Positions 1 through 64,000 of a DNA stretch of 64,000 bases are shown piece by piece. The stretch is from Unio delphinus. Taxonomy: Eukaryota; Mollusca; Bivalvia; Unionida; Unionidae. Every line of letters begins with the position of its first letter. The first letter of the stretch is position 1. Position numbers and translations under genes: made by a program. The notes under the pieces are model-generated. The model did not search any database, was not told where the DNA came from, and saw nothing but the letters and a program-made list of their open reading frames with translations. The stretch is taken from NCBI GenBank assembly GCA_029339505.1, contig JAQISU010000022.1, positions 17,923,001 to 17,987,000 of the forward strand, in the 5' to 3' direction.

Positions 1-1249
1 AGTACCTTTTCAGTGCCAAGTTACTATGTTAATCGCTTAATTATGACATGTTCATATATTCTTTTTCAAATTTGTTCAAAACGTGAAATATCTACAAAGA
101 AGCTACCATAGATAACTGGTACCTGAAATCTTCTAGTTTAGAAATAATTTGAATATTTAGGAGAGACACACAGTTTTGTATATCTATTGCCCATTCATGC
201 GAGAAATATTTTGGTTAAAATTCAAAATTCATGGCAGATTTCTGCATTGTGAAATGTGGTTTTGCCAAATTACATCAAATATTCCGAACTTCCTTATCAA
301 TAATATGGGTATCGTCCTATACAGATTATTACTGTTACCTATATTTTCAGAAAATATAATCTCCTCCATACCATTTCTCTAGTTAATGTCCACATATTTG
401 ATTTGTACAAAACTTTGACAGAAGTATTTTGCAAAAACTGTTAATGATGGCATGTGACAGTTTCGTTAAAAGGCCCCTGTAATAGTTCTTAAAAGTATGC
501 TATGGTGCAACGTTTTGATCAATTATTGTGTAATAGTTAAAATATGAACATATGCGTGAACTTGGTCTTTCCGGAAAATTGATGTGAAGCAAGTATATCT
601 CATGTAGTCGCTACACAGTATATAACCAGTGAAATACTTCTAGCTAGTTAGAAAGCAGAGCCAGCCATGTATATTACTAAAGACGTTTGTTCACGTTAAG
701 CAGAATATACAAAATACTGCCTGGATGACAACTATCTTCAACTGCATCAAACAATTAAGTACACACTAATTTTTAAAAATTATCACCTAGGGAAATGGTT
801 TGTGCTTGCATTGTGAAACCGCTCCCTCTTCGTAAGAGGGGTAGTTAGTTGAAATTGCAAAAAGTTATCTCGATGTTAGGACCCAGTGTGAGTAAAGTAG
901 ATAGAGCATTATCGGAAACCTAGGTAAGATTATTGCAATAAAGGAATGCAATACGGGCAACCTTAGACAAGAAAAATAAATTTAATCAACTGAAGTTATA
1001 TTAACATGATTTAATAGCAACGTCTAACTTGGATTTGTTTCATTAACATAACGAGTGGTGAAAAGAGCGCAATGTGTACGACTGACTGCATTACTTTTGT
1101 CTCGACCGTGTACAAACGTTTCCTATTTCCTCGACTCTTTCTATTCCGATTGCCTCATCCTTCTTGTCCTTGTTGGTAATTTACTCTGAACTCACCACTT
1201 CTCCTGTTATCCGGACTTCCGTCTTCGGACAGTATCTATTCTTTTATTC
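1..1249. other. AT-rich intergenic DNA
   Basis: I see no gene here; the open frames are short and without recognisable motifs. A 28-nt segment at about 540-568 recurs almost identically at 2136-2162, inside a microsatellite. Confidence 0.5.

Positions 1250-1333
<84 letters not shown>
1250..1333. repeat. (CTGT)n/(CT)n microsatellite
   Basis: A run of CTGT units passes into a pure CT dinucleotide repeat. It overlaps no gene I can support. Confidence 0.95.
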
Positions 1334-1335
<2 letters not shown>

Positions 1336-1984
1336 AGATGTATCCTCAAAGAAAACAAATATCCCTAAATGTCTATATGTACTACTTTAAAAAAATAACT
1401 TCCTTATTCAGAACACACAGACAAACTTGTCTAAAGAAGGTAGTATTTTGCACTTGCTTCACAGCGACAGGTCATAAACTACCACGCCTAGGTCTGTCGA
1501 AAATTACCGTATGCCACTACATGTTAGATTACTATTGCATAAAATTCACAAATCCTATCCCTTCAAGATTGTTTAACATTAACAAATCAAATATACTTAG
1601 GTAATTATCATTAACTCACGATAATCAATAATCAACAGTCACGATAAGCAAAGAAATTTATTTGATATTTATGTCATATGCACGTATGAATTCTTACACA
1701 TACAAATTTAGATCGCATGCAATAAATTCTACTAATGAACTAGTAACTGTACAATGCAAAAGAAAAATTGCAGACCAACTCTAGCATAAGCAGATTTCCA
1801 TGATCTAAATTAAATTAACGATAAATTGTATGAAACCTTGTCGAATCAAACACATTTGCCTAAAACAAACAACCAAAATTATAATACTACTAGAAATTAA
1901 ATTGTGTACCTTAATGCTTTTATCTTTAGAAATTGTGTGTCCTAGCACTAAATCCTGTCTGTGTTAACAAGCATATAACATATT

Positions 1985-2177
<193 letters not shown>

Positions 2178-2734
2178 ACATTCTAATTTCATAATGACTT
2201 AAATATACCTTGCCTACACATCTTTATGTTATGTATTTTTCTAGTTTGTCCACATTTTGGTGCTGTCTTTTATTGTCTTACTAATCAAGTTGTCTTGTAA
2301 TGCAGCATTTGTTTATATGAAATGTCGATGAAAAGAACATAACAGCTTATTTAAATTTGTTTTATAAATCATGCCGACGATAAATAATTCTTATCTTACT
2401 TTCTGCTATTTTATCGCATCTTTTCCTGTCTTAATTGATCTTGTCTTAGGTGCGTTGATCCCTTGTACATTATTAAATTATTGCTTGAATAATTAAGATT
2501 GACAATATAGTGCAGCAATGACAATATATGATTTCATTTTCTGTACATAAAAGATGAAAATATAATTCATGTTAATATTTTTGAGGTGGCGTACAATAGC
2601 TGGGACGGTGTCAACAATTTCCTGAGGAAGGTATTTGCATTACGATTACTACCGGCTGTGGATAATGCTCACGCTACTGACCAGCTGTGCTTGAGGACCT
2701 CTTGACGTACGTGGACATCAGTCGATTACCACGA
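2178..2734. other. intergenic DNA, nothing recognised
   Basis: No coding signal, RNA gene or repeat structure was recognised. Confidence 0.4.
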
Positions 2735-2985
2735 GGGGGGGGATTGACATCGTTGAGTGTTTATGGTCGAAGTATAAGAAACATCAATGATACTGAGGGC
2801 TAGCACCAGAAAACAACATTTCTATCTATTTGATGCTGCTGCTGTTGTACAAGAAAACCATCCATCACCCAACTTATATAAGTCTCACCAAGTCCGTCCG
2901 ACAAAGGTTAACATTCGATGACCAGAACTTGACTGCTGGCAAAATGCCAAGGCAGAGGTGTCCTTAGCCAAAGGCTGCAACATAC
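2735..2985. repeat. dispersed repeat, copy 1
   Basis: This stretch matches 36650-36905 in the same orientation over about 240 bp, with clear similarity through blocks such as 'ataagtctca' and 'aacattcgatgacca'. Neither copy has an intact reading frame that I recognise. A gag-like fragment follows copy 1 but not copy 2, so the family is more likely an old interspersed element than part of a Polinton. Confidence 0.6.
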
Positions 2986-3026
2986 CTAGGTACACCTGTC
3001 AAAAGAGTTCTTAGCTCTAATACTTT

Positions 3027-3400
3027 TTACTCGTTAGACCACTTAGCATGTTTTGCAATTGATTCAAATTCTGCTAGGAAAGTCACAATATCTTCTCCTC
3101 GTTTATGGTCATATGTCTGTAGCTTTACTTTAAATGGCATTGAAGATAGTTTCTCTGTCACTGTTCCTTGAGGTTTTACTCGTTCTAACTTAATTTCCAA
3201 ACGCTTCATTTCTAATCTTATTTTCCCTATTTCCATTTCCCATTCAAACCTCTTCTGTCTCAGCTCCAATTCTCTTAGAGTCTTCTTTGCACTAGGCTTT
3301 GCTTTGTTTCTTTGAGTCCATGCATGTACTCAAGGTTAAGTTCCTTTTCATACTCCGGAATCTCAGTATCTATTACCTCCATCAAATGCTGTGTTGCCGA
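3027..3400 (-). pseudogene. retrotransposon gag-like fragment
   Basis: The 80-aa open frame at 3027-3269 begins with a charged coiled-coil stretch (repeated ELRQKR/KIRLEMKRLE-type residues). It runs into a segment ending 'VTFLAEFESIAKHAKW', which resembles the start of gag/SCAN-like domains of LTR retrotransposons in which an aromatic-rich helix follows 'D..RGED'. The frame stops at 3027 and the upstream part (to about 3400) continues with indels. No protease or reverse transcriptase follows, so this is a truncated relic. The gag assignment is by sequence feel only. Confidence 0.45.
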
Positions 3401-4305
3401 TTTTCTACGTGATCAGCAACCGACCTAATGACAAACAAGAGTACGTACTGTTAGTTATATCACCGTATTCACAACCACTGTACTTGGTGTTCTTTTCTAT
3501 GATTTCTGCGCTTATACGTGTACACTCGTTACAGTGATACACATGTTGCACTTAGTAATTAACAACTGTACGTCATACACACAGTACAACCAGACACTGC
3601 AAATATCATACTAAGATTCTCTGAATTCACAGCTTTCCGAATTGTCAAATATAATTCCAAAGTATTGAATTATTGCTTTTCCGGTGCCCTGAACATATCG
3701 AGTTATTCCAAACTGATACTCTACAGTCAGGGGTAATTGTACAATTTAATCAGCATTACTTACTGGTTATCACGCAAGCATTATAAAATATATTAGCTTT
3801 TTCATAACATCTCTTGTCTGTTTAATATCAAGATGCTCTGTTGACCATTTGGCTGCATACTATATTCTTACTGTCAGTTCATGGATACATCAACTTTGTG
3901 TTCAAGTCGGCGTTTGGAAGGAAATTACTTAAGTATGTAATAATGCTGATGTTAAGTTTATTGATATTAATCCTTTCTAAGCCACATCAAAACCAGACTT
4001 GTTTCTAATCATACGATTGCATCAAGGTTTCAGTCGCACCAGAGAATGAATATAGAATATATAATAAATAAAATATGATTGGTACTTTTATATTATATCA
4101 CATCTACAACATATTATTACATATCCCACAACTTCAAAACATGCCTATACTTCCAAACATTTTATTAGACAGCAAAGAAAGCAAAGAACGCAAACAAAAT
4201 AATATAATTATGGAAATGGTTTTTTTTACTATACTGATTACACTGTTTAAAGTCTTGTTAGTGAGCGAATCTTGGATCTCCCAGTTCATAAATTTGTCAT
4301 AAGAT
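3401..4305. other. intergenic DNA, nothing recognised
   Basis: No gene or structured repeat was seen. Confidence 0.4.
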
Positions 4306-4760
4306 ATGCTAAAATGTAATCGGTTTCAAAACATGATGATAAATCTGAATCTATTCTGATCACAACACAAAGACTTTCTCATTCACATCATTTACCTCAG
4401 ACAAAAAGTATCAGCAACACCAACATTAAATTCTCACAGTCAGTACGGAACCTAGGCGTTACTCTAGACAGTACTCTCACATTGCACACCAACATGTCAT
4501 GAACATATGCAAGGCTGCATATCTTGAATTGAGACGCATCAGTTCTATTCGTAAATATCTTTCAGTTGATGCCACTAAAACACTTGTATGTTATTATTAC
4601 CTTCAAGACTGGACTATTGTAACTCAATTCTGTCTGGTTCGTCACAATATTTACTCCAGAAACTTCTAAACGTTCAAAACACAGCTGCATAATCTGCAAA
4701 TTATTTATCTGATATTGCAGACTTAGAAGCTAATTGTCTGCTTTTCTATTAAAAGACTGA
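4306..4760 (+). pseudogene. LINE reverse-transcriptase fragment
   Basis: Read across three frames, this plus-strand stretch has the conserved order found at the end of the polymerase domain of non-LTR retrotransposons (CR1/L2/Jockey-like). 'VRNLGVTLDS' is followed by 'TNM..ICKAAYLELRRISSIRKYLS', 'DATKTLVCYYY', a 'SRLDYCNS' motif and 'LLNVQNTAA'. Several frameshifts and stops separate these blocks. Neither the catalytic palm nor the endonuclease is present, so this is a 5'-truncated dead copy. Confidence 0.75.
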
Positions 4761-5215
4761 GGGATTAAAACGTTAAACGAAGCTCGATGTGTTTCTGCTA
4801 AAGAGTTGTGAGGATCTGAGCTCCTACAACGTCCAAATTGAGGAGGAAATAATTTGAATGTATGTGCTTCTCTGACTTTCCAAATCTCGTATTATAAAAC
4901 AAAAATGCCGGCTAATCGGGTCCTGGTTTTACCAATTCAACAACTAACTTGGCAACGGGTTTACAATACCGAATAAAATCACGTAGGTGACGTTCTTTTT
5001 CTCTGATTAAACTTTAAACCTATATAAACAAATTGATTTATGTTCTCGATATTTATCACCTTTTCAAGTTCTTCATAACCAATGACGTCTCAGGTTAAAT
5101 ATACCTTAATGACTAGGTTCTAAAGAAAAAGAGACAGGGAAAAGTACATACGTCAGTATTAAGCTGGTATATTGAAATTGTTTTTGTTTGCTTTTTTGGG
5201 ATATAAGCTATACAT
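4761..5215. other. intergenic DNA, nothing recognised
   Basis: No coding or repeat signal was recognised after the LINE fragment. Confidence 0.35.
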
Positions 5216-5412
5216 GGAGGCCAGTATTATTGGTGGAGGAAGAACCCGAGAAAACCCCCAGAAAGAACCACTGACCAACGAGAAGCTACTGGCAAACTTT
5301 CTCACATAACTACATTAGCCGAATATTAGACTCTTACCTACACAGACAGAGGTGAGACGGCAGTGATCAGTAACGGAAAGAGCTTTAGACCACTCGGCCA
5401 CTCGGGGTCCCA
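5216..5412. repeat. possible SINE-like interspersed repeat
   Basis: The stretch starts with 'ggaggccagtattattggtg', followed by 'gaagaacccgagaaaacccc'. It ends in a segment resembling a tRNA anticodon/T-arm ('gaccactcggccactcgg'). Such short blocks are common in invertebrate interspersed repeats. I see no tRNA that would fold fully, and there is only one copy in this window, so the call is tentative. Confidence 0.3.
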
Positions 5413-6326
5413 GTATATTGAAATAATTAGGGATAAACAAAATATAGAGAAATAGAATTTGTTATACTGTTTCAATAGTCGTTATATACTTCAACGTTAT
5501 AAAACCAAATGCGTCTTTTCAATCATTTGCACATAAAAGCTAAACTTTGCGATAAATACAACTTGCAATCCAAACTTTGTTAAATACGCGAAGATCTGAA
5601 TTCGTTTGATTGTTTACATGTCCTAGACATCATCGAAGAAGAGCGGGACGAATAATATCTCTTGTTGGTGCATATCTATAGCAAGATGTTCTGTTCTGAA
5701 ACGCTCTTAAGATGATTGTTGCAATAGATATGTGGCTTCATAAGCCGAAAAGTGTGATTTTGATATTTTGCAAATGTGAGTAATGCTTTCCGTATTTTAT
5801 ACCCCCGTCTACGCTGTTGGGTTACATGCAATAAAACGGGACAAGATAAGCAAACAAACGAGAAACAAATGAAAGGATGAAAGGCAAAAACGCAAACTTT
5901 GGATGTAGACTTTCTTTTCATAAATTTCAACAAGAAGTTCATTTAGTCAATTTCTCACAATGCTACAATAGAAAGAATGGCATTTTCCTATACATTACTA
6001 CATTAGTGAATTCAATAAAGCGTAATGAAGGCAAAGACGTCCCTTTAGATATTTGTCTTTTACTACAAAGTAGGTGCACTATACTTTGATTGATTGGTTA
6101 AACCACTAGTTTTTCAATGCAAGAATAATATTCCGTATACAAAGAGCTTTTTAAATTATGATGAACAATCTAGTTACAATAAGACAATATAAAATCCATT
6201 TCTATCTTCTAAAACCAGTTACATTATTGTGTTGAGTTTAGTAAGTGGAATAGTAATTATATCAGGAAGAACTGAAAGAGTCGTGATAAAAAACTACGAG
6301 AAATATTTGTTGAGGCAGGTCTGGGA
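5413..6326. other. intergenic DNA 3' of the collagen-like gene
   Basis: This contains the presumed 3' untranslated and downstream flank of the minus-strand collagen-like gene. I could not identify a convincing polyadenylation signal. Confidence 0.35.
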
Positions 6327-6469
6327 TTAGCGACTTGAAGGACCCGGAGGACCCGGAGGACCAGGTTCACCTTTTGCCCCTTGTGAACCAGGTAAACCTG
6401 ACCCACCCTTTTGACCCTGTGGACCAGGTCTACCTTTAAAACCTTTAGGACCATCTGGACCAGGTGGAC
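6327..6469 (-). CDS. collagen-like secreted protein, exon 2
   Basis: The second and last coding exon of a two-exon minus-strand gene. It follows a pyrimidine-rich acceptor (ttttattgcag). It encodes 15 uninterrupted Gly-X-Y triplets, rich in Pro and Lys, then a two-residue tail and a TAA stop at 6327-6329. The split glycine codon joins in frame with the last base of exon 1. The product would be about 69 aa: a signal peptide followed almost immediately by a short collagen triple helix, with no cysteine-rich domain. The helix length matches that of cnidarian minicollagens, but the polyproline and cysteine flanks are missing. A different, meaningless frame is open across the same bases. Confidence 0.8.
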
Positions 6470-6957
6470 CTGCAATAAAATTAAGAAAACATACAAGATC
6501 AAAAGTTCGCCGAATTTAGTGATAACATCGTCATCGTCATTCTTAGCATCACACGCTTTTAATATAGCTTTCGGATATACATAATCCATCAGGTTTCATA
6601 GTTAAAGTTCGTTCGAAGCAGCATTCAAGTGTTTGGAATACATATATAATTCATTTCAAGTAAGAAACAAACCTTTGACACTGTCAATTTAGGATTCAGT
6701 GTTATGCATATTCATTATGTAATTGTATTGGGAAATGTAAAGCATGTACTTTAAATTATAAGTTTAAATTTTAAATACGGAACATAGACCAAAGAGCTAT
6801 ATTTGGATTCATATGTCAAAACAGATGACGTAAAGTAGGTTACCGATGGATGCTACATATCTGTACCAGTTACCAATAGCACGTGTGCGTTGGACGTTAA
6901 AAGGGATTATGAGTCTTATTCGTTTGGTTGTATATGTGGTTTAATTCAATAAACGGA

Positions 6958-6959
<2 letters not shown>

Positions 6960-7043
<84 letters not shown>
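6960..7043. repeat. (TA)n microsatellite in the collagen-like gene intron
   Basis: About 42 perfect TA units between the two coding exons. Confidence 0.95.
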
Positions 7044-7045
<2 letters not shown>

Positions 7046-7525
7046 TGACGTGAACAAAACGCACATTTTTATATAACAATGACATTAAATAATTCCCCTT
7101 CCCATGAAATTTCCTATATTAATATACGTAACGGATACTTGCCTTTAATTTTCAGATGTTTCCTATCCAGACAGTGGCATATAAATACAGCGACTGTGAG
7201 TGTATGCAAAATATGATTATTGCTTCATAGGGAAATTATTGTTTAGATATGAGTCGATTTGCAAAAATGTCATAACTCGCTTGGGTCAATTCTGCGGACA
7301 GTTTAACTCAATTTAACGGGTGAAGTGTTGAATCAATTTGTTTGCTAGATGGTGTAAAATTTTATTGTTATCGCAACAGCAATAAAGAGAAAATTGTGTC
7401 TAAAGGTCAAGGCATCTGAATTGATGAAGCAAGATAACATTTTAATATCTCTAAAGCTGACCTCGGCTTACAAATAGACGCAAATAGACGAACGGACAAA
7501 CATTAATAACATAGTCAGAACTTAC

Positions 7526-7592
7526 CAGGTTGTTGAGCCAGAGTTAATCCAAGCAATGCCACAACGAGAAGAAGAGCAAAAGGTTTCTTCAT
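7526..7592 (-). CDS. collagen-like secreted protein, exon 1 (signal peptide)
   Basis: The start codon is at 7592. The exon encodes a 22-residue secretion signal: two lysines, a hydrophobic Leu/Val/Ala core, and a likely cleavage site after 'LTLA' before QQP. It ends one base into a glycine codon at a clean splice donor (G|GTAAGTT). About 1.06 kb of intron, with a (TA)n array at 6960-7043, separates it from exon 2. The phase match (1+2 nt) and the GT-AG borders make a real spliced host gene likely. Expression cannot be judged from sequence. Confidence 0.8.
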
Positions 7593-8585
7593 TTTTTATT
7601 TCTGTCTGGAATAAAATTATTTCTTTTTTTATATTATGTCTATAATATTAAATACTTTCTAAAATTTATTTCCGTTCAAACATAGTCTCATATGATGTAA
7701 GCCGACCGAAATTCTTGGAAAGTTTTTAAGAATAATTAGACTTGATTCTTGTTTATTATTTTTACTTGAATTATATTTTCTTAATCTGATATATACACTA
7801 TTTATATATCTGATATATACACTTTTTATACCGCCAAGTAAAATTACCACATTTGGAGCTATATATACTATTGTATACAGACGTAACTTTTAAATAACAC
7901 ATATCTCATGAATTGACCATTTTAATCAACCCATGACTAATGTTAAACTTCTATAACGAGCAGCCTTCCTTGCTTGTTTTTGACTACTTTCTAGTACAGT
8001 TTGGCTGGATCGTGCTCCGTTACAAATACATATATCCAACTCATTCACTAGTGTGTTTGCTTGCACGTTACGAGAGCGTAATGAAAATCACAATAGTTGA
8101 ATTACGTATTATATCCTCTGCCAGTCGGGTGTGTAAACCTCAATTGATTCCCCAATGATGCATGACTGAGAGACACGTTTATGAGAAATGTAAAAACTAT
8201 TCTTCATTTTCATGCATTTATCAGTAATTTACATCATTTGCAGATTGAAATGATACAGTAAATTTAGGTTTTGGAAATTTTATATCTCGGTTGTCATGGC
8301 CTCGAGACTGAGAACCAGTTCGTTTGCATTTCAGCAGGATTTACTCGCATTTACTGAGATTAATTATGAGTTTGCTTGGAAATCAGAGCTGAGAAAGGAA
8401 CTACATGCGACATTTTCAGATAATTGTTATACCCCAAGACATTATGGTTTCAGAAATGCACTAGAACAGTGAAGTTGCAGTGTAATATTTCATGATATAA
8501 ATGCATATTAGACTAATGTCCATGCATAAAGTGAAAGAAAAAGTCTACCTGTGGAACCCTTAGTATACATAGCTTGATTAATCAT
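7593..8585. other. upstream flank of the collagen-like gene
   Basis: Presumed promoter region of the minus-strand collagen-like gene. I cannot point to a specific promoter element. No other gene was recognised. Confidence 0.3.
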
Positions 8586-8589
8586 CAGC

Positions 8590-8830
8590 CATCAATAGTT
8601 CAGCTTCGTGGTTTCAGAGAGGTAAGCTGCTCGGGCAGTGGGGCTTAATACATGGTGACAATCTTGGCAGCTTTGCCTCGTTACTGAACTTTTGATATTC
8701 AAAACATAGAAACCAGCAAAATTGATTAGATTATTACACTGCCCATTCCAACACAAGCAATATCTGGTAACGTAGACAAACAACAATGCATCGTCGGTAA
8801 CAAAATCTGTGACGCAAATATAGAACAAAA
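8590..8830. repeat. dispersed host repeat, copy 1
   Basis: Shares blocks such as 'atagttcagcttcgtgg', 'gttactgaacttttg' and 'tgacgcaaatatagaa' with 8985-9185 and 48415-48660. The three copies are diverged and contain no convincing coding frame. Confidence 0.7.
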
Positions 8831-8984
8831 TGACAACACCCAAAGCTGCACCACAGATGATACAACTATCGAGATTTAGATTGGTTATAGATGTTGATAA
8901 GTATTACAAATGTTCATGAAGAAAGTGAAATAATACTCTTACTATGACACACTCCGTTAACCTACCTTGATTTCCTTTCTGCAA

Positions 8985-9185
8985 TCGATAGTTCAGCTTC
9001 GTGGTATCATTGAGGTAAACTGCTTGGACAGTAGGGTTTTATATGGTGTAACTATGTAACATCTGGGCTTCTGTTACTGAACTTTTGATACTGGCGATAG
9101 AGATGTATGACATGAGTAACATTTGGTAAGGTAGACAGACGCCAATGTATGGTGGTCAGCATGTGACTCAAATGTTGAATTAATG
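8985..9185. repeat. dispersed host repeat, copy 2
   Basis: Second copy of the family at 8590-8830, in the same orientation, about 400 bp downstream. Confidence 0.7.
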
Positions 9186-11579
9186 AAACCCTATATTCAC
9201 TAAATTTGCTTTGAATATTACAACTACTACTCTCACTAACAACTATCTTGTAATATGTGATAACCTCTCACGTATGTGAAAAGGTTTACAATTGTTATTA
9301 TGTCATAAAGTAGAGGAAAGATTTACATAAGTATGAATCATTGATCAGATAGTAGTGTATGGTAGTGTTTTAAAATCCACTTAATGTTTTCATTCCGTAT
9401 ATTTTCCCCGACAGCCCATCCAGTATCGGATAAACAAGATTATATCTCATTAGTTTGTTTTTAAACATTTACACTTGAATATTACATATTTTGTTATGGC
9501 AACAGGAAATATAAGTTTAATTTCTAAAACAAAACTGGAAATCATAGTAAACATAAAATGATTTGTTTAAAGCATTATCTTGGAGGATATATACGTTATT
9601 CTACCGAATTTTACATCAAATAATGTAATGCCTGATATACGAATAAAAATCTTTTCGTTGTCAAACATTTATATGAAGCTATAGCTCGGTCCTATATTGA
9701 TTTGTGCTGTGCAACCCAATTTAATACATTAAATTGATTTGAAGAATGAGAATAATACCTTCTAGTGTAGATTATTCAATCAAAGACCTAATTGTTAGAT
9801 TTTAATTCTAAGCATGAAATTGGCCTCGATTTTTTGCTCTTTGCATCTGTATTATATTGCGTCAAATATATTACTTTTCTTTTTTTTTCTTTTAATAATT
9901 TTTAAGACTTTTAAAGTTTTAATTATCATTCTGATCTGTTAATGTAGGATATTACAAATCTGTACATTCATTTATCATTTAATCACTTTTAAGATTTTTT
10001 AATTTTCCATTCTGGTCTCATAATGCCGGATATTACAAATCACCATATCCTTACACTTTGAAAGTTGCTGGGTTGTATCTTCATTCAAATGGTGATATAA
10101 TATTTCCAGATCAATTGAGTCATGTTCCTTTTAACATCACGCAATAATACAACCCACAATAGATATTTGTGTTTGACATGATTGTTGATGTTGAATGAGT
10201 ACTAACCATTTTCATCTAATAATAACATGGTTTAAGTCTATAGAGTTTTGTTATAAGGCAATAAAACCGGTTTATAGTGTAATGCAAACAAAGACCTCTG
10301 ATGTAGCCCTATCGAGTGAGACATTTGTGTAAATCTTTAAGGATTCGCGGTACTAATTTAGTTTCCGCAGTATACCTATCCAAACACCATCACCTAAAAA
10401 AAAAAAAATAATTTTGAAGTGCTACTGCCTGATCAAAGCTATATGTTTCAGGAGAGATAAAACCTAGAGGCCAGCTACTATGATGAAACAAGGAGATGGG
10501 CCAGATCTTTGTCTGAACCTAGATGTGTATGAAACACGTGCTTCAATTGTGCACCAAAGAGTCTGCTACTAATTTCAGTAATGAGTGTTCCAGACTTCTA
10601 ACTGTTAAATAGCTGAAATTCCATCAATAAAACAATGTCTCTATTTTTTCAATTACATCTACGATAAGCTTTCTAAAGATTATTTTCCTATATATTAGCT
10701 CACATTATAAACCAATCCTGGCCAACCAAACTCATATATACTATATTTGTATGTCTCGCCATTTTCAGGCTGGCTATCACTTTTCCATACAATTAGTACC
10801 GTGAGTCCTTAACAGAGCCAATTATGAAATTAGTATCATCCAGAAGCCCTAAACCACACACCCAACCATAAACGTATAAGTTAACACATTCTTTGTTTCT
10901 GCAAACCCTTGTCTAGTGTGTCGTTCTGTTAAATATTTTAGCCACCTTTTATACAAATCGATGAGTAGCTTTCATCCTGTATCTGCATACTGTTACAGAG
11001 CTATATAGTTTTAAGGGACAATTTCCCATTAATTTTTTTCATTTTGCGGCGCTTACAATAGATGGATATTCAGTCTCAAATTATTTTACACCTTCAAAAA
11101 GCTGAATTAATACACGTTGAAGCTGATGGTAACAGGTTACAGTTGAAAGCTGTTTATATTAAATGTTGATATGGCTCCATACTGACTAACAGAACGTTAT
11201 GCTATTACAGCAGTGTGAACACGCATTGGTTTTATTCCTTATGTTCTGCTGTTGACTATATAAATATATAATTGTGCGCATCTCCAAGGCCTTGGATGGT
11301 GACATGTGTACATTGACTGGTTTAATTTGATCTAAGGAAACGACTGTGGATCTTGGAACTAAATTGTCTTGTGTTTGCATATATAATCATAACTAATATG
11401 CATTAGGAGGAAGTAATATGTAGAAATATTGGTCCACTTCAAGTCACCAAAAGGGTTCACTCTAGTACTATACGAGAGTGAGTTTACCTATCTCTGTAAG
11501 TCTGAACAGAAAGTAACTGAGAAGGCAGATAGTTGGGCAAACTAGAGTAAAGTTGGGCAAACTAGAGTAATCATTTTAC

Positions 11580-11582
<3 letters not shown>
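9186..11582. other. intergenic DNA, nothing recognised
   Basis: AT-rich sequence with only short open frames. A 20-nt tandem duplication (agttgggcaaactagagtaa) lies at about 11530-11570, immediately before the next microsatellite. Confidence 0.4.

Positions 11583-11668
<86 letters not shown>
11583..11668. repeat. (TA)n microsatellite
   Basis: About 43 TA units. The open frames across it are artefacts of the repeat. Confidence 0.95.
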
Positions 11669-11671
<3 letters not shown>

Positions 11672-12257
11672 GGTCACTGTCTTGCGTGGTCACTTTGTTC
11701 AGTTCGTCTACTGGGATATCCTGAATTGACGTAATTACGTTTCTTAACATGTGACAAGATAAATGTTCTGTTAGTGTTGGTGTTGTCATTTCAGAATTAA
11801 TACTGGTAGTGAGCTTGTCCTTATCTCCTGTTAATTACCTGCCAGACTTTACTAATTTCCTCATAATATTAAGTTGATATACATTTGCAAATAAATATTT
11901 TTACGTTTTTAATATTTGCAAATGTTTTAGGCATCGGAAAGTCTATCAATTCATCTCAACTTGTAAGATGTTTTTTTTTGTTGTTGCTGTTGATGTTTTA
12001 CCTATGCCAGCTTTAGCTGCATTCGTGCTTTGTATCTGCGATGAATGGTATTGTTTCCCTTAAGTTTGCATTGCTACAATTTACTTTATTATCGTAAGAA
12101 CCTTGATTGTTATAAAGCACCATGTCCCTTATTATAGTATTGTCTTCTCCTTAAGGGAGAAGGCAATATTTCACACCACAGTTGAACGTCTAAGAACGTT
12201 AGAATGTGACAACGTGTCTCAAAACGAGTGATGCAAAGAGAGCAATGTCAGTAGGTA
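11669..12257. other. intergenic DNA, nothing recognised
   Basis: No gene seen between the microsatellite and the minisatellite. Confidence 0.35.
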
Positions 12258-13110
12258 TAGGGGGCACTCTAGCGACAATGGAAAATCCAGTCAAAAACAG
12301 CTTGGGCTAATCTAGCAACAAGGGGACTTTAACATGGTGGGTCTATCTAGCGACAAGGGGAATTTAACACGGGAACTATATGGGTCTATCTAGCGACAAG
12401 GGAAATTGAACATGGTGGGCCTATCTAGCGTCAAGGGGAATTGAACATGGGAACTATTTGGGCCTATCTAGCGTCAAGGGAAATTGAACATGGGAACTAT
12501 TTGGGCCTATCTAGCGTCAAGGGGAATTGAACATGGTGGGTCTATCTAGCGCCAAGGGGAATTGAACATGGGAACTATTTGGGCCTATCTAGCGTCAAGG
12601 GAAACTGAACATGGTGGGCCTATCTAGTGTCAAGGGGAATTGAACATGGGAACTATTTGGGCCTATCTAGCGTCAAGGGAAATTGAACATGGGAACTATT
12701 TGGGCCTATCTAGCGTCAAGGGAAATTGAACATGGGAACTATTTGGGCCTATCTAGCGTCAAGGGGAATTGAACATGGTGGGCCTATCTAGCGTCAAGGG
12801 GAATTGAACATGGGAACTATTTGGGCCTATCTAGCGTCAAGGGAAACTGAACATGGGAACTATTTGGGCCTATCTAGCGTCAAGGGGAATTGAACATGGT
12901 GGGCCTATCTAGCGTCAAGGGGAATTGAACATGGGAACTATTTGGGCCTATCTAGCGTCAAGGGAAACTGAACATGGTGGGCCTATCTAGTGTCAAGGGG
13001 AATTGAACATGGTGGGCCTATCTAGCGTCAAGGGGAATTGAACATGGGAACTATTTGGGCTTATCTAGCGTCAAGGGATTATTGAACATGGGGAATATGA
13101 TTTGTATTGA
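12258..13110. repeat. minisatellite with two alternating unit types
   Basis: About 20 tandem units share the core 'cctatctagcgtcaagg' followed by 'ggaattgaacatgg'. Short units (about 36 nt) join through 'tggg'. Long units (about 44 nt) carry an extra 'gaactatttgg' block. The two types alternate in a semi-regular order, so the array probably grew by duplicating composite units. There are no unique spacers, so it is not a CRISPR array. Confidence 0.9.
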
Positions 13111-13801
13111 GGACTGTAGAGCGACAAGGGGAAAATGGAGGGGAAAAAAAAGCTAATATCTTTTCGAGGCATATGAGTGGCCTTGAAAACAAACCTATCA
13201 AAACAGAAGGGAAGGGAATTAAAATCACACAATCTCCTATAGGAAGGAAAGGAAAACAAAACAACGATAATTAAGAACATTATACATTCTATGTGAAATA
13301 TGTTCATTGTTTTCATTCATTCATCAATTTAATAAAAGGTAGTATGATATTTATTGTCCACTGACTTCTTAACATATCTCAAATTTAAGGGATGTCCTGT
13401 GTTTTCAGCACACGATACAAACAATGTTGCCAAGTTGTAATAAATCTAAGTCGAAGGGAATAAAAGCAGTAGCAAAATATGCTTTGTTCTATCGACAGTC
13501 TAAGATGTGTGTTTTGATTTGAAATTCAAAGTTAACCATAGGCAGGGTCATAAAGTGCAATGTCACTCGCGTCAATCATTACAATTCTTCCGAACGTGTG
13601 TTTTGGTTGTGGTATTTTTATTTCAAAGTTACAGTGCAAGATCACTCGCGTCATTTTTTAAATAGTTTTGTATTTGTTCTACAAAACGGTAGATCTCATG
13701 TTTAAAAAAATTTTCGTGACACATTGCAGTGCCAAAAATAAAGATAAAGCTCTGATAACTGAATTGTACAAGTTTGTCAACCGAATATTTTATTTCATCC
13801 A
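13111..13801. other. intergenic DNA next to element E1
   Basis: No gene recognised. Two short related segments at about 13505-13570 and 13595-13650 share 'gtgttttg' and 'cactcgcgtca', suggesting an old duplication. Confidence 0.35.
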
Positions 13802-13948
13802 ACGATTTACTGATTGACTATTTGTAAGGGTGTAGCGTTTGAAAAACAAATTACATGACAAACGAAAATTATGGTGCCCACTGATTAAAATTTTGGAGAG
13901 GGATCTTCAAACGGGAACATCTACCATTAGGATTTCAATCAAACGTAT

Positions 13949-14019
<71 letters not shown>

Positions 14020-14100
14020 ACGTTATACATACTTTTAAAAAATCAGGACACTCACGCTTGCTTTTGTGATATATTTTCCCTTAGAAAAATTAAAAAAACT
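13802..14100. repeat. tandem duplicate of the E1 terminal sequence, with (GA)n expansion
   Basis: This ~299-bp block starts 'gattgactatttgtaagggt' and is repeated immediately downstream from 14101. The first copy differs mainly by a pure (GA)n tract (13952-14018) exactly where the second copy has only 'gagag'. It is an extra copy of the outer part of the E1 left terminal repeat. Confidence 0.85.
13952..14018. repeat. (GA)n microsatellite
   Basis: About 33 GA units inside the duplicated E1 terminal sequence. It is absent from the second copy and from the right-hand inverted copy. Confidence 0.95.
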
Positions 14101-14700
14101 GATTGACTATTTGTAAGGGTGTAGCGTTTGAAAAACAAATTACATGACAAACGAAACTTATGGTGCCTACTAATTCAAATTTTGGAGAGGGATTTTCAAA
14201 CGGGAACATCTACCATTAGGATTTCAATCAAAGAGAGTACGTTATACATACTTTTAAAAAAATCAGGACACTTACGCTTGCTTTTGTGGTATATTTTCCC
14301 TTATAAAAATTCAAAGAAACACACATCCCACTTAGAAAATCAATTCCATAGGAAAGGTCCACGATTTTAAAATATCACCAGAGTGAACCGATGACAAATA
14401 CGACTAAAATGTTCTCACAAAATAGTACATCCAAACATGTTTTGGTGTATTTCGCAATAAGACTGACATTTCCATATGGTGCGATTATTTGTGCATAAGT
14501 TTTATTGTTTGGAAAGTGACTAGTGGACAGGTACAGAAATACATTCTTTATCTTCTCGCTGTGAGAATAACAACTGAAGCCGATTTGAAGCGAAGGCGGT
14601 AGAAAATATCGGTTTGCCAATGAAATCACTGACAATGAGTGACGCATTGTTTGGTTCGAAATTCAAGGTAGGTAGTGTAGTGGTCAGGCGCAGAAAAAAA
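14101..14700. repeat. left terminal inverted repeat of element E1
   Basis: From 14159 to about 14700 this is a near-identical inverted copy of 26040-26585, with only a handful of substitutions over ~540 bp. The pair encloses the whole E1 gene block, which is the arrangement expected of Polinton terminal repeats. The outer ~58 bp (14101-14158) have no partner on the right, so the right end seems truncated. The matching open frames inside the two repeats are a consequence of their identity and are not supported as genes. Confidence 0.85.
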
Positions 14701-15461
14701 CACGTCTTATCTTGTCACTGTACTAAGAACGAGTGAGGGCATTTTGAAGCTAAGGGGGTAGAAAAAAAAGTGTAGCCAATAAATTGCTTCTAACGACTGG
14801 CGCATTGTTTTGCCTAGGCTCATGCATTGATTCAATTGCAGCGCAGGCAGACTGAAGTGTGAACTTACAATCCTTTTGTTGCACATTGTACCATTTCTTC
14901 ATGACACATTAACTACTTAACTGCAATTATTGTTCGAGTTTTAAAACTGACCAAAAAAATACTTTCTCACTTTGACACTTTCACATAAAACATTCGTCTA
15001 GGTAGAGAGAAATTATATAGTAGTGAGTGGTAACTTTTGTCAAACTAGTGAATTTGGGGTTTGTATAAAGTAAATAAACTAAAGTACAGTGAACCTCAAG
15101 TATGATAACCCAATCTGTCTGTCTATTGATGTGAATATTTACATCAAAAACAATATGACCTGCAAAACACAAAGATATACGGCAAGCATGATTAGAATGA
15201 AGTCAACAACACCTAACTGTAGTAACAAAGAGATGTTTTTCTTCACGTCCGCGTAACTTAGAGTTTCAATCCTCTTGCAAGACAAACTTGGTATCCTTTT
15301 GTGAGCGTGAAATTAAAATACTGAAAAAACTTAAGCGCTTTGCTATAGACTATAGTATAGATAATTTCAGCAACAAACTAAACAACATAAATACCGTTAC
15401 AACAATAGAAAGCCCGAAGTCGTCTATTAAAGCAGCCAAAACAAAACATACCATTTACTAT

Positions 15462-15511
<50 letters not shown>

Positions 15512-16112
15512 GAAGCAGCCAAAAACAAACCACATCATCTACTATCCAATATCACACCATCTATCATCCACACACGGGAAGCAGCCAAAATAAAACATAC
15601 CATTTACTATCCACACACGGGAAGCACCCAAAATAAAACATACCATTTACTATCCAATATCACACCATCTATCATCCAAACACGGGAAGCAGCCACAATA
15701 AACAATATAATCTACTATCCAAACTCACACGATCTACCATACACACACACTCACGGTCAAGAAGCCAAAACAAAACATACAATGTACTATCCACACAAGG
15801 GAGAAGCAGCCGAATCAAAACGGTTTAGTGTTGCAAATGGTTGGATAGCTTGATGTGAGGGATAGAAAGAAATCAAAGAGCATCTATATTTTACAAAAAT
15901 GTAAAACAAACGACAGACGCATTGGTTTCAAAAGACATTTTTTATTCAAATAAGAAACAACTAACAAAACACAAGTTTTTTCAACTAACAAATATTGATT
16001 ACAACAAGTAGTGTACGAACTACAGTTCAATAGGTAATAAAGTTCCCAAGTATCCATTTTTTTGTTTTGTAACCTTGTTTTTTTTCCTTTCCTCACAGGT
16101 GATGATAAGTCA
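14701..16112. other. E1 left interior, non-coding
   Basis: 14695-14815 looks like a diverged duplicate of part of the terminal repeat (14535-14655), sharing 'gcgcagaaaaa', 'cttatctt' and 'gcgcattgttt'-type blocks. A (CA)n tract and a short minisatellite follow at 15430-15800. No gene is supported. Confidence 0.5.
15430..15800. repeat. minisatellite containing a (CA)n expansion
   Basis: Units built from 'gggaagcagccaaaa', 'aaaacatacc' and 'atttactatcc' repeat about six times. The (CA)n run at 15463-15509 sits in the first unit at the 'tccacacac' position seen in every other unit, so it grew from that site. Confidence 0.85.
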
Positions 16113-16364
16113 TCAATTCGATCCAGACTTTTGCTTGAAAAGGTCTGTCAAGTAACTGTTGGTTTGCTTCGTCTCCTTACTCTTGGCCAAGAGAGCTTTG
16201 ATGTGATCAGTTTCTCGAGCAAACAATAGAGGAGAGGAATGAGCACACAAGTCTTTATACCACTAAAGTAACACGGCTTCTTCTGAGATGAGACTCCAAG
16301 CTTCGATCAGATAATCGTCCAATTTTTCTTCTTGACTCATCATCATACATTTATCGTATTGAAT
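16113..16364 (-). pseudogene. E1 'DCYGCQ' protein, C-terminal part
   Basis: This frame lies directly downstream of and in phase with the stop that ends the capsid ORF at 16365. It contains acidic helical sequence (EEKLDDYLIEAWSLISEEA) and one internal TAG. Both the TAA at 16365 and the TAG are one transition away from glutamine codons. I infer that the C-terminal tail of the capsid ORF plus this frame form one small protein that follows the capsid gene in this lineage, marked by a Cys-rich 'DCYGCQ.DHPS' motif. Its function is unknown to me. Confidence 0.5.
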
Positions 16365-17915
16365 TTAACTGGGATGATCGATTTGACATCCATAACAATC
16401 TTTTTTAATCATGTCCCTCATTGTATCTTCCAAGTGTTTGGCAAAACAGGTGACTAACTGATGTTTCTGTTCTGACCATCTGTACTGCAGGATCACTACT
16501 TCTTCTTTTTGGTCTTGAGGGTCTGCTTTCTCTGTAACCTCCCATTCCATTTCCATGGATTCTCCACTATTCAAAGAGGGACAAGAGTTTTCCACAGTGT
16601 TTAATAGTCTAGAACGACTTCTCTCAAAACTGTTGATTTCTATGGTATTATCGAATTCAGCATACAGAATGACATTCACTGTTTCGGTAAGAGCTCCTGC
16701 AAACTGAAGTTCCACACGCAGTTGCCCATATTTTATAGGGTGGAAATATCCCTCGTCGCTGCCTTGGTCTGGAGTGAAATCAAAAGCCCAAAAAGTGTAA
16801 CCTTCTGCATAACCGTCGTAGGAAATGGCGTGACTGGTATTGGTTCCTAACTGTCCTGTGGCTTCGTACAGCGACAAGTATGACCTCAAGTAATTCTTCT
16901 GGGCAAAGTTGGGTTCGAAAGGTCGGGTACACAAAGTTTTGCCATCGCGACAGACTTCGATTTTGGATACTCCGCAGTGCTTAAACTGGAAAGAATTTTC
17001 ATCGTGGGCACCGTTGAGGGCTGCATTGCTGACGATACCAATGAATAAACGTTTGGGTAACTGTCCTTGGAACAGATGATCTTCGATCTTTGATCGGAGT
17101 CCAGCGGCAATGGTGAAAGTTTTGGCTTCCACGCGTCGTATCGCATACTTGGCTGTCGTTCTGCTCAAAGTGTGACTGATATCATTTCCCACTTTAGGTA
17201 ACACTTCCACGCGACGCACGTATAACCTGGCTTCTTGGATAATGGTTTTGTATTCGTTGGCATGAACCGTCAAATGGAACGCAGCACTGCTACGATTCAG
17301 TCTCAAGCGAATATCCACTCCGTTAAGCAAATACTTCTCTTGAAACCACATGTCCAAATGCAAACGATCGAACAGTTCTAAACTACGTCCTTGCAGAATT
17401 TTCTTTCGACGGTCGTTAAAACCCTCATTGTGAAGTTCGTCATCTGCGGTCACGGCTGTGTCGTTAAACTTATCTGCTGTGTCAGGTTTCCATACCACGC
17501 AAGCATCTAAATGAGTGTTCTTGGCTTCTTTTCCGTACGTCAAGAGATTTTCGAGGTACGCTCGGTAAGGGTAAGTATCCATGCTACTGCTGACCAGTTT
17601 GTTATTCATGTACAAATCCACTTCGCTGAACAAGGAATGCATGAAATTGTTGACGGGAGCTACTCTATCATTGGCTCCTAGATTGGAGTTGTCCGTTTTG
17701 GTCACTTTCGCTTTCAAATACAAATAACTGTTGTTGAGATCGATGTAATCTTCGGGTTGTCCTTTGATTTCAAACTCGATGGGAACTGAATCCATCAAAG
17801 AGGTGACGGGATGAAATTCGACCCATTGGGCTTCTTGCATGGTCATCATCGTGGGTGGCATGGCAAAGAGATCTAGTTCCGACTTGGAATAGGCACAAGA
17901 TTCTTGGTGCATCAT
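16365..17915 (-). CDS. E1 major capsid protein, fused to a C-terminal extension
   Basis: A 516-aa open frame. Residues ~30-445 match the family annotated as 'F54H12.2-like' in many invertebrates, with the N-terminal pattern 'PIEFEI.G...DYIDLNNSYLYL', then 'NNFMHSLFSEVDLYMN' and 'TYPYRAYLENLLTYG'. This family is the double-jelly-roll capsid protein of one Polinton lineage. The capsid part probably ends near 'NTIEINSFERS'. The final ~65 residues, ending 'DCYGCQIDHPS', look like a separate small protein joined in frame by a deletion. This is the only long undamaged gene in E1. It is the last gene of the leftward block. Confidence 0.85.
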   Translation of the reverse strand: MMHQESCAYSKSELDLFAMPPTMMTMQEAQWVEFHPVTSLMDSVPIEFEIKGQPEDYIDLNNSYLYLKAKVTKTDNSNLGANDRVAPVNNFMHSLFSEVDLYMNNKLVSSSMDTYPYRAYLENLLTYGKEAKNTHLDACVVWKPDTADKFNDTAVTADDELHNEGFNDRRKKILQGRSLELFDRLHLDMWFQEKYLLNGVDIRLRLNRSSAAFHLTVHANEYKTIIQEARLYVRRVEVLPKVGNDISHTLSRTTAKYAIRRVEAKTFTIAAGLRSKIEDHLFQGQLPKRLFIGIVSNAALNGAHDENSFQFKHCGVSKIEVCRDGKTLCTRPFEPNFAQKNYLRSYLSLYEATGQLGTNTSHAISYDGYAEGYTFWAFDFTPDQGSDEGYFHPIKYGQLRVELQFAGALTETVNVILYAEFDNTIEINSFERSRSRLLNTVENSCPSLNSGESMEMEWEVTEKADPQDQKEEVVILQYRWSEQKHQLVTCFAKHLEDTMRDMIKKDCYGCQIDHPS

Positions 17916-17989
17916 TTATTTTCTCTCAGTCTCTATTTTTTTCACTTTTAATAATCAAAAATGTCTAAGTCTCGAACGGTTCTTTTTTT

Positions 17990-18281
17990 TCTTCGTCTTT
18001 CTAACTTTAGAAGTACGGAGACTTTTGAAAGGATGCCTTCGTCGTCTTTTTACTTTGTCCTTGCTGTGTCCTCAGGGAAGCAGGAATGCCAGACTCGGTA
18101 CCGTTGAGGGCATTTATAGGACCTTCCCGTCGACCCAAAATCTCTTTACCCGTTTTAAGGCGTGCAATCCTCGTGTCACCGTCGGTTTTAAAACGGGGAC
18201 CACGGAACGAAAGGCTGATGTAAACATATCTCCTAAACCATGTCCTCGTTGGCGAGTGACTCCTTGGTACACAGGATACAT
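17990..18281 (-). pseudogene. E1 pX-like small virion protein, broken
   Basis: From the ATG at 18281 the frame begins 'MYPVYQ' and soon reads 'GHGLGDMFTSAFRS'. It is therefore a short basic protein with a Gly-x-Gly-Leu-Gly motif, which resembles an adenain-type cleavage site, in front of an amphipathic helix. Similar proteins sit next to the capsid gene in Polintons. The frame breaks near 18115, and basic sequence continues in the other frames down to about 17990. A deletion appears to join its 5' side directly to the truncated penton-like gene. Confidence 0.55.
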
Positions 18282-18288
18282 CACTTTT

Positions 18289-19094
18289 TCAGTTGTTACT
18301 GACAGACAAATAATGAGGATGTACAAATTCGTGGTGAACGTGATAGGTATTTCCACCTTCCTCGTCAGCGGCGGCGACAGAATCCACTTTGAAAGGAATG
18401 ACACGCAGTAACGGTACAGAGGTGTGTCCTACCATGTTGTACTCCACCACATCGGAGTACACAAACATCAAGTTGAGTCCTTGGTTCATTTCTACAGGGA
18501 ATCGAAAATATTTTGCAAAATCCAAGTTACTGGTTATGACTGCTATTTCTTTTTTCTTGACCAACCTGAAGTCTCCACCCAAATATCATACAATTCAGGA
18601 CAAAAGGTAATGCCTATCATTTTATCCTCTGAAAATTTGATCATGAGACGACGAGCCACTTAATAGTACTCAAAGGTAACACTTTTTTTGGAGGGTAGTT
18701 TGTCCATGGCTTTACCAAACACAGTATTGAACCTGGTAGCAAGTGAGGTCACTAAATGTTGACCACTAAAATAATAACCAGCAGGAATGGTGAACACATA
18801 GGTGGACCGATTAATTTTGGGGTCTGGTGCTCTAGTGTGGCCTCGTTCGTCTAAGGCTTGTTGCAATTGCTTGTCATACACTTCTACTGTAAAAGTGTTT
18901 TGATTTTCGACGATGTTTTTGATTTGTGAAGAGTGTATTATTTCCACTAAAGCTACTTCCCAATGAGCATCTTCATCCAAATGCATTGCTTGAGGTAATT
19001 TAGCCGTGTAACAGCACAACGTGTTCTTAGGAAACACCTCCATGGAACTGTCACTGGGTAACGTTAAGTAAAATTGGTTAATAGTGTTGTTCAT
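18289..19094 (-). pseudogene. E1 penton-like minor capsid protein, broken
   Basis: The first 144 codons (19094-18660) begin 'MNNTINQFYLTLPSDSSMEV' and include 'HWEVALVEI', a pattern I recognise from the minor capsid (penton-like) protein of this Polinton lineage. A stop at 18660 and a frameshift interrupt it. The same protein resumes at 18582-18289 with 'NLMFVYSDVV' and 'SVPLLRVIPF'. The expected C-terminus is missing and the sequence runs straight into the pX-like gene, so a deletion is likely. Penton proteins are single jelly rolls at capsid vertices; that role is inferred from the family. Confidence 0.65.
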
Positions 19095-19519
19095 AATTCC
19101 AATGTTCTTCTGTCCGAGGAGTCACTCGAGGTTAAAGGAGTGTCTAAAAGAGGATTGTGATTGGAAGGGTGACTGTCAGGAGAATCACTCACGTTGGATG
19201 CAAGGCTCCCAATATTGTTACTGTTGTTCCCGTTGTAAGAGTATTTCAGGGAAGGATTGGGAAGAAGATAACCGATGCAACTGCTGAGTAAAATAGTCCA
19301 CAATTGTTTGTCTCCTTGTTGCAAACTCAAATTAGCAATGGCTGCACCGATGACACAATACACTACAAAGATTTGACAGAAAAAGACGATTTGCGTTTTA
19401 GGGACACGTTCCCCACACCACACCCACAAGGGTTGCTTTTGTAAATCTTGCAGAGATGAAGTGGGTGAAGGAGTAGTCACTGTGGTTGCTGAAGCTGTAT
19501 TGAAGGGCATGATGGTCAC
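19091..19519 (-). CDS. E1 two-pass membrane protein
   Basis: A 142-aa frame. 'KTQIVFFCQIFVVYCVIGAA' gives one hydrophobic segment (~47-66) and 'LWTILLSSCIGYLLPNP' a second (~73-90). A Ser/Asn-rich tail follows. Proteins with the same 'SKTQIVFFCQ' and 'SSCIGYLLPNPS' signature are common in this Polinton lineage; their function is not established. The ATG at 19519 or the one three codons in (MPF) could be the start. It overlaps the end of the integrase gene by a few bases. A TATAAAAA sequence (19523-19530) lies just upstream, inside the integrase coding region. Confidence 0.7.
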   Translation of the reverse strand: MTIMPFNTASATTVTTPSPTSSLQDLQKQPLWVWCGERVPKTQIVFFCQIFVVYCVIGAAIANLSLQQGDKQLWTILLSSCIGYLLPNPSLKYSYNGNNSNNIGSLASNVSDSPDSHPSNHNPLLDTPLTSSDSSDRRTLEL

Positions 19520-20603
19520 TTCTTTTTATAGTCGATGACTTGCGAAGCGTCAATCCAAGAATCAAAACTAGGAGGATATCCTTTCCAACGTACTTTGACT
19601 TCTTTGACACGACGTTTTCCTACTTTACGGGTTCTTCGTTCGAGAATGCTTTCAATGTCGTACACGTCGTCTTCTTTTTTGGTGACACGTTGTAACTCAG
19701 GCAAGTAAAACGTTCCTTTTAATACTTCTCCGTTCATGTCTTCCAATTTATAGACGGTAGGATGACGATCGCGCACTCGTCCAGTAACACGAAACAATTC
19801 GGTGGTCCAGTTGGGTAAGTAACCTTTGTGGAAAGTGCTTTTGGTTTGACCAATGCGTACCCAATCTCCCGGGGTTAACATTTCTCCACCTTTCTTGGGG
19901 ACAGCCATCGTCCGGGACTTACCAAACAGACGCTCAAAAACAGTCACTTCGTTGCCAGGTGTCACATCTTGTGTGGCACGTCCAATGCTATTATGGTAAG
20001 ATTGGTTGTAGGCTTGGACTAAGTGCGGTAAGACGTCGATGTACTTGAGAGTGTGTTGATGTGTAAAATATTTCTACATGCATTCTTTCAAGGTACGTTG
20101 AAAACGTTCCATGATACTGGCTTTGGTTTCAGGATTTTCGGTGGTGAAAAAATGAATGTCACGTTTCTTTAATTCTTGTTGAAAAGCTTGATTTGCCATC
20201 GAAGAGGGTGACGACCACTTTGTTTCAACACCAGTTGCAAAGCTCGTACTAACTCTCCGCTCGATTTGGATGTCAATGGTACGACCCAGGCAAATTTGGA
20301 GAAGACGTCGATGACACAAAACAAATATTTGTAGCCCCGATTGTAGGTGGCTAAATGAGAGACATCGGCTAAATCGGCTTGCCATTGATGATAGATGCCT
20401 TCCACTTGAGTGCGACTTCTGTGAAAGTTTCGTCGAATGGGTTTGTGTAAAGTGTACGTCGCTTGTTCTTGTAACCATCATTGTACTGCAGGTAAAGGGA
20501 GCTTTTTCAAGCGAGCTTTTGCAGCACGATACAATTTCTGAATGCCTCCGTAACATGCAGGGTGAGCTGGATCGTAGTAAATGCTGGCTAATACCTTCTC
20601 CAT
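19516..20603 (-). pseudogene. E1 retroviral-type integrase with chromodomain, inactivated
   Basis: Start at 20603 (MEKVLASIYYDP). The catalytic core is recognisable: first Asp in 'WQADLADV', then 'FCVIDVFSKFAWV', and the glutamate in 'ASIMERFQRTLK'. The segment that should hold the second catalytic Asp (after 'SGRHPLR') is missing and a frameshift occurs there. In-frame stops interrupt the N-terminal region (TGA before WLQEQ) and the region after 'LKECM' (TAG). The C-terminal third (19965-19516) is open and ends in a chromodomain: 'YDIESILERR', 'VKVRWKGYPPSFDSW'. Chromodomains target integration to modified histones in related elements. The protein cannot be catalytic. Confidence 0.85.
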
Positions 20604-20610
20604 GGTTTTG

Positions 20611-21231
20611 TTAATAACTGACCCACTCTTCGAGGATATTGCTTTGGGTGGGACGAAATGGGGGTTGTTTGGAAACGGTTTTACGTGTCCGATGTGCCAC
20701 AGGAGTTGACGTCGAGGGTACTGGTGGTGGTGGCAGTGGTGGAGGTGGTAATGAGATAGCTTTGGTCTTCTTTTCTTTTCTCACTTCTGGTTTCCTTTCT
20801 TTCTTTTTCACATCTGTCGAAGGAGGAGTGGTCATCATCGTTGGGGAGTGAGGGAAGGGGTCAATAAGGAAGCGGAAATCTTACTCGGAATGGGAGTGCT
20901 AGTGGGAGTTTAAAGAGATCATGGGGTTCTTCTTCCTTGGGTAATGGTGGGGTGACGTCTGTTTTGGCTGTGTAGATGGTAAGGGCGACGGATTATTCAT
21001 TAGAGCCTTCAAATTGGACAGAGTAGGTAGAGCTGTTTGTTCCACAGCTTTTCGATGAAAGAGTTGTAGTCGTTGCAAAAGTTGACCGTACATTTGCGAT
21101 TTTTCGGTTTCGGACAAATCGTGGCGATGCATCAAGGATTGCAATTCGTGTTGTAATTGGGACATCTCGGTTAAATCAGGATTGGGTGGTAAATGGGGGG
21201 TTCGTTGTTCTTGCCAACGATGGTATTCCAT
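20611..21231 (-). pseudogene. E1 coiled-coil/proline-rich protein, frameshifted
   Basis: The first part (21231-20899, 110 aa) has a helical repeat around 'ELQSLMHRHDLSETEKSQMY', 'QLLQRLQLF'. This pattern of short-helix proteins with 'DLS..EK...Y..LLQRYL' is usual in this Polinton lineage. A second, proline-rich frame (20838-20611) follows, with 'PPPPLPPPPVP'. The two are probably one gene separated by a frameshift near 20840-20900. Function unknown; the position between capsid-type and integrase genes suggests a virion or assembly role. Confidence 0.5.
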
Positions 21232-21337
21232 CCAAAGTTTCTAAGGGACTAAAATCAGTTTTCGTCCTTCCATGGGCTTCCAAAGGTTACGTCTGAGATC
21301 GTGGTGCTAAATGGGTCCCTTTTATCTTCTGGAAGGA

Positions 21338-21766
21338 TCACATTTGGGAGATCCCTCTTGCTATCCCTTGTACCAAACCTGGCAATATACTCGCGCCGGC
21401 TTTTGCTAATCCTCCCAAGATAGGAAAAAGAAAGGGAAAAAATTCTCCGTGTTGCACCAACATCTTTTTCTTTTGACGAATGGATATTTTCTTTTGAACC
21501 ATTTGACGAAGAACGTATCGATGTTTGGCTAAGCATTTTTTCTGGTGTGGAGACAAAGGTATCGTACCTTTCAAGACATTCAAACAACATTCGCACACGG
21601 TATCGATGACATCTTTGGAGGCCGTTTTAATGATTTGTTTTCGCATGAGTGGAGAGGCTTTGGATATGACGGAGAACACGTCTCCGTGTTTGACTAAACG
21701 AGGAAGTAGTCCTTTCCTTTTCTTTCCCTTGTGGAGTGAATAAGAATGTTTATTGTGAGGTGACAT
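21338..21766 (-). CDS. E1 basic minor virion protein, paralogue 1
   Basis: 142 aa, strongly basic. The motif order is 'CCLNVLKGTIPLS..QKKCLAKHRYVLRQM' then 'KKISIRQKKKMLVQHGEFF', followed by a hydrophobic Gly/Ala-rich tail (95-142). This family occurs in one or two copies in F54H12.2-type Polintons. The helix plus glycine-rich hydrophobic tail recalls membrane-active minor capsid proteins such as adenoviral pVI, but that link is inference. The frame is intact. Confidence 0.6.
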   Translation of the reverse strand: MSPHNKHSYSLHKGKKRKGLLPRLVKHGDVFSVISKASPLMRKQIIKTASKDVIDTVCECCLNVLKGTIPLSPHQKKCLAKHRYVLRQMVQKKISIRQKKKMLVQHGEFFPFLFPILGGLAKAGASILPGLVQGIARGISQM

Positions 21767-21842
21767 CTTTGCTTGTTCATTTCACAATACCACTGGTGTC
21801 AATGACTTTGTACACACTCTCTTTAATCTACTTTTTTGGGAA

Positions 21843-22055
21843 CTACCGCTTCGTCAAAAAGGTAACAATGTATTTCCCAAAATTGCCTCTTTTTTGGTGA
21901 CTCTTCTTTTTCTTTAAAAGACTACGTCTTTGGAGGGGATGACGTCGATGTTTGGTTTTTAAGCCTTTTGTAGGATAACGAAATTGTCTTTTTCCTTTTC
22001 CTTTTTGGACAGTAGAACGACGAGGGATGTGGTGTGTAGGTTTTTGTGGAGGCAT
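21843..22055 (-). CDS. E1 small arginine/lysine-rich protein
   Basis: 70 aa, about 40% Lys/Arg/His, with no hydrophobic segment. The composition resembles DNA-condensing core proteins of viruses (protamine- or pVII-like), but no homologous family is recognised. A TATAAAA sequence (complement of 22116-22122) lies 61 bp upstream of the ATG. Confidence 0.5.
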   Translation of the reverse strand: MPPQKPTHHIPRRSTVQKGKGKRQFRYPTKGLKTKHRRHPLQRRSLLKKKKSHQKRGNFGKYIVTFLTKR

Positions 22056-22116
22056 CCTTGAGTGTTCAGCAGTGGTACAGAAAATACTAATTCCCGTTGT
22101 TGTCTCAACTCATATT

Positions 22117-22625
22117 TTATACTGAAATGCGACGCCACTGATTATCTTTGCGTCGTATTAACTTCATGACAGGTAACACACGTCGTGAATGGGTTCGTAA
22201 CGGACTCAATCGAGACAGTTCTTGTTTGGACAAATCCAGTAAACTCTTTAACATGTCAGATCTTTCTTGGACTTGGACTTTGGGGGCTGGTACTTTGTGA
22301 GCAGCTGCTACTGCCGCTAATGTGGACGAGGGTGTCACCGGTGGAGGAGACGTTTTGGGAGAGGACGATTTCCAATGTTTCATCGAATTAGGAAGAACGT
22401 GTGTCAAATTGGATTTGGCTGGCATCACCCACAACGGAGAAGTGGAAGCACATGAGGCTACTGGCAACGCGGTCCCTGCCAAACGTCCTTGTAGATCTTC
22501 TCTTGCAGGTCATGGTTGACGAAGATAAGGTTGCGTCCTGGCCGAAGTGCCTCTTTTGCAAGTAACAGCTTTTTTCTGTGGACTTTTCTTTTTCTGTGTT
22601 TTGGTCTTGGCACCATTGTTCTTTT
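22117..22625 (-). pseudogene. E1 basic/Ala-Pro-rich protein, frameshifted
   Basis: A basic N-terminus (MVPRPKHRKRKVHRKK) and the block 'HDLQEKIYKDVWQG' lie in one frame ending near 22458. The frame 22482-22117 continues with Pro/Ala-rich linker and a helical end 'DMLKSLLDLSKQELSRL'. The block 'QEKIYKDVWQG' recurs near 25050, so this may be a small paralogous family. Function unknown. Confidence 0.4.
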
Positions 22626-23000
22626 CTTAGGGGTTCGTTTGGCTTTTTTTTCTTGGGGTGAACTTTGGGAGTATTGGGATCCCATTTTAAAAGGGAACGA
22701 ATGATGACACCTCCTAGAGAACCACTACCTCCAGGTTTCAATATGATTTGCTTTTTGGTTTGAGTGTCGATGCGAGAATCGGCCAGTTGCGTCAAGGCTA
22801 CTTTGTTTCTGTTAAAAAAGCATTTGGTTTGATTTGGAATGTGAATGATGCCTTGCAGTATTTGACGTGCTGTCACCGTAAACCATCGTAAGACTTCTTT
22901 GAGACTGACTTCTAAGACCTGAGCAAGTATTTGTGGATTCTTTCGCGACTGATACCATACAAGGCACGAATCAATTTGATGGGAAGATGAGACTGAGGGA
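22500..23000 (-). pseudogene. E1 basic minor virion protein, paralogue 2
   Basis: The frame 22876-22500 has 'VTARQILQGIIHIPNQTKCF', 'NKVALTQLADSRIDTQTKKQ', then 'GGSGSLGGVII'. It is the same family as the 21338-21766 gene: a helix, 'LxxG.I.I', 'LAD..I....KKQI', then a glycine stretch. The N-terminal part (to ~23000) is in another frame. A TATAAAA sequence (complement of 23046-23052) lies just upstream. A Lys-rich tail overlaps the next gene. Confidence 0.5.
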
Positions 23001-23045
23001 AAGTTATGTTGACTATGTATGAGACAAGGTCAAAGTGACCAAGGT

Positions 23046-23052
23046 TTTTATA
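23046..23052 (-). promoter_or_regulatory. candidate TATA box
   Basis: TATAAAAACCTTGG on the minus strand, just before the paralogue-2 gene. Its core and 3' context resemble the site before the ATPase gene (TATAAAAACCTCTT). Confidence 0.4.
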
Positions 23053-23074
23053 GATTTTTTAGTAGTTCATATGG

Positions 23075-23805
23075 TTATGTCGACGACGAGGACGTGCACA
23101 CGACAGGTCCTCTGTCTTGACACCAGTAATGAAAGAAATCGGTACGAAATCGCAAATAATTGGGGGTGGTGTGTTTTAAATCCACGAGTAAATAGGCGTG
23201 TGGCATTTGAGTGGCATCATCGTACGCATGAGTCAGCCAAGGTGTTCCTAATTGTTGGGCTAAGACTTGCACTTGTGATTTATCTCGAGGACGTTTAAAC
23301 AAGACCACGTAATGAGCTTTGAGACTAATGGTACGATGGACTTTACTTTGTTGAAATAAATTTTGTGTAATATAAATGACACTGGCATTACGATGATGCC
23401 CTTTACGCAAAAACCACAGTTTAATTTCTTCTTCGTCTTTTCCTAACATGTCGTCAAAAATGACCCAATGAGTTTGACTAGTGTCAGACACGATCCCCTC
23501 GTCTGCTCTAGGAATACCTTCTACAAACACAATGGAATCACCTTGACTTTCTTGCAAAAGGCTGTATGCCGATTGCCACTCTTTGTAACACCACACGATG
23601 CGTTGAGGTGGACGATCGATCAAATGATGTTTATGTTCGATCAAACGTTTGACAAATTCGGTTTTGCCTAAACCGCTCGGTCCAGCAATTAACATGTTAA
23701 AAGGATGACGAGATACAAGACGTCCCAACTAGCATAATCTAAGTGTTCGTCAATGACTTTGAATGTGGAGGAGGAAGGAGTAGTAGAAATAGCAGAGTTA
23801 GACAT
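23075..23805 (-). pseudogene. E1 genome-packaging ATPase (FtsK/HerA type), one frameshift
   Basis: The 217-aa frame 23728-23075 has Walker A 'AGPSGLGKT', Walker B 'HWVIFDDML', and the region 'GHHRNASVIYITQNLF' typical of Polinton and adenovirus-like packaging ATPases, which pump DNA into preformed capsids. The natural start is probably the ATG at 23805: ~25 codons precede the core in another frame and join through a one-base deletion in a G-run at about 23730. A TATAAAA box (complement of 23857-23863) is 52 bp upstream of that ATG. Confidence 0.85.
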
Positions 23806-23856
23806 AGTCGTGTAGGGTATGACATGATTGACACAAAAACAGACAAGACAAGAGGT

Positions 23857-23863
23857 TTTTATA
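23857..23863 (-). promoter_or_regulatory. candidate TATA box of the E1 ATPase gene
   Basis: TATAAAAACCTC on the minus strand, 52 bp before the likely ATG at 23805. Confidence 0.5.
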
Positions 23864-23896
23864 TTTTTTTCAAGACACGTTTATTTCAATGCATGT

Positions 23897-24124
23897 TTAA
23901 ATGAGAACAACATGAAAGACAAATATACATAAAAGCCAAATGGATAAATACAGGGATAAAATACACATGGAAACGATCAAAGTGGTATATAAGCAAGTCT
24001 CTGTACAACATCGTTTGGGTAACGAAGGTGTCCTAGAGGTAGTGTGTAATGTTCTTATAGTCTCTACATGGGGTACAGTCACATAGGTGTCTTCTCGGAA
24101 GGGTCTTTGTGGGGGAATGTCCAT
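23897..24124 (-). CDS. E1 small membrane protein
   Basis: 75 aa. A soluble N-terminus with 'EDTYVTVP' is followed by one C-terminal hydrophobic span (about 47-75: TTLIVSMCILSLYLSIWLLC). Two adjacent cysteines precede the span. Small tail-anchored proteins at this position are seen in related elements; function unknown. An AAATAAAAAT sequence lies ~40 bp upstream on the minus strand. Confidence 0.5.
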   Translation of the reverse strand: MDIPPQRPFREDTYVTVPHVETIRTLHTTSRTPSLPKRCCTETCLYTTLIVSMCILSLYLSIWLLCIFVFHVVLI

Positions 24125-24240
24125 GACAGTTCTGTCTTGAACAGAGGGATTGTCCTCGGTGACAGATTTTTATTTCTTCTTCTTCTGGTACTGGCACTTA
24201 CACAGGTTTAAAAGTGACTTTTCTCACTCGACGATGGATT

Positions 24241-24713
24241 TTACGAACACAATGCTTGGGCATAATGGGATACTTCGTTTGTCCAAGCCTCAAAATCCCA
24301 ACTTTTCCAGTCACGTACATCTGTCCAATGAGAGTGTAAATCACAAGCTACACAAACATCTTCGTACACCGCTTTCGTACGTAAAAGTTGACGAATCTTT
24401 TTTTCCTGTAGAGGTCGAGACGTATCCAGATGAAAGCGTAAGGCTTTTAACAGAATGAGTCTCTCGTGGACATTTAAAGGAGTCACCATACTGTCTTTTT
24501 TGTAGGTAGTGTTCGTAAAGTGTCCACAAGGAATCGACAGGTAAATGAAATCCCAGAAAGAAAGCAAGTCACTAAAACACACACTACACGTCGACCTCAA
24601 TTCATGGGGCACAGTTCTTGCAATAAGTATTTGTTATCCTTCACCGTGTGAATCTTCTCATTGATATCCTTCCACGGAATCTGTTTGATCACAAGTGATA
24701 AAGGTTGTGGCAT
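24241..24713 (-). pseudogene. E1 cysteine-rich protein, frameshifted
   Basis: The ATG at 24713 (MPQPLSLVIKQIPW) opens a frame that ends at 'ELCPMN'. The protein continues in the frame 24612-24241 with 'STCSVCF' and 'IPCGHF', a C..C...C.H arrangement that could bind zinc, then a helical region with 'HERLILLKALRFHLD' and 'CVACDLHSHW'. A one-base loss in a short C-run (around 24605) explains the break. No known domain is assigned. TATAAAA lies only 11 bp before the ATG, too close for a normal promoter unless a later start is used. Confidence 0.45.
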
Positions 24714-24723
24714 GGTCGTTCTC

Positions 24724-24730
24724 TTTTATA
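24724..24730 (-). promoter_or_regulatory. candidate TATA box
   Basis: AGTATAAAAGAG on the minus strand immediately before the cysteine-rich gene. Confidence 0.35.
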
Positions 24731-24749
24731 CTTCTTTTTTTGTCGAAGA

Positions 24750-25078
24750 CCATCAGTGTATATTCTGCACAGAATAAAATCTCCTCCAAAAGCAAAAGTG
24801 ATTAATATAACATGTAATTTCGTCCCACTGCCATTCAGGGTAACGGTCAAGAAGGATCAAAACATCTTCAGATGTAAACGTACCAAATTCGAAACAGTGG
24901 AAAAAGATACCCTTGATCCAGAGAAATCTGACACGTTGGTTAATTTTTGTCACTTTTCTCTTGTGAATTTCACGGCACAAAGTTCTACAGTCACCAATTG
25001 AGATTTTTCTTTAGCAAGACCCTGCCAAACATCCTTATAGATCTTCTCTTGAAAAAATTCGTGTGGTAATCCTTTAAT
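24750..25078 (-). pseudogene. E1 unidentified decayed reading frame
   Basis: Readable sequence from about 25078 contains 'GLPHEFFQEKIYKDVWQG', which shares 'QEKIYKDVWQG' with the gene at 22117-22625. Stops and frameshifts follow. A TATATAAG sequence (complement of 25097-25103) stands just upstream. Function unknown. Confidence 0.35.
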
Positions 25079-25096
25079 ATTGTTTTAGAGAAGGCT

Positions 25097-25103
25097 TATA
25101 TAC
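25097..25103 (-). promoter_or_regulatory. candidate TATA box
   Basis: AGTATATAAGCC on the minus strand, 20-30 bp before the decayed frame at 24750-25078. Confidence 0.4.
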
Positions 25104-25139
25104 TGGTCTAGATTTGTTACACGACATGGAGCAGTAGTG

Positions 25140-25430
25140 TCACTTCCAATCACTAGGTCCTACTAAAGGTAGATATTGACAATTCGGAGACCATCGAGCA
25201 TGTTCCAGGTCAGCGGAATCTTTCTGTTCCCACTCGTAAATGGATACACCACAACTGAAACACTTGACTTTATCCCCTTCGCCCAAGTAGAAAAATCCGG
25301 CTCTAGGTAATTCTTCAGGAGTTGGTCCAGGCAGATATGTTGGTCAGTTTTCTTTGAAAGTTTGGAATCAATTATTAAAGTTAAAGTATTCAGACAAGCG
25401 CACAGGGAACGAATATTCGTCTTTCACAAT
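25140..25430 (-). pseudogene. E1 BIR-domain (inhibitor-of-apoptosis-like) protein, with stops
   Basis: The minus-strand frame ending at the TGA 25140-25142 contains a BIR zinc domain: 'AGFFYLGEGDKVKCFSCG', then 'YEWEQKDS', 'EHARWSPNCQY'. This gives the C..C...H......C zinc pattern and the conserved Gly, Trp, Glu and His of the fold. The N-terminal helix of the domain is present ('FQTFKEN', 'PTYLPGPTPEEL') but carries two TGA codons where BIR domains have a conserved Arg and Trp. Both are one transition away from sense. BIR proteins block cell death in insects and their viruses; that role here is inference. No upstream ATG was identified. Confidence 0.75.
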
Positions 25431-26039
25431 TTCATTTCGATACAGGTACGGTGAAATTACCGGGAGGTTACTTTGGATTGAATGACATCCGTAGGATAGT
25501 AGCCGCATGGTCTCACGCGGAGATGGCATTGCTTTTGCATCAAGAGTGATTGAGAAGGTACTGTGACGTTAGGACACGTACGTACTCCAGACGTACGCTT
25601 CTCGACTACGATGTCTCATTCTCTCTGTCACTTTTAGGACACGTACGTACTCCAGAAGTACGCTTCTCGACTACGATGTCTCATTCTCTCTGTCACTTTT
25701 ACTTTATTGCTGACCACGATGTCTACCAACTACTGTATTTCTTTATTGATTTTTTAAAAAATATAAAATACTAGATCCGTTTTTTAAAATAATCTACTCT
25801 TATTTGACAGCAGCGACAACAACTTCTACTCTTACCACAGTTGCTACACCTACAAATGGGATCCTTCCCGAGACCAAAGTATGAGACAGCGCAAGCAAGT
25901 TGTGATGTTTAGTGAATCTGTATAAACAACAACTGTCAAGCCTGCTATGTTTCAATTATGTTTGTGATAATAATTTGTGATATTTCACATTATCCCAAGT
26001 GGAAGGTTACAAACCGTACAAAAGTTATATAGCTTTAAT
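25431..26039. other. E1 right interior, non-coding
   Basis: Contains a 65-bp tandem duplication (25571-25700). No gene is recognised. Confidence 0.4.
25571..25700. repeat. 65-bp tandem duplication
   Basis: Two copies (25571-25635 and 25636-25700) begin 'aggacacgtacgtactccag' and differ by one base. Each contains the self-complementary 'acgtacgt'. Confidence 0.9.
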
Positions 26040-26585
26040 GTTTTTTTCTGCGCCTGACCACTACACTACCTACCTTGAATATCGAACCAAGCAATGCGTA
26101 ACTCATTGTAAGTGATTTCATTGGCAAACCGATATTTTCTACCGTCTTCGCTTCAAATCGGCTTCAGTTGTTATTCTCACAGCGAGAAGATAAGGCGTGT
26201 ATTTCTGTACCTGTCCACTAGTCACTTTCCAAACAATAAAACTTATGCACAAATAATCGCACCATATGGAAATGTCAGTCTTATTGCGAAATACACCAAA
26301 ACACGTTTGGATGTACTATTTTTGTGAGAACATTTTAGTCATATTTGTCATCGGTTCACTCTGGTGATATTTTAAAATCGTGGACCTTTCCTATGGAATT
26401 GATTTTCTAAGTGGGACGTGTGTTTCTTTGAATTTTTATAAGGGAAAATATACCACAAAAGCAAGCGTAAGTGTCCTGATTTTTTTAAAAGTATGTATAA
26501 CGTACTCTCTTTGATTGAAATCCTAATGGTAGATGTTCCCGTTTGAAAATCCCTCTCCAAAATTTGAATTAGTAGGCACCATAAT
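26040..26585. repeat. right terminal inverted repeat of element E1
   Basis: Near-identical inverted copy of 14159-14700. The match ends at 'ggcaccataa'. From 26585 the sequence is coding DNA of another Polinton, so about 60 bp of outer repeat present on the left is missing here. Confidence 0.85.
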
Positions 26586-26632
26586 TGATTCACGCGTTGA
26601 AAGGTAAACTGGTATTAGGTGCCGGTAATTAG
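26585..26632 (+). pseudogene. A1 phospholipase A2-like protein, last 15 codons
   Basis: Reads 'LIHALKGKLVLGAGN' then TAG, matching the C-terminus of the E3 protein ending 'KLMLGAGN'. The 5' side is cut off exactly at the end of E1. Confidence 0.7.
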
Positions 26633-26639
26633 AATCATT

Positions 26640-27205
26640 ATGGAATCTAAATATTATTCCCAAAAATCAAAGAAGTTACTGCAGCAGATTGGTTTTCAAG
26701 ATAGGCGATATAGCAGATTAATCTTCCACTGCCTAAACAAATTCACTTTGTACATTGTGATGTCATCGTCCCAAATAAAGTTCATCAGGCTGATATATTA
26801 TTTCTGCCGCATGATACTGTCAAAGGACGAACTTACAAGTACGCGTTAACTGAAATTGATGCTGCGAATAGATACAAAGAAGTTGAGTCAATATTGACCA
26901 AGCAGCATCAGAAGTAGCTTCTGCGTTTGAACGAATTTATCGACGAGGCGGTCTGCAGTGGCCAAATCTATTACAGGTTGATCCTGGCGAAGAATTTCTA
27001 GGTGCAGTGTTATTATTAATGAAGGAACATAATGTCACTATCACAACTGCAATACACCGCGATAAGGCAATCATTGAACGATTTAATCTAACATTTGCTA
27101 AGCGGTTATTTGGATATCAATACGCGAAGGAATTTTTTTCAAGACAAGATATCTCGTGAATGAGTTGCAAGATTGCCAAGTGTGATAACCGCGCTAAATA
27201 ATGAA

Positions 27206-27240
<35 letters not shown>

Positions 27241-27479
27241 TCCATTTACAAAATGAACGAAATGATTTTTCAAAACAAAAAATACTCGGGAATGTGACTG
27301 TAAGATATTTATATGAACCAGGTGAACTTGCATGTGGTAAAAAATAGCTACTGATACAATTTCGAGTGTTACCTTTGATCTATAGTTTAGATTCAACTGC
27401 TCACCACCGTGGATTTTCTCGTGAACAGTTACAAGTGATACCCGAAGATACACAATTACCGCCACGATCAATTAACTAG
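26640..27479 (+). pseudogene. A1 integrase, decayed
   Basis: From the ATG at 26640 the sequence follows the E3 integrase through many frameshifts, with recognisable blocks around the first catalytic Asp, 'LLQVDPG.EF', 'IIERFN' and the end 'IPEDTQLPPR'. A (TA)n tract (27208-27240) replaces part of the core after the catalytic Glu. It is followed without spacing by the convergent HNH domain, as in E3. Confidence 0.75.
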
Positions 27480-27484
27480 CACCT

Positions 27485-28730
27485 CTGCGTCTATTACACT
27501 CTTGACAAGTCAGCATAACATTTTCTCGTGTATGACCAAGACTGCTATTTTTTCTGTCTGCGGTAAATTGTGGATTTTTTTTCGAATACTGCCACATCAC
27601 TATACAAGTACAGCTCGCGCAGTGATTATTTTGCTGTTGTATTAGCATCATTATAAATTCAACATCATGATCAAATTCTCTATAATTTTTTGAAGCTTTG
27701 TTTATAATGAGCGAGTTGTCTTTTTCTGATCATATCAAAGCTGACAATATCGCTGATGGTGGTGTCATTATAATCTAAAACGACTCCACGAAGTTGAGTT
27801 ATTACTCTAACTCGTGACACTGCGAGATAAATTAAATTGGACTAGTGAATGCGATCATCTACGATCCAAACAACTGTATCAGAGATGGTTAACCGCTGAG
27901 ATGAATCTATCGTCATTGATAATCCTAGCGTCCAGATAGATTTGTCAGAGCGCAATGCAACTTCGATAACATTGATATCGGCCAGATAAATATTTAACAC
28001 AAGAGGTTGATTTTCTGTTTTCCCAGGAATATCAACTTCAATATTCTGTCTGCGTGAATCAGCTGGTCTATCACATATCGGTACAGGCAACGCTGGAAAT
28101 TGTTTTTTTTTTATGTAATTGAAACAGCCGCAATTGTAGTGTCTCTGATTATCTTTCTACTTGCCACTATCAAATCGTTTGATCTCCACGCTTCCCAAAA
28201 ATCATTTAACGAGGTTTCTGAATTTATTTTACGTGCTATCGCACCTTAGATTTTATCCGGTTGTAATCTGATTGATTTCTTGAACTCGCTTAATTCTGGA
28301 TCAAGTGCTCTATGATCAGTATTAATTGTTTTATAATAATCTAAAAATTGCTTCAGCCAAGTGTGCGGGGACAAACTGACAACTGTTGGTGGTTGACCAT
28401 GATCGCCACACATTATCACAGCTGTATTTATGAGTAAGATCCAATCAATTAATATTTTTAATATATCCAACAACACTGTGCATATCTCATCCCAAAAAAT
28501 GTTTTTTCGAAATATATTTCTCACTCATTTAACCAAGAGTCCATGCGTCACTTTTATATAGAAAAAAAACTGATAAGTACAGGAATTGATTCATCGTTAT
28601 TTAGTCTCTCTGGCAAGTCTGTGTGTGGGTGTCTGACTTCTCCCGAAATTATTCGATCACTCGTACTGTTTTTCTAGAGCTGCCACATCCGTTTACGAAA
28701 ACGGTTTTATATCTACATGCTGGATAGGAT
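27485..28730 (-). pseudogene. A1 SF1 helicase and C-terminal HNH domain, decayed
   Basis: Minus-strand sequence matches the helicase of the E3 polyprotein. The frame 28090-27842 holds 'RLTISDTVVWIVDDRIH', the frame 28524-28246 holds 'FWDEICTVLLDI' (Walker B) and 'CGDHGQPPT', and a degenerate Walker A with a changed residue lies at about 28680-28720. HNH-like cysteine residues remain at 27490-27650. Several frameshifts. Confidence 0.7.
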
Positions 28731-28839
28731 AATGAGGTTGCACTTGATAATTCTGATATTTGATTATTTTTCATGTAATTATCAGGAACTGTAACAACTG
28801 CTGATTCAGGATAATCATGTAACATTTATTGTTTTATTC

Positions 28840-32239
<3,400 letters not shown>

Positions 32240-32240
<1 letters not shown>

Positions 32241-32290
32241 CTAGAGAGATTCAATCGAGATTAAATTTATAGGATTTCCTGGGTTTGATT
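32240..32290 (-). pseudogene. A1 remnant of the Lys/Arg repeat ORF (single unit)
   Basis: Reads 'KIKPRKSYKFNLD' on the minus strand, matching one unit of the tandem-repeat ORF of E3 (57621-58157). Only one unit is present. Confidence 0.5.
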
Positions 32291-32372
32291 TTGGATAATA
32301 TTTCCATATTATAAATAAACAAGTATTTAAATAAAGATATTTTATATGATGAACCACTGTAAACGGCTCCCG

Positions 32373-32375
<3 letters not shown>

Positions 32376-32450
<75 letters not shown>
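32376..32450. repeat. (TA)n microsatellite at the A1/A2 junction
   Basis: About 37 TA units. Orientation of the Polinton genes relative to E3 changes across it. Confidence 0.95.
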
Positions 32451-32452
<2 letters not shown>

Positions 32453-32500
32453 CACCCGCATTTAAGACGCAAATATCTTAAGGATAAATGTCTTAAGACG

Positions 32501-32516
32501 GAAATCTTAGGATTTC
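32501..32516 (-). terminator. hairpin on the A2 penton stop codon
   Basis: GAAATC-TTAG-GATTTC, a perfect 6-bp stem whose loop holds the stop codon (32507-32509). The E3 gene has a different perfect stem at the same place. A palindrome, GTCTTAAGAC, lies at 32490-32499. Confidence 0.5.
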
Positions 32517-33727
32517 ACATAGAGACTTATTTGTAAAATATCATTATCCAATTCAAGTAAGTTACTGGATTGGTCAGTGAGTTTAAAAAATCTATTCTTT
32601 ATTAAAAATCCAGGTGGAACCAGTGGTGTAAACGAATACAAAATGTATTCCTGCAGGACCTGATTTGATTTTTCTAGATTTATTTGGTAGCTTCGATCAA
32701 TAACATCACATACTAGATTTACTTTGAACACTGAGGATCTATTGACATTTCCTGATGCTATATGTCTTCAACCTCCGTCTGGTTCATTATTATGCTTGAA
32801 GATGCATCAAGAAATACCTTATCTGAATGAAACCATATTTTATTATCATACGACTGAGTAACTTTAATATTTATTACTCGATCATGAATTCGTAGATTAA
32901 TATACTCGGTATCGTCTATTATTTGATTTATATGCTGAATTGTATAGATAATTTGTTGTTTTAAATCGTCAGAATAATCTTGTGTAGCACTAACAAATAA
33001 ATTCCTTTATTTATCAAATGCGCGAGTGAGTGCTCAGTTTATTCTTTCTCTGAAACTATTAATTTATCCCTCATTTACAATCATTTTAAGATTCTACTCA
33101 ATAAGAGCACTCTTAAACAGATAATTAATGTTGGTGGGTAATTTTCACCATTATCAAGAATAATGAATCATTCCCTTTCCCAAATCGGTTTTCTGTACTC
33201 TGGTTTTGCTATAAAGTTTTTCACATTTGTGTTAAATCATTCAATTTGATATTTAGGTGGTGGAATTTCAGACCATTCTAGCACTGTTCTGATCGATGAC
33301 TGATAAATATCTACAACATAGCCTGGTGAGTTTATCTCAATCGCGACTGATAATGTCGGTTCGTGGACTATTATAGCAATTTTTTTTATTCTTTTCCCGT
33401 CATGGATTTACTCTACGCTGGAGTTTATTATTGATCTGTTCGATTTGATAATTTCCAGACGGTATAAAAAGAATAATCCAATCAGGAGATCCATCTGGTT
33501 TATTTATTTGTGTGCAAACACTAGAGAATTATTCGATTGCTGCCACCAAATGATTTTGATCTAATATTTGGCCAGCTGTAATATACAAGTAATTTTGCTA
33601 GTGCGATTTCCCTTACCAGAATTGCATTTGGGAAATTGATACTAAATTCAGGGTTAGTTGAGGGTATTGAGATCATGGTTGTTCTTGCTGGAGTTGTATT
33701 CGCGGTTATCTGTTTCAGTAATTCCAT
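32507..33727 (-). pseudogene. A2 penton-like protein, decayed
   Basis: The N-terminal frame (33727-33521) reads 'TMISIPSTNPEFSINFPNA', and the C-terminal frame (32731-32507) reads 'LVCDVIDRSYQINLEKSNQ' and ends 'LYVKS' as in E3. The middle is broken by frameshifts. Confidence 0.8.
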
Positions 33728-34193
33728 TGTAAATATTATTGTTATGTTTTTCTAATTTTGATGTTGCTGCGTGGTAGATGTTAGTCATTACCGAGAACTC
33801 GTTATCGGATATCACTGTATCGTCGAGACTGGAGGATATCAACGAAGATATTTGAGAATATGCATTCGTTGTGATATGGATATAACTTCTTTATATACTC
33901 GTGTAGTTTATTGTGACTGCATGTGGAAATTTTGTTTGCAATGATATAAAAAGCCTGTAATTGTTGTTACGGCTGAAATACAAATTGTAAAAACTACGGG
34001 TTTAATCATTATTACTGTTGATAACAATATACCCGTTCCAGCAATACGACTTGAAACCGAATATATAATTATGTCAACACGGGTAATACGCCTATGGTAT
34101 ATTTTATTTTTACTGTATATTCGTCAATGAGATTTATTAGTTTAGTTTGAAACTCGCTCACTTGATCGTATCGATATTGTTGCACGTTCATTA
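33650..34193 (-). pseudogene. A2 membrane protein, decayed
   Basis: The C-terminal part reads 'MISSSLDDTVISDNEFSVM', nearly as in the E3 181-aa protein. The hydrophobic part and N-terminus (to about 34193) are frameshifted. Its tail overlaps the start of the penton-like gene in another frame, the ancestral arrangement. Confidence 0.7.
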
Positions 34194-34203
34194 TACTATG
34201 TAC

Positions 34204-35055
34204 TTAAATCAATACAAATTCTACATACCATGTGATTGATATTGATGCTAAATTAACATCAATAGAGGTTATTGTAAACATCTCCATGACGCCTTTATCT
34301 ATTATTGCACTTGTAGTATTAATTTCCGTGGACATACTTGATGATACGTTAAACTGTAATACTGAAAATAGAGTTAATCTATTAATGCCCCGTGCAGCTG
34401 CAGTATCTTGAACGATATTATTTTGAGGTATCCAGATGAAAGATCCATGCTGTGCACAATGCACGATATTAATATTTTGTTTATGAGGTATTTTAATTTT
34501 ATCAAGCCGTGCAGCGATAGCAGGAAAATCACTAACGATATTATCCTGTGTTTGTTTAATCGTATCAATAGCTGTTTTAATGTCAGAGTTTAATGGTGAT
34601 CAAAGAAATTATTCGCGGTTTCATACGTTTCTCTAAAATTCCTGCGGAGGTTTGCAAACGCGCCTGCAGCGTTGATAGATTATTCTCTGTGGTTTTATAT
34701 TCGTCTCGCAGCGTTGTTAGTTAACTGTTTGTGGTTTCATATTCGTCTCGCATAATATTATGTAACACAGTTGAAAAAAGAACTCTTGGTTAAATCCTAC
34801 CATTAGATTCAAACACTGTTAGGGAATTTTCGGTTACTCCATTGAGTATAACTAGAATATCATTCAGGGAAACATTACTCGTTTTCTATTTCCCCTGTCT
34901 ATCTTGAAATACAACAATTTTGTCTGGCTACACACTTGCGAGATTTAACATTTTAGATATTTCATCCTCAATAAAATAAATTACATCTTTGGTTGCCGAT
35001 ATTTCCCCGGTGGTTTTGTCAGGCTCGAGAGAGATTTCCCGTAAATATCAATCAT
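34204..35055 (-). pseudogene. A2 fibre-like protein, decayed
   Basis: The C-terminal beta-rich domain is open (34464-34204, 'HGSFIWIPQNN' to 'WYVEFVLI'). It continues in frame upstream with 'LDKIKIPHKQ', which shows that coiled-coil and C-terminal domains belong to one protein. The N-terminal half is broken. Start matches the E3 'MIDIWG' ATG at 35055. Confidence 0.7.
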
Positions 35056-35084
35056 TATATTTTCAGATCTCTCTAAAAGAACTC

Positions 35085-35300
35085 GTGTACGGTTTTATGG
35101 GGTGGTTTAGTCGATAATGATATAGCATCTAGGACATTAATTACTTCCTGGCCGCATATTGGCGGGTCGAGATTAATAATACCGGTTTCAGCGCTGTATG
35201 TTTGTTGTGGTAATTGATCAAGCATAAAAACACCTCTGAAGCTTTTTTTATTGTTAACTGTTTAGCAGCATCAAGTAAATCAGAACTTGACAGCGGTTTT
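35085..35300 (-). pseudogene. A2 adenain-type protease, truncated
   Basis: 'SSDLLDAAKQLTIKKASEVF' and the segment around 'DPPICGQEV' (catalytic Cys) remain. The middle part with the catalytic His is deleted. Confidence 0.65.
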
Positions 35301-35344
35301 AGTAAACCGTCAGTGGCAACCTCAGGCCTTTTCCGCTGTACCAT

Positions 35345-35738
35345 AAAAAAGGAGTCTCTGGTAGTCTTAGACCCAATGCTTTAACTGATCGCCTTTTTAA
35401 AATCCTATTCCCGTTGCTTTCTTTAGTACCATTCCTGCCGCTGTTCCAATTGCTACTAATGCGTCGGCTTTCTCGACTGTGGGGGCGACCGGGGCAATCA
35501 AAGCTGGTAAAAGCATCTGATTTAATCATATTTTTGACTTTTCATGGAGCGAAATTAAGTTGAACGCCTTATTGAAATGGTGATATTGAGTTTTAGTCAG
35601 CGACAACTTATTTGGACTACCATTAACAATCTGATCTCGCTTTATAGTTATTGTTGCCTCGGTTGTGCTCTCGATTTTCGATCGTAAATGTTTCACCTAA
35701 CCAGGAGTCAGAGTAACATTAACGTGATTGTATGACAT
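35345..35738 (-). pseudogene. A2 pVI-like protein, decayed
   Basis: Starts at the ATG 35738 as in E3 (MSY..) and keeps scattered blocks of the E3 131-aa protein, broken by frameshifts. Confidence 0.55.
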
Positions 35739-35770
35739 TTAATTAATACATGAGAATGATCTAATTGTCT

Positions 35771-35784
35771 ACATGTTTACATGT
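35771..35784 (-). terminator. hairpin on the A2 capsid stop codon
   Basis: ACATGT-TT-ACATGT, a perfect 6-bp stem with the stop codon (35777-35779) in the loop. E3 and B have other perfect stems at this place. Confidence 0.55.
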
Positions 35785-36620
35785 TTTCTACTGGTTCATC
35801 AACGACTCTCATTCGTCCACCAGTACCTTCGAGTAACATCGATTTGACACTGAGAATGACTGCTATTACTCTGTAGTTAAGGACAAGTGGGGCTGGAGCA
35901 ACCGGAAGAGTTACAAGAGCTCGGATTTGTATGTCAACAACACTCTTTCTGGTTAAATGAAGATGTTCCAGCGAAAATTAATAAATCAGATATCGATTTT
36001 TAAAATCCAATTGTGATATGCGCAGACCAGTATCTGCATTTTTATCACGTCTCAAAATGTCAGCAAACGATTGATGATACGTGCGTACTATTTGGTTTTG
36101 TCCGTGATTAAGTAAAATATCGTCGGATGGTTCTTGTTGGTCGTTGATCCTTAACGAGACTTCAGAAACATCCAGTTGATTAATTATCATATGACTCCGA
36201 GTTTGTGAATTTCATCCTGTTTTATCCAGTAGCGCAACAAAAATATTCCGTGGCGCAGAAACACCTTGTTTTGATGCCATGTACCATGTAAATATACCGT
36301 TAATAGAACTCTCCATTTAGGCCGTCGTAACTGTTAGCCATGATAGCAATGATTTACCACCTGCATCCAAAAATGATAGTAATTTTGCCTCTGCAGTGAT
36401 CGATTTAGTCATTACTGGCATCCACAATGAAAGTTTTGTTATATTTACTTTACCATCAGCAACACCAGAACCAGGCCAGATTGCATCATTATCATATTTG
36501 CTCGTATGAGGACTACTGTTTGATTCGCTCCAAAGATAACCTTTCTAACATTTCTACAAAGTCCGAAAATGTGGGATAGTGGAATCGCGTATCAGATAAC
36601 CTTGTGACGTGCATGGACTT
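35777..36620 (-). pseudogene. A2 major capsid protein, 5'-truncated
   Basis: The C-terminal half of the E3-type capsid gene: 36190-35978 reads 'VSLRINDQQEPSDDILLNH'. Several frameshifts. The gene is cut near 36620 by the dispersed repeat. Confidence 0.75.
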
Positions 36621-36649
36621 TATGCATGATCAGTCGATCACCGGGGGTG

Positions 36650-36905
36650 AGTGGAGGTGGCATTAATATCGTTTAGTGATTCTGGTCGAAGTATCAGAAA
36701 CATCAATGATATTGAGGTGTCGCACCAGAAAAAAAGAACGTTCTTATCTACTTGCTGATGCTGATGTTGTACGAGGAAGCCATCCTGCATCCAACTTATA
36801 TAAGTCTCAACAAGTCCGTTCGACAAGGTTAACATTCGATGACCAAAACTTAACAGCTGGCAAAATGCCAAAGGCAGAGGAAGCATTAGTCAGAGGTTGT
36901 AACAC
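36650..36905. repeat. dispersed repeat, copy 2
   Basis: Same family as 2735-2985, placed between Polinton fragments A2 and B. The open frames here on both strands are not recognised. Confidence 0.6.
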
Positions 36906-37149
36906 GAAAACATTTGCTGCTTGTAAGAATCTCATAGAGTCGTTTTCTGGATCATCATATATGATAGTGGCGAAGGTCTTTAACGAAACAGAACACAATT
37001 TTTAATTTCGTTAGTCTTGAATCTACTTGGTTAGTGTGCCAAGCTATAGGATATTGCAACAAAATTGACGATGTCCTCATGCCTTGTGAACTGTTCTTGC
37101 TATACGACTGTTTTTTTTTTAGCCATAAGTAGTTATCTCTCAATTGCTC
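36906..37149. other. junction sequence between A2 and B
   Basis: Nothing recognised apart from weak coding-like frames next to the repeat. Confidence 0.3.
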
Positions 37150-38067
37150 TAACTTCTAGCTTCTTCCGATAATTTAAATGTTGGAATATCTTCTACACGT
37201 ATATTATACTTCGCAACAAATTTTTTCTCGTTCTAGGATCATCATCTTCTGATACTTTTTGAATAATTTGTGTATTAAATACTTCCATGTCAAAGATAAT
37301 TTTATTACATATTTCTACGACGCTGATAAATTCTTTTTAGGTGAGAGTACCAGATTCGGTAGATACCAACAACAACGAAAAATCGTTATTCATTGCTGAA
37401 ACATTTACAGTGATTTTATCTTGTCGAGTTATGTAATATCTATCAAGATGTCGTGTTATTGCGAAAAAATCTAACTTTGTATACTCGGTATACTCCTATA
37501 ACTTTTTACCTGATTATCAAGTTTTATCTTGTCGGTAATATAATCAGATTTTTTAAGTTAGGGTGGTAAATCAACGGTTTCTTGTCGAGGTGGATTTTCA
37601 GGCCAACCCAGTATTGTCCTTATAGAACTCTGATAAATATCTACGACATATCCTGGCGAGTTTATCTCAATGGCAGATGATAACGTCGGCTCGTGAACTG
37701 TTATAGCGATTTTCGATTCTTTTCCAGTAATGGATTTTATTCTGCGCTGAAATTCATTATTGATTTGTTCAATTTGGTAGGACCCAGATGGTATGGAAAC
37801 AACGTTCCAGTCAGGAGTCCCGTCTTGTTTATTCTTACTCACAAACACCAGGGAATTATTTGGTTGTTGACCACCGAATGGTACTGATCTGATATTTGGC
37901 CAACTATGGTATACTCTCAGTTTTGCTATTGCTATTTCCTTCACGGAAACCGCAGTAGGGAAATTGACACTGAACTAAGGATTCGTTGAGGTTATTGATA
38001 TCATGCTGGTTTTCACCGGTGTGGTATTTTTCGCTATTCGTTGAAGTAGTTCTTGCAATGTCGCCAT
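37150..38067 (-). pseudogene. B penton-like protein, 3'-truncated
   Basis: Start ATG at 38067. 37944-37558 is open and reads 'KEIAIAKLRVYHSWPNIRS', almost identical to E3. The 3' part is degenerate and cut near 37150. Confidence 0.75.
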
Positions 38068-38520
38068 TGTTATTATATTCGTGTTCTTTTTCTAATTTTG
38101 ACATCGCGGAATCATAAACACGTACCCTCGCCGAGAACTCACTATCAGATATTAATGTGTCATCGAGTGACGACGATATCATCGAGGATAATTGGGAGTA
38201 TGCGGTTGACACAACATGGAATTTAACTACGTAGTCTTGTAGTTTACGATGGCTGCATGATGATATTTTTTGTTATATCTAAAAAATTTCCGCGATTGTT
38301 GTCGCCGCTGTATATAAATTGGAACAGCTATCGGGGCAACCACTGTCACCGAGGAGAATATTATACCAGCTCCGGTGATTACACCTGATACCGAGTACAC
38401 GGTAACGTCAACTGCGGTGATTCTTCGTCGGTATTCTTTTATTTTTTGGTGAAACTTGAAACTCCTCACTGAGTGTTTTGAGTTTAGTTTGAAATTCTCT
38501 GACCTGATCATATTGATACT
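37904..38520 (-). pseudogene. B membrane protein, frameshifted
   Basis: The frames 38511-38227 (two hydrophobic stretches around 'VITGAGIIFSSVTVVAPIAV') and 38212-37904 ('MISSSLDDTLISDSEF') match the E3 181-aa protein. The tail overlaps the penton-like start once, without the duplication found in E3. Confidence 0.7.
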
Positions 38521-38540
38521 GCAGTGGTGTCCACGTAAAT

Positions 38541-39377
38541 GATCCGCATTGAATCGCGTACACGTTATTTATGATATTTTTTTTGTTCGTGAGGGATTTT
38601 TATTTTTTCAAGTTTTTCTATCATCCTCGGTAGATCATCCTTGATGGCATCGTTGATCGTTTTAAAATCCGTGATTGTCCTCCTTATTTCCACGATTGCA
38701 TCTGAAAATGATATCTCTTCGCGAATAATCCCTAATCGCTGATTAATCGCTGTTATTTCAAAGAGTTTCGTGATAATACCAGTGAGATCTATTTTAACAT
38801 CATCGGGTTTCGAATTTTTTTTAACAAAAAAATTATCAATGGAGTTATCGGTCCTGTTAAAGTTTTTACGTAACGTAGTAAATTGAGATACATGAGCGTC
38901 ATAATCGGATCGCAATGTTGCCAAATTATCGATAGCAGATTTTACGTGTATGATTTGCAACTCGGGTTGCGAACGTGGAATACCAAAGAAATTATATATC
39001 GGGGCTTCGATATTATCAATTATACTCTGTTATAATCGACCAAAATTAATTATATGATCGTTGTATTCTGATTGTTGTTTTAGTTGGGCATCCACAATAA
39101 TTGAAATGAGGTTTCAGTTTACCCTGATCGGTAAACAACGCGATAGTATCTTCTACTGCGTCGCGTTGTTTTGTCAAAATGTCATCAAGGGAAACATTAC
39201 TAGTTTTCAATTTATCCTGACGATCTTGAAATACGACTTATTCATTGGGATCAACACTTGCTAAGTTCAACATCTCGTATATTTCATCTTCGATTATTTT
39301 TTTTAACATCACTGGTTGTAGATGTTACTGCGGTGTTTTTTTAGGATTGATAGAGATCTCCCCCAAATATCAATCAT
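38541..39377 (-). pseudogene. B fibre-like protein, C-terminal domain mostly deleted
   Basis: The coiled-coil part (38960-38565) ends 'MIEKLEKIKIPHEQ'. The beta-rich C-terminal domain is reduced to a short stub (38520-38565) fused to the membrane-protein gene. The start matches the E3 fibre ATG (39377). Confidence 0.65.
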
Positions 39378-39398
39378 GTTATTTTATATAATTTCTCT

Positions 39399-39755
39399 TT
39401 AAAAGCGATTACTCGTATATTCATGTACGGTTTTATGTGGTGGTTTTCCCGATGATGAAATAGCGTTGAGGATATTCAATACTTCTCTGCCACATATTGG
39501 TGGGTCATTTACTTTCTGTGCTGGTAGCGTAGAATACCAGATAGTAGTTTTTAGGTGGTTTATATAACGCATAAACAACTGCACGCGGATCAATCGCGTA
39601 TGCAACCCAGTGGCTCCAGGTCCGCTGCTGTTATCGAGATTAATAATACCGGTTTCAACGTTGTTTTGGTTGTTGTGGTAATTGATCTTTCATAAAGACA
39701 CCTCTAAAGTTATTTTATCGCAAATATTTTAACAGCATCGAGTAAATTTGACATG
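39399..39755 (-). pseudogene. B adenain-type protease, decayed
   Basis: 39605-39399 covers the last third ('TTIWYSTLPAQKVNDPPICG', catalytic Cys). The N-terminus starts 'MSNLLDAVK', supporting the E3 start. The 12-base stretch forming the hairpin at the E3 stop is absent here. Confidence 0.7.
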
Positions 39756-39849
39756 GGAACTATTGTTGTTAATAAACTGTTCCTAGTCTCAGGCCGTTTC
39801 GTCTGTACGCTGAATGCGGAGTTCCTGGTAATCTTAGACCTTTTTTCTA

Positions 39850-40095
39850 TTTTTGTATCCCGGTCCCTTTTCTGGTTCATATGATTGAGCAATGCTGTTT
39901 ACTGCTTTTGCACCAAGAGCTCCAGCAGCTCCTAACGCGGCGGCTTTACCAACTAAAATTAATGCTGGAATAGCAGCGAGAAGTGGGAATACACCACCTG
40001 ATTTTATCATGTTATTAATTTTTTTTAGCTGATTCCGATTGCAATTGTTTAATTTGACCAGGAGTTAACGTAACACTAACAACACTGTATGACAT
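39850..40095 (-). pseudogene. B pVI-like protein, decayed
   Basis: Start at 40095. Ala-rich hydrophobic part recognisable around 39900-40000. A deletion removes part of the N-terminal repeats. Confidence 0.55.
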
Positions 40096-40139
40096 TTGAT
40101 TAATAATAGATTGATCTAATTGCTACATTACATAGTTTT

Positions 40140-40158
40140 GAAAATATTACATATTTTC
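40140..40158 (-). terminator. hairpin on the B capsid stop codon
   Basis: GAAAATAT-TAC-ATATTTTC, a perfect 8-bp stem, 3-nt loop. The stop codon (40147-40149) lies at the tip. E3 has a different 8-bp stem at the same place. Confidence 0.6.
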
Positions 40159-41584
40159 CACAGGTGCATCAATTACTTTCATTCGTCCACCAACACCTTC
40201 GAGTAGCATTGATTTGTCACTGAGATTTACAGCTACTTATTCTGTAACCACCAATAGGAGGAGCGGTTACACGAGCTCGAAAGTATATTTCAACGACTGA
40301 TTGTCTGGTTAAGTCAAGATGTTCCAATGAAAAGTAGTAGATGGGATATAAGTTTTAAAAATATCAATGTGATATTTGCAGACCGGTATCTACATTATTA
40401 TCTCGTCCCATAAATGAAAGCAAACGATGAAACGCGCGTGCTATTTGTTTTTGTTTTTAATCAAAAAAATTATCCTCGGTTGGTTCCTTTGACCGTTTAC
40501 ACTCAAGGAGACTTCATTAACACCAAATTTATCAAATATCATATGGCTGTGTGATTGTGAAACCAATCGCTCCCTATCCTGTAACGCAACAAATATATGC
40601 CGTGGCGCATAAATGCCTCGTTTTGATGACAGTTGCTAAGTACATGTACCATTCATATTACTCTCCACCATATCCGTGGTAGTTGTTAGCCAACTTAGTA
40701 ATGACTTGCCACCTGTATTCATAAATGATAGTAATTGTTGCTCTGTAATAATTGATTGAGTCATTACTGGCATCCACAGTGCTCGTTTTGTTATATTCAC
40801 CTTTCCACAGTCATTATCCGGATTTGCAGGATCTACTGGAAACCTCCAGATTGCATCATTATCATCACCTTTTCGCACTAAGGCTACTGTATGCTTCGCT
40901 CCGTAGATAACTTTTCTAACATTTCTGCAGAATCCAAATATATGATGTAGTGGAATCGCGCATGAGAATAATCTACGATCTCCTTTCAACATTGATACGC
41001 GTGTTGCAACCCTTATTTTGTAAAAAAGATTAGTATTTATCATCATATCTTCGTTATCAGCAGGATCAGGAGGAACAGCAGGATTAGCACCAGCAACAGG
41101 GGTACCACGATCCATTGGTAGTCTTAAATTATACTGGGCTGGTTCGGGATGATCATTAATGTCCTTAGAGAACATCATAGATGGACCTGCCGATCTTGTA
41201 TAATCATCAGAGTATTTTGCTAACCCCATTATTGTTGTGGCAACATCAACATCACGCTCTATGGATTCAATCTCCGTTCCATCAATCATGTATCTAGCAC
41301 GTTAAATAGCGCCATGATACCATTATTAACAAAGCAGACTTTGGTACCATGTGAATATGGCGGATCATTAGCAGCACGATTATCTGTTACAATTTCTCCT
41401 TCTACTTTGATAACGCTTCAGAGGGTAGAAAGAATTTGCTGGTATCCTGGACTTGAAATTCGATTCTTGATCGAAGATTCGGTTGTGTTGCATTATAGGT
41501 AAAATATTGATAATTAAGTATTGAATCATCTTTGCGCACTGAGGCGTCCATATCAAACGCTGTGTCAGGGGACAGTTTGTACAT
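40147..41584 (-). pseudogene. B major capsid protein, frameshifted
   Basis: Open segments 41608-41402 and 41289-40636 match the E3 capsid protein closely ('DVDVATTIMGLAKYSDDYTR', 'FSCAIPLHHIFGFCRNVRKV'). The start by comparison with E3 is the ATG at 41584 (MYKLSPDTAF). Frameshifts near 41290 and after 40636. Confidence 0.8.
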
Positions 41585-41629
41585 ATTATTATATATTTCT
41601 TGATCCAAATCGTTATCTCGCTCGCGATT

Positions 41630-42056
41630 TCAAGCCACTTCCCGCTATCATATTTGCAGTAATATTATCCTGGTAGGTGCTCAGTGATGCTTTATTTATT
41701 ATTTTAATAATACTTGCAGGCATAATTTCCGTAGATAGTATTGGTCCTAGTGATTTCATCACTGATGAAGTCATTGGTTTCCTTCGCCGCTAAACTAACG
41801 CTAATAGTTTTTCTTCAGCCGCGGAAAATGCTTTCCCGGCAACATCACCAACAGCGCTAATACCCTTATCACGACTAACATCAAAAACTTTCATTGATAA
41901 TTGTTTTGCGATTGGTGCTATTTTTGGAGCCATTCTTGTAAATAACCCTGCAATGGTATTACCGAGACCATCTCCACAGTACGCTCTATAAACAGGCAAT
42001 AATGAGTTTACTATATAGACCGTAGTTGGTTTTCTGTGGTTGTAGTGTATGATCAT
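41630..42056 (-). pseudogene. B pX-like protein, frameshifted
   Basis: 42056-41790 reads 'PVYRAYCGDGLGNTIAGLF' as in E3. The C-terminus is out of frame. Confidence 0.7.
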
Positions 42057-42084
42057 CTTATTTAAATACTATTTATTTAATAAT

Positions 42085-42132
42085 AAAATCGTAAACGATT
42101 TTCATTGTAAACGATTTTCAATCCTGCGGATT
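42085..42132 (-). terminator. two hairpins between the B 351-aa-type and pX-like genes
   Basis: AAAATCGT-AA-ACGATTTT (42085-42102) and AATCC-TGC-GGATT (42120-42132) follow the stop of the 351-aa-type gene. E3 has CAATT-TTTC-AATTG at the same gene boundary. Confidence 0.45.
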
Positions 42133-42149
42133 TTCAAGAAGTCATCAAA

Positions 42150-42972
42150 TCAATCACTATGGTAACCGTAAAAATCCCTTGAATTTTCTGCTAGCTCATT
42201 AATAAACTCTCTGTATACATCACTATCCATGATACCACCATCAAATAGTCGTCTGCAGATATCAGCTGCCTCATTAATTACTTCCGGTGAGTTATTTCCG
42301 GCTCGTTTCCCTCCTAAGAGAATTTCTAATCGTGATATATCCCCGAGAATACTATTAGAACAACTAACTTAACCACTACCTGGTACCCTTGGAGTTCCAC
42401 TCTGAGAAAATCCATTTCCATTTGTTTGTTTTTTAGTAATACCAGTTGCAACCTGCGAAGAGGATTGTGTTATATCAAAAAGTTTTGATCGTTCTGGTAA
42501 TCTAAGACTTCCAGGATCTGATTGCCTCTGTGTAGAATATTTAACTTTTTTTTATTTCTTCCATAAAATCATTATATGTATCATCATCATCAGATACCTT
42601 AGATACACCTGTATACGCACGATATAATCCATTATACCACATTTTTTACTCATGGCAAAATAATCATTGTGGATATACTTTCTTCTCTGAGGAAAACTAT
42701 TAATGACGAAATTAGCTAATTCTTCAATATTATTAAATTTAATATTTCTTATTTCATCTAATTTACCCAGGTGGAATTTATCATTGAATGCAACTCGTCT
42801 ATTAGCAATATCACCTTCTTCTTCTTCTTCTTTTTCTTCTTCTTCTTCTTCTTCTTCTTCTTCTTCTTCTTCTTTTTCTTCTTCTTCTTCTTCTTCTTCT
42901 TCTTCTTCTTCTTCTTCTTCTTCTTCTTCTTCTTCTTCTTCTTCTTCTTCATATTCTTCTTCTTCCTCTTCT

Positions 42973-43004
<32 letters not shown>

Positions 43005-43448
43005 TTCTTCTTCTTCTTCTTCTTCTTCTTCTTCTTCTTCTTCTTCTTCTTCTTCTTCAGGTGTTAGGGATAATATCAATATGCATCATGGTTCAAATTC
43101 TTTTTGAGTTTGTTGAGCGGCTACTATATCACCAGGGATTTTTTGTAAAGATTTTTGCGTTCGTTCAGTTTCCCCTGCTGTTTTTTCAAGCATAGAAAGA
43201 AGAGGAGCTTTTTTTCTTTATCCTTCCTCGGGAATATCTCCCCATATGGCTCTTTCAGTGGTCGATACGACGTCTTTAGTTGCTGTAGAAATGGGTTTGA
43301 ATAGTTGTTGAGTGTCCAACGCAAAGTCCGTTTGATGGTCCTGTCTCGTTTGGGGCATCTTTGGAACGGAATCACGAAATGGAAAAAATTTCTCAATCGC
43401 ATCTAATCGTTTTTGTGATAATTTAGTTGTCAGTGCTTCACCCACCAT
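42150..43448 (-). pseudogene. B 351-aa-type protein with a giant poly-Glu insert
   Basis: Matches the E3 351-aa protein at both ends: start 'MVGEALTTKLSQKRLDAI' at 43448, stop at 42150. The linker is replaced by a (GAA)n tract (42814-43059) coding on this strand for ~80 Glu residues. Frameshifts flank it. Confidence 0.7.
42814..43059. repeat. (TTC)n/(GAA)n microsatellite
   Basis: About 246 bp of TTC repeat on the plus strand with a few interruptions. Poly-Ser and poly-Phe frames on the plus strand are artefacts. Confidence 0.95.
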
Positions 43449-43793
43449 TATATTAATGTACGATCTAAATGCAGTGACAAAGTCACCAGTGACGAAGTTA
43501 CCAGTGAAAAATCCGTAGATTGCTTCACCCATCCCCAATTTTCTACATTACTTCGCGTAGTGATGAATCACCAGTGACAAACCATTGACAAAGAAACCAT
43601 TGATTTAATAACCGTGCAAAAAATCGTCTATAGAATGTTGTTCTAGTTGAGTAAGCGCACCTGTCTATTGTATACTTACAAACAGGTATGGGTATTATAC
43701 ACGTCAATCCATGGAGGCGAGCAAAGGATAATTCTCAGTTTGTCGGATAATCATTTTTATTGTTTTGATCTTCGAATTAATTGTGCGTTTGAT

Positions 43794-44083
43794 TTAAAGT
43801 AGCTGCGCAAATTTTTTTCTTATTTTTTCGACAACAGTGAATAACGGGACGATTTTTTTTATATCATTTTCATATGCGAATGAGTCATAAATAGCGTGCT
43901 GAATTCGCTTGATAAAAGAGTACGCTTTTGGCAGCACGTATTTATTACTTCGTGCATTATCTTCAATATCTTGAAAATCAGAAAAAATCTGATCACAATT
44001 TAATTTATTTGATAATTGAATTCCTTGATTTTTCAAATTTAAAATTCGGTTATAATCTCGTTTATATTTTCAGAATTCATATA
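43794..44083 (-). pseudogene. B 133-aa-type protein, with stops
   Basis: Corresponds to the E3 gene 56309-56665 ('FSDFQDIEDNARSNKYVLPK'). The N-terminus 'MNSENI' is separated by two stops. Confidence 0.65.
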
Positions 44084-44139
44084 TATAATAATATATTATA
44101 TTTCTAATATATTTTCCAAAAAACAAATAAAAAATTTAA

Positions 44140-44465
44140 TATTTTTCAAAAATAAACAATAGCTATGACCTTAGCTGGCCTTTGTGTTTTTCATAGGGTT
44201 CTTTTAATTTGAGATTTATTCTCTTTGAGACATTTTTTCTCTCTTCTTTATTCTTTTTGGGGACTTCTTTCTTTCTTTTTCTCTTTGACCCTATGACCGT
44301 TTCTTTTAGCCGATAGTTCATTCTGAACTATCTTGTCGGGTTACCCTAGTGTGTGGCTTAGAGCTTTTGCATCCATGCTATTGTTTATTTTGGGGTCTCA
44401 ATTGTTCTTGGAAACCTCCACCAAGAATTAATTTCCCGGGGGTGCAAAATCACACCGTCACGTAT
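44140..44465. other. unidentified insertion with several strong hairpins
   Basis: About 320 bp that replaces the 3' end of the HNH endonuclease gene in B and has no match in E3. Complementary arms include TAGTTCA-TTC-TGAACTA, TTCTTGG with CCAAGAA, and CATAGGGT with ACCCTATG enclosing a pyrimidine-rich stretch. It could be a small structured RNA or a short mobile element. I recognise neither. Confidence 0.4.
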
Positions 44466-44469
44466 TTAT

Positions 44470-44741
44470 TCACTCTGAGAAATTGCTTGAAGATTATCTA
44501 AAGAGTTGTTTATAGGATTGGAATCAATATGATCGATTACAAACCCATCTTTTATCAATACATGGAAACACTCATATGCGATTCTGTGATTAAGATGACT
44601 TTTCCCTCCAGAATTGAATATAAGCTATCCAAGATTATTAACAACACCAACTAGTTTCTTCAGTCTGCGGTTTCTGACAATACCGTCAAGAGATGCTTCA
44701 TAATTGGTAATCACGGGATGTTGTTGAAATTCTTGGTTCAT
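44470..44741 (-). pseudogene. B HNH endonuclease, 3'-truncated
   Basis: N-terminal two thirds of the E3 HNH gene; start at 44741. The C-terminal module is lost at the insertion. Confidence 0.65.
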
Positions 44742-44754
44742 TTATATACTAAAT

Positions 44755-45106
44755 ACTATTTGTCTAATTAATTAATTGGTTTAATTATATACTTGGGAAT
44801 CTATCAATATAGTCTTGAGGTGTTATTATGATTTTGTCATTGACGCTGTCAGGGACAGAGTCAGGGTCATTGATGGAATCTTTGATTCTCTTATTAAAAT
44901 AGCGCTTTAACTCTCTGTATCGCTTACCACCACAATTGAGACACTACTGCGATTTACCACGCACACCTACCCCACAGCGGATACAAGGTTGCGGACCTAA
45001 GCTCCCAGGATGTAAACTTTGTAAATTATATCCACATAATTCATTTCGGCATGCTTTTTTTAAAAGCAGTTACTGATCCTATCATAAGCCATTTGCAATG
45101 ATTCAT
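44755..45106 (-). pseudogene. B small zinc-binding protein, decayed
   Basis: Corresponds to E3 57216-57578, with the same 'MNHCKWLMI' start at 45106. One cysteine-rich part is frameshifted. Confidence 0.6.
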
Positions 45107-45149
45107 TATATAATAAGTTCTTTATTTAAATACTTGTTTTAATTATAAT

Positions 45150-45240
45150 AAGGAGGAGTTCGAGAGATTATCGAAAATTACGCCTTGGTAAAATGTTGAA
45201 TTCAATCTCGATAGAGTCTCTCCACTGATGTACCAAAGAG
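45150..45240 (+). pseudogene. B remnant of the Lys/Arg repeat ORF
   Basis: A single diverged unit ('EFERLSKI'-like) precedes the polymerase gene where E3 has five units. Confidence 0.4.
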
Positions 45241-45259
45241 TCTAATAAGTTATAGAAGC

Positions 45260-46755
45260 ATGATAGGTAAAATTCGTGATGGTGTCAATGAGTTCAAGCG
45301 CGATGGAGCAACTCACTGTTGGTCGACATTTCGAATAGATGGTAGTGTTGATGCTATCATTAACGACGAAAGAGCAGAAGTGATAATCTCACATCTTCAC
45401 CAAAAAAGTATTTTTTTAAGAGTAAAATTCATTATCCGCTCAGAAACGGGAATTGGATTACACGCGACAAATTTGAACCCATCTTGAAAAAAAGAGAACC
45501 GCCATTGTGAGTCAGGATTCCAAACCAGGAATTCTGACTGGAATTGACAAACCGTATTACGAGAGATCGTATCCTGTAACAGCAGTTGTTTATTGGATCT
45601 ATCCGATAAATGATAAACCGAGTATTGAAAAACAAAAACCAATGAAATATTTGTCGTTGAATTGTGTAGCAGAACGAATAATAGAACACTTCACAAATGC
45701 ATTGCGTGGAAAGAAAGATCTAAGACGCAAAAAAAATAAATGAATGGGGATTAACAGTGAAAGAGAGCGGAGCAACAATTTAAAATGTGGCTGCGTTAGA
45801 ACGGATACTAAAATTACCAATATCCGCAGAGACAGTAACAGGCGAGATATTATACGACTCGAAATATAAATCGAGAGGATCTCCAGTCAAAATTATTGAC
45901 CATAATGCACACGCTTGGACACCTGCGGTAACAATATTTCCCCAGGATAGAACCATAAAATATTACACGGGAAATCTATTTGATTTTATATACGAGTTAA
46001 GTGAAAAAGATTCTCTGTCAGTGTGGTTACTTCACAGTTGTGAAGACGAAGAGGGTAAATTCGATCAATTTGTAAGACCCAATGGCGAATTATACCGTAC
46101 TGAAACCCTCCAAAACGAGATGAAAAAGATAGCTAGTGGTTTTTCAACGGATTACGACGAACAATTATTAACAAACTGTTTTACAATTCCGTCAGTTGCA
46201 GCTCATTTCACGAGAATGAGAAATCTATGAAACCCAACTCACGCAGAATTTCTGTCAGATATCGAATCAAGCTGCATCGAGTACAACCATGGTGTATTAT
46301 GGAATACAACATAGGCCCCTAAAATTATTATCTCGGTTGATATGATTGCGTGTTATCCAGGGAGTTTTCTTGGGTACGGAGAGTTCTCTGAGTACTTCAA
46401 ACGTTTTGGACATCCCACACATGAGATTACCGGCGTTGCGATTAATGGATCACTGCCTGATTTTGATCTCACCGGATTCGCTCGTGTGGTATCATTTGAA
46501 TTGGCTAAAGGACTTCATCCGTGTTGTTATGTTTGGTTTGGTAGACACATCTCTGAAAAACACTGGATGCCAATAGTATTATTACTGTATATGATTAATT
46601 CTAAAATGCTGATATCGCTGATTGTCAGTGAAGCAATTATATCATATCGAGCGCAGACTAAAGTCTGGTTACCACAACCCGGTCTAGAGAGTATAATCAG
46701 CGATAACAAAAAACAATTCCCTGATCTCAAGAGAGATGAAACAACGAGGAATTAA
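45260..46755 (+). pseudogene. B DNA polymerase B, frameshifted
   Basis: Starts 'MIGKIRDGVNEFKRDGA' as in E3. Open segments 45787-46230 and 46342-46755 include motif A region 'SVDMIACYPGSFLGYGE' and 'GFARVVSFELA'. At the place where E3 has a TGA, this copy keeps the Trp codon in a shifted frame, so E3's stop is a recent change. The polymerase is cut after 'KKQFPD', joining helicase sequence directly. Confidence 0.75.
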
Positions 46756-47050
46756 TGATTACACTTATCACAGTTTCTTTCAATGGAAAGGTGACGAATG
46801 GACTCCTGATCGAATGGGTGAAAAACATATTCCTGAAGTCATGATTTCGGATGAGATATGCACAGTGTTGTTAGATATATTACAAAGATTTCTCGATTGG
46901 TTATTTGCTAGCGAATACAAAAATGATAATGTGTGGTTAACCACGACCATTTGTCGGTTTGTCTCCACATAATTTTTTGAAGAATTTTGTAGACTATTAT
47001 GAAGAAATTAGTACTGATTATAGATCACTTGATGAACAATTACCACATCG
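46735..47050 (+). pseudogene. B helicase fragment
   Basis: Matches the middle of the E3 helicase ('YHSFFQWKGDEWTPDRMGEK', then Walker B-like 'ISDEICTVLLD'). It ends at 'YRSLDEQL', where a deletion jumps to the zinc-ribbon region. Confidence 0.7.
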
Positions 47051-47152
47051 TACACACTTACCACCAAGTGCTGATCTGTTATTTTTAGTTGTAATCGTCG
47101 TCGAGTCGTTTGTGCTAGTAGGCTTCTTACATGTCACACAGTATAGATACAT
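47040..47152 (-). pseudogene. B zinc-ribbon part of the phospholipase protein
   Basis: Minus-strand match to the first ~37 codons of the E3 zinc-ribbon/PLA2 gene. The PLA2 part is deleted. Confidence 0.55.
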
Positions 47153-47170
47153 AATTTATTGATAATAAGA

Positions 47171-47420
47171 TGAATGTAATTGATTTGTCGGCGACAAAAC
47201 GCGAGAACCAGTTAAGTATCATGATATTCGCATGATTATAATCGGACCATCTGGAAGTGGCAAGACGCAACTGCTACTTAATTTGATAACGAGATGGATA
47301 AAATGAGATAAACTATATATGATTGCTCCTAGTGTAGACGATCAGCGATGTTACGAGGTGTTAAAGGATTTTAACGAGAAAGCAGAATCGGAAATCGACT
47401 GATGATACTCTAAGATACAA
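47171..47420 (+). pseudogene. B packaging ATPase, truncated and frameshifted
   Basis: Starts 'MNVIDLSATK', which supports the second ATG as the E3 start. Walker A 'GPSGSGKT' is preserved in one frame. Similarity ends near 47420. Confidence 0.7.
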
Positions 47421-48062
47421 ACTTCGTCGAATTAATATTTCCAGAAGTACATGCCGTAAAAGTTGTATGAACAGAAGTAAAATGTAAACGAACAACTCGG
47501 CCATTTTAGTTAGGTTTGCAATTCACCTTGCTATTATTAGTTCGGACCATAACTGTACTCTCAATATGGCAAACTTGCTAACCATCGGGAAACGTGTATT
47601 CGCATAAAATGACTGTCAGTCAAGGGACCGGGTTGACTGGAAGCATACAAATTTGGCAGCCCCTATTACTTGACATTGTGATGTTTGCTAGTTGCCTTGA
47701 ACGGAAGACCGAATGTAAATGGAAAATATAACGCTCATTGCATTGCGACTAGACTTCATGCAATGAGATAATGCAGTATCTCTATACTCAATGCCGTAAT
47801 TTATTGCGTGTGAAATATAATATTAATATTGTATTGCCTATTTTGGATCAGATAAATACATTTTTCGCAAAACATAGTGTAAATGAACGTTTAAAATGAC
47901 GCTTCTAATAAAACAAATCTTTAAAACCAGTGTGTACTATTTGTTGAGATACCACACCCACCCATCATTTAAGCCAATCTTTAATATAAATTGCTCTTAA
48001 ATGATAAAGTAGATTTAGGTATTGGAATATTTTTTCTATTGTAGATAGCACGGCTTTGAGCC

Positions 48063-48159
<97 letters not shown>

Positions 48160-48414
48160 GCCTTCTCTTTGTGGTCATGCTGCATGTTCTGAGATTAATA
48201 ATGTTTTTGAATCAGATGTAATCGAGTCGAAACATCTCATTGTGGATATACGATATACTCATTTACAAGCAGCATGACTAAAAACTTGACTGTTTCAGAC
48301 AGACATACATAAAAACACTGAAACTGCAGTTTTTATAATGAAGATAAATAAAATATAAGTGTTAGCATACGTAAAGTCTGGTTTGGTGCCTTATATTTAT
48401 CTTGTACCATCATT
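47421..48414. other. host sequence between B and E3
   Basis: No gene recognised. A (GA)n microsatellite occupies 48067-48154. Confidence 0.4.
48067..48154. repeat. (GA)n microsatellite
   Basis: About 44 GA units. The frames across it are artefacts. Confidence 0.95.
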
Positions 48415-48660
48415 GTTAAGCTATGTGGTAACTGTGAGGTAAACAGATCGGAATGTAGGATTTTAGATGGTGAGGCCAAGTGACATCTGGCAAGCTATGC
48501 TTCGTTACTGAACTTTTGGTACTGATGATGAACCAGGTATGTCAGTACAATTGATTGGTACGCTGTGAGTTATGACATAAGCAACATCTGATGAAGTAGG
48601 CAGACATCGATGCACGGTTGTTGACGAAATCAGTCTGTGACGCAAATATAGAATTAATAA
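48415..48660. repeat. dispersed host repeat, copy 3
   Basis: Third member of the family at 8590 and 8985. E3 is inserted 20 bp beyond its end. Confidence 0.65.
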
Positions 48661-48676
48661 ACACATCCATGGGATA

Positions 48677-48681
48677 CGACG
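48677..48681. repeat. target-site duplication of E3, left copy (CGACG)
   Basis: CGACG immediately precedes the left terminal repeat and recurs at 63990-63994 immediately after the right one. Polintons usually give 6-bp duplications. Here the sixth base does not match. Confidence 0.65.
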
Positions 48682-48939
48682 AGCAGGGTGAACCCTACAA
48701 CGTTTTCAGACAAAATTTTGATTGAAATCCTAAAACGAGCCTTCCTACGATCTCATTTTAACCAAAAAAAATGTCTCAGGGGCAAACCCTACAACGTTTT
48801 CAGACAAAAAATTTATTGAAATCTTAATGAGCTTTCCCTACGAAATCTCATTTTAACTAAAAAAATGAAAACGGAGACTTTTACGATTTTTTAATTAATT
48901 TTGGTCGCAACTTGTTGTCATCCACCCTCTCTGCTGCTA
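48682..48939. repeat. left terminal inverted repeat of E3 (258 bp)
   Basis: Identical to the inverse complement of 63725-63989 except for a 7-nt gap next to the outer tip (AGCAG then GGTG here, AGCAGCAGAGAGGGTG on the right). It contains two ~90-bp subrepeats starting at 48691 and 48785, each beginning 'aaccctacaacgttttcaga'. The inner end CACCCTCTCTGCTGCT is the inverse of the right outer tip. Confidence 0.97.
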
Positions 48940-49012
48940 AAGTTTTCAGTTCTGGTTAACAAAAATAATAAATGATTTGATTGAGTCTTTATGATGAAAG
49001 TCCTTAGGACGA

Positions 49013-49028
49013 AAATCATTTATGATTT
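49013..49028 (-). terminator. hairpin on the E3 penton stop codon
   Basis: AAATCAT-TT-ATGATTT, a perfect 7-bp stem. The stop codon 49020-49022 is at its tip. GTCC-TTA-GGAC follows 3 bp further 3' on the minus strand. Confidence 0.55.
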
Positions 49029-50411
49029 CACAAACAGACTAATCGCTAACACCTCTTCTTGTAAATCAATCAGATTATTAGATTGGTCGGTGAGTTTGAA
49101 ATTAATTCTCGTTAACGAATTATTATGGCATCGCATGTAGACAGGATTAATTGGGTTTTCAATAATTAGGAATCCTGGAGGAGCTGTTGGTGCAAACGAA
49201 TAAAGAATATATCCTTGCTGAGCTTGATTTGATCGTTCGAGATTAATTTGATAGCTTCCTTCGATAACATCACATACTAAATTGAGCGCAATCACTGAGG
49301 ATATATTCACGTTGAACGGAGCGATATGCCTGCCGCCTCCGTCTGGGTCATTATTATGTTTGAGGATTTTTATTTCCGGTGATGCTGTTTTTTTCCACGT
49401 ATCATGAATTATTTTGAAACCAACATCGATGGCATCATTGAGAAGTTTTTTTAGTTCCGGTACGTTATATCCCGGTAGTTTGAATGTCGGAATATCCTTC
49501 ACGGGGATTTTATATTCTGATGCAAATCTTGTTCTGGATAGGGGATTATAGTCATCTAATATATCCTGAATAATTTTTAGGTTAAATGTTTCCATATCGT
49601 CGATAATTTTATTGCATGTTTCTACGACGCTGATAAATTCATCTCGGGTGAGAGAGCCGGATTTAAGAGATATTAACAACAGCGATAAATCATTATTCAT
49701 TGCTGTGAAATTTTTAACGATTTTAGGTTCGTTAACAAAATGATGTCCCTCTATTCCCTCCCCTGGCTTCTCTCTTCCAGTTGAGTGATATCCGAAACCA
49801 AAGAAATCTATAGTAAACTTGTGATCTTTATAACTCTTTACTGGATTATCAGGTTTTATTCTGTCGGTGATATAATCAGTTTTTTGTGGTTCTGGTAAAT
49901 CAACGGTTTTTCCCCCTGGTGGTAATTCAGGCCATCCTAGTACGGTTCTAATAGAACTCTGATAGATATCTACGACGTATCCTTCTGTGTTTATCTCAAT
50001 TGCGGATGATAGCGTCGGTTCATGAACTGTTATAGCGATTTTTGACTCTATTCCAGTAATCGATTTTATTCTACGCGCGAATTCATTATTGATTTGTTCG
50101 ATTTGGTATGATCCGGTTGGTATGGAAACAACATTCCAGTCTGGGGTTCCGTCGTCTTTATTCTTATTCGCAAACACCAGTGAATTATTCGGTTGTTGAC
50201 CACCAAATGATTTTGATCTGATATTAGGCCAACTGTGGTATACTCGTAGTTTTGCTAGCGCTATCTCCTTCACTGGGACCGGAGAGGGGAAATTCACACT
50301 GAATTCTGGATTCGTTGATGTTATTGATATCATGCTTGTTTGTACTGGGTTCGTGTTCTCCACTATTCGTTGAAGTAATTCCTGCGGTGTTGTCATTGTT
50401 ATTATACTCAT
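49020..50411 (-). CDS. E3 penton-like minor capsid protein
   Basis: 463 aa, intact. Residues ~26-165 ('SMISITSTNPEFSVNFPSPV', 'NNSLVF', 'IPTGSYQIEQINNEF', 'SSIRTVLGWPE') and ~370-463 ('LNLVCDVIEGSYQINLERSN', 'YILYSFAPTAPPGFLI', ending 'ISLFVKS') match the two halves of a beta-rich minor structural protein found in invertebrate Polintons. I assign it as the vertex (penton) protein. A helical, charged segment (~200-345) is inserted between the halves. It is the gene closest to the left end. Its first codons lie in a tandemly duplicated stretch shared with the end of the next gene. A hairpin sits on its stop. Confidence 0.7.
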   Translation of the reverse strand: MSIITMTTPQELLQRIVENTNPVQTSMISITSTNPEFSVNFPSPVPVKEIALAKLRVYHSWPNIRSKSFGGQQPNNSLVFANKNKDDGTPDWNVVSIPTGSYQIEQINNEFARRIKSITGIESKIAITVHEPTLSSAIEINTEGYVVDIYQSSIRTVLGWPELPPGGKTVDLPEPQKTDYITDRIKPDNPVKSYKDHKFTIDFFGFGYHSTGREKPGEGIEGHHFVNEPKIVKNFTAMNNDLSLLLISLKSGSLTRDEFISVVETCNKIIDDMETFNLKIIQDILDDYNPLSRTRFASEYKIPVKDIPTFKLPGYNVPELKKLLNDAIDVGFKIIHDTWKKTASPEIKILKHNNDPDGGGRHIAPFNVNISSVIALNLVCDVIEGSYQINLERSNQAQQGYILYSFAPTAPPGFLIIENPINPVYMRCHNNSLTRINFKLTDQSNNLIDLQEEVLAISLFVKS

Positions 50412-50645
50412 GATTTATTTCTAATTTTGGTATCGAGGAATCATAAATACTGACCATCACTGAGAACTCACAATCTGGTAATGTTGATATTATTGAGATC
50501 ATTTTGTTTTTTGGGTTCGTGTTTTCTGATTCCATCGGTGTCGTCATTGTTATTATACTCATGTTGTCGCTCTAATTTCGATATCGCGGAATCAAAAATA
50601 CTGACCATCGCTGAGAATTCACTATCTGATATAATCGTATTATCG
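50290..50645. repeat. ~170-bp tandem duplication across a gene junction
   Basis: Two diverged copies of the sequence that joins the end of the membrane-protein gene to the start of the penton-like gene. Both contain 'catgagtataataacaatga' on the minus strand. One consequence is a 112-aa hybrid open frame (50562-50224), which I do not regard as a gene. Fragments A2 and B have the junction only once. Confidence 0.8.
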
Positions 50646-51013
50646 AGTGACGACGATATCATCAGGGATAACTGCGAATATGCGGTTGATGCAATATGAA
50701 ATTGAAGTAAGTAATTCTGCAGTTTACTCTGGCTGCATGATGATATCTTTTTTGCTATCCCGGTTGATATACCCCCGATTGTAGCCACCGCAGAAATGCA
50801 AATTGGAACTACGACCGGGGCAATCATTGTAACCGATGCAAGTATTATTCCGGCGCCAGTGAGAACGCTTGACACCGAGTATATAATAACATCAATTGCG
50901 GTGATTCTTCGTCGGTATTTTTTTATTTTTATTTGATACTCCTCAGTGAGGGTTTTGAGTCTATTCTGAAATTCTCTGACCTGATCATAGCGACATTGAG
51001 TTGATGACATCAT
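50468..51013 (-). CDS. E3 two-pass membrane protein
   Basis: 181 aa, intact. A helical charged N-terminus is followed by two hydrophobic segments (about 41-62 and 64-84, rich in Val, Ile, Ala and Gly). A helical region follows with 'MISSSLDNTIISDSEFSAMV', whose 'D.....SD.EF' spacing recalls a calcium-binding loop. Similar proteins neighbour capsid genes in invertebrate Polintons. The Asn-rich C-terminus was altered by the tandem duplication at 50290-50645. Role unknown; a membrane-active virion component is plausible. Confidence 0.65.
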   Translation of the reverse strand: MMSSTQCRYDQVREFQNRLKTLTEEYQIKIKKYRRRITAIDVIIYSVSSVLTGAGIILASVTMIAPVVVPICISAVATIGGISTGIAKKISSCSQSKLQNYLLQFHIASTAYSQLSLMISSSLDNTIISDSEFSAMVSIFDSAISKLERQHEYNNNDDTDGIRKHEPKKQNDLNNINITRL

Positions 51014-51047
51014 TTTTATTTTAAAAACACTAGCGTTTTCAATTGTG

Positions 51048-51080
51048 AAATCCGAAGGATTTAGTTATTTACTTAAATCC
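51048..51080 (-). terminator. alternative hairpins at the end of the E3 fibre-like gene
   Basis: AAATCC-GAA-GGATTT (51048-51062) and GGATTTA...TAAATCC (51057-51080) share the GGATTT arm, so only one can form. The stop codon 51065-51067 lies in the loop of the second. Confidence 0.45.
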
Positions 51081-52013
51081 GCTACGAATTCCACATACCA
51101 GGTTGCTGAAACCTTAATCAAATTTTTATCAGTAGCTGTTATAGTGAACTTTTCAGTTGTATCCTTGTCGATGATCGTTGAAATCGTATTGTTGACCCCG
51201 GATGAACTCGACGATGATATATTAAATTGAGTTAATGGTGTTACTAGTGTTAATCGATAAATACCCTTAACGGTTGCAGTGATATCTAATTTGTTGTTTG
51301 TAGGTGTCCACGCAAATGATCCGTGTTGGATTGTATATACCACGTTGTTGGTTTTCTCATGAGGAATTTTTTGTTTTTTCAATGATTGTTATCATCCTCG
51401 AAAAATCACCTTTGATGGCTTCGATGAAAGTTTTCGTCTCATCGATGGATTTTTTAATATCCGGGAGTTTTATTTCAATTTTATCTAACGGGGTTCCAAT
51501 AAATTTATCAATGATATTTCTACGAAATGATGTAAACTGTTTTCCGTTTTCTTCAATTCTAGATTCAAGTGTTGTTAGTACAAACACAGAATTGTTTAAC
51601 TCATCGTTGAGAGTTTTTAATCGATCTGTAATCGTCGAAACGAGTACACCCGGTTTGGGTTTACCCTGATCGGAAAATAACGCGATAGTATCCTCGATTG
51701 CGTTTTGTTGTTTAACCAAAATATCATCCAGAGAAATATTACTGGTTTTCAATTTACCCTGATCCGAAAATAACGCAACGGTGTTCTCGATTGCGTTTTG
51801 TTGTTTAACTAAAATATCATCCAACGACACATCACTAGATTTCAATTTACCCTGTTTGTCTTGAAATACAACTATTTCATTAGGATCAACATTTGTTAAG
51901 TTCAACGTCTCAGCTATTTCATCTTTGATTAGTTTTTTTACATCCTTGACAGAATCAGGTGGTGCAGTGCCATCGGGTTTGGGTTTCAAAGATCTCCCCC
52001 AAATATCAATCAT
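51065..52013 (-). pseudogene. E3 fibre-like protein, one frameshift
   Basis: The first part (52013-51357, 218 codons from ATG) begins 'MIDIWGRSL', has three ~31-residue repeats around 'SLDDILVKQQNAIE' (51660-51850), then a coiled-coil region. The second part (51382-51065) is a beta-rich domain with 'IQHGSFAWTP' and 'SATWYVEFVADL' and has no ATG of its own. In A2 the two parts are in one frame. Here an extra A in an A-run near 51362-51367 separates them. Coiled-coil stalk plus terminal beta domain suggests a receptor-binding fibre, by analogy only. Confidence 0.65.
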
Positions 52014-52037
52014 GTTATTGTAAAACTCTTTCTCTCT

Positions 52038-52466
52038 CTAAAATCGTTTCGATTTCCAGCGATTACTAGTGTATTCATTAACGACAACATGTGGTGGTTT
52101 TCCGCTTGGGTTACTCAAGGAGTTAGAAATAGCGTCAAGGACATTTAATACTTCGCTGCCACATATTGGTGGGTCATTCATTTGTTGTGTTGGTAGCGTA
52201 GAATACCAAGTCTTCATTGGGAGGGTTTTTATATAACGCATAAACTCTTTTTGTGGGGCTAATCCATATGAATCGAAATAAACAATCCCACGTGGATCAA
52301 TAGCGTATGCAACCCAGTGAGTTCCAGGTCCGGTGCTGTTATCTAAATTAACGATTCCGGTTTCAACGCTGTTTGGTTGATGTGGTAATTGATCTTTCAT
52401 AAAGACACCTCTGAAGTTTTTAATCGCTAGTTTTTTAGCAGCATCGAGTAAATCAAAATTGGACAT
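52038..52466 (-). CDS. E3 adenain-type cysteine protease
   Basis: 142 aa from the ATG at 52466 (MSNFDLLDAAKKLAIKNFRG), a start supported by B. Catalytic residues by family pattern are His50 in 'GPGTHWVAY', Asp65 in 'VYFDSYG' and Cys102 in 'DPPICGSEV'. This enzyme matures virion precursor proteins in adenoviruses and Polintons. Likely substrates here are the pX-like and pVI-like proteins with Gly-rich sites. The frame stays open upstream to 52577, but that extension is translated from 45-bp repeats and is probably not used. Confidence 0.88.
   Translation of the reverse strand: MSNFDLLDAAKKLAIKNFRGVFMKDQLPHQPNSVETGIVNLDNSTGPGTHWVAYAIDPRGIVYFDSYGLAPQKEFMRYIKTLPMKTWYSTLPTQQMNDPPICGSEVLNVLDAISNSLSNPSGKPPHVVVNEYTSNRWKSKRF
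52041..52055 (-). terminator. hairpin ending at the E3 protease stop codon
   Basis: AAATCG-TTT-CGATTT, a perfect 6-bp stem directly next to the TAG at 52038-52040. The bases forming it are absent from fragment B. Confidence 0.5.
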
Positions 52467-52496
52467 AGGAATCTTCGATTCCTCAATTAATAAATC

Positions 52497-52612
52497 GTTC
52501 CTGGTAGTCTTAGACCCTTTCCGCTGTACCACGAATACGGGGTTCCTGGTAGTCTTAGACCCTTTCCGCTGTACCACGAATACGGGGTTCCTGGTAGTCT
52601 TAGACCCTTTCC
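52497..52612. repeat. 45-bp tandem repeat between pVI-like and protease genes
   Basis: Two full copies (52497-52541, 52542-52586) and one partial copy of a unit starting 'gttcctggtagtcttagacc'. A2 and B have a single copy. It extends the protease frame upstream by two 15-residue repeats. Confidence 0.9.
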
Positions 52613-52995
52613 CTTTTTTTATATCCTTTCCCAGTTGCCTTCTTTAGTGCCATTCCTGCTGCAGTACCAACGGCTCCTAACGCCGCTGCTTTAGCCACCG
52701 CTGGGGCTGCTGCTGCAATCAATGCTGGAATCGCAGCTAACAACGGAAATATACCGCCTGTTTTAATCATATTTTTGATAGCAGCCGCAGAGAGAGTAAT
52801 CTGAACACCTTTTTTGGCTGCAAGTGCATCATTGAAATGTTTCACCTGACGAGTTGTCAGCGATAGTTTATTTGCACCACCAGTCATTTGGTTGGGTTTC
52901 AACGTGATTGTGGTTCCACATTTTTTAGCTGATTCCGATTGCAATTTTTTTAATTGACCGGGAGTTAACGCAACACTAATAACACTATATGACAT
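52600..52995 (-). CDS. E3 pVI-like minor virion protein
   Basis: 131 aa, intact. The N-terminal ~75 residues contain short repeats of the type 'LT..Q.K' ('ALTPGQLKKLQS', 'LSLTTRQVKHFN'). Then 'MIKTGGIFPLL' introduces an Ala-rich hydrophobic stretch (~80-115) and a Lys-rich tail. Polinton proteins with this layout are compared with adenoviral pVI, which disrupts membranes after cleavage by the protease. The protease gene lies next to it. Confidence 0.65.
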   Translation of the reverse strand: MSYSVISVALTPGQLKKLQSESAKKCGTTITLKPNQMTGGANKLSLTTRQVKHFNDALAAKKGVQITLSAAAIKNMIKTGGIFPLLAAIPALIAAAAPAVAKAAALGAVGTAAGMALKKATGKGYKKRERV

Positions 52996-53033
52996 TATAT
53001 ATAATTGATTGATTCTAATTCAATGAAAAATCG

Positions 53034-53052
53034 AGAAAATCAAAGATTTTCT
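53034..53052 (-). terminator. hairpin on the E3 capsid stop codon
   Basis: AGAAAATC-AAA-GATTTTCT, a perfect 8-bp stem. The TGA (53040-53042) lies at the tip. Equivalent but different stems occur in A2 (35771) and B (40140). Confidence 0.65.
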
Positions 53053-54449
53053 ACTGGGGCATCTACCACTCTCATTCTTCCACCAACACCTTCGAGTAGC
53101 ATTGATTTATCACTGAGAATGACAGCAACCGCTCTATAATCAGCAATATCACCACGAGTCACATTAGCTCTAAAGTGTATATCAACAACTGACTGTCTTG
53201 TCAAATCGAAATGTTCCAGTGAGAAGTAATAGATCGGATACAGATTTTTAAAATCATATTGTGATATTTGCAAACCAGTATCCACATTTTGATCGCGTGC
53301 CATAAATGACAACAGACGATGATAAACTCGTGCAATATGATTTTCTGTGTAATTAAGTTGTATATCCTCGGATGGTTCCTGTTGGCCGTTTATTCTCAGT
53401 GAAACGTCTTTCACACCTAATTGATCAAATATCATATGACTGAAACGTTGATCGCCAACTCGTGTGTTATCCTGTAACGCAATAAATATATGACGTGGCG
53501 CAGAAACGCCTTGTTTTGATGCTAGGTTCCAAGTGAATAACCCGTTGATATTTGATTGCTTCACATCTGTACTCACGGTTAGCCAACTCAACAACGACTT
53601 TCCTCCTTGGTCCATAAATGATAGTAATCGTTCTTCTGCGGTGATTGCTGGAGTCAACACTGGCATCCACAATGATATTTTTGTTAAATTGACTTTACCG
53701 GCATCAGCATTGGGATTTGCAGCATCTGCTGGAATCCTCCAGATTGCGTCGTTATCATCACTTTTTCGTACAAGCGATACTGTATGCTTCGCCCCGTAGA
53801 TAACTTTTCTGACGTTTCTACAGAATCCAAATATGTGATGCAGTGGAATCGCGCATGAAAATGATTTACGCGCTCCTTGCAACATTGAAATACGTGTTGC
53901 AGCTCCTAGATTGAAATTAGCATCGTTGTTTATAATCATATTCTCGACATCAGCATCACTATTATCACGTTTTTTTGGTCGTCTTACAACAAATGGATTT
54001 CCTCCAGCGGTATTCTTACCATCTTTTGCAAACATCATAGAGGGTCCTGCTGATCTTGTATAATCATCAGAATATCTCGTTAACCCGATTATTGTTGTAG
54101 CCACATCAACATCGCGATCTATCGACTCAATTTCTTTTCCATCAATGAGATATCTAGCACTCTCAAATAGCGCCATAATACCATTATTGACAAAACCGAC
54201 TTGAGTACCATCTGGATACGGTGCTGGTACAGCAGTAGTATCAGCAGCTGTTACAAGTTCTCCTTCTACTTCAATAAACGCTTCACAGGGTAAAAAGTAT
54301 TTACTGGTATCATGGACTTGAAGTTCAATTCTTGCTCGACTATTTGAGTCTATGGCATGATAGGCGTAATATTGATAATCGCGAACAGAATCATCCTTGC
54401 CAACTGGGGCGTCTATATCAAATGCTGGATCACGTGACTGTTTGAACAT
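53040..54449 (-). CDS. E3 major capsid protein (double jelly roll)
   Basis: 469 aa, intact. Signature segments include 'FINNGIMALFESARYLI'-type sequence (~90), 'DVDVATTIIGLTRYSDDYTR', 'FSCAIPLHHIFGFCRNVRKV', 'SLLSWLTVSTDV' and 'YFSLEHFDLTRQS'. These match the Polinton major capsid family, which forms trimeric hexon-like capsomers. The start at 'MFKQSRDPAF' is shared with B. In-frame sequence upstream is broken by a TAG in E3. The protein is unrelated in sequence to the E1 capsid protein. A hairpin sits on the stop codon. Confidence 0.92.
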   Translation of the reverse strand: MFKQSRDPAFDIDAPVGKDDSVRDYQYYAYHAIDSNSRARIELQVHDTSKYFLPCEAFIEVEGELVTAADTTAVPAPYPDGTQVGFVNNGIMALFESARYLIDGKEIESIDRDVDVATTIIGLTRYSDDYTRSAGPSMMFAKDGKNTAGGNPFVVRRPKKRDNSDADVENMIINNDANFNLGAATRISMLQGARKSFSCAIPLHHIFGFCRNVRKVIYGAKHTVSLVRKSDDNDAIWRIPADAANPNADAGKVNLTKISLWMPVLTPAITAEERLLSFMDQGGKSLLSWLTVSTDVKQSNINGLFTWNLASKQGVSAPRHIFIALQDNTRVGDQRFSHMIFDQLGVKDVSLRINGQQEPSEDIQLNYTENHIARVYHRLLSFMARDQNVDTGLQISQYDFKNLYPIYYFSLEHFDLTRQSVVDIHFRANVTRGDIADYRAVAVILSDKSMLLEGVGGRMRVVDAPVENL

Positions 54450-54477
54450 TTTATTCTATTTATCAGAGTCTAAATCG

Positions 54478-54495
54478 CGATGTTTCATTTCATCG
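54478..54495 (-). terminator. weak hairpin on the E3 pX-like stop codon
   Basis: CGATG-TTTCATTT-CATCG, 5-bp stem, with the stop codon 54490-54492 at the loop edge. Confidence 0.3.
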
Positions 54496-54927
54496 TCGTG
54501 TTTTTTTAAAGCCACTTCCTGCTATCATATTTGCAATATTGCTTTGGTCGGGGGTTAAAGCCATCGACGCTAATTTTTCGTCTACTGCGTTATTTATAAT
54601 TCTACTAACACTTGCAGGCATTTCCGCTGTAGATGGCAATGGTACCGGTTTCTTTTTTCGTCTCACTAATGATGTTATTTTATTCTTCGCAGTTGAAAAC
54701 GCTTTTCCAGCAAAATCTCCAACAGCACCAATACCCTTATCACGAATAACTTCAATTGCTTTCATTCCTAGTTGTTTAGCCAACGGCATCACTTTTGGAG
54801 CCATTCTCGCAAATAACCCTGCAATGGTATTGCCTAAACCATCTCCGTAGTATGCTCTATAAACCGGAAACCGTGAATTAACTACGTAGACGGGGGTTGG
54901 TTTATCATGATTGTAGTGTATGATCAT
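54490..54927 (-). CDS. E3 pX-like virion protein
   Basis: 145 aa, intact. 'FPVYRAYYGDGLGNTIAGLF' carries a Gly-Asp-Gly-Leu-Gly site (28-32) resembling an adenain cleavage site, followed by an amphipathic helical part. A basic linker 'VRRKKKPVP' and a C-terminus with 'IAGSGFKKTRR' follow. The N-terminal pattern PVY...G.GLG...LF is shared with the small protein beside the E1 capsid gene. The start follows a 30-nt leader identical to that before the 351-aa gene. Confidence 0.65.
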   Translation of the reverse strand: MIIHYNHDKPTPVYVVNSRFPVYRAYYGDGLGNTIAGLFARMAPKVMPLAKQLGMKAIEVIRDKGIGAVGDFAGKAFSTAKNKITSLVRRKKKPVPLPSTAEMPASVSRIINNAVDEKLASMALTPDQSNIANMIAGSGFKKTRR

Positions 54928-54957
54928 TATTTGAAATCAGAAACAATTTTTCAATTG
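54928..54957 (-). promoter_or_regulatory. 30-nt leader shared by two E3 genes, copy at the pX-like gene
   Basis: Reads tatttgaaatcagaaacaat then ttttcaattg on the plus strand, directly before the ATG. An identical 30-mer precedes the 351-aa gene (56024-56053). It contains CAATT-TTTC-AATTG (54944-54957), a 5-bp hairpin ten bases after the stop of the upstream 351-aa gene. Confidence 0.6.
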
Positions 54958-54967
54958 ACTTTTCAAT

Positions 54968-56023
54968 TCAGTCACTATGATACCCACTTTCCACTAACTC
55001 GCCAATGAAATCTCGATATGTGCTGATATCCATGATACCACCCTGAAATAATCGTCTACAGATATCAGCTGCTTCATTAATTATTTCCGGTGAGTTATTT
55101 CCAGCTCGGAAACCTCCTACAAGAACTTCTAATCGTGATATATCATTGATAACACTACCAGGACATGTCGTGGTAGAGTCAAAGACTCCAGCGTTGAAAT
55201 CCTTTGGATTTCCAATCGAATATCCTTTTCCGCTTGTTTCCTCAGTTGTACCAGTTGCGCCCTCACTATCATCAAGTAATAGCCTTTGTCGGCCTCGACT
55301 TTGTTGTTTTTGTATACCATAACTATCAACTCCTGTTTTAAAAGTTCTGTACTCAATTGTATCCTTTTTCAAATTACCAGTAATCTCCTTGTTTATTTTA
55401 TATAACCAATCTACCCAGTCGTCTCGTTTAATTCTACTGTTTTTATACTCGTCTTTTAAAAACTCTTCCCTTGAATAATATTTTTGGGCAGCGAAAACGC
55501 CAAAATCCGCATAATCGTTGGGTTTTATTAATTGATATTCTTTGATTTCTGTTATAGCTTCTTCGGTGAATTTGTCTATAAAGGGAATACCTCTTGGGGT
55601 GACGACATCAACAGGTTGTGGTTCAGGTGTGGAAACTCTTTGAGTTTCAGGCGCAGAATCATCAATATCAGCTAATCGTTCATACTCGCGCTGAGTTTTT
55701 ATATCACTGGATAACTGTTGCATCCCTGCGCGTGTTTGTCCGGTCTCTGCTGCTATCTTTTCAAGCGTATCAAGCAGCGGCGCCTTCTTTACTCGTTCTC
55801 GCTCAGGAATATCTCCGTATATCGCTGCTTCAGTTAATTTTTTCACATCTTTGGTCGCACTTGTTATCGGAGTAAACAATTGTTCACTTGACACAGAAAA
55901 GTCAGTCTGCGCTTGTTGTCGTTGTTGCAGTTTATTCCGTACAGAGTCACGAATTGGTACAAATCTCCTGATTGCATCCAGTCGTTCACGAGCCAATCGG
56001 GTTGTTAATGCTTCATTGACCAT
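54968..56023 (-). CDS. E3 351-aa structural-block protein
   Basis: Intact. Charged helical N-terminus ('TTRLARERLDAIRRFVP', 'LFTPITSATKDVKKLTEAA'), Pro/Glu linker (~120-140), a middle region 'FAAQKYYSREEFLKDEYKN', and a C-terminal helical domain 'ISRLEVLVGGFRAGNNSPEI' to 'YRDFIGELVESGYHSD'. I recall similar C-termini in invertebrate Polintons next to the capsid genes. No function is established; a scaffold or internal virion role would fit the length and coiled-coil nature. Confidence 0.6.
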   Translation of the reverse strand: MVNEALTTRLARERLDAIRRFVPIRDSVRNKLQQRQQAQTDFSVSSEQLFTPITSATKDVKKLTEAAIYGDIPERERVKKAPLLDTLEKIAAETGQTRAGMQQLSSDIKTQREYERLADIDDSAPETQRVSTPEPQPVDVVTPRGIPFIDKFTEEAITEIKEYQLIKPNDYADFGVFAAQKYYSREEFLKDEYKNSRIKRDDWVDWLYKINKEITGNLKKDTIEYRTFKTGVDSYGIQKQQSRGRQRLLLDDSEGATGTTEETSGKGYSIGNPKDFNAGVFDSTTTCPGSVINDISRLEVLVGGFRAGNNSPEIINEAADICRRLFQGGIMDISTYRDFIGELVESGYHSD

Positions 56024-56308
56024 TATTTGAAATCAGAAACAATTTTTCAATTGCAAAACAATTTTTCAATCCGACCTAACACGATCGTGGAAGTGTTTTA
56101 ACATCTCTATGATTGATGGGGAAAGTCACATAATTGTATATAAAAATAATTAATAATGTGACTTTCAACATTCTATTTTTGATCAATCCGAACCAGCCAT
56201 CAATTTTTTATTCACTGATTTCAACAGTTTTAATCAAAAAATGCTAAAAAAAAATTAAAATCTCTATGAGGGACGGTCACAATCAAATAATGATAAATGG
56301 TTGGTCAA
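56024..56308. promoter_or_regulatory. E3 intergenic region with shared leader and palindrome
   Basis: The only gap of nearly 300 bp in the gene block. It starts with the 30-nt leader (56024-56053). At 56121-56166 there is a perfect 11-bp inverted repeat, GAAAGTCACAT and ATGTGACTTTC, around 24 bp that include TATATAAAAATA. Likely a promoter/operator of the 351-aa gene; this is inference. Confidence 0.5.
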
Positions 56309-56665
56309 TCAAAATTGTTCATTTTCTTGAATTAACGCCCGTAGGTTTCTAACTTTAGAATTAACCTCCTTTTTCAATTCGTATTCGTACCCCAATTCTT
56401 TTCGTATTCGTTCTACGATGGTATACAACGGAGCGAATACACTTACGTCACTGGAAAATGCGAGAGAGTCCTTAATAGAATTCTGAATTCTTTTGATGAG
56501 CGCATACTTCTTTGGTAGCATATACTTGTTAGTGCTAACTCCGTATTCTATATCCTGAAAATCAGACATGATTTGATCAGGATTTAACCCATCTGATAGT
56601 TCAATATCCCAACTTTTCAATTTTGAAATCTCGGATATGATGCTATTCATGTTTTCAGAATTCAT
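56309..56665 (-). CDS. E3 small protein of unknown function
   Basis: 118 aa from 'MNSENMNSII' (56665), a start also seen in B. The open frame extends 15 codons further upstream without support. Largely helical and acidic N-terminally ('IMSDFQDIEYG'), Lys/Arg-rich later. No domain recognised. Confidence 0.55.
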   Translation of the reverse strand: MNSENMNSIISEISKLKSWDIELSDGLNPDQIMSDFQDIEYGVSTNKYMLPKKYALIKRIQNSIKDSLAFSSDVSVFAPLYTIVERIRKELGYEYELKKEVNSKVRNLRALIQENEQF

Positions 56666-56709
56666 TATTCTATAATAATGATATATTTCTAAATGAAAAA
56701 TATGACGCA

Positions 56710-57201
56710 TTAGACGTAACTAAATCGAATTTTTTGTTCGGTCTTTTTTGAAATCGCCGTCTTGGTTACCCCCTCTGCAACCTTTTGTACTGAGGATGGA
56801 CAAATATCGAAATACTTGCCGGCTTCATTCATTGATTGAAATATTTTTTCTTCGTTAGTTGTTGTATTCAAAGATTTTACTGGTCTCGCTTTTTTTGAGC
56901 ATTTTCCAGTCTCCCCCCGTTTGGAATTCTCACTCTGTGTGATAGCTTGCAGATTTGATAAAGAATTGTTTTTCGGATTAGAATCGATATGATCAATAAC
57001 AAAATCATCCTCGATCAATCCATAATGACATTCATACACGAAACGATGATTGAGATATTTCTTCTTTCCAGCACCAAACATCAAATACCCTTGATTATTC
57101 ACAACACCAACTGGTTTCTTCAGTCTACGGTTTCTTACAACACCATCACTGGATGCTTCATAATTTGTAATCAAGGGATGGTGTCTGAATTCTTGGTTCA
57201 T
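56710..57201 (-). CDS. E3 HNH homing-type endonuclease
   Basis: 163 aa, intact. Residues ~50-95 carry an HNH core of the HNH_3 type: 'LNHRFVYECHYGLI', 'VIDHIDSNPKNNSLSNLQ'. The C-terminal part 'FQSMNEAGKYFDICPSSVQK' resembles the DNA-binding repeat (NUMOD1/IENR1-like) of intron-encoded nucleases. Such enzymes cut DNA at defined sites and spread their own genes. Fragment B has a truncated copy at the same place, so it is an old component of the lineage. Confidence 0.85.
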   Translation of the reverse strand: MNQEFRHHPLITNYEASSDGVVRNRRLKKPVGVVNNQGYLMFGAGKKKYLNHRFVYECHYGLIEDDFVIDHIDSNPKNNSLSNLQAITQSENSKRGETGKCSKKARPVKSLNTTTNEEKIFQSMNEAGKYFDICPSSVQKVAEGVTKTAISKKTEQKIRFSYV

Positions 57202-57215
57202 TCGTATACATAATA

Positions 57216-57578
57216 CTATTGTTTGTCTAATTCATTGTTTGGTTTAATGATAAATCTTTCGATGTAGTCTTGAGGAGTTCTTATGATTTTGTCAGGGACG
57301 TTGTCAGTGTCAGGGACTTTTTCAGGGTCATAATTTCTGATTGATTGTCCATTTTTTATTCTTTTATCATAATAACGCTTCAACTCCCTGTATCGCTTAC
57401 CACCGCAATTCAAACACAACTGAGATTTTCCCCTAACCCCAACCCCACATCGTATGCAGGGTAACGGACCAAGGCTTCCACGACGAAAGCTTTGCATATG
57501 ATACCCACAAAACTCATTTCTGCATGATTTGTTACACGGGGTTATTGATCCAATCATAAGCCACTTGCAGTGATTCAT
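57216..57578 (-). CDS. E3 small zinc-binding protein
   Basis: 120 aa from 'MNHCKWLMIG' (57578), a start shared with B. Two cysteine clusters: 'CNKSCRNEFCGYH' and 'PCIRCGVGVRGKSQLCLNCG', the second a likely zinc ribbon. A basic helix follows. DNA or RNA binding is plausible. It is divergent from the repeat ORF, with 42 bp between the starts. Confidence 0.6.
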   Translation of the reverse strand: MNHCKWLMIGSITPCNKSCRNEFCGYHMQSFRRGSLGPLPCIRCGVGVRGKSQLCLNCGGKRYRELKRYYDKRIKNGQSIRNYDPEKVPDTDNVPDKIIRTPQDYIERFIIKPNNELDKQ

Positions 57579-57620
57579 TATATAAAAATCTTTCATTTAA
57601 ATGCTTGTTTTAATTATAGC
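57579..57620 (+). promoter_or_regulatory. bidirectional promoter region of E3
   Basis: Contains TATATAAAAATC (from 57579) about 35 bp before the plus-strand ATG at 57621. The minus-strand zinc-protein gene starts at its other edge. It divides the leftward structural block from the rightward replication block. Confidence 0.5.
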
Positions 57621-58157
57621 ATGAGGGAATTAAGGAGAACGCCTTCGAAAAATGCTGATAAGGAGTTTAAGAGATTATTAAAAATCAATCCTAGATTTAA
57701 TCTCGATAGACCCAAAAAACGTCCAATAGACGGAAACATGAAAGAGTTTAAGAGATTATTAAAAATCAATCCTAGATTTAATCTCGATAAACCCAAGAAA
57801 CGTAACAAACGTCCAAGAGACGGAAACATGAAAGAGTTTAAGAGATTATTGAAAATCAATCCTAGATTTAATCTCGATAAACCCAAAAAACGTCCAATAG
57901 ACGGAAACATGAAAGAGTTTAAGAGATTATTGAAAATCAATCCTAAATTTAATATCGATAGACCCAAAAAACGTAACAAAATCAATCCTAGATTTAATCT
58001 CGATAAACCCAAAAAACGTCCAATAGACGGAAACATGAAAGAGTTTAAGAGATTATTAAAAATCAATCCTAGATTTAATCTCGATAAACCAAAAAAAAAC
58101 GTCCAAGAGAGATTACCCCTGGAAAGATGCTCAATTCAATCTCGATATAGTTTCTAA
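57621..58157 (+). CDS. E3 Lys/Arg-rich tandem-repeat protein
   Basis: About 178 aa from 'MRELRRTPSK'. It contains five repeats built on 'EFKRLLKINPRFNLDKPKK' with spacers 'RPIDGNM'. The DNA repeats are nearly identical, so they are recent; A1 and B retain only a single unit each. Very basic. It directly precedes the polymerase gene (31-bp gap), the place where a terminal-protein or DNA-binding replication factor would be expected, but no motif proves that. The mirror frame on the minus strand is an artefact. Confidence 0.5.
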   Translation: MRELRRTPSKNADKEFKRLLKINPRFNLDRPKKRPIDGNMKEFKRLLKINPRFNLDKPKKRNKRPRDGNMKEFKRLLKINPRFNLDKPKKRPIDGNMKEFKRLLKINPKFNIDRPKKRNKINPRFNLDKPKKRPIDGNMKEFKRLLKINPRFNLDKPKKNVQERLPLERCSIQSRYSF

Positions 58158-58188
58158 TACACCAAAGAATACAATTCTTGATAAAGCC

Positions 58189-61100
58189 ATGATTAGTAAA
58201 CTCAGAGACTGTTTTAATGAATTCAAGCGTGATGGAGCATCTTATTCTTGGTCAACATTTCGAATTGATGGTGTTGTTGATGCTACCATGACTGATGAAA
58301 AAGCAGCAGTGATAATTTCACGTGTTGGGGAAAAACGGCATTTTTTCCGAATCAAATTCATTATCGAAGTCGATGGCAAATGAATTATTAAGGATAAATT
58401 TGAACCAATCCTCAAGAATAAAAAAGCTGTCATTGTGAGTAGAGATTCCAAACCAGGGATTCTAACCGGCATTGACAAACCATACTACGAAAGATCTTAT
58501 CCCGTAACAGCAATGGTTTATGGGATATATCCGTTAAATGATAAACCCGATATCGCAAAACTAGCTCCTATGAAATATTCGTCAGGGCTTAATTGTGTAG
58601 CAGAACGAATAATAGAACACTTCACAAATGCATCCCGAGGAAATAAACTAACTGATCTGCGACGTAGGAAAATAACCGAATGGGAACTGACAGTGAAACA
58701 GCATGGTGCAAAGATTTCTGATATAGCTAACTTAGAAACATCATTGAGATTTCCAATAACAGTTATGACGATAACCGGAGATGTTTTATACGAACCGAAA
58801 TATAACAAAAATGGAGCGCCAATACAGATTATTGATCATAACAAACACGCGTGGACACCTGCGGTAACAGTATTTCCACGAGAACGAACCGTGAAATATA
58901 TCCCTAAGGAGTTCGTCGGGGATGTTTTCTATGAAGAGAAATTATTCGATGCTATTCATGCGTTGTGTAAGGATGATCCTGTGTCAGTGTGGTTACTTAG
59001 AAGTGATGAAGAATTCGATCAATTTGTAAAACCAAATGGTGAATTATATCGCATTGAAGAATTAGATAACAGAATGAGAAAAATCGCTAGTGATTTTTCA
59101 CCGGAGAATTCCCATGAAAAACTACTCACGAATAGTTTTAATATTCCATCAGTGGTAGCTCACTTCGCAAGAGAAAAAAACTCATGGCGTCCAACACGAA
59201 GTGATTTTCTCGAGGATGTTAAATTGAGTTGCGTCGAATTCGGTCATAGAGGACTGTGGAATACGAAATACTCACGTGATGGTATGATTTCAATTGATAT
59301 ATCCGCCTGTTATCCCGGAAGTATTCTCGGATATGGGGAATGCGCTGAGTACTTCAAACGATTTGGACACCCCACGCATGAAATGACTCGTGTTGCGATT
59401 AATGGACCATTGCCTGATTTTGATTTAACCGGATTCGCTCGTGTGATATCATTCGAATTAGCTACAGGGTTACATCCGTGTAGTTATGTTTGGCTCGGTA
59501 GACACCTATCTGAAAAACACTGGATGCCAATAGTGCTATTGAGATATATGATTGATTGTGGTATGCTAATATCGTTGATTGTTTCCGAGGCTATTATATG
59601 CTATCGAGCTCAGAAAGAAGTTTGGCTACCACAACCCGATCTAGATAGAATAATCAACGAACTACGAAAACAGTTTCCAGATTTCAGTGAAGAAGAAATC
59701 ATAAATTGGTCTAAGAAGTTATTGGAAATTAAAAAAGAACAAGCAAAAGATCTCGGAAGAAGAATAATCGGTAAATTTACCCAGGGTGGACGATACGACA
59801 ACGCAAAATACTCTTCGCGGTTGATCATAGATGTCGCTGAATACGATTTTATTGTAGCGGATTTAATGAAACAGGGAAAACTTGTATCCCGTAAGGATGC
59901 TTTTCTATCCAATGGTGAGAAATTAGGTACGGTTGTTACCTACTGTGATGGATATAATTCCCAGTACACACATTTGAGAAGTTCAATGTTAGCCTATGCT
60001 TCTATTAATCTGTTTTCGATGATAAATAGATTTCCTAATACCGCGGTTAGAGTGGCCACTGATTCGATGTATATACACAATAAGTACAAATCAGCTGTAG
60101 CGGCATTCACAGATCCCGAAGAAAATTGGGGGCGTTGGCGATTTAGAAAGGAGATGCTACATGAGTATTGTGAATCCGCAGACGTTGCCATGGATGATAA
60201 ATATCTTTGTTGTAACCGTATTGAAATTCAATCAGAACTTTCTAATGCACCACCGGTATCTGATCCAGTATGTAGATATAAGACAGTTTATTTAAACGGT
60301 TGTGGTGGGTCAGGAAAGACAACTCGTGCAATTGAATTATTTCGTCGTGGAAACGCTAGCGTTTCTAACATGATTGTGCTAACACCGACTCACAGACTCG
60401 CCAGAGAGATGATACAACGAGGGGTAAATGCTTGCACTTACCATAGTTTCTTTCGATGGAAGGGTGACAAATGGACTCCTGAGCGTATGGGTGATAAATT
60501 CATTCCTGAAATCTTAATTTGGGATGAAATATGCACAGTGTCATTAGATGTATTAAAAACATTTCTCGAGTGGTTGTTAACCAAAAACACAAAAGTCGTC
60601 ATGTGTGGTGATCACGGCCAACCACCACCATTTGTCGGTGCATCTCCACATGAATGGCTAAAGGGTTTTGTAGACTACTATGAAGAAATCACCACTGATT
60701 ATAGATCACTTGATGAACGATTACGAGAATTTAAGAAACTAATTAGATTACAACCGGATAGAATCCAATGCGAAATAGCGCGTGAAGTGATTTCAGAAAC
60801 TCCAATGAATGATTTCTGGGAAACATGGAGACCAAACGATTTGATAATTGCAAGTAGAAAAATAGTCAGGGACACACTTCAAATGAAGTTATTTGAATTG
60901 CATAAAGAAAAATTTGCAACGCTTCCAGTACCCCTTTGTTATAGGCCATCGGATACACGAAAACAGAATATTGAAGTTGATATTCCAGGACAGAGTGAAA
61001 AACAAATTCTCGTATTAAATGATATTGTGCTGGTTGATATCAATGTCGTTGAAGATGCATTGCGTGCTAATAAATCCCCGTGGACGCTAGGATACGCAGC

Positions 61101-61562
61101 AACAATACACTCTTCACAGGGATTGACTATATCGAATACAATTGTTTGGATGGTGGATAATCACATCGAATGGTCGAATTTAGTCTATCTCGCAGTATCC
61201 AGAGTACGAAACGTAAATCAACTTCGAAGAGTTGTCCTCGATGATGAAATCATTGGTGATGATAATGACACAACAATAAGTGATATTGATGTTAGCATCA
61301 TTAATAAAAAAATCTCCGGTTACAAACAACAGGACAAAAAAAAAAACAACGAGAATTTGATATTGATGCTAAATTAATAATTACGCTGAAACAACAACAG
61401 AATAATCACTGCGCGAGTTGCAATTGTATAATGCGTTGGCAGTATTCGGATAAGGATCCTCGCCAATTCACCGTAGACAGAAAAAATAACAATCTCGGTC
61501 ATGTCAGAAATAATGTGATGTTGACTTGTCTTGAGTGCAATAGACGCAACGGTGCTAGTTAA
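58189..61562 (+). pseudogene. E3 PolB - SF1 helicase - HNH polyprotein, one stop and one frameshift
   Basis: From ATG 58189 (shared with B) the frame has a TGA at 58381, where the homologous codon in B is Trp, and is then open to 61377. Polymerase: motif A 'SIDISACYPG' (~59287), a KxxxG-type motif B region, motif C 'VATDSMY' (~60055). Helicase: Walker A 'NGCGGSGKTTR' (60298), 'IWDEIC', 'CGDHGQPPP', 'AATIHSSQGLT', 'VYLAVSRVRN' - superfamily 1. An A11 run at 61336-61346 shifts the frame. The other frame continues to 61562 with an HNH-like domain: 'HCASCNC', 'FTVDRKNNNLGHV', 'LTCLECNRR'. I did not identify a 3'-5' exonuclease. Confidence 0.85.
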
Positions 61563-62499
61563 GACCATGCGGTGGCAATTGAGTATCCTCGGGAATCACT
61601 TGTAGTTGTTGTCGAGTAAAACCCCGCTGAGGGGCAGTTGAATCCAGTTTATAGACTGGAGGTCTACCAGTTGATCGTGTTATACTAGATATCTTATGCG
61701 TAGTGACGCTCCAAATAGGATCAGTAGCCCTTTTTCTACCCCCTTCAAGCTCTCCTGGTTCGTATAAGTACCTCACAATGACATTACTACCGAGAATTGG
61801 TTCTTTGAAATCTTTTTGTGGTTGTACGGGTATTGACTTCTTTTTAATCGCGTTGATAGGTTTCATGTTGATTGTTCTAGTAATCTCGTTATTCAGTGCA
61901 GTAATCACAGATGGTAATCTTTTGACCCATTCACGGGATCGCTTTTCTTGAATGAATTCTTTTGCGTATTGATATCCAAATAACCGCTCAGCAATCGTCC
62001 GATTAAATCGTTCTACAATGGCCTGATCGCGATGTAGCGCAGTATGCCCTCGTCGTATGGTGACATTATGATGTTTCATTGTAGATAACACTGCACCCTG
62101 AAATTCCTTGCCAGGATCAACCTGCAATAGATTTGGCCAGTGCAGAGGACCCCTTCGATAAATCCTCTCAAATGCAGAAGCGACTTGAGTGGCTGATTTT
62201 GTTTTTAACGGTTCTGCTTCTTTGTATCGACTTGCAATATCAACTACGGTTAAAGCGTATTTGTAACCACGATCATGTGGCAGAAATAATATATCAGCCT
62301 GATGAACTTCATTAGGAGCGGTCACATCAAAATGCGAGAATTGAATTTGTTTAGGCGGTGGTAGATAAATTTGCCATAGTGCCTGTTTGGATAACCAATT
62401 AGCCGCAGTGGTTTTTTTCACTTTTGCAGCGCTAGCGAGTTTATTGATTGCAGCGTTACCCCTCCAGTATCCCCTCGAAGAAGAATAAATTGATTCCAT
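61555..62499 (-). CDS. E3 retroviral-type (DDE) integrase
   Basis: 314 aa from the ATG at 62499 (MESIYSSSRGYW). Core motifs: 'HQADILFLP' (first Asp), 'VDIASRYKEAE', 'LLQVDPGKEF' (second Asp), 'AIVERFNRTI' (Glu). A C-terminal beta-rich segment 'PVYKLDS' to 'QLQVIPED' follows, with no chromodomain, unlike E1. It inserts the element by joining its ends to target DNA. Its last 8 bases overlap the end of the convergent PolB-helicase-HNH frame. Its start is 4 bp from the stop of the PLA2 gene. Confidence 0.92.
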   Translation of the reverse strand: MESIYSSSRGYWRGNAAINKLASAAKVKKTTAANWLSKQALWQIYLPPPKQIQFSHFDVTAPNEVHQADILFLPHDRGYKYALTVVDIASRYKEAEPLKTKSATQVASAFERIYRRGPLHWPNLLQVDPGKEFQGAVLSTMKHHNVTIRRGHTALHRDQAIVERFNRTIAERLFGYQYAKEFIQEKRSREWVKRLPSVITALNNEITRTINMKPINAIKKKSIPVQPQKDFKEPILGSNVIVRYLYEPGELEGGRKRATDPIWSVTTHKISSITRSTGRPPVYKLDSTAPQRGFTRQQLQVIPEDTQLPPHGLN

Positions 62500-62503
62500 A
62501 TTA

Positions 62504-63020
62504 TTAATTACCGGCACCTAACATCAATTTACTTTTCATAGCCGATTTTATTAAAAATGAAGCCAATTTTTCTTTGAAGGATTTATCAGGAATAGCATTT
62601 AACGCATGAATTAATTTCACATCCGCGAGATGCCTGTGTTGCAGATTGCTGCTTTTATAAGCAACATCATGAAGGTGACAGGCCTTATCAATGGCGTTTA
62701 TTGGTTCTTCACCGGGTCGGGACTGATTTTGATCATTGAGTCTGATATCAAGTCTGGTTCCCGGTCCACAGTAGCTATATCCTGGAAGGTGCTTTTCTCC
62801 GGGGTACTTTGCCCATGGGGTTCCAGGGAGCTTTGCCAATTTGGCTGCGATATCACCTCCTCGTTTTTTTTAAATCAGATCTCAGAGACACAAATCTAAA
62901 CTTCTTTGTACCACATTGCACGCATTTACCAGAAAGCGCTGATCGGTTATTTTTAGTTGTAATCGTCGTCAAGTCATCTGTGCCAGTACGCGTTTTACAC
63001 TTCACACAATATAGATCCAT
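62504..63020 (-). pseudogene. E3 zinc-ribbon/phospholipase A2 protein, one frameshift
   Basis: ATG at 63020. The first ~55 residues form a zinc ribbon ('MDLYCVKC', 'SGKCVQCGTKKFRFVS') of the DUF5679 type. After an A8 run at about 62863-62870 the frame shifts and the protein continues (62839-62504) with 'LPGYSYCGPGTRLD' and 'IDKACHLHDVAY', the calcium loop and His-Asp active site of phospholipase A2 as in parvovirus capsid proteins, ending 'KLMLGAGN'. Such enzymes help virions leave endosomes. Divergent from the ATPase gene, 17 bp between the starts. Confidence 0.82.
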
Positions 63021-63037
63021 AATTTATGTATAGAAAT

Positions 63038-63697
63038 ATGGATATAATTGATTTTTCAGCGACTAAAACAAGAGAACCAATTAAGCATCATGCAGCGCTA
63101 CCAAACTCTATCCGGATGATTATAATCGGGCCATCTGGATCCGGTAAAACGCAATTGTTACTCAATTTAATAATGAGATGGATGAAGTGGGATAAGTTGT
63201 ATTTAATTGCCCCTAGCGTAGATGATCAACGATGTTATGAAGTGCTAAAAGATTTTAACGACAGCGCGGTAGAAAAATCCGGAGAGGGTATTATTGATTT
63301 TATAACCGATATCGATGAAGCACCGAGCATTGATGATATTGATGGAGATATTAACAATTTAGTCGTATACGACGATATAATGTTGGATAAACAAAAGAAT
63401 CCTGCTAGAATATTTTCCAGAGGCAGGCATAAAAACACTGACGTGATATATGTCACTCAACGCTACACTCAGGTTCCAAAAGTCATCAGAGATAACTGCA
63501 CTATTCTTGCTGTATTCAACGGAGTTGATACTCATACTCTTAGAAATATATGGCAGACATGGTGTTCTGATATGGACTTCAATCAATTTCGAGATTTCTT
63601 TAGTCATGCTCAGTCGACTCCGCACGGATTCGCAACAATAAATTTGCATGATCCTCGGACACGATATCGTATCGGACTTGATCAAATATTCGGTTGA
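63038..63697 (+). CDS. E3 genome-packaging ATPase (FtsK/HerA type)
   Basis: 219 aa from 'MDIIDFSATK' (63038). B starts at the same place, so the ATG at 63026 is less likely. Walker A 'GPSGSGKT', Walker B 'NLVVYDDIM', then 'SRGRHKNTDVIYVTQRYTQV' with the sensor/arginine-finger region of virion DNA-packaging ATPases. It translocates the element's DNA into capsids. Intact. It is the last gene before the right terminal repeat. The sequence after its TGA, AAATCAT-TT-ATTATTT, is an imperfect version of the penton hairpin. Confidence 0.92.
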   Translation: MDIIDFSATKTREPIKHHAALPNSIRMIIIGPSGSGKTQLLLNLIMRWMKWDKLYLIAPSVDDQRCYEVLKDFNDSAVEKSGEGIIDFITDIDEAPSIDDIDGDINNLVVYDDIMLDKQKNPARIFSRGRHKNTDVIYVTQRYTQVPKVIRDNCTILAVFNGVDTHTLRNIWQTWCSDMDFNQFRDFFSHAQSTPHGFATINLHDPRTRYRIGLDQIFG

Positions 63698-63724
63698 AAT
63701 CATTTATTATTTTTTGTTAACCTG

Positions 63725-63989
63725 TAGCAGCAGAGAGGGTGGATGACAACAAGTTGCGACCAAAATTAATTAAAAAATCGTAAAAGTCTCCGTTTTCATT
63801 TTTTTAGTTAAAATGAGATTTCGTAGGGAAAGCTCATTAAGATTTCAATAAATTTTTTGTCTGAAAACGTTGTAGGGTTTGCCCCTGAGACATTTTTTTT
63901 GGTTAAAATGAGATCGTAGGAAGGCTCGTTTTAGGATTTCAATCAAAATTTTGTCTGAAAACGTTGTAGGGTTCACCCTCTCTGCTGCT
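63725..63989. repeat. right terminal inverted repeat of E3 (265 bp)
   Basis: Inverse complement of 48682-48939 with no substitutions and 7 extra bases next to the outer tip. It begins (inside) TAGCAGCAGAGAGGGTGG and ends (outside) TTCACCCTCTCTGCTGCT, so the repeat is itself bounded by a 16-bp inverted motif. Confidence 0.97.
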
Positions 63990-63994
63990 CGACG
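63990..63994. repeat. target-site duplication of E3, right copy (CGACG)
   Basis: Matches 48677-48681. Six more bases of host sequence end the window. Confidence 0.65.
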
Positions 63995-64000
63995 TCCACC

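Follow-up and report, generated by a model that had tools for sequence, protein, structure and literature searches.

A candidate start box and weak stop-codon hairpins hint at virus-style gene control in a Polinton-like element of Unio delphinus

The window analyzed here, a stretch of 64,000 nucleotides from the bivalve Unio delphinus (contig JAQISU010000022.1, positions 17,923,001 to 17,987,000), holds an intact element, E3, and two copies of related gene clusters, B and A2 (Table 1). The terminal inverted repeat arms of E3 (48685-48945 and 63719-63979) are 99% complementary. The gene set of a Tlr1-type Polinton-like virus (PLV), i.e., SF1 helicase, rve integrase, DJR capsid and ATPase, is completely present according to Pfam and PHROG, and protein-primed PolB has no Pfam match at E 0.1 in 14 of the 15 E3 ORFs (all but the fibre). 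Judged from this gene content, E3 seems to be something other than a standard Polinton. Because it combines an SF1 helicase and an rve integrase without a recognized PolB, we read E3 as a Tlr1-type PLV, and B and A2 as its decayed relatives. This is in line with Tlr1 and the PLVs with a Tlr1-like helicase, which have an SF1 helicase, a DJR capsid, a protease-like protein and an ATPase but no recognized PolB, and with Tlr1 in particular for the rve integrase (as described in excerpts of PMC11071308). No further gene lies between penton and the left terminal repeat. The start codon of the fibre gene (51358-51360) and the stop codon of g218 (51357-51359) overlap. Contrary to the earlier claim, the gaps between genes are not all under 50 bp: 133 nt precede the protease gene and 285 nt the 351-aa gene. 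No relative was confirmed among viral contigs, which were searched with the capsid, the ATPase, the integrase and the helicase as well as a two-row capsid alignment, or among genome contigs, where the queries were the capsid alignment and the helicase; any question of covariation thus rests on at most three copies. The helicase, capsid and ATPase had no tblastn match in a phage collection, nor did the capsid match a PDB sequence.

Table 1. Features of element E3 and of its copies B and A2, with positions counted in the window; E3 is meant where no copy is named.
Feature	Position	Strand	Basis
Element with terminal inverted repeats, holding the E3 genes	48685..63979	.	TIR and Pfam
Capsid gene	53040..54449	-	Pfam PF21738, E 7.2e-17
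SF1 helicase gene, 954 aa, probably Tlr1-like	58513..61377	+	Pfam AAA_19, AAA_30; PHROG Dda-like helicase
TTAGA, 23 nt before g131 ATG; also in B, A2	53014..53018	-	
ATTGA, 29 nt before g131 ATG	53020..53024	-	
TTAGA, 24 nt before capsid ATG (B: TTGGA)	54469..54473	-	
TTAGA, 28 nt before g218 ATG; also in A2, TTAAA in B	52037..52041	-	
TTAGA, 13 nt before penton Met1, 28 nt before Met6; B 28 nt	50420..50424	-	
TTAGA, 27 nt before g133 ATG	56688..56692	-	
TTAGA, 29 nt before HNH ATG; B 26 nt	57226..57230	-	
ATTGA, 28 nt before g145 ATG; not in B	54951..54955	-	
ATTGA, 28 nt before g351 ATG; TTAGA there in B	56047..56051	-	
ATTGA, 30 nt before g181 ATG	51039..51043	-	
ATTGA, 23 nt before fibre-like ATG	51379..51383	-	
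ATTGA, 21 nt before protease ATG; not in B	52483..52487	-	
ATTGA, 29 nt before integrase ATG	62524..62528	-	
Hairpin over capsid stop, 8 bp, loop 3	53034..53052	-	
B hairpin over capsid stop, 8 bp, loop 3, six pairs common with E3	40140..40158	-	
A2 palindrome over capsid stop, 5 bp, 4-nt loop	35771..35784	-	
Hairpin over penton stop, 6 bp, loop 4	49013..49028	-	
A2 hairpin over penton stop, 6 bp, loop 4; arms largely inherited	32501..32516	-	
Hairpin over fibre-like stop, 7 bp, loop 10; no counterpart in A2	51057..51080	-	
Hairpin at protease end, 6 bp; not in B or A2	52041..52055	-	
Hairpin just before protease ATG (g131 3' region), 7 bp	52467..52483	-	
A2 hairpin at the place matching 52467..52483, 6 bp, different bases	35294..35309	-	
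Hairpin at 351-aa gene stop, 6 bp; shares bases with the ATTGA box of the gene that follows	54953..54968	-	
B hairpin downstream of 351-aa gene, 7 bp, before 145-aa gene	42085..42102	-	
B hairpin over 145-aa gene stop, 6 bp, loop 12	41607..41630	-	
Hairpin between HNH and g133, 8 bp, contains g133 ATG	56662..56681	-	

The clearer of the two signals in E3, stronger than the hairpins, is a candidate start signal. TTAGA or ATTGA lies 20-30 nt before the ATG of 11 of the 13 minus-strand genes, compared to 11 of 241 other ATGs; here the start of g133 was set one base off and its real ATG was counted among the controls, which lowered the contrast. In 1000 rounds of shuffling the upstream 45-mers, the best pair of words never covered more than nine genes, versus the observed 11 of 13, a comparison that takes the selection of words into account. 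In the copies, TTAGA occurs 20-28 nt before the ATG in four of seven B genes and in both A2 genes examined (with the fibre start one base off in the count of TTAGA positions). ATTGA at 20-30 nt is absent from all six B and A2 starts examined and is also lacking before the B protease gene, so that the box of the copies is seen only in its TTAGA form. Within E3, the upstream region of g351 is nearly identical to that of g145. That TTAGA marks an acceptor site for splicing or for a spliced leader (ATTAG|A) was rejected, since the ATTGA form has no AG. The exact promoters of Mimivirus or CroV were likewise rejected for E3: the Imitervirales early promoter AAAATTGA is found within 60 nt upstream of none of the 15 genes, and the CroV late motif TCTA is found there in 3 of 15, with 3.3 expected. 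Rfam gave no match at the gathering threshold in the window. Five of the six late-cluster occurrences of a poxvirus-like TTTTTNT fall in junctions, but four of those lie in a single spacer, that of g133, in which all three T7 runs overlap as well; neither was retained.

The five hairpins annotated initially at the capsid and penton genes are indeed present, each spanning its stop codon, yet with some stems shorter than given: as written, those of the E3 penton and the A2 capsid have loops of 2 nt, and a minimum loop of 3 nt leaves 6 and 5 bp, respectively. Shuffling only the downstream part or the whole sequence gave P values of 0.06 and 0.01 for the E3 capsid, 0.016 and 0.009 for the B capsid, 0.10 and 0.06 for the E3 penton and 0.08 and 0.09 for the A2 penton, while the A2 capsid palindrome (0.29 and 0.32) is alone not beyond chance. 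Contrary to the claim of other bases, the capsid stems of E3 and B differ only in part, with six pairs (GAAAAT/ATTTTC) common to both; each coding arm pairs over 8 bp with its own downstream arm and over 6 bp with that of the other copy. Across the three copies, two columns of the capsid hairpin change on both sides, a reading of an alignment of three sequences. Among the hairpins, that at the capsid stop alone offers evidence of compensatory change, the exchange of arms between copies giving a mixed picture, and the conservation is mostly one of inherited bases. Further near-palindromes follow the penton gene, as GTCCTAAGGAC in E3 and as repeats of CTTAAG in A2.

Hairpins were also found at the ends of the E3 protease and fibre-like genes, as annotated, and are not found in those copies where these ends are comparable. 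The hairpin at the boundary of the 351-aa gene sits at the stop codon in E3, but not in B, where the best pairing at the stop is 2 bp and the 7-bp hairpin lies further downstream. Pairing is at chance level at the A2 capsid and fibre ends and at the B 351-aa stop.

Taken together, hairpins are modestly commoner than chance at the gene ends of the capsid cluster. Stems of at least 6 bp occur in 7 of the 12 E3 late-cluster junctions, versus 2.66 expected from shuffles (P 0.006). All 12 were counted, g133 with only its first ~60 nt and penton with ~40 nt after the stop. The corresponding figures are 3 of 6 versus 1.47 for B (P 0.15), 2 of 5 versus 0.68 for A2 (P 0.13; B and A2 together P 0.03) and 12 of 23 versus 4.8 for all three (P 0.002, the lowest value that 500 shuffles allow); g181/penton, HNH/g133 and g218, among others, were left out of the 23 for B and A2, as the copies overlap or are unalignable. 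Five control sets of coding and other DNA windows, from which 30, 28, 19, 20 and 33 low-complexity windows were dropped, gave observed/expected ratios of 0.59-1.22. Such stems are absent from the three other E3 gene ends and from the ten ends of a second element, D. The strength of the excess depends on how the windows are defined, with P ranging from 0.002 (sliding windows) to 0.1; uniform windows on the 12 E3 late genes gave 0.04 and 0.02. Each shuffle test used one random seed, and the hairpin hypothesis itself came from a reading of all three copies. Averaged over its 15 gene ends, the longest stem of E3 measures 4.87, which is equalled or exceeded by 38 of 70 IMG/VR loci of similar GC (0.30-0.42, at least five ends each, from loci first scored at four or more ORFs), a yardstick drawn by a promoter-like pattern whose members are probably in many cases phages. 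One of these loci (L010) has stems of 14-17 bp at three of its seven ends, well above E3. With stems of 5-8 bp, the hairpin signal of E3 is weak.

An explanation almost as probable as the one favored below is that the hairpins are mostly chance pairings in AT-rich junctions, in which A-rich C-terminal codons are followed by T-rich spacers, that the likeness of the copies is inherited and that mRNA ends are made via host signals such as AATAAA. Contrary to the initial annotation, AATAAA is present in 4 of the 12 E3 late-cluster junctions (g133, g145, fibre and g181), and also in the B g351 junction. Folding energies show no clear excess over shuffles (Stouffer z -1.03 for 11 E3, -1.30 for 6 B and -0.97 for 4 A2 junctions). 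Shuffling only the downstream part lifts the null sum from 59.0 to 61.9, and the observed 69 is reached in 8 of 400 shuffles; fixed windows on all 15 E3 genes give P 0.10 and 0.06. The six common capsid pairs, the largely shared penton arms and the loss of the protease, fibre and 351-aa hairpins from the stop in the copies compared fit chance as well. The junction excess beside flat controls and the joint result for B and A2 argue against it. The claim of hairpins above chance stands for a modest junction excess, but neither for the energies nor independently of how the junctions are delimited. A virus-style transcript-end signal is favored by the excess in the late cluster, by a helicase read as the type found in transpovirons and by the promoter-like box before most minus-strand genes. 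The short stems, the energies near those of shuffles, the restriction of compensatory change to the capsid stop, the loss of hairpins in the copies and the lack of enriched helper promoters speak against it.

Two further explanations assign another role to the same sequences. The palindromes might act as DNA, in the promoter of the gene that follows, either as operators or as sites to which dimers bind. Three of them (52467-52483, 54953-54968 and 56662-56681) adjoin the next start or overlap its box, and the near-palindromes after the penton gene could be read likewise, but the listed stems have, by eye, no evident common sequence, and the E3 penton hairpin, which is followed by the left terminal repeat and by no gene, cannot be the promoter of a downstream one; we consider this very unlikely. 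It is equally improbable that the stop hairpins act on the translation or processing of a polycistronic late mRNA, by reinitiation or by cleavage into single-gene units. The packing of the genes in one direction and the overlap of the fibre ATG with the g218 stop would suit this, yet a promoter-like box precedes most minus-strand genes, which is needless for polycistronic expression and makes single-gene transcripts plausible.

Known systems offer partial models. Mimiviridae and Marseilleviridae follow a "hairpin rule" for mRNA 3' ends (excerpts of PMC4402537 and PMC5413956), with palindromes between genes near the stops and no conserved sequence, as in E3. These viruses encode an RNase III-like enzyme, and Mimivirus also a poly(A) polymerase; neither has a Pfam match at E 0.1 in 14 of the 15 E3 ORFs (fibre left out), and the E3 stems are no more stable than shuffles. 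Transpovirons and virophages use promoters and terminator hairpins of their helper virus (parts of PMC7031253 and PMC11814242; for promoters also PMC11788076), and terminator hairpins resembling those of the helper are reported on both sides of transpoviron genes (PMC7031253, in part). Like E3, they are small elements with promoter and terminator motifs gene by gene in these accounts, and Tlr1-like helicases, the type to which we assign that of E3, occur in transpovirons (excerpts of PMC11071308). In contrast, E3 has an rve integrase and capsid genes, sits in longer DNA with other elements, has no known helper and, of the early promoter, contains only the ATTGA core. Endogenous mavirus-like elements have promoter motifs that differ by type, TCTA for type 4 (parts of PMC8547959); type-specific upstream motifs in integrated elements thus resemble the situation in E3, but TCTA is not enriched here. 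Term searches of three PLV papers returned no text on hairpins, promoters, terminators or palindromes.

In this study, we tentatively favor, at somewhat less than an even chance, that every one of the tightly packed genes of E3, B and A2 has transcription signals of its own. The promoter would be the ATT(A)GA box that lies 20-30 nt upstream of the ATG, as its position and enrichment suggest, and in the late cluster the short AU-rich hairpins at many preceding stops may be weak signals for ending the transcript or pausing the polymerase. Virus-style gene punctuation in E3 is plausible. Hairpins and start box together hint at virus-style gene control, in which mRNA ends may be made at hairpins. 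We regard as unlikely the more far-reaching proposal of an integrated, virophage-like Tlr1-type PLV with a complete virus-style grammar, transcribed in the virus factory by a co-infecting nucleocytovirus. It would entail one ATT(A)GA box per gene, the ATTGA core being common with the giant-virus early promoter, and hairpin 3' ends on late genes.

To our knowledge, little has been established on how transcription proceeds in Polintons and PLVs, or on which of them require a giant virus. A start box for individual genes and candidate signals for their ends, both of which can be read from the genome sequence, allow for a direct test. If a nucleocytovirus of this host carried the box as well, it would be a candidate helper, and RNA ends would settle the role of the hairpins.

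In the intact element E3, Pfam recognises a capsid of the double jelly-roll type (PF21738, E 7.2e-17), an HNH protein, a 954-aa SF1 helicase, an integrase (rve) and an ATPase of the A32 type; an adenovirus-type protease match falls below the cut-off. No PolB was found by Pfam in 14 of its 15 ORFs, the fibre ORF being left out. Judged by gene content, E3 is closer to the Tlr1-type Polinton-like viruses of PMC11071308, whose helicases have a PolB-like palm, than to a canonical Polinton. "Penton" and "fibre" are the initial annotation's names for E3 ORFs; the penton ORF has no Pfam match, and the 181-aa ORF (g181; ORFs are named by length) has only matches below the cut-off. Two decayed relatives, B and A2, carry matching late genes in pieces, and D is a second, different element with other ORFs.

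Coordinates of the elements and of local sequence features
Feature	Position	Observation
Element D	14158-26584	Polinton-like; ORF with chromodomain, weak matches to ATPase and integrase
3' of A2 penton stop	32457-32500	Further near-palindromes, CTTAAG repeats
Element E3	48685-63979	
E3 inverted ends	48685-48945 and 63719-63979	99% matched
3' of E3 penton stop	48946-49012	Further near-palindromes, GTCCTAAGGAC
Tandem repeat bearing g131 stop codon	52467-52625	~47-nt unit (GGGTCTAAGACTACCAGGAACCCC...); by eye, ~3 copies in E3 and a lower number in B and A2
Upstream stretches of g145 and g351	54918-54960 and 56024-56060	Nearly identical, ending in ATTTCAAATAATG
Between g126 and helicase	57660-58106	Direct repeats ~81-126 nt apart, within plus-strand 178-aa ORF

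The statistically stronger signal is not the stop-codon hairpins but an upstream ATT(A)GA box, i.e., TTAGA or ATTGA. TTAGA is the most enriched 5-letter word within 45 nt upstream of the 15 E3 genes. Of 13 minus-strand genes, 11 have either word 20-30 nt ahead of the ATG, against 11 of the 241 remaining ATGs of the same strand (12 of 13 against 30 of 241 at 12-35 nt). Across all 5-letter word pairs on dinucleotide-shuffled upstream 45-mers, coverage never exceeded 9/13 in 1000 trials; omission of g145, with an upstream near-copy of that of g351, leaves 10/12 covered at an unchanged P of 0.001. This common stretch may represent a duplicated promoter region. The TTAGA and ATTGA gene sets are nearly exclusive: g131 has both, and g126 is the sole minus-strand gene with neither at 12-50 nt. 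The plus-strand genes fall outside the pattern (helicase, ATTGA at 42 nt; ATPase, neither word).

In the relatives, TTAGA recurs 20-28 nt upstream of g131, g351, HNH and penton in B and of g131 and g218 in A2; its position reads TTGGA before the B capsid and TTAAA before B g218, and it is absent before B g145. The ATTGA form, present at g351 in E3 where B has TTAGA, was seen at 20-30 nt in none of six B and A2 starts, nor before the B protease. Ten D ORFs show neither the box in such a placing nor 6-bp stop hairpins. AAAATTGA, which PMC11788076 and PMC5871332 report for mimiviruses, pacmanvirus and others, has ATTGA as its core; in full, it occurs in none of the 15 E3 upstream regions. A splice acceptor is an unlikely reading of the box, since the ATTGA form contains no AG.

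The hairpins, initially taken as a virus-style transcript-end signal, do exceed shuffled sequence, to a degree that depends on the test. Over 23 junctions, the longest stems sum to 128 against 109.1 expected (sd 4.6) and 12 junctions reach 6 bp against 4.8 expected, each with P 0.002, the floor of 500 shuffles; all hairpin P values are optimistic because the pattern was chosen from the same data. E3 accounts for 7 of 12 junctions (2.66 expected, P 0.006), B for 3 of 6 (P 0.15) and A2 for 2 of 5 (P 0.13), B and A2 together giving 5/11 (P 0.03). For the same statistic in 65-nt control windows, observed/expected was 1.08 at 1-13800 of the window, 0.78 in D, 1.22 in E3 coding DNA, 0.59 in other intergenic DNA of E3 and 1.16 in the B/A2 bodies. 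Measured against sliding windows of E3, stop-overlapping stems gave P 0.002; when only the downstream part was shuffled, 8/400 shuffles reached the stop-stem score. With fixed windows, P was 0.10 and 0.06 over the full set of 15 E3 genes, 0.04 and 0.02 over the 12 late genes, 0.04 and 0.13 at four B ends, and 0.20 and 0.46 at three A2 ends; for stems with G or C in an arm, P was 0.065 for 6 bp and 0.035 for 7 bp. Best local folding energy differed from shuffles by Stouffer z values of only -1.03, -1.30 and -0.97.

All five hairpin strings originally described are present. The aligned capsid ends read GAAAATCTT-TGA-TTTTCT (E3), GAAAATATG-TAA-TATTTTC (B) and GAAAACATG-TAA-ACATGT (A2). Rather than "other bases" throughout, six pairs are common to E3 and B; two columns can be read as changing on both sides (T-A/T-A/C-G and C-G/A-T/A-T) in this three-copy alignment if the downstream arm may shift. 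When arms are swapped between copies, E3 and B each pair over 8 bp with their own arm and over 6 bp with the other's; for A2, its own arm gives 5 bp, those of E3 and B 6 or 5. Penton arms are mostly inherited. At the junction preceding the protease start, clearly different bases pair (E3, AGGAATC/GATTCCT; A2, CGGTTT/AAACCG), B having only a 5-bp long-loop pairing outside the stem criterion of the 23-junction count. The hairpins noted at the E3 fibre and protease ends have no counterpart in A2 (fibre) or in B and A2 (protease), and B lacks the hairpin at the 351-aa stop.

Among the matches listed, titles and abstract openings outside subscription papers held no description of hairpin or promoter signals in Polintons or Tlr1-type elements, and term look-ups in three papers on Polinton-like viruses turned up no hairpin or promoter text. 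Hairpin occurs once in PMC11071308, within a reference title, and refers to giant-virus genome ends in the available part of PMC12747079. Promoters do figure in the literature found on virophages and mavirus-like elements, and helper promoters are described in transpovirons and Sputnik (PMC11464507, PMC11998528, in part). A 274-kb IMG/VR contig includes a locus (GC 0.25) with perfect 14-17 bp hairpins at 3/7 gene ends. The nearest statement found concerns transpovirons, whose genes are reported to have terminator hairpins resembling those of the helper, and late promoters, on their flanks (PMC7031253).

A putative promoter box ahead of most genes would suggest single-gene transcripts, each therefore needing an end within a short spacer, and it is plausible that late-gene hairpins act as a weak end or pause signal. 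The packed genes were said to lack AATAAA, yet it is present 3' of g133, g145, fibre and g181; three of these four junctions have no hairpin of 6 bp or more, thus both end systems may be in use, on small numbers. Nothing resembling a hairpin-processing enzyme was detected in the 14 E3 ORFs scanned, so that hairpin ends would need factors from a helper virus or the host.
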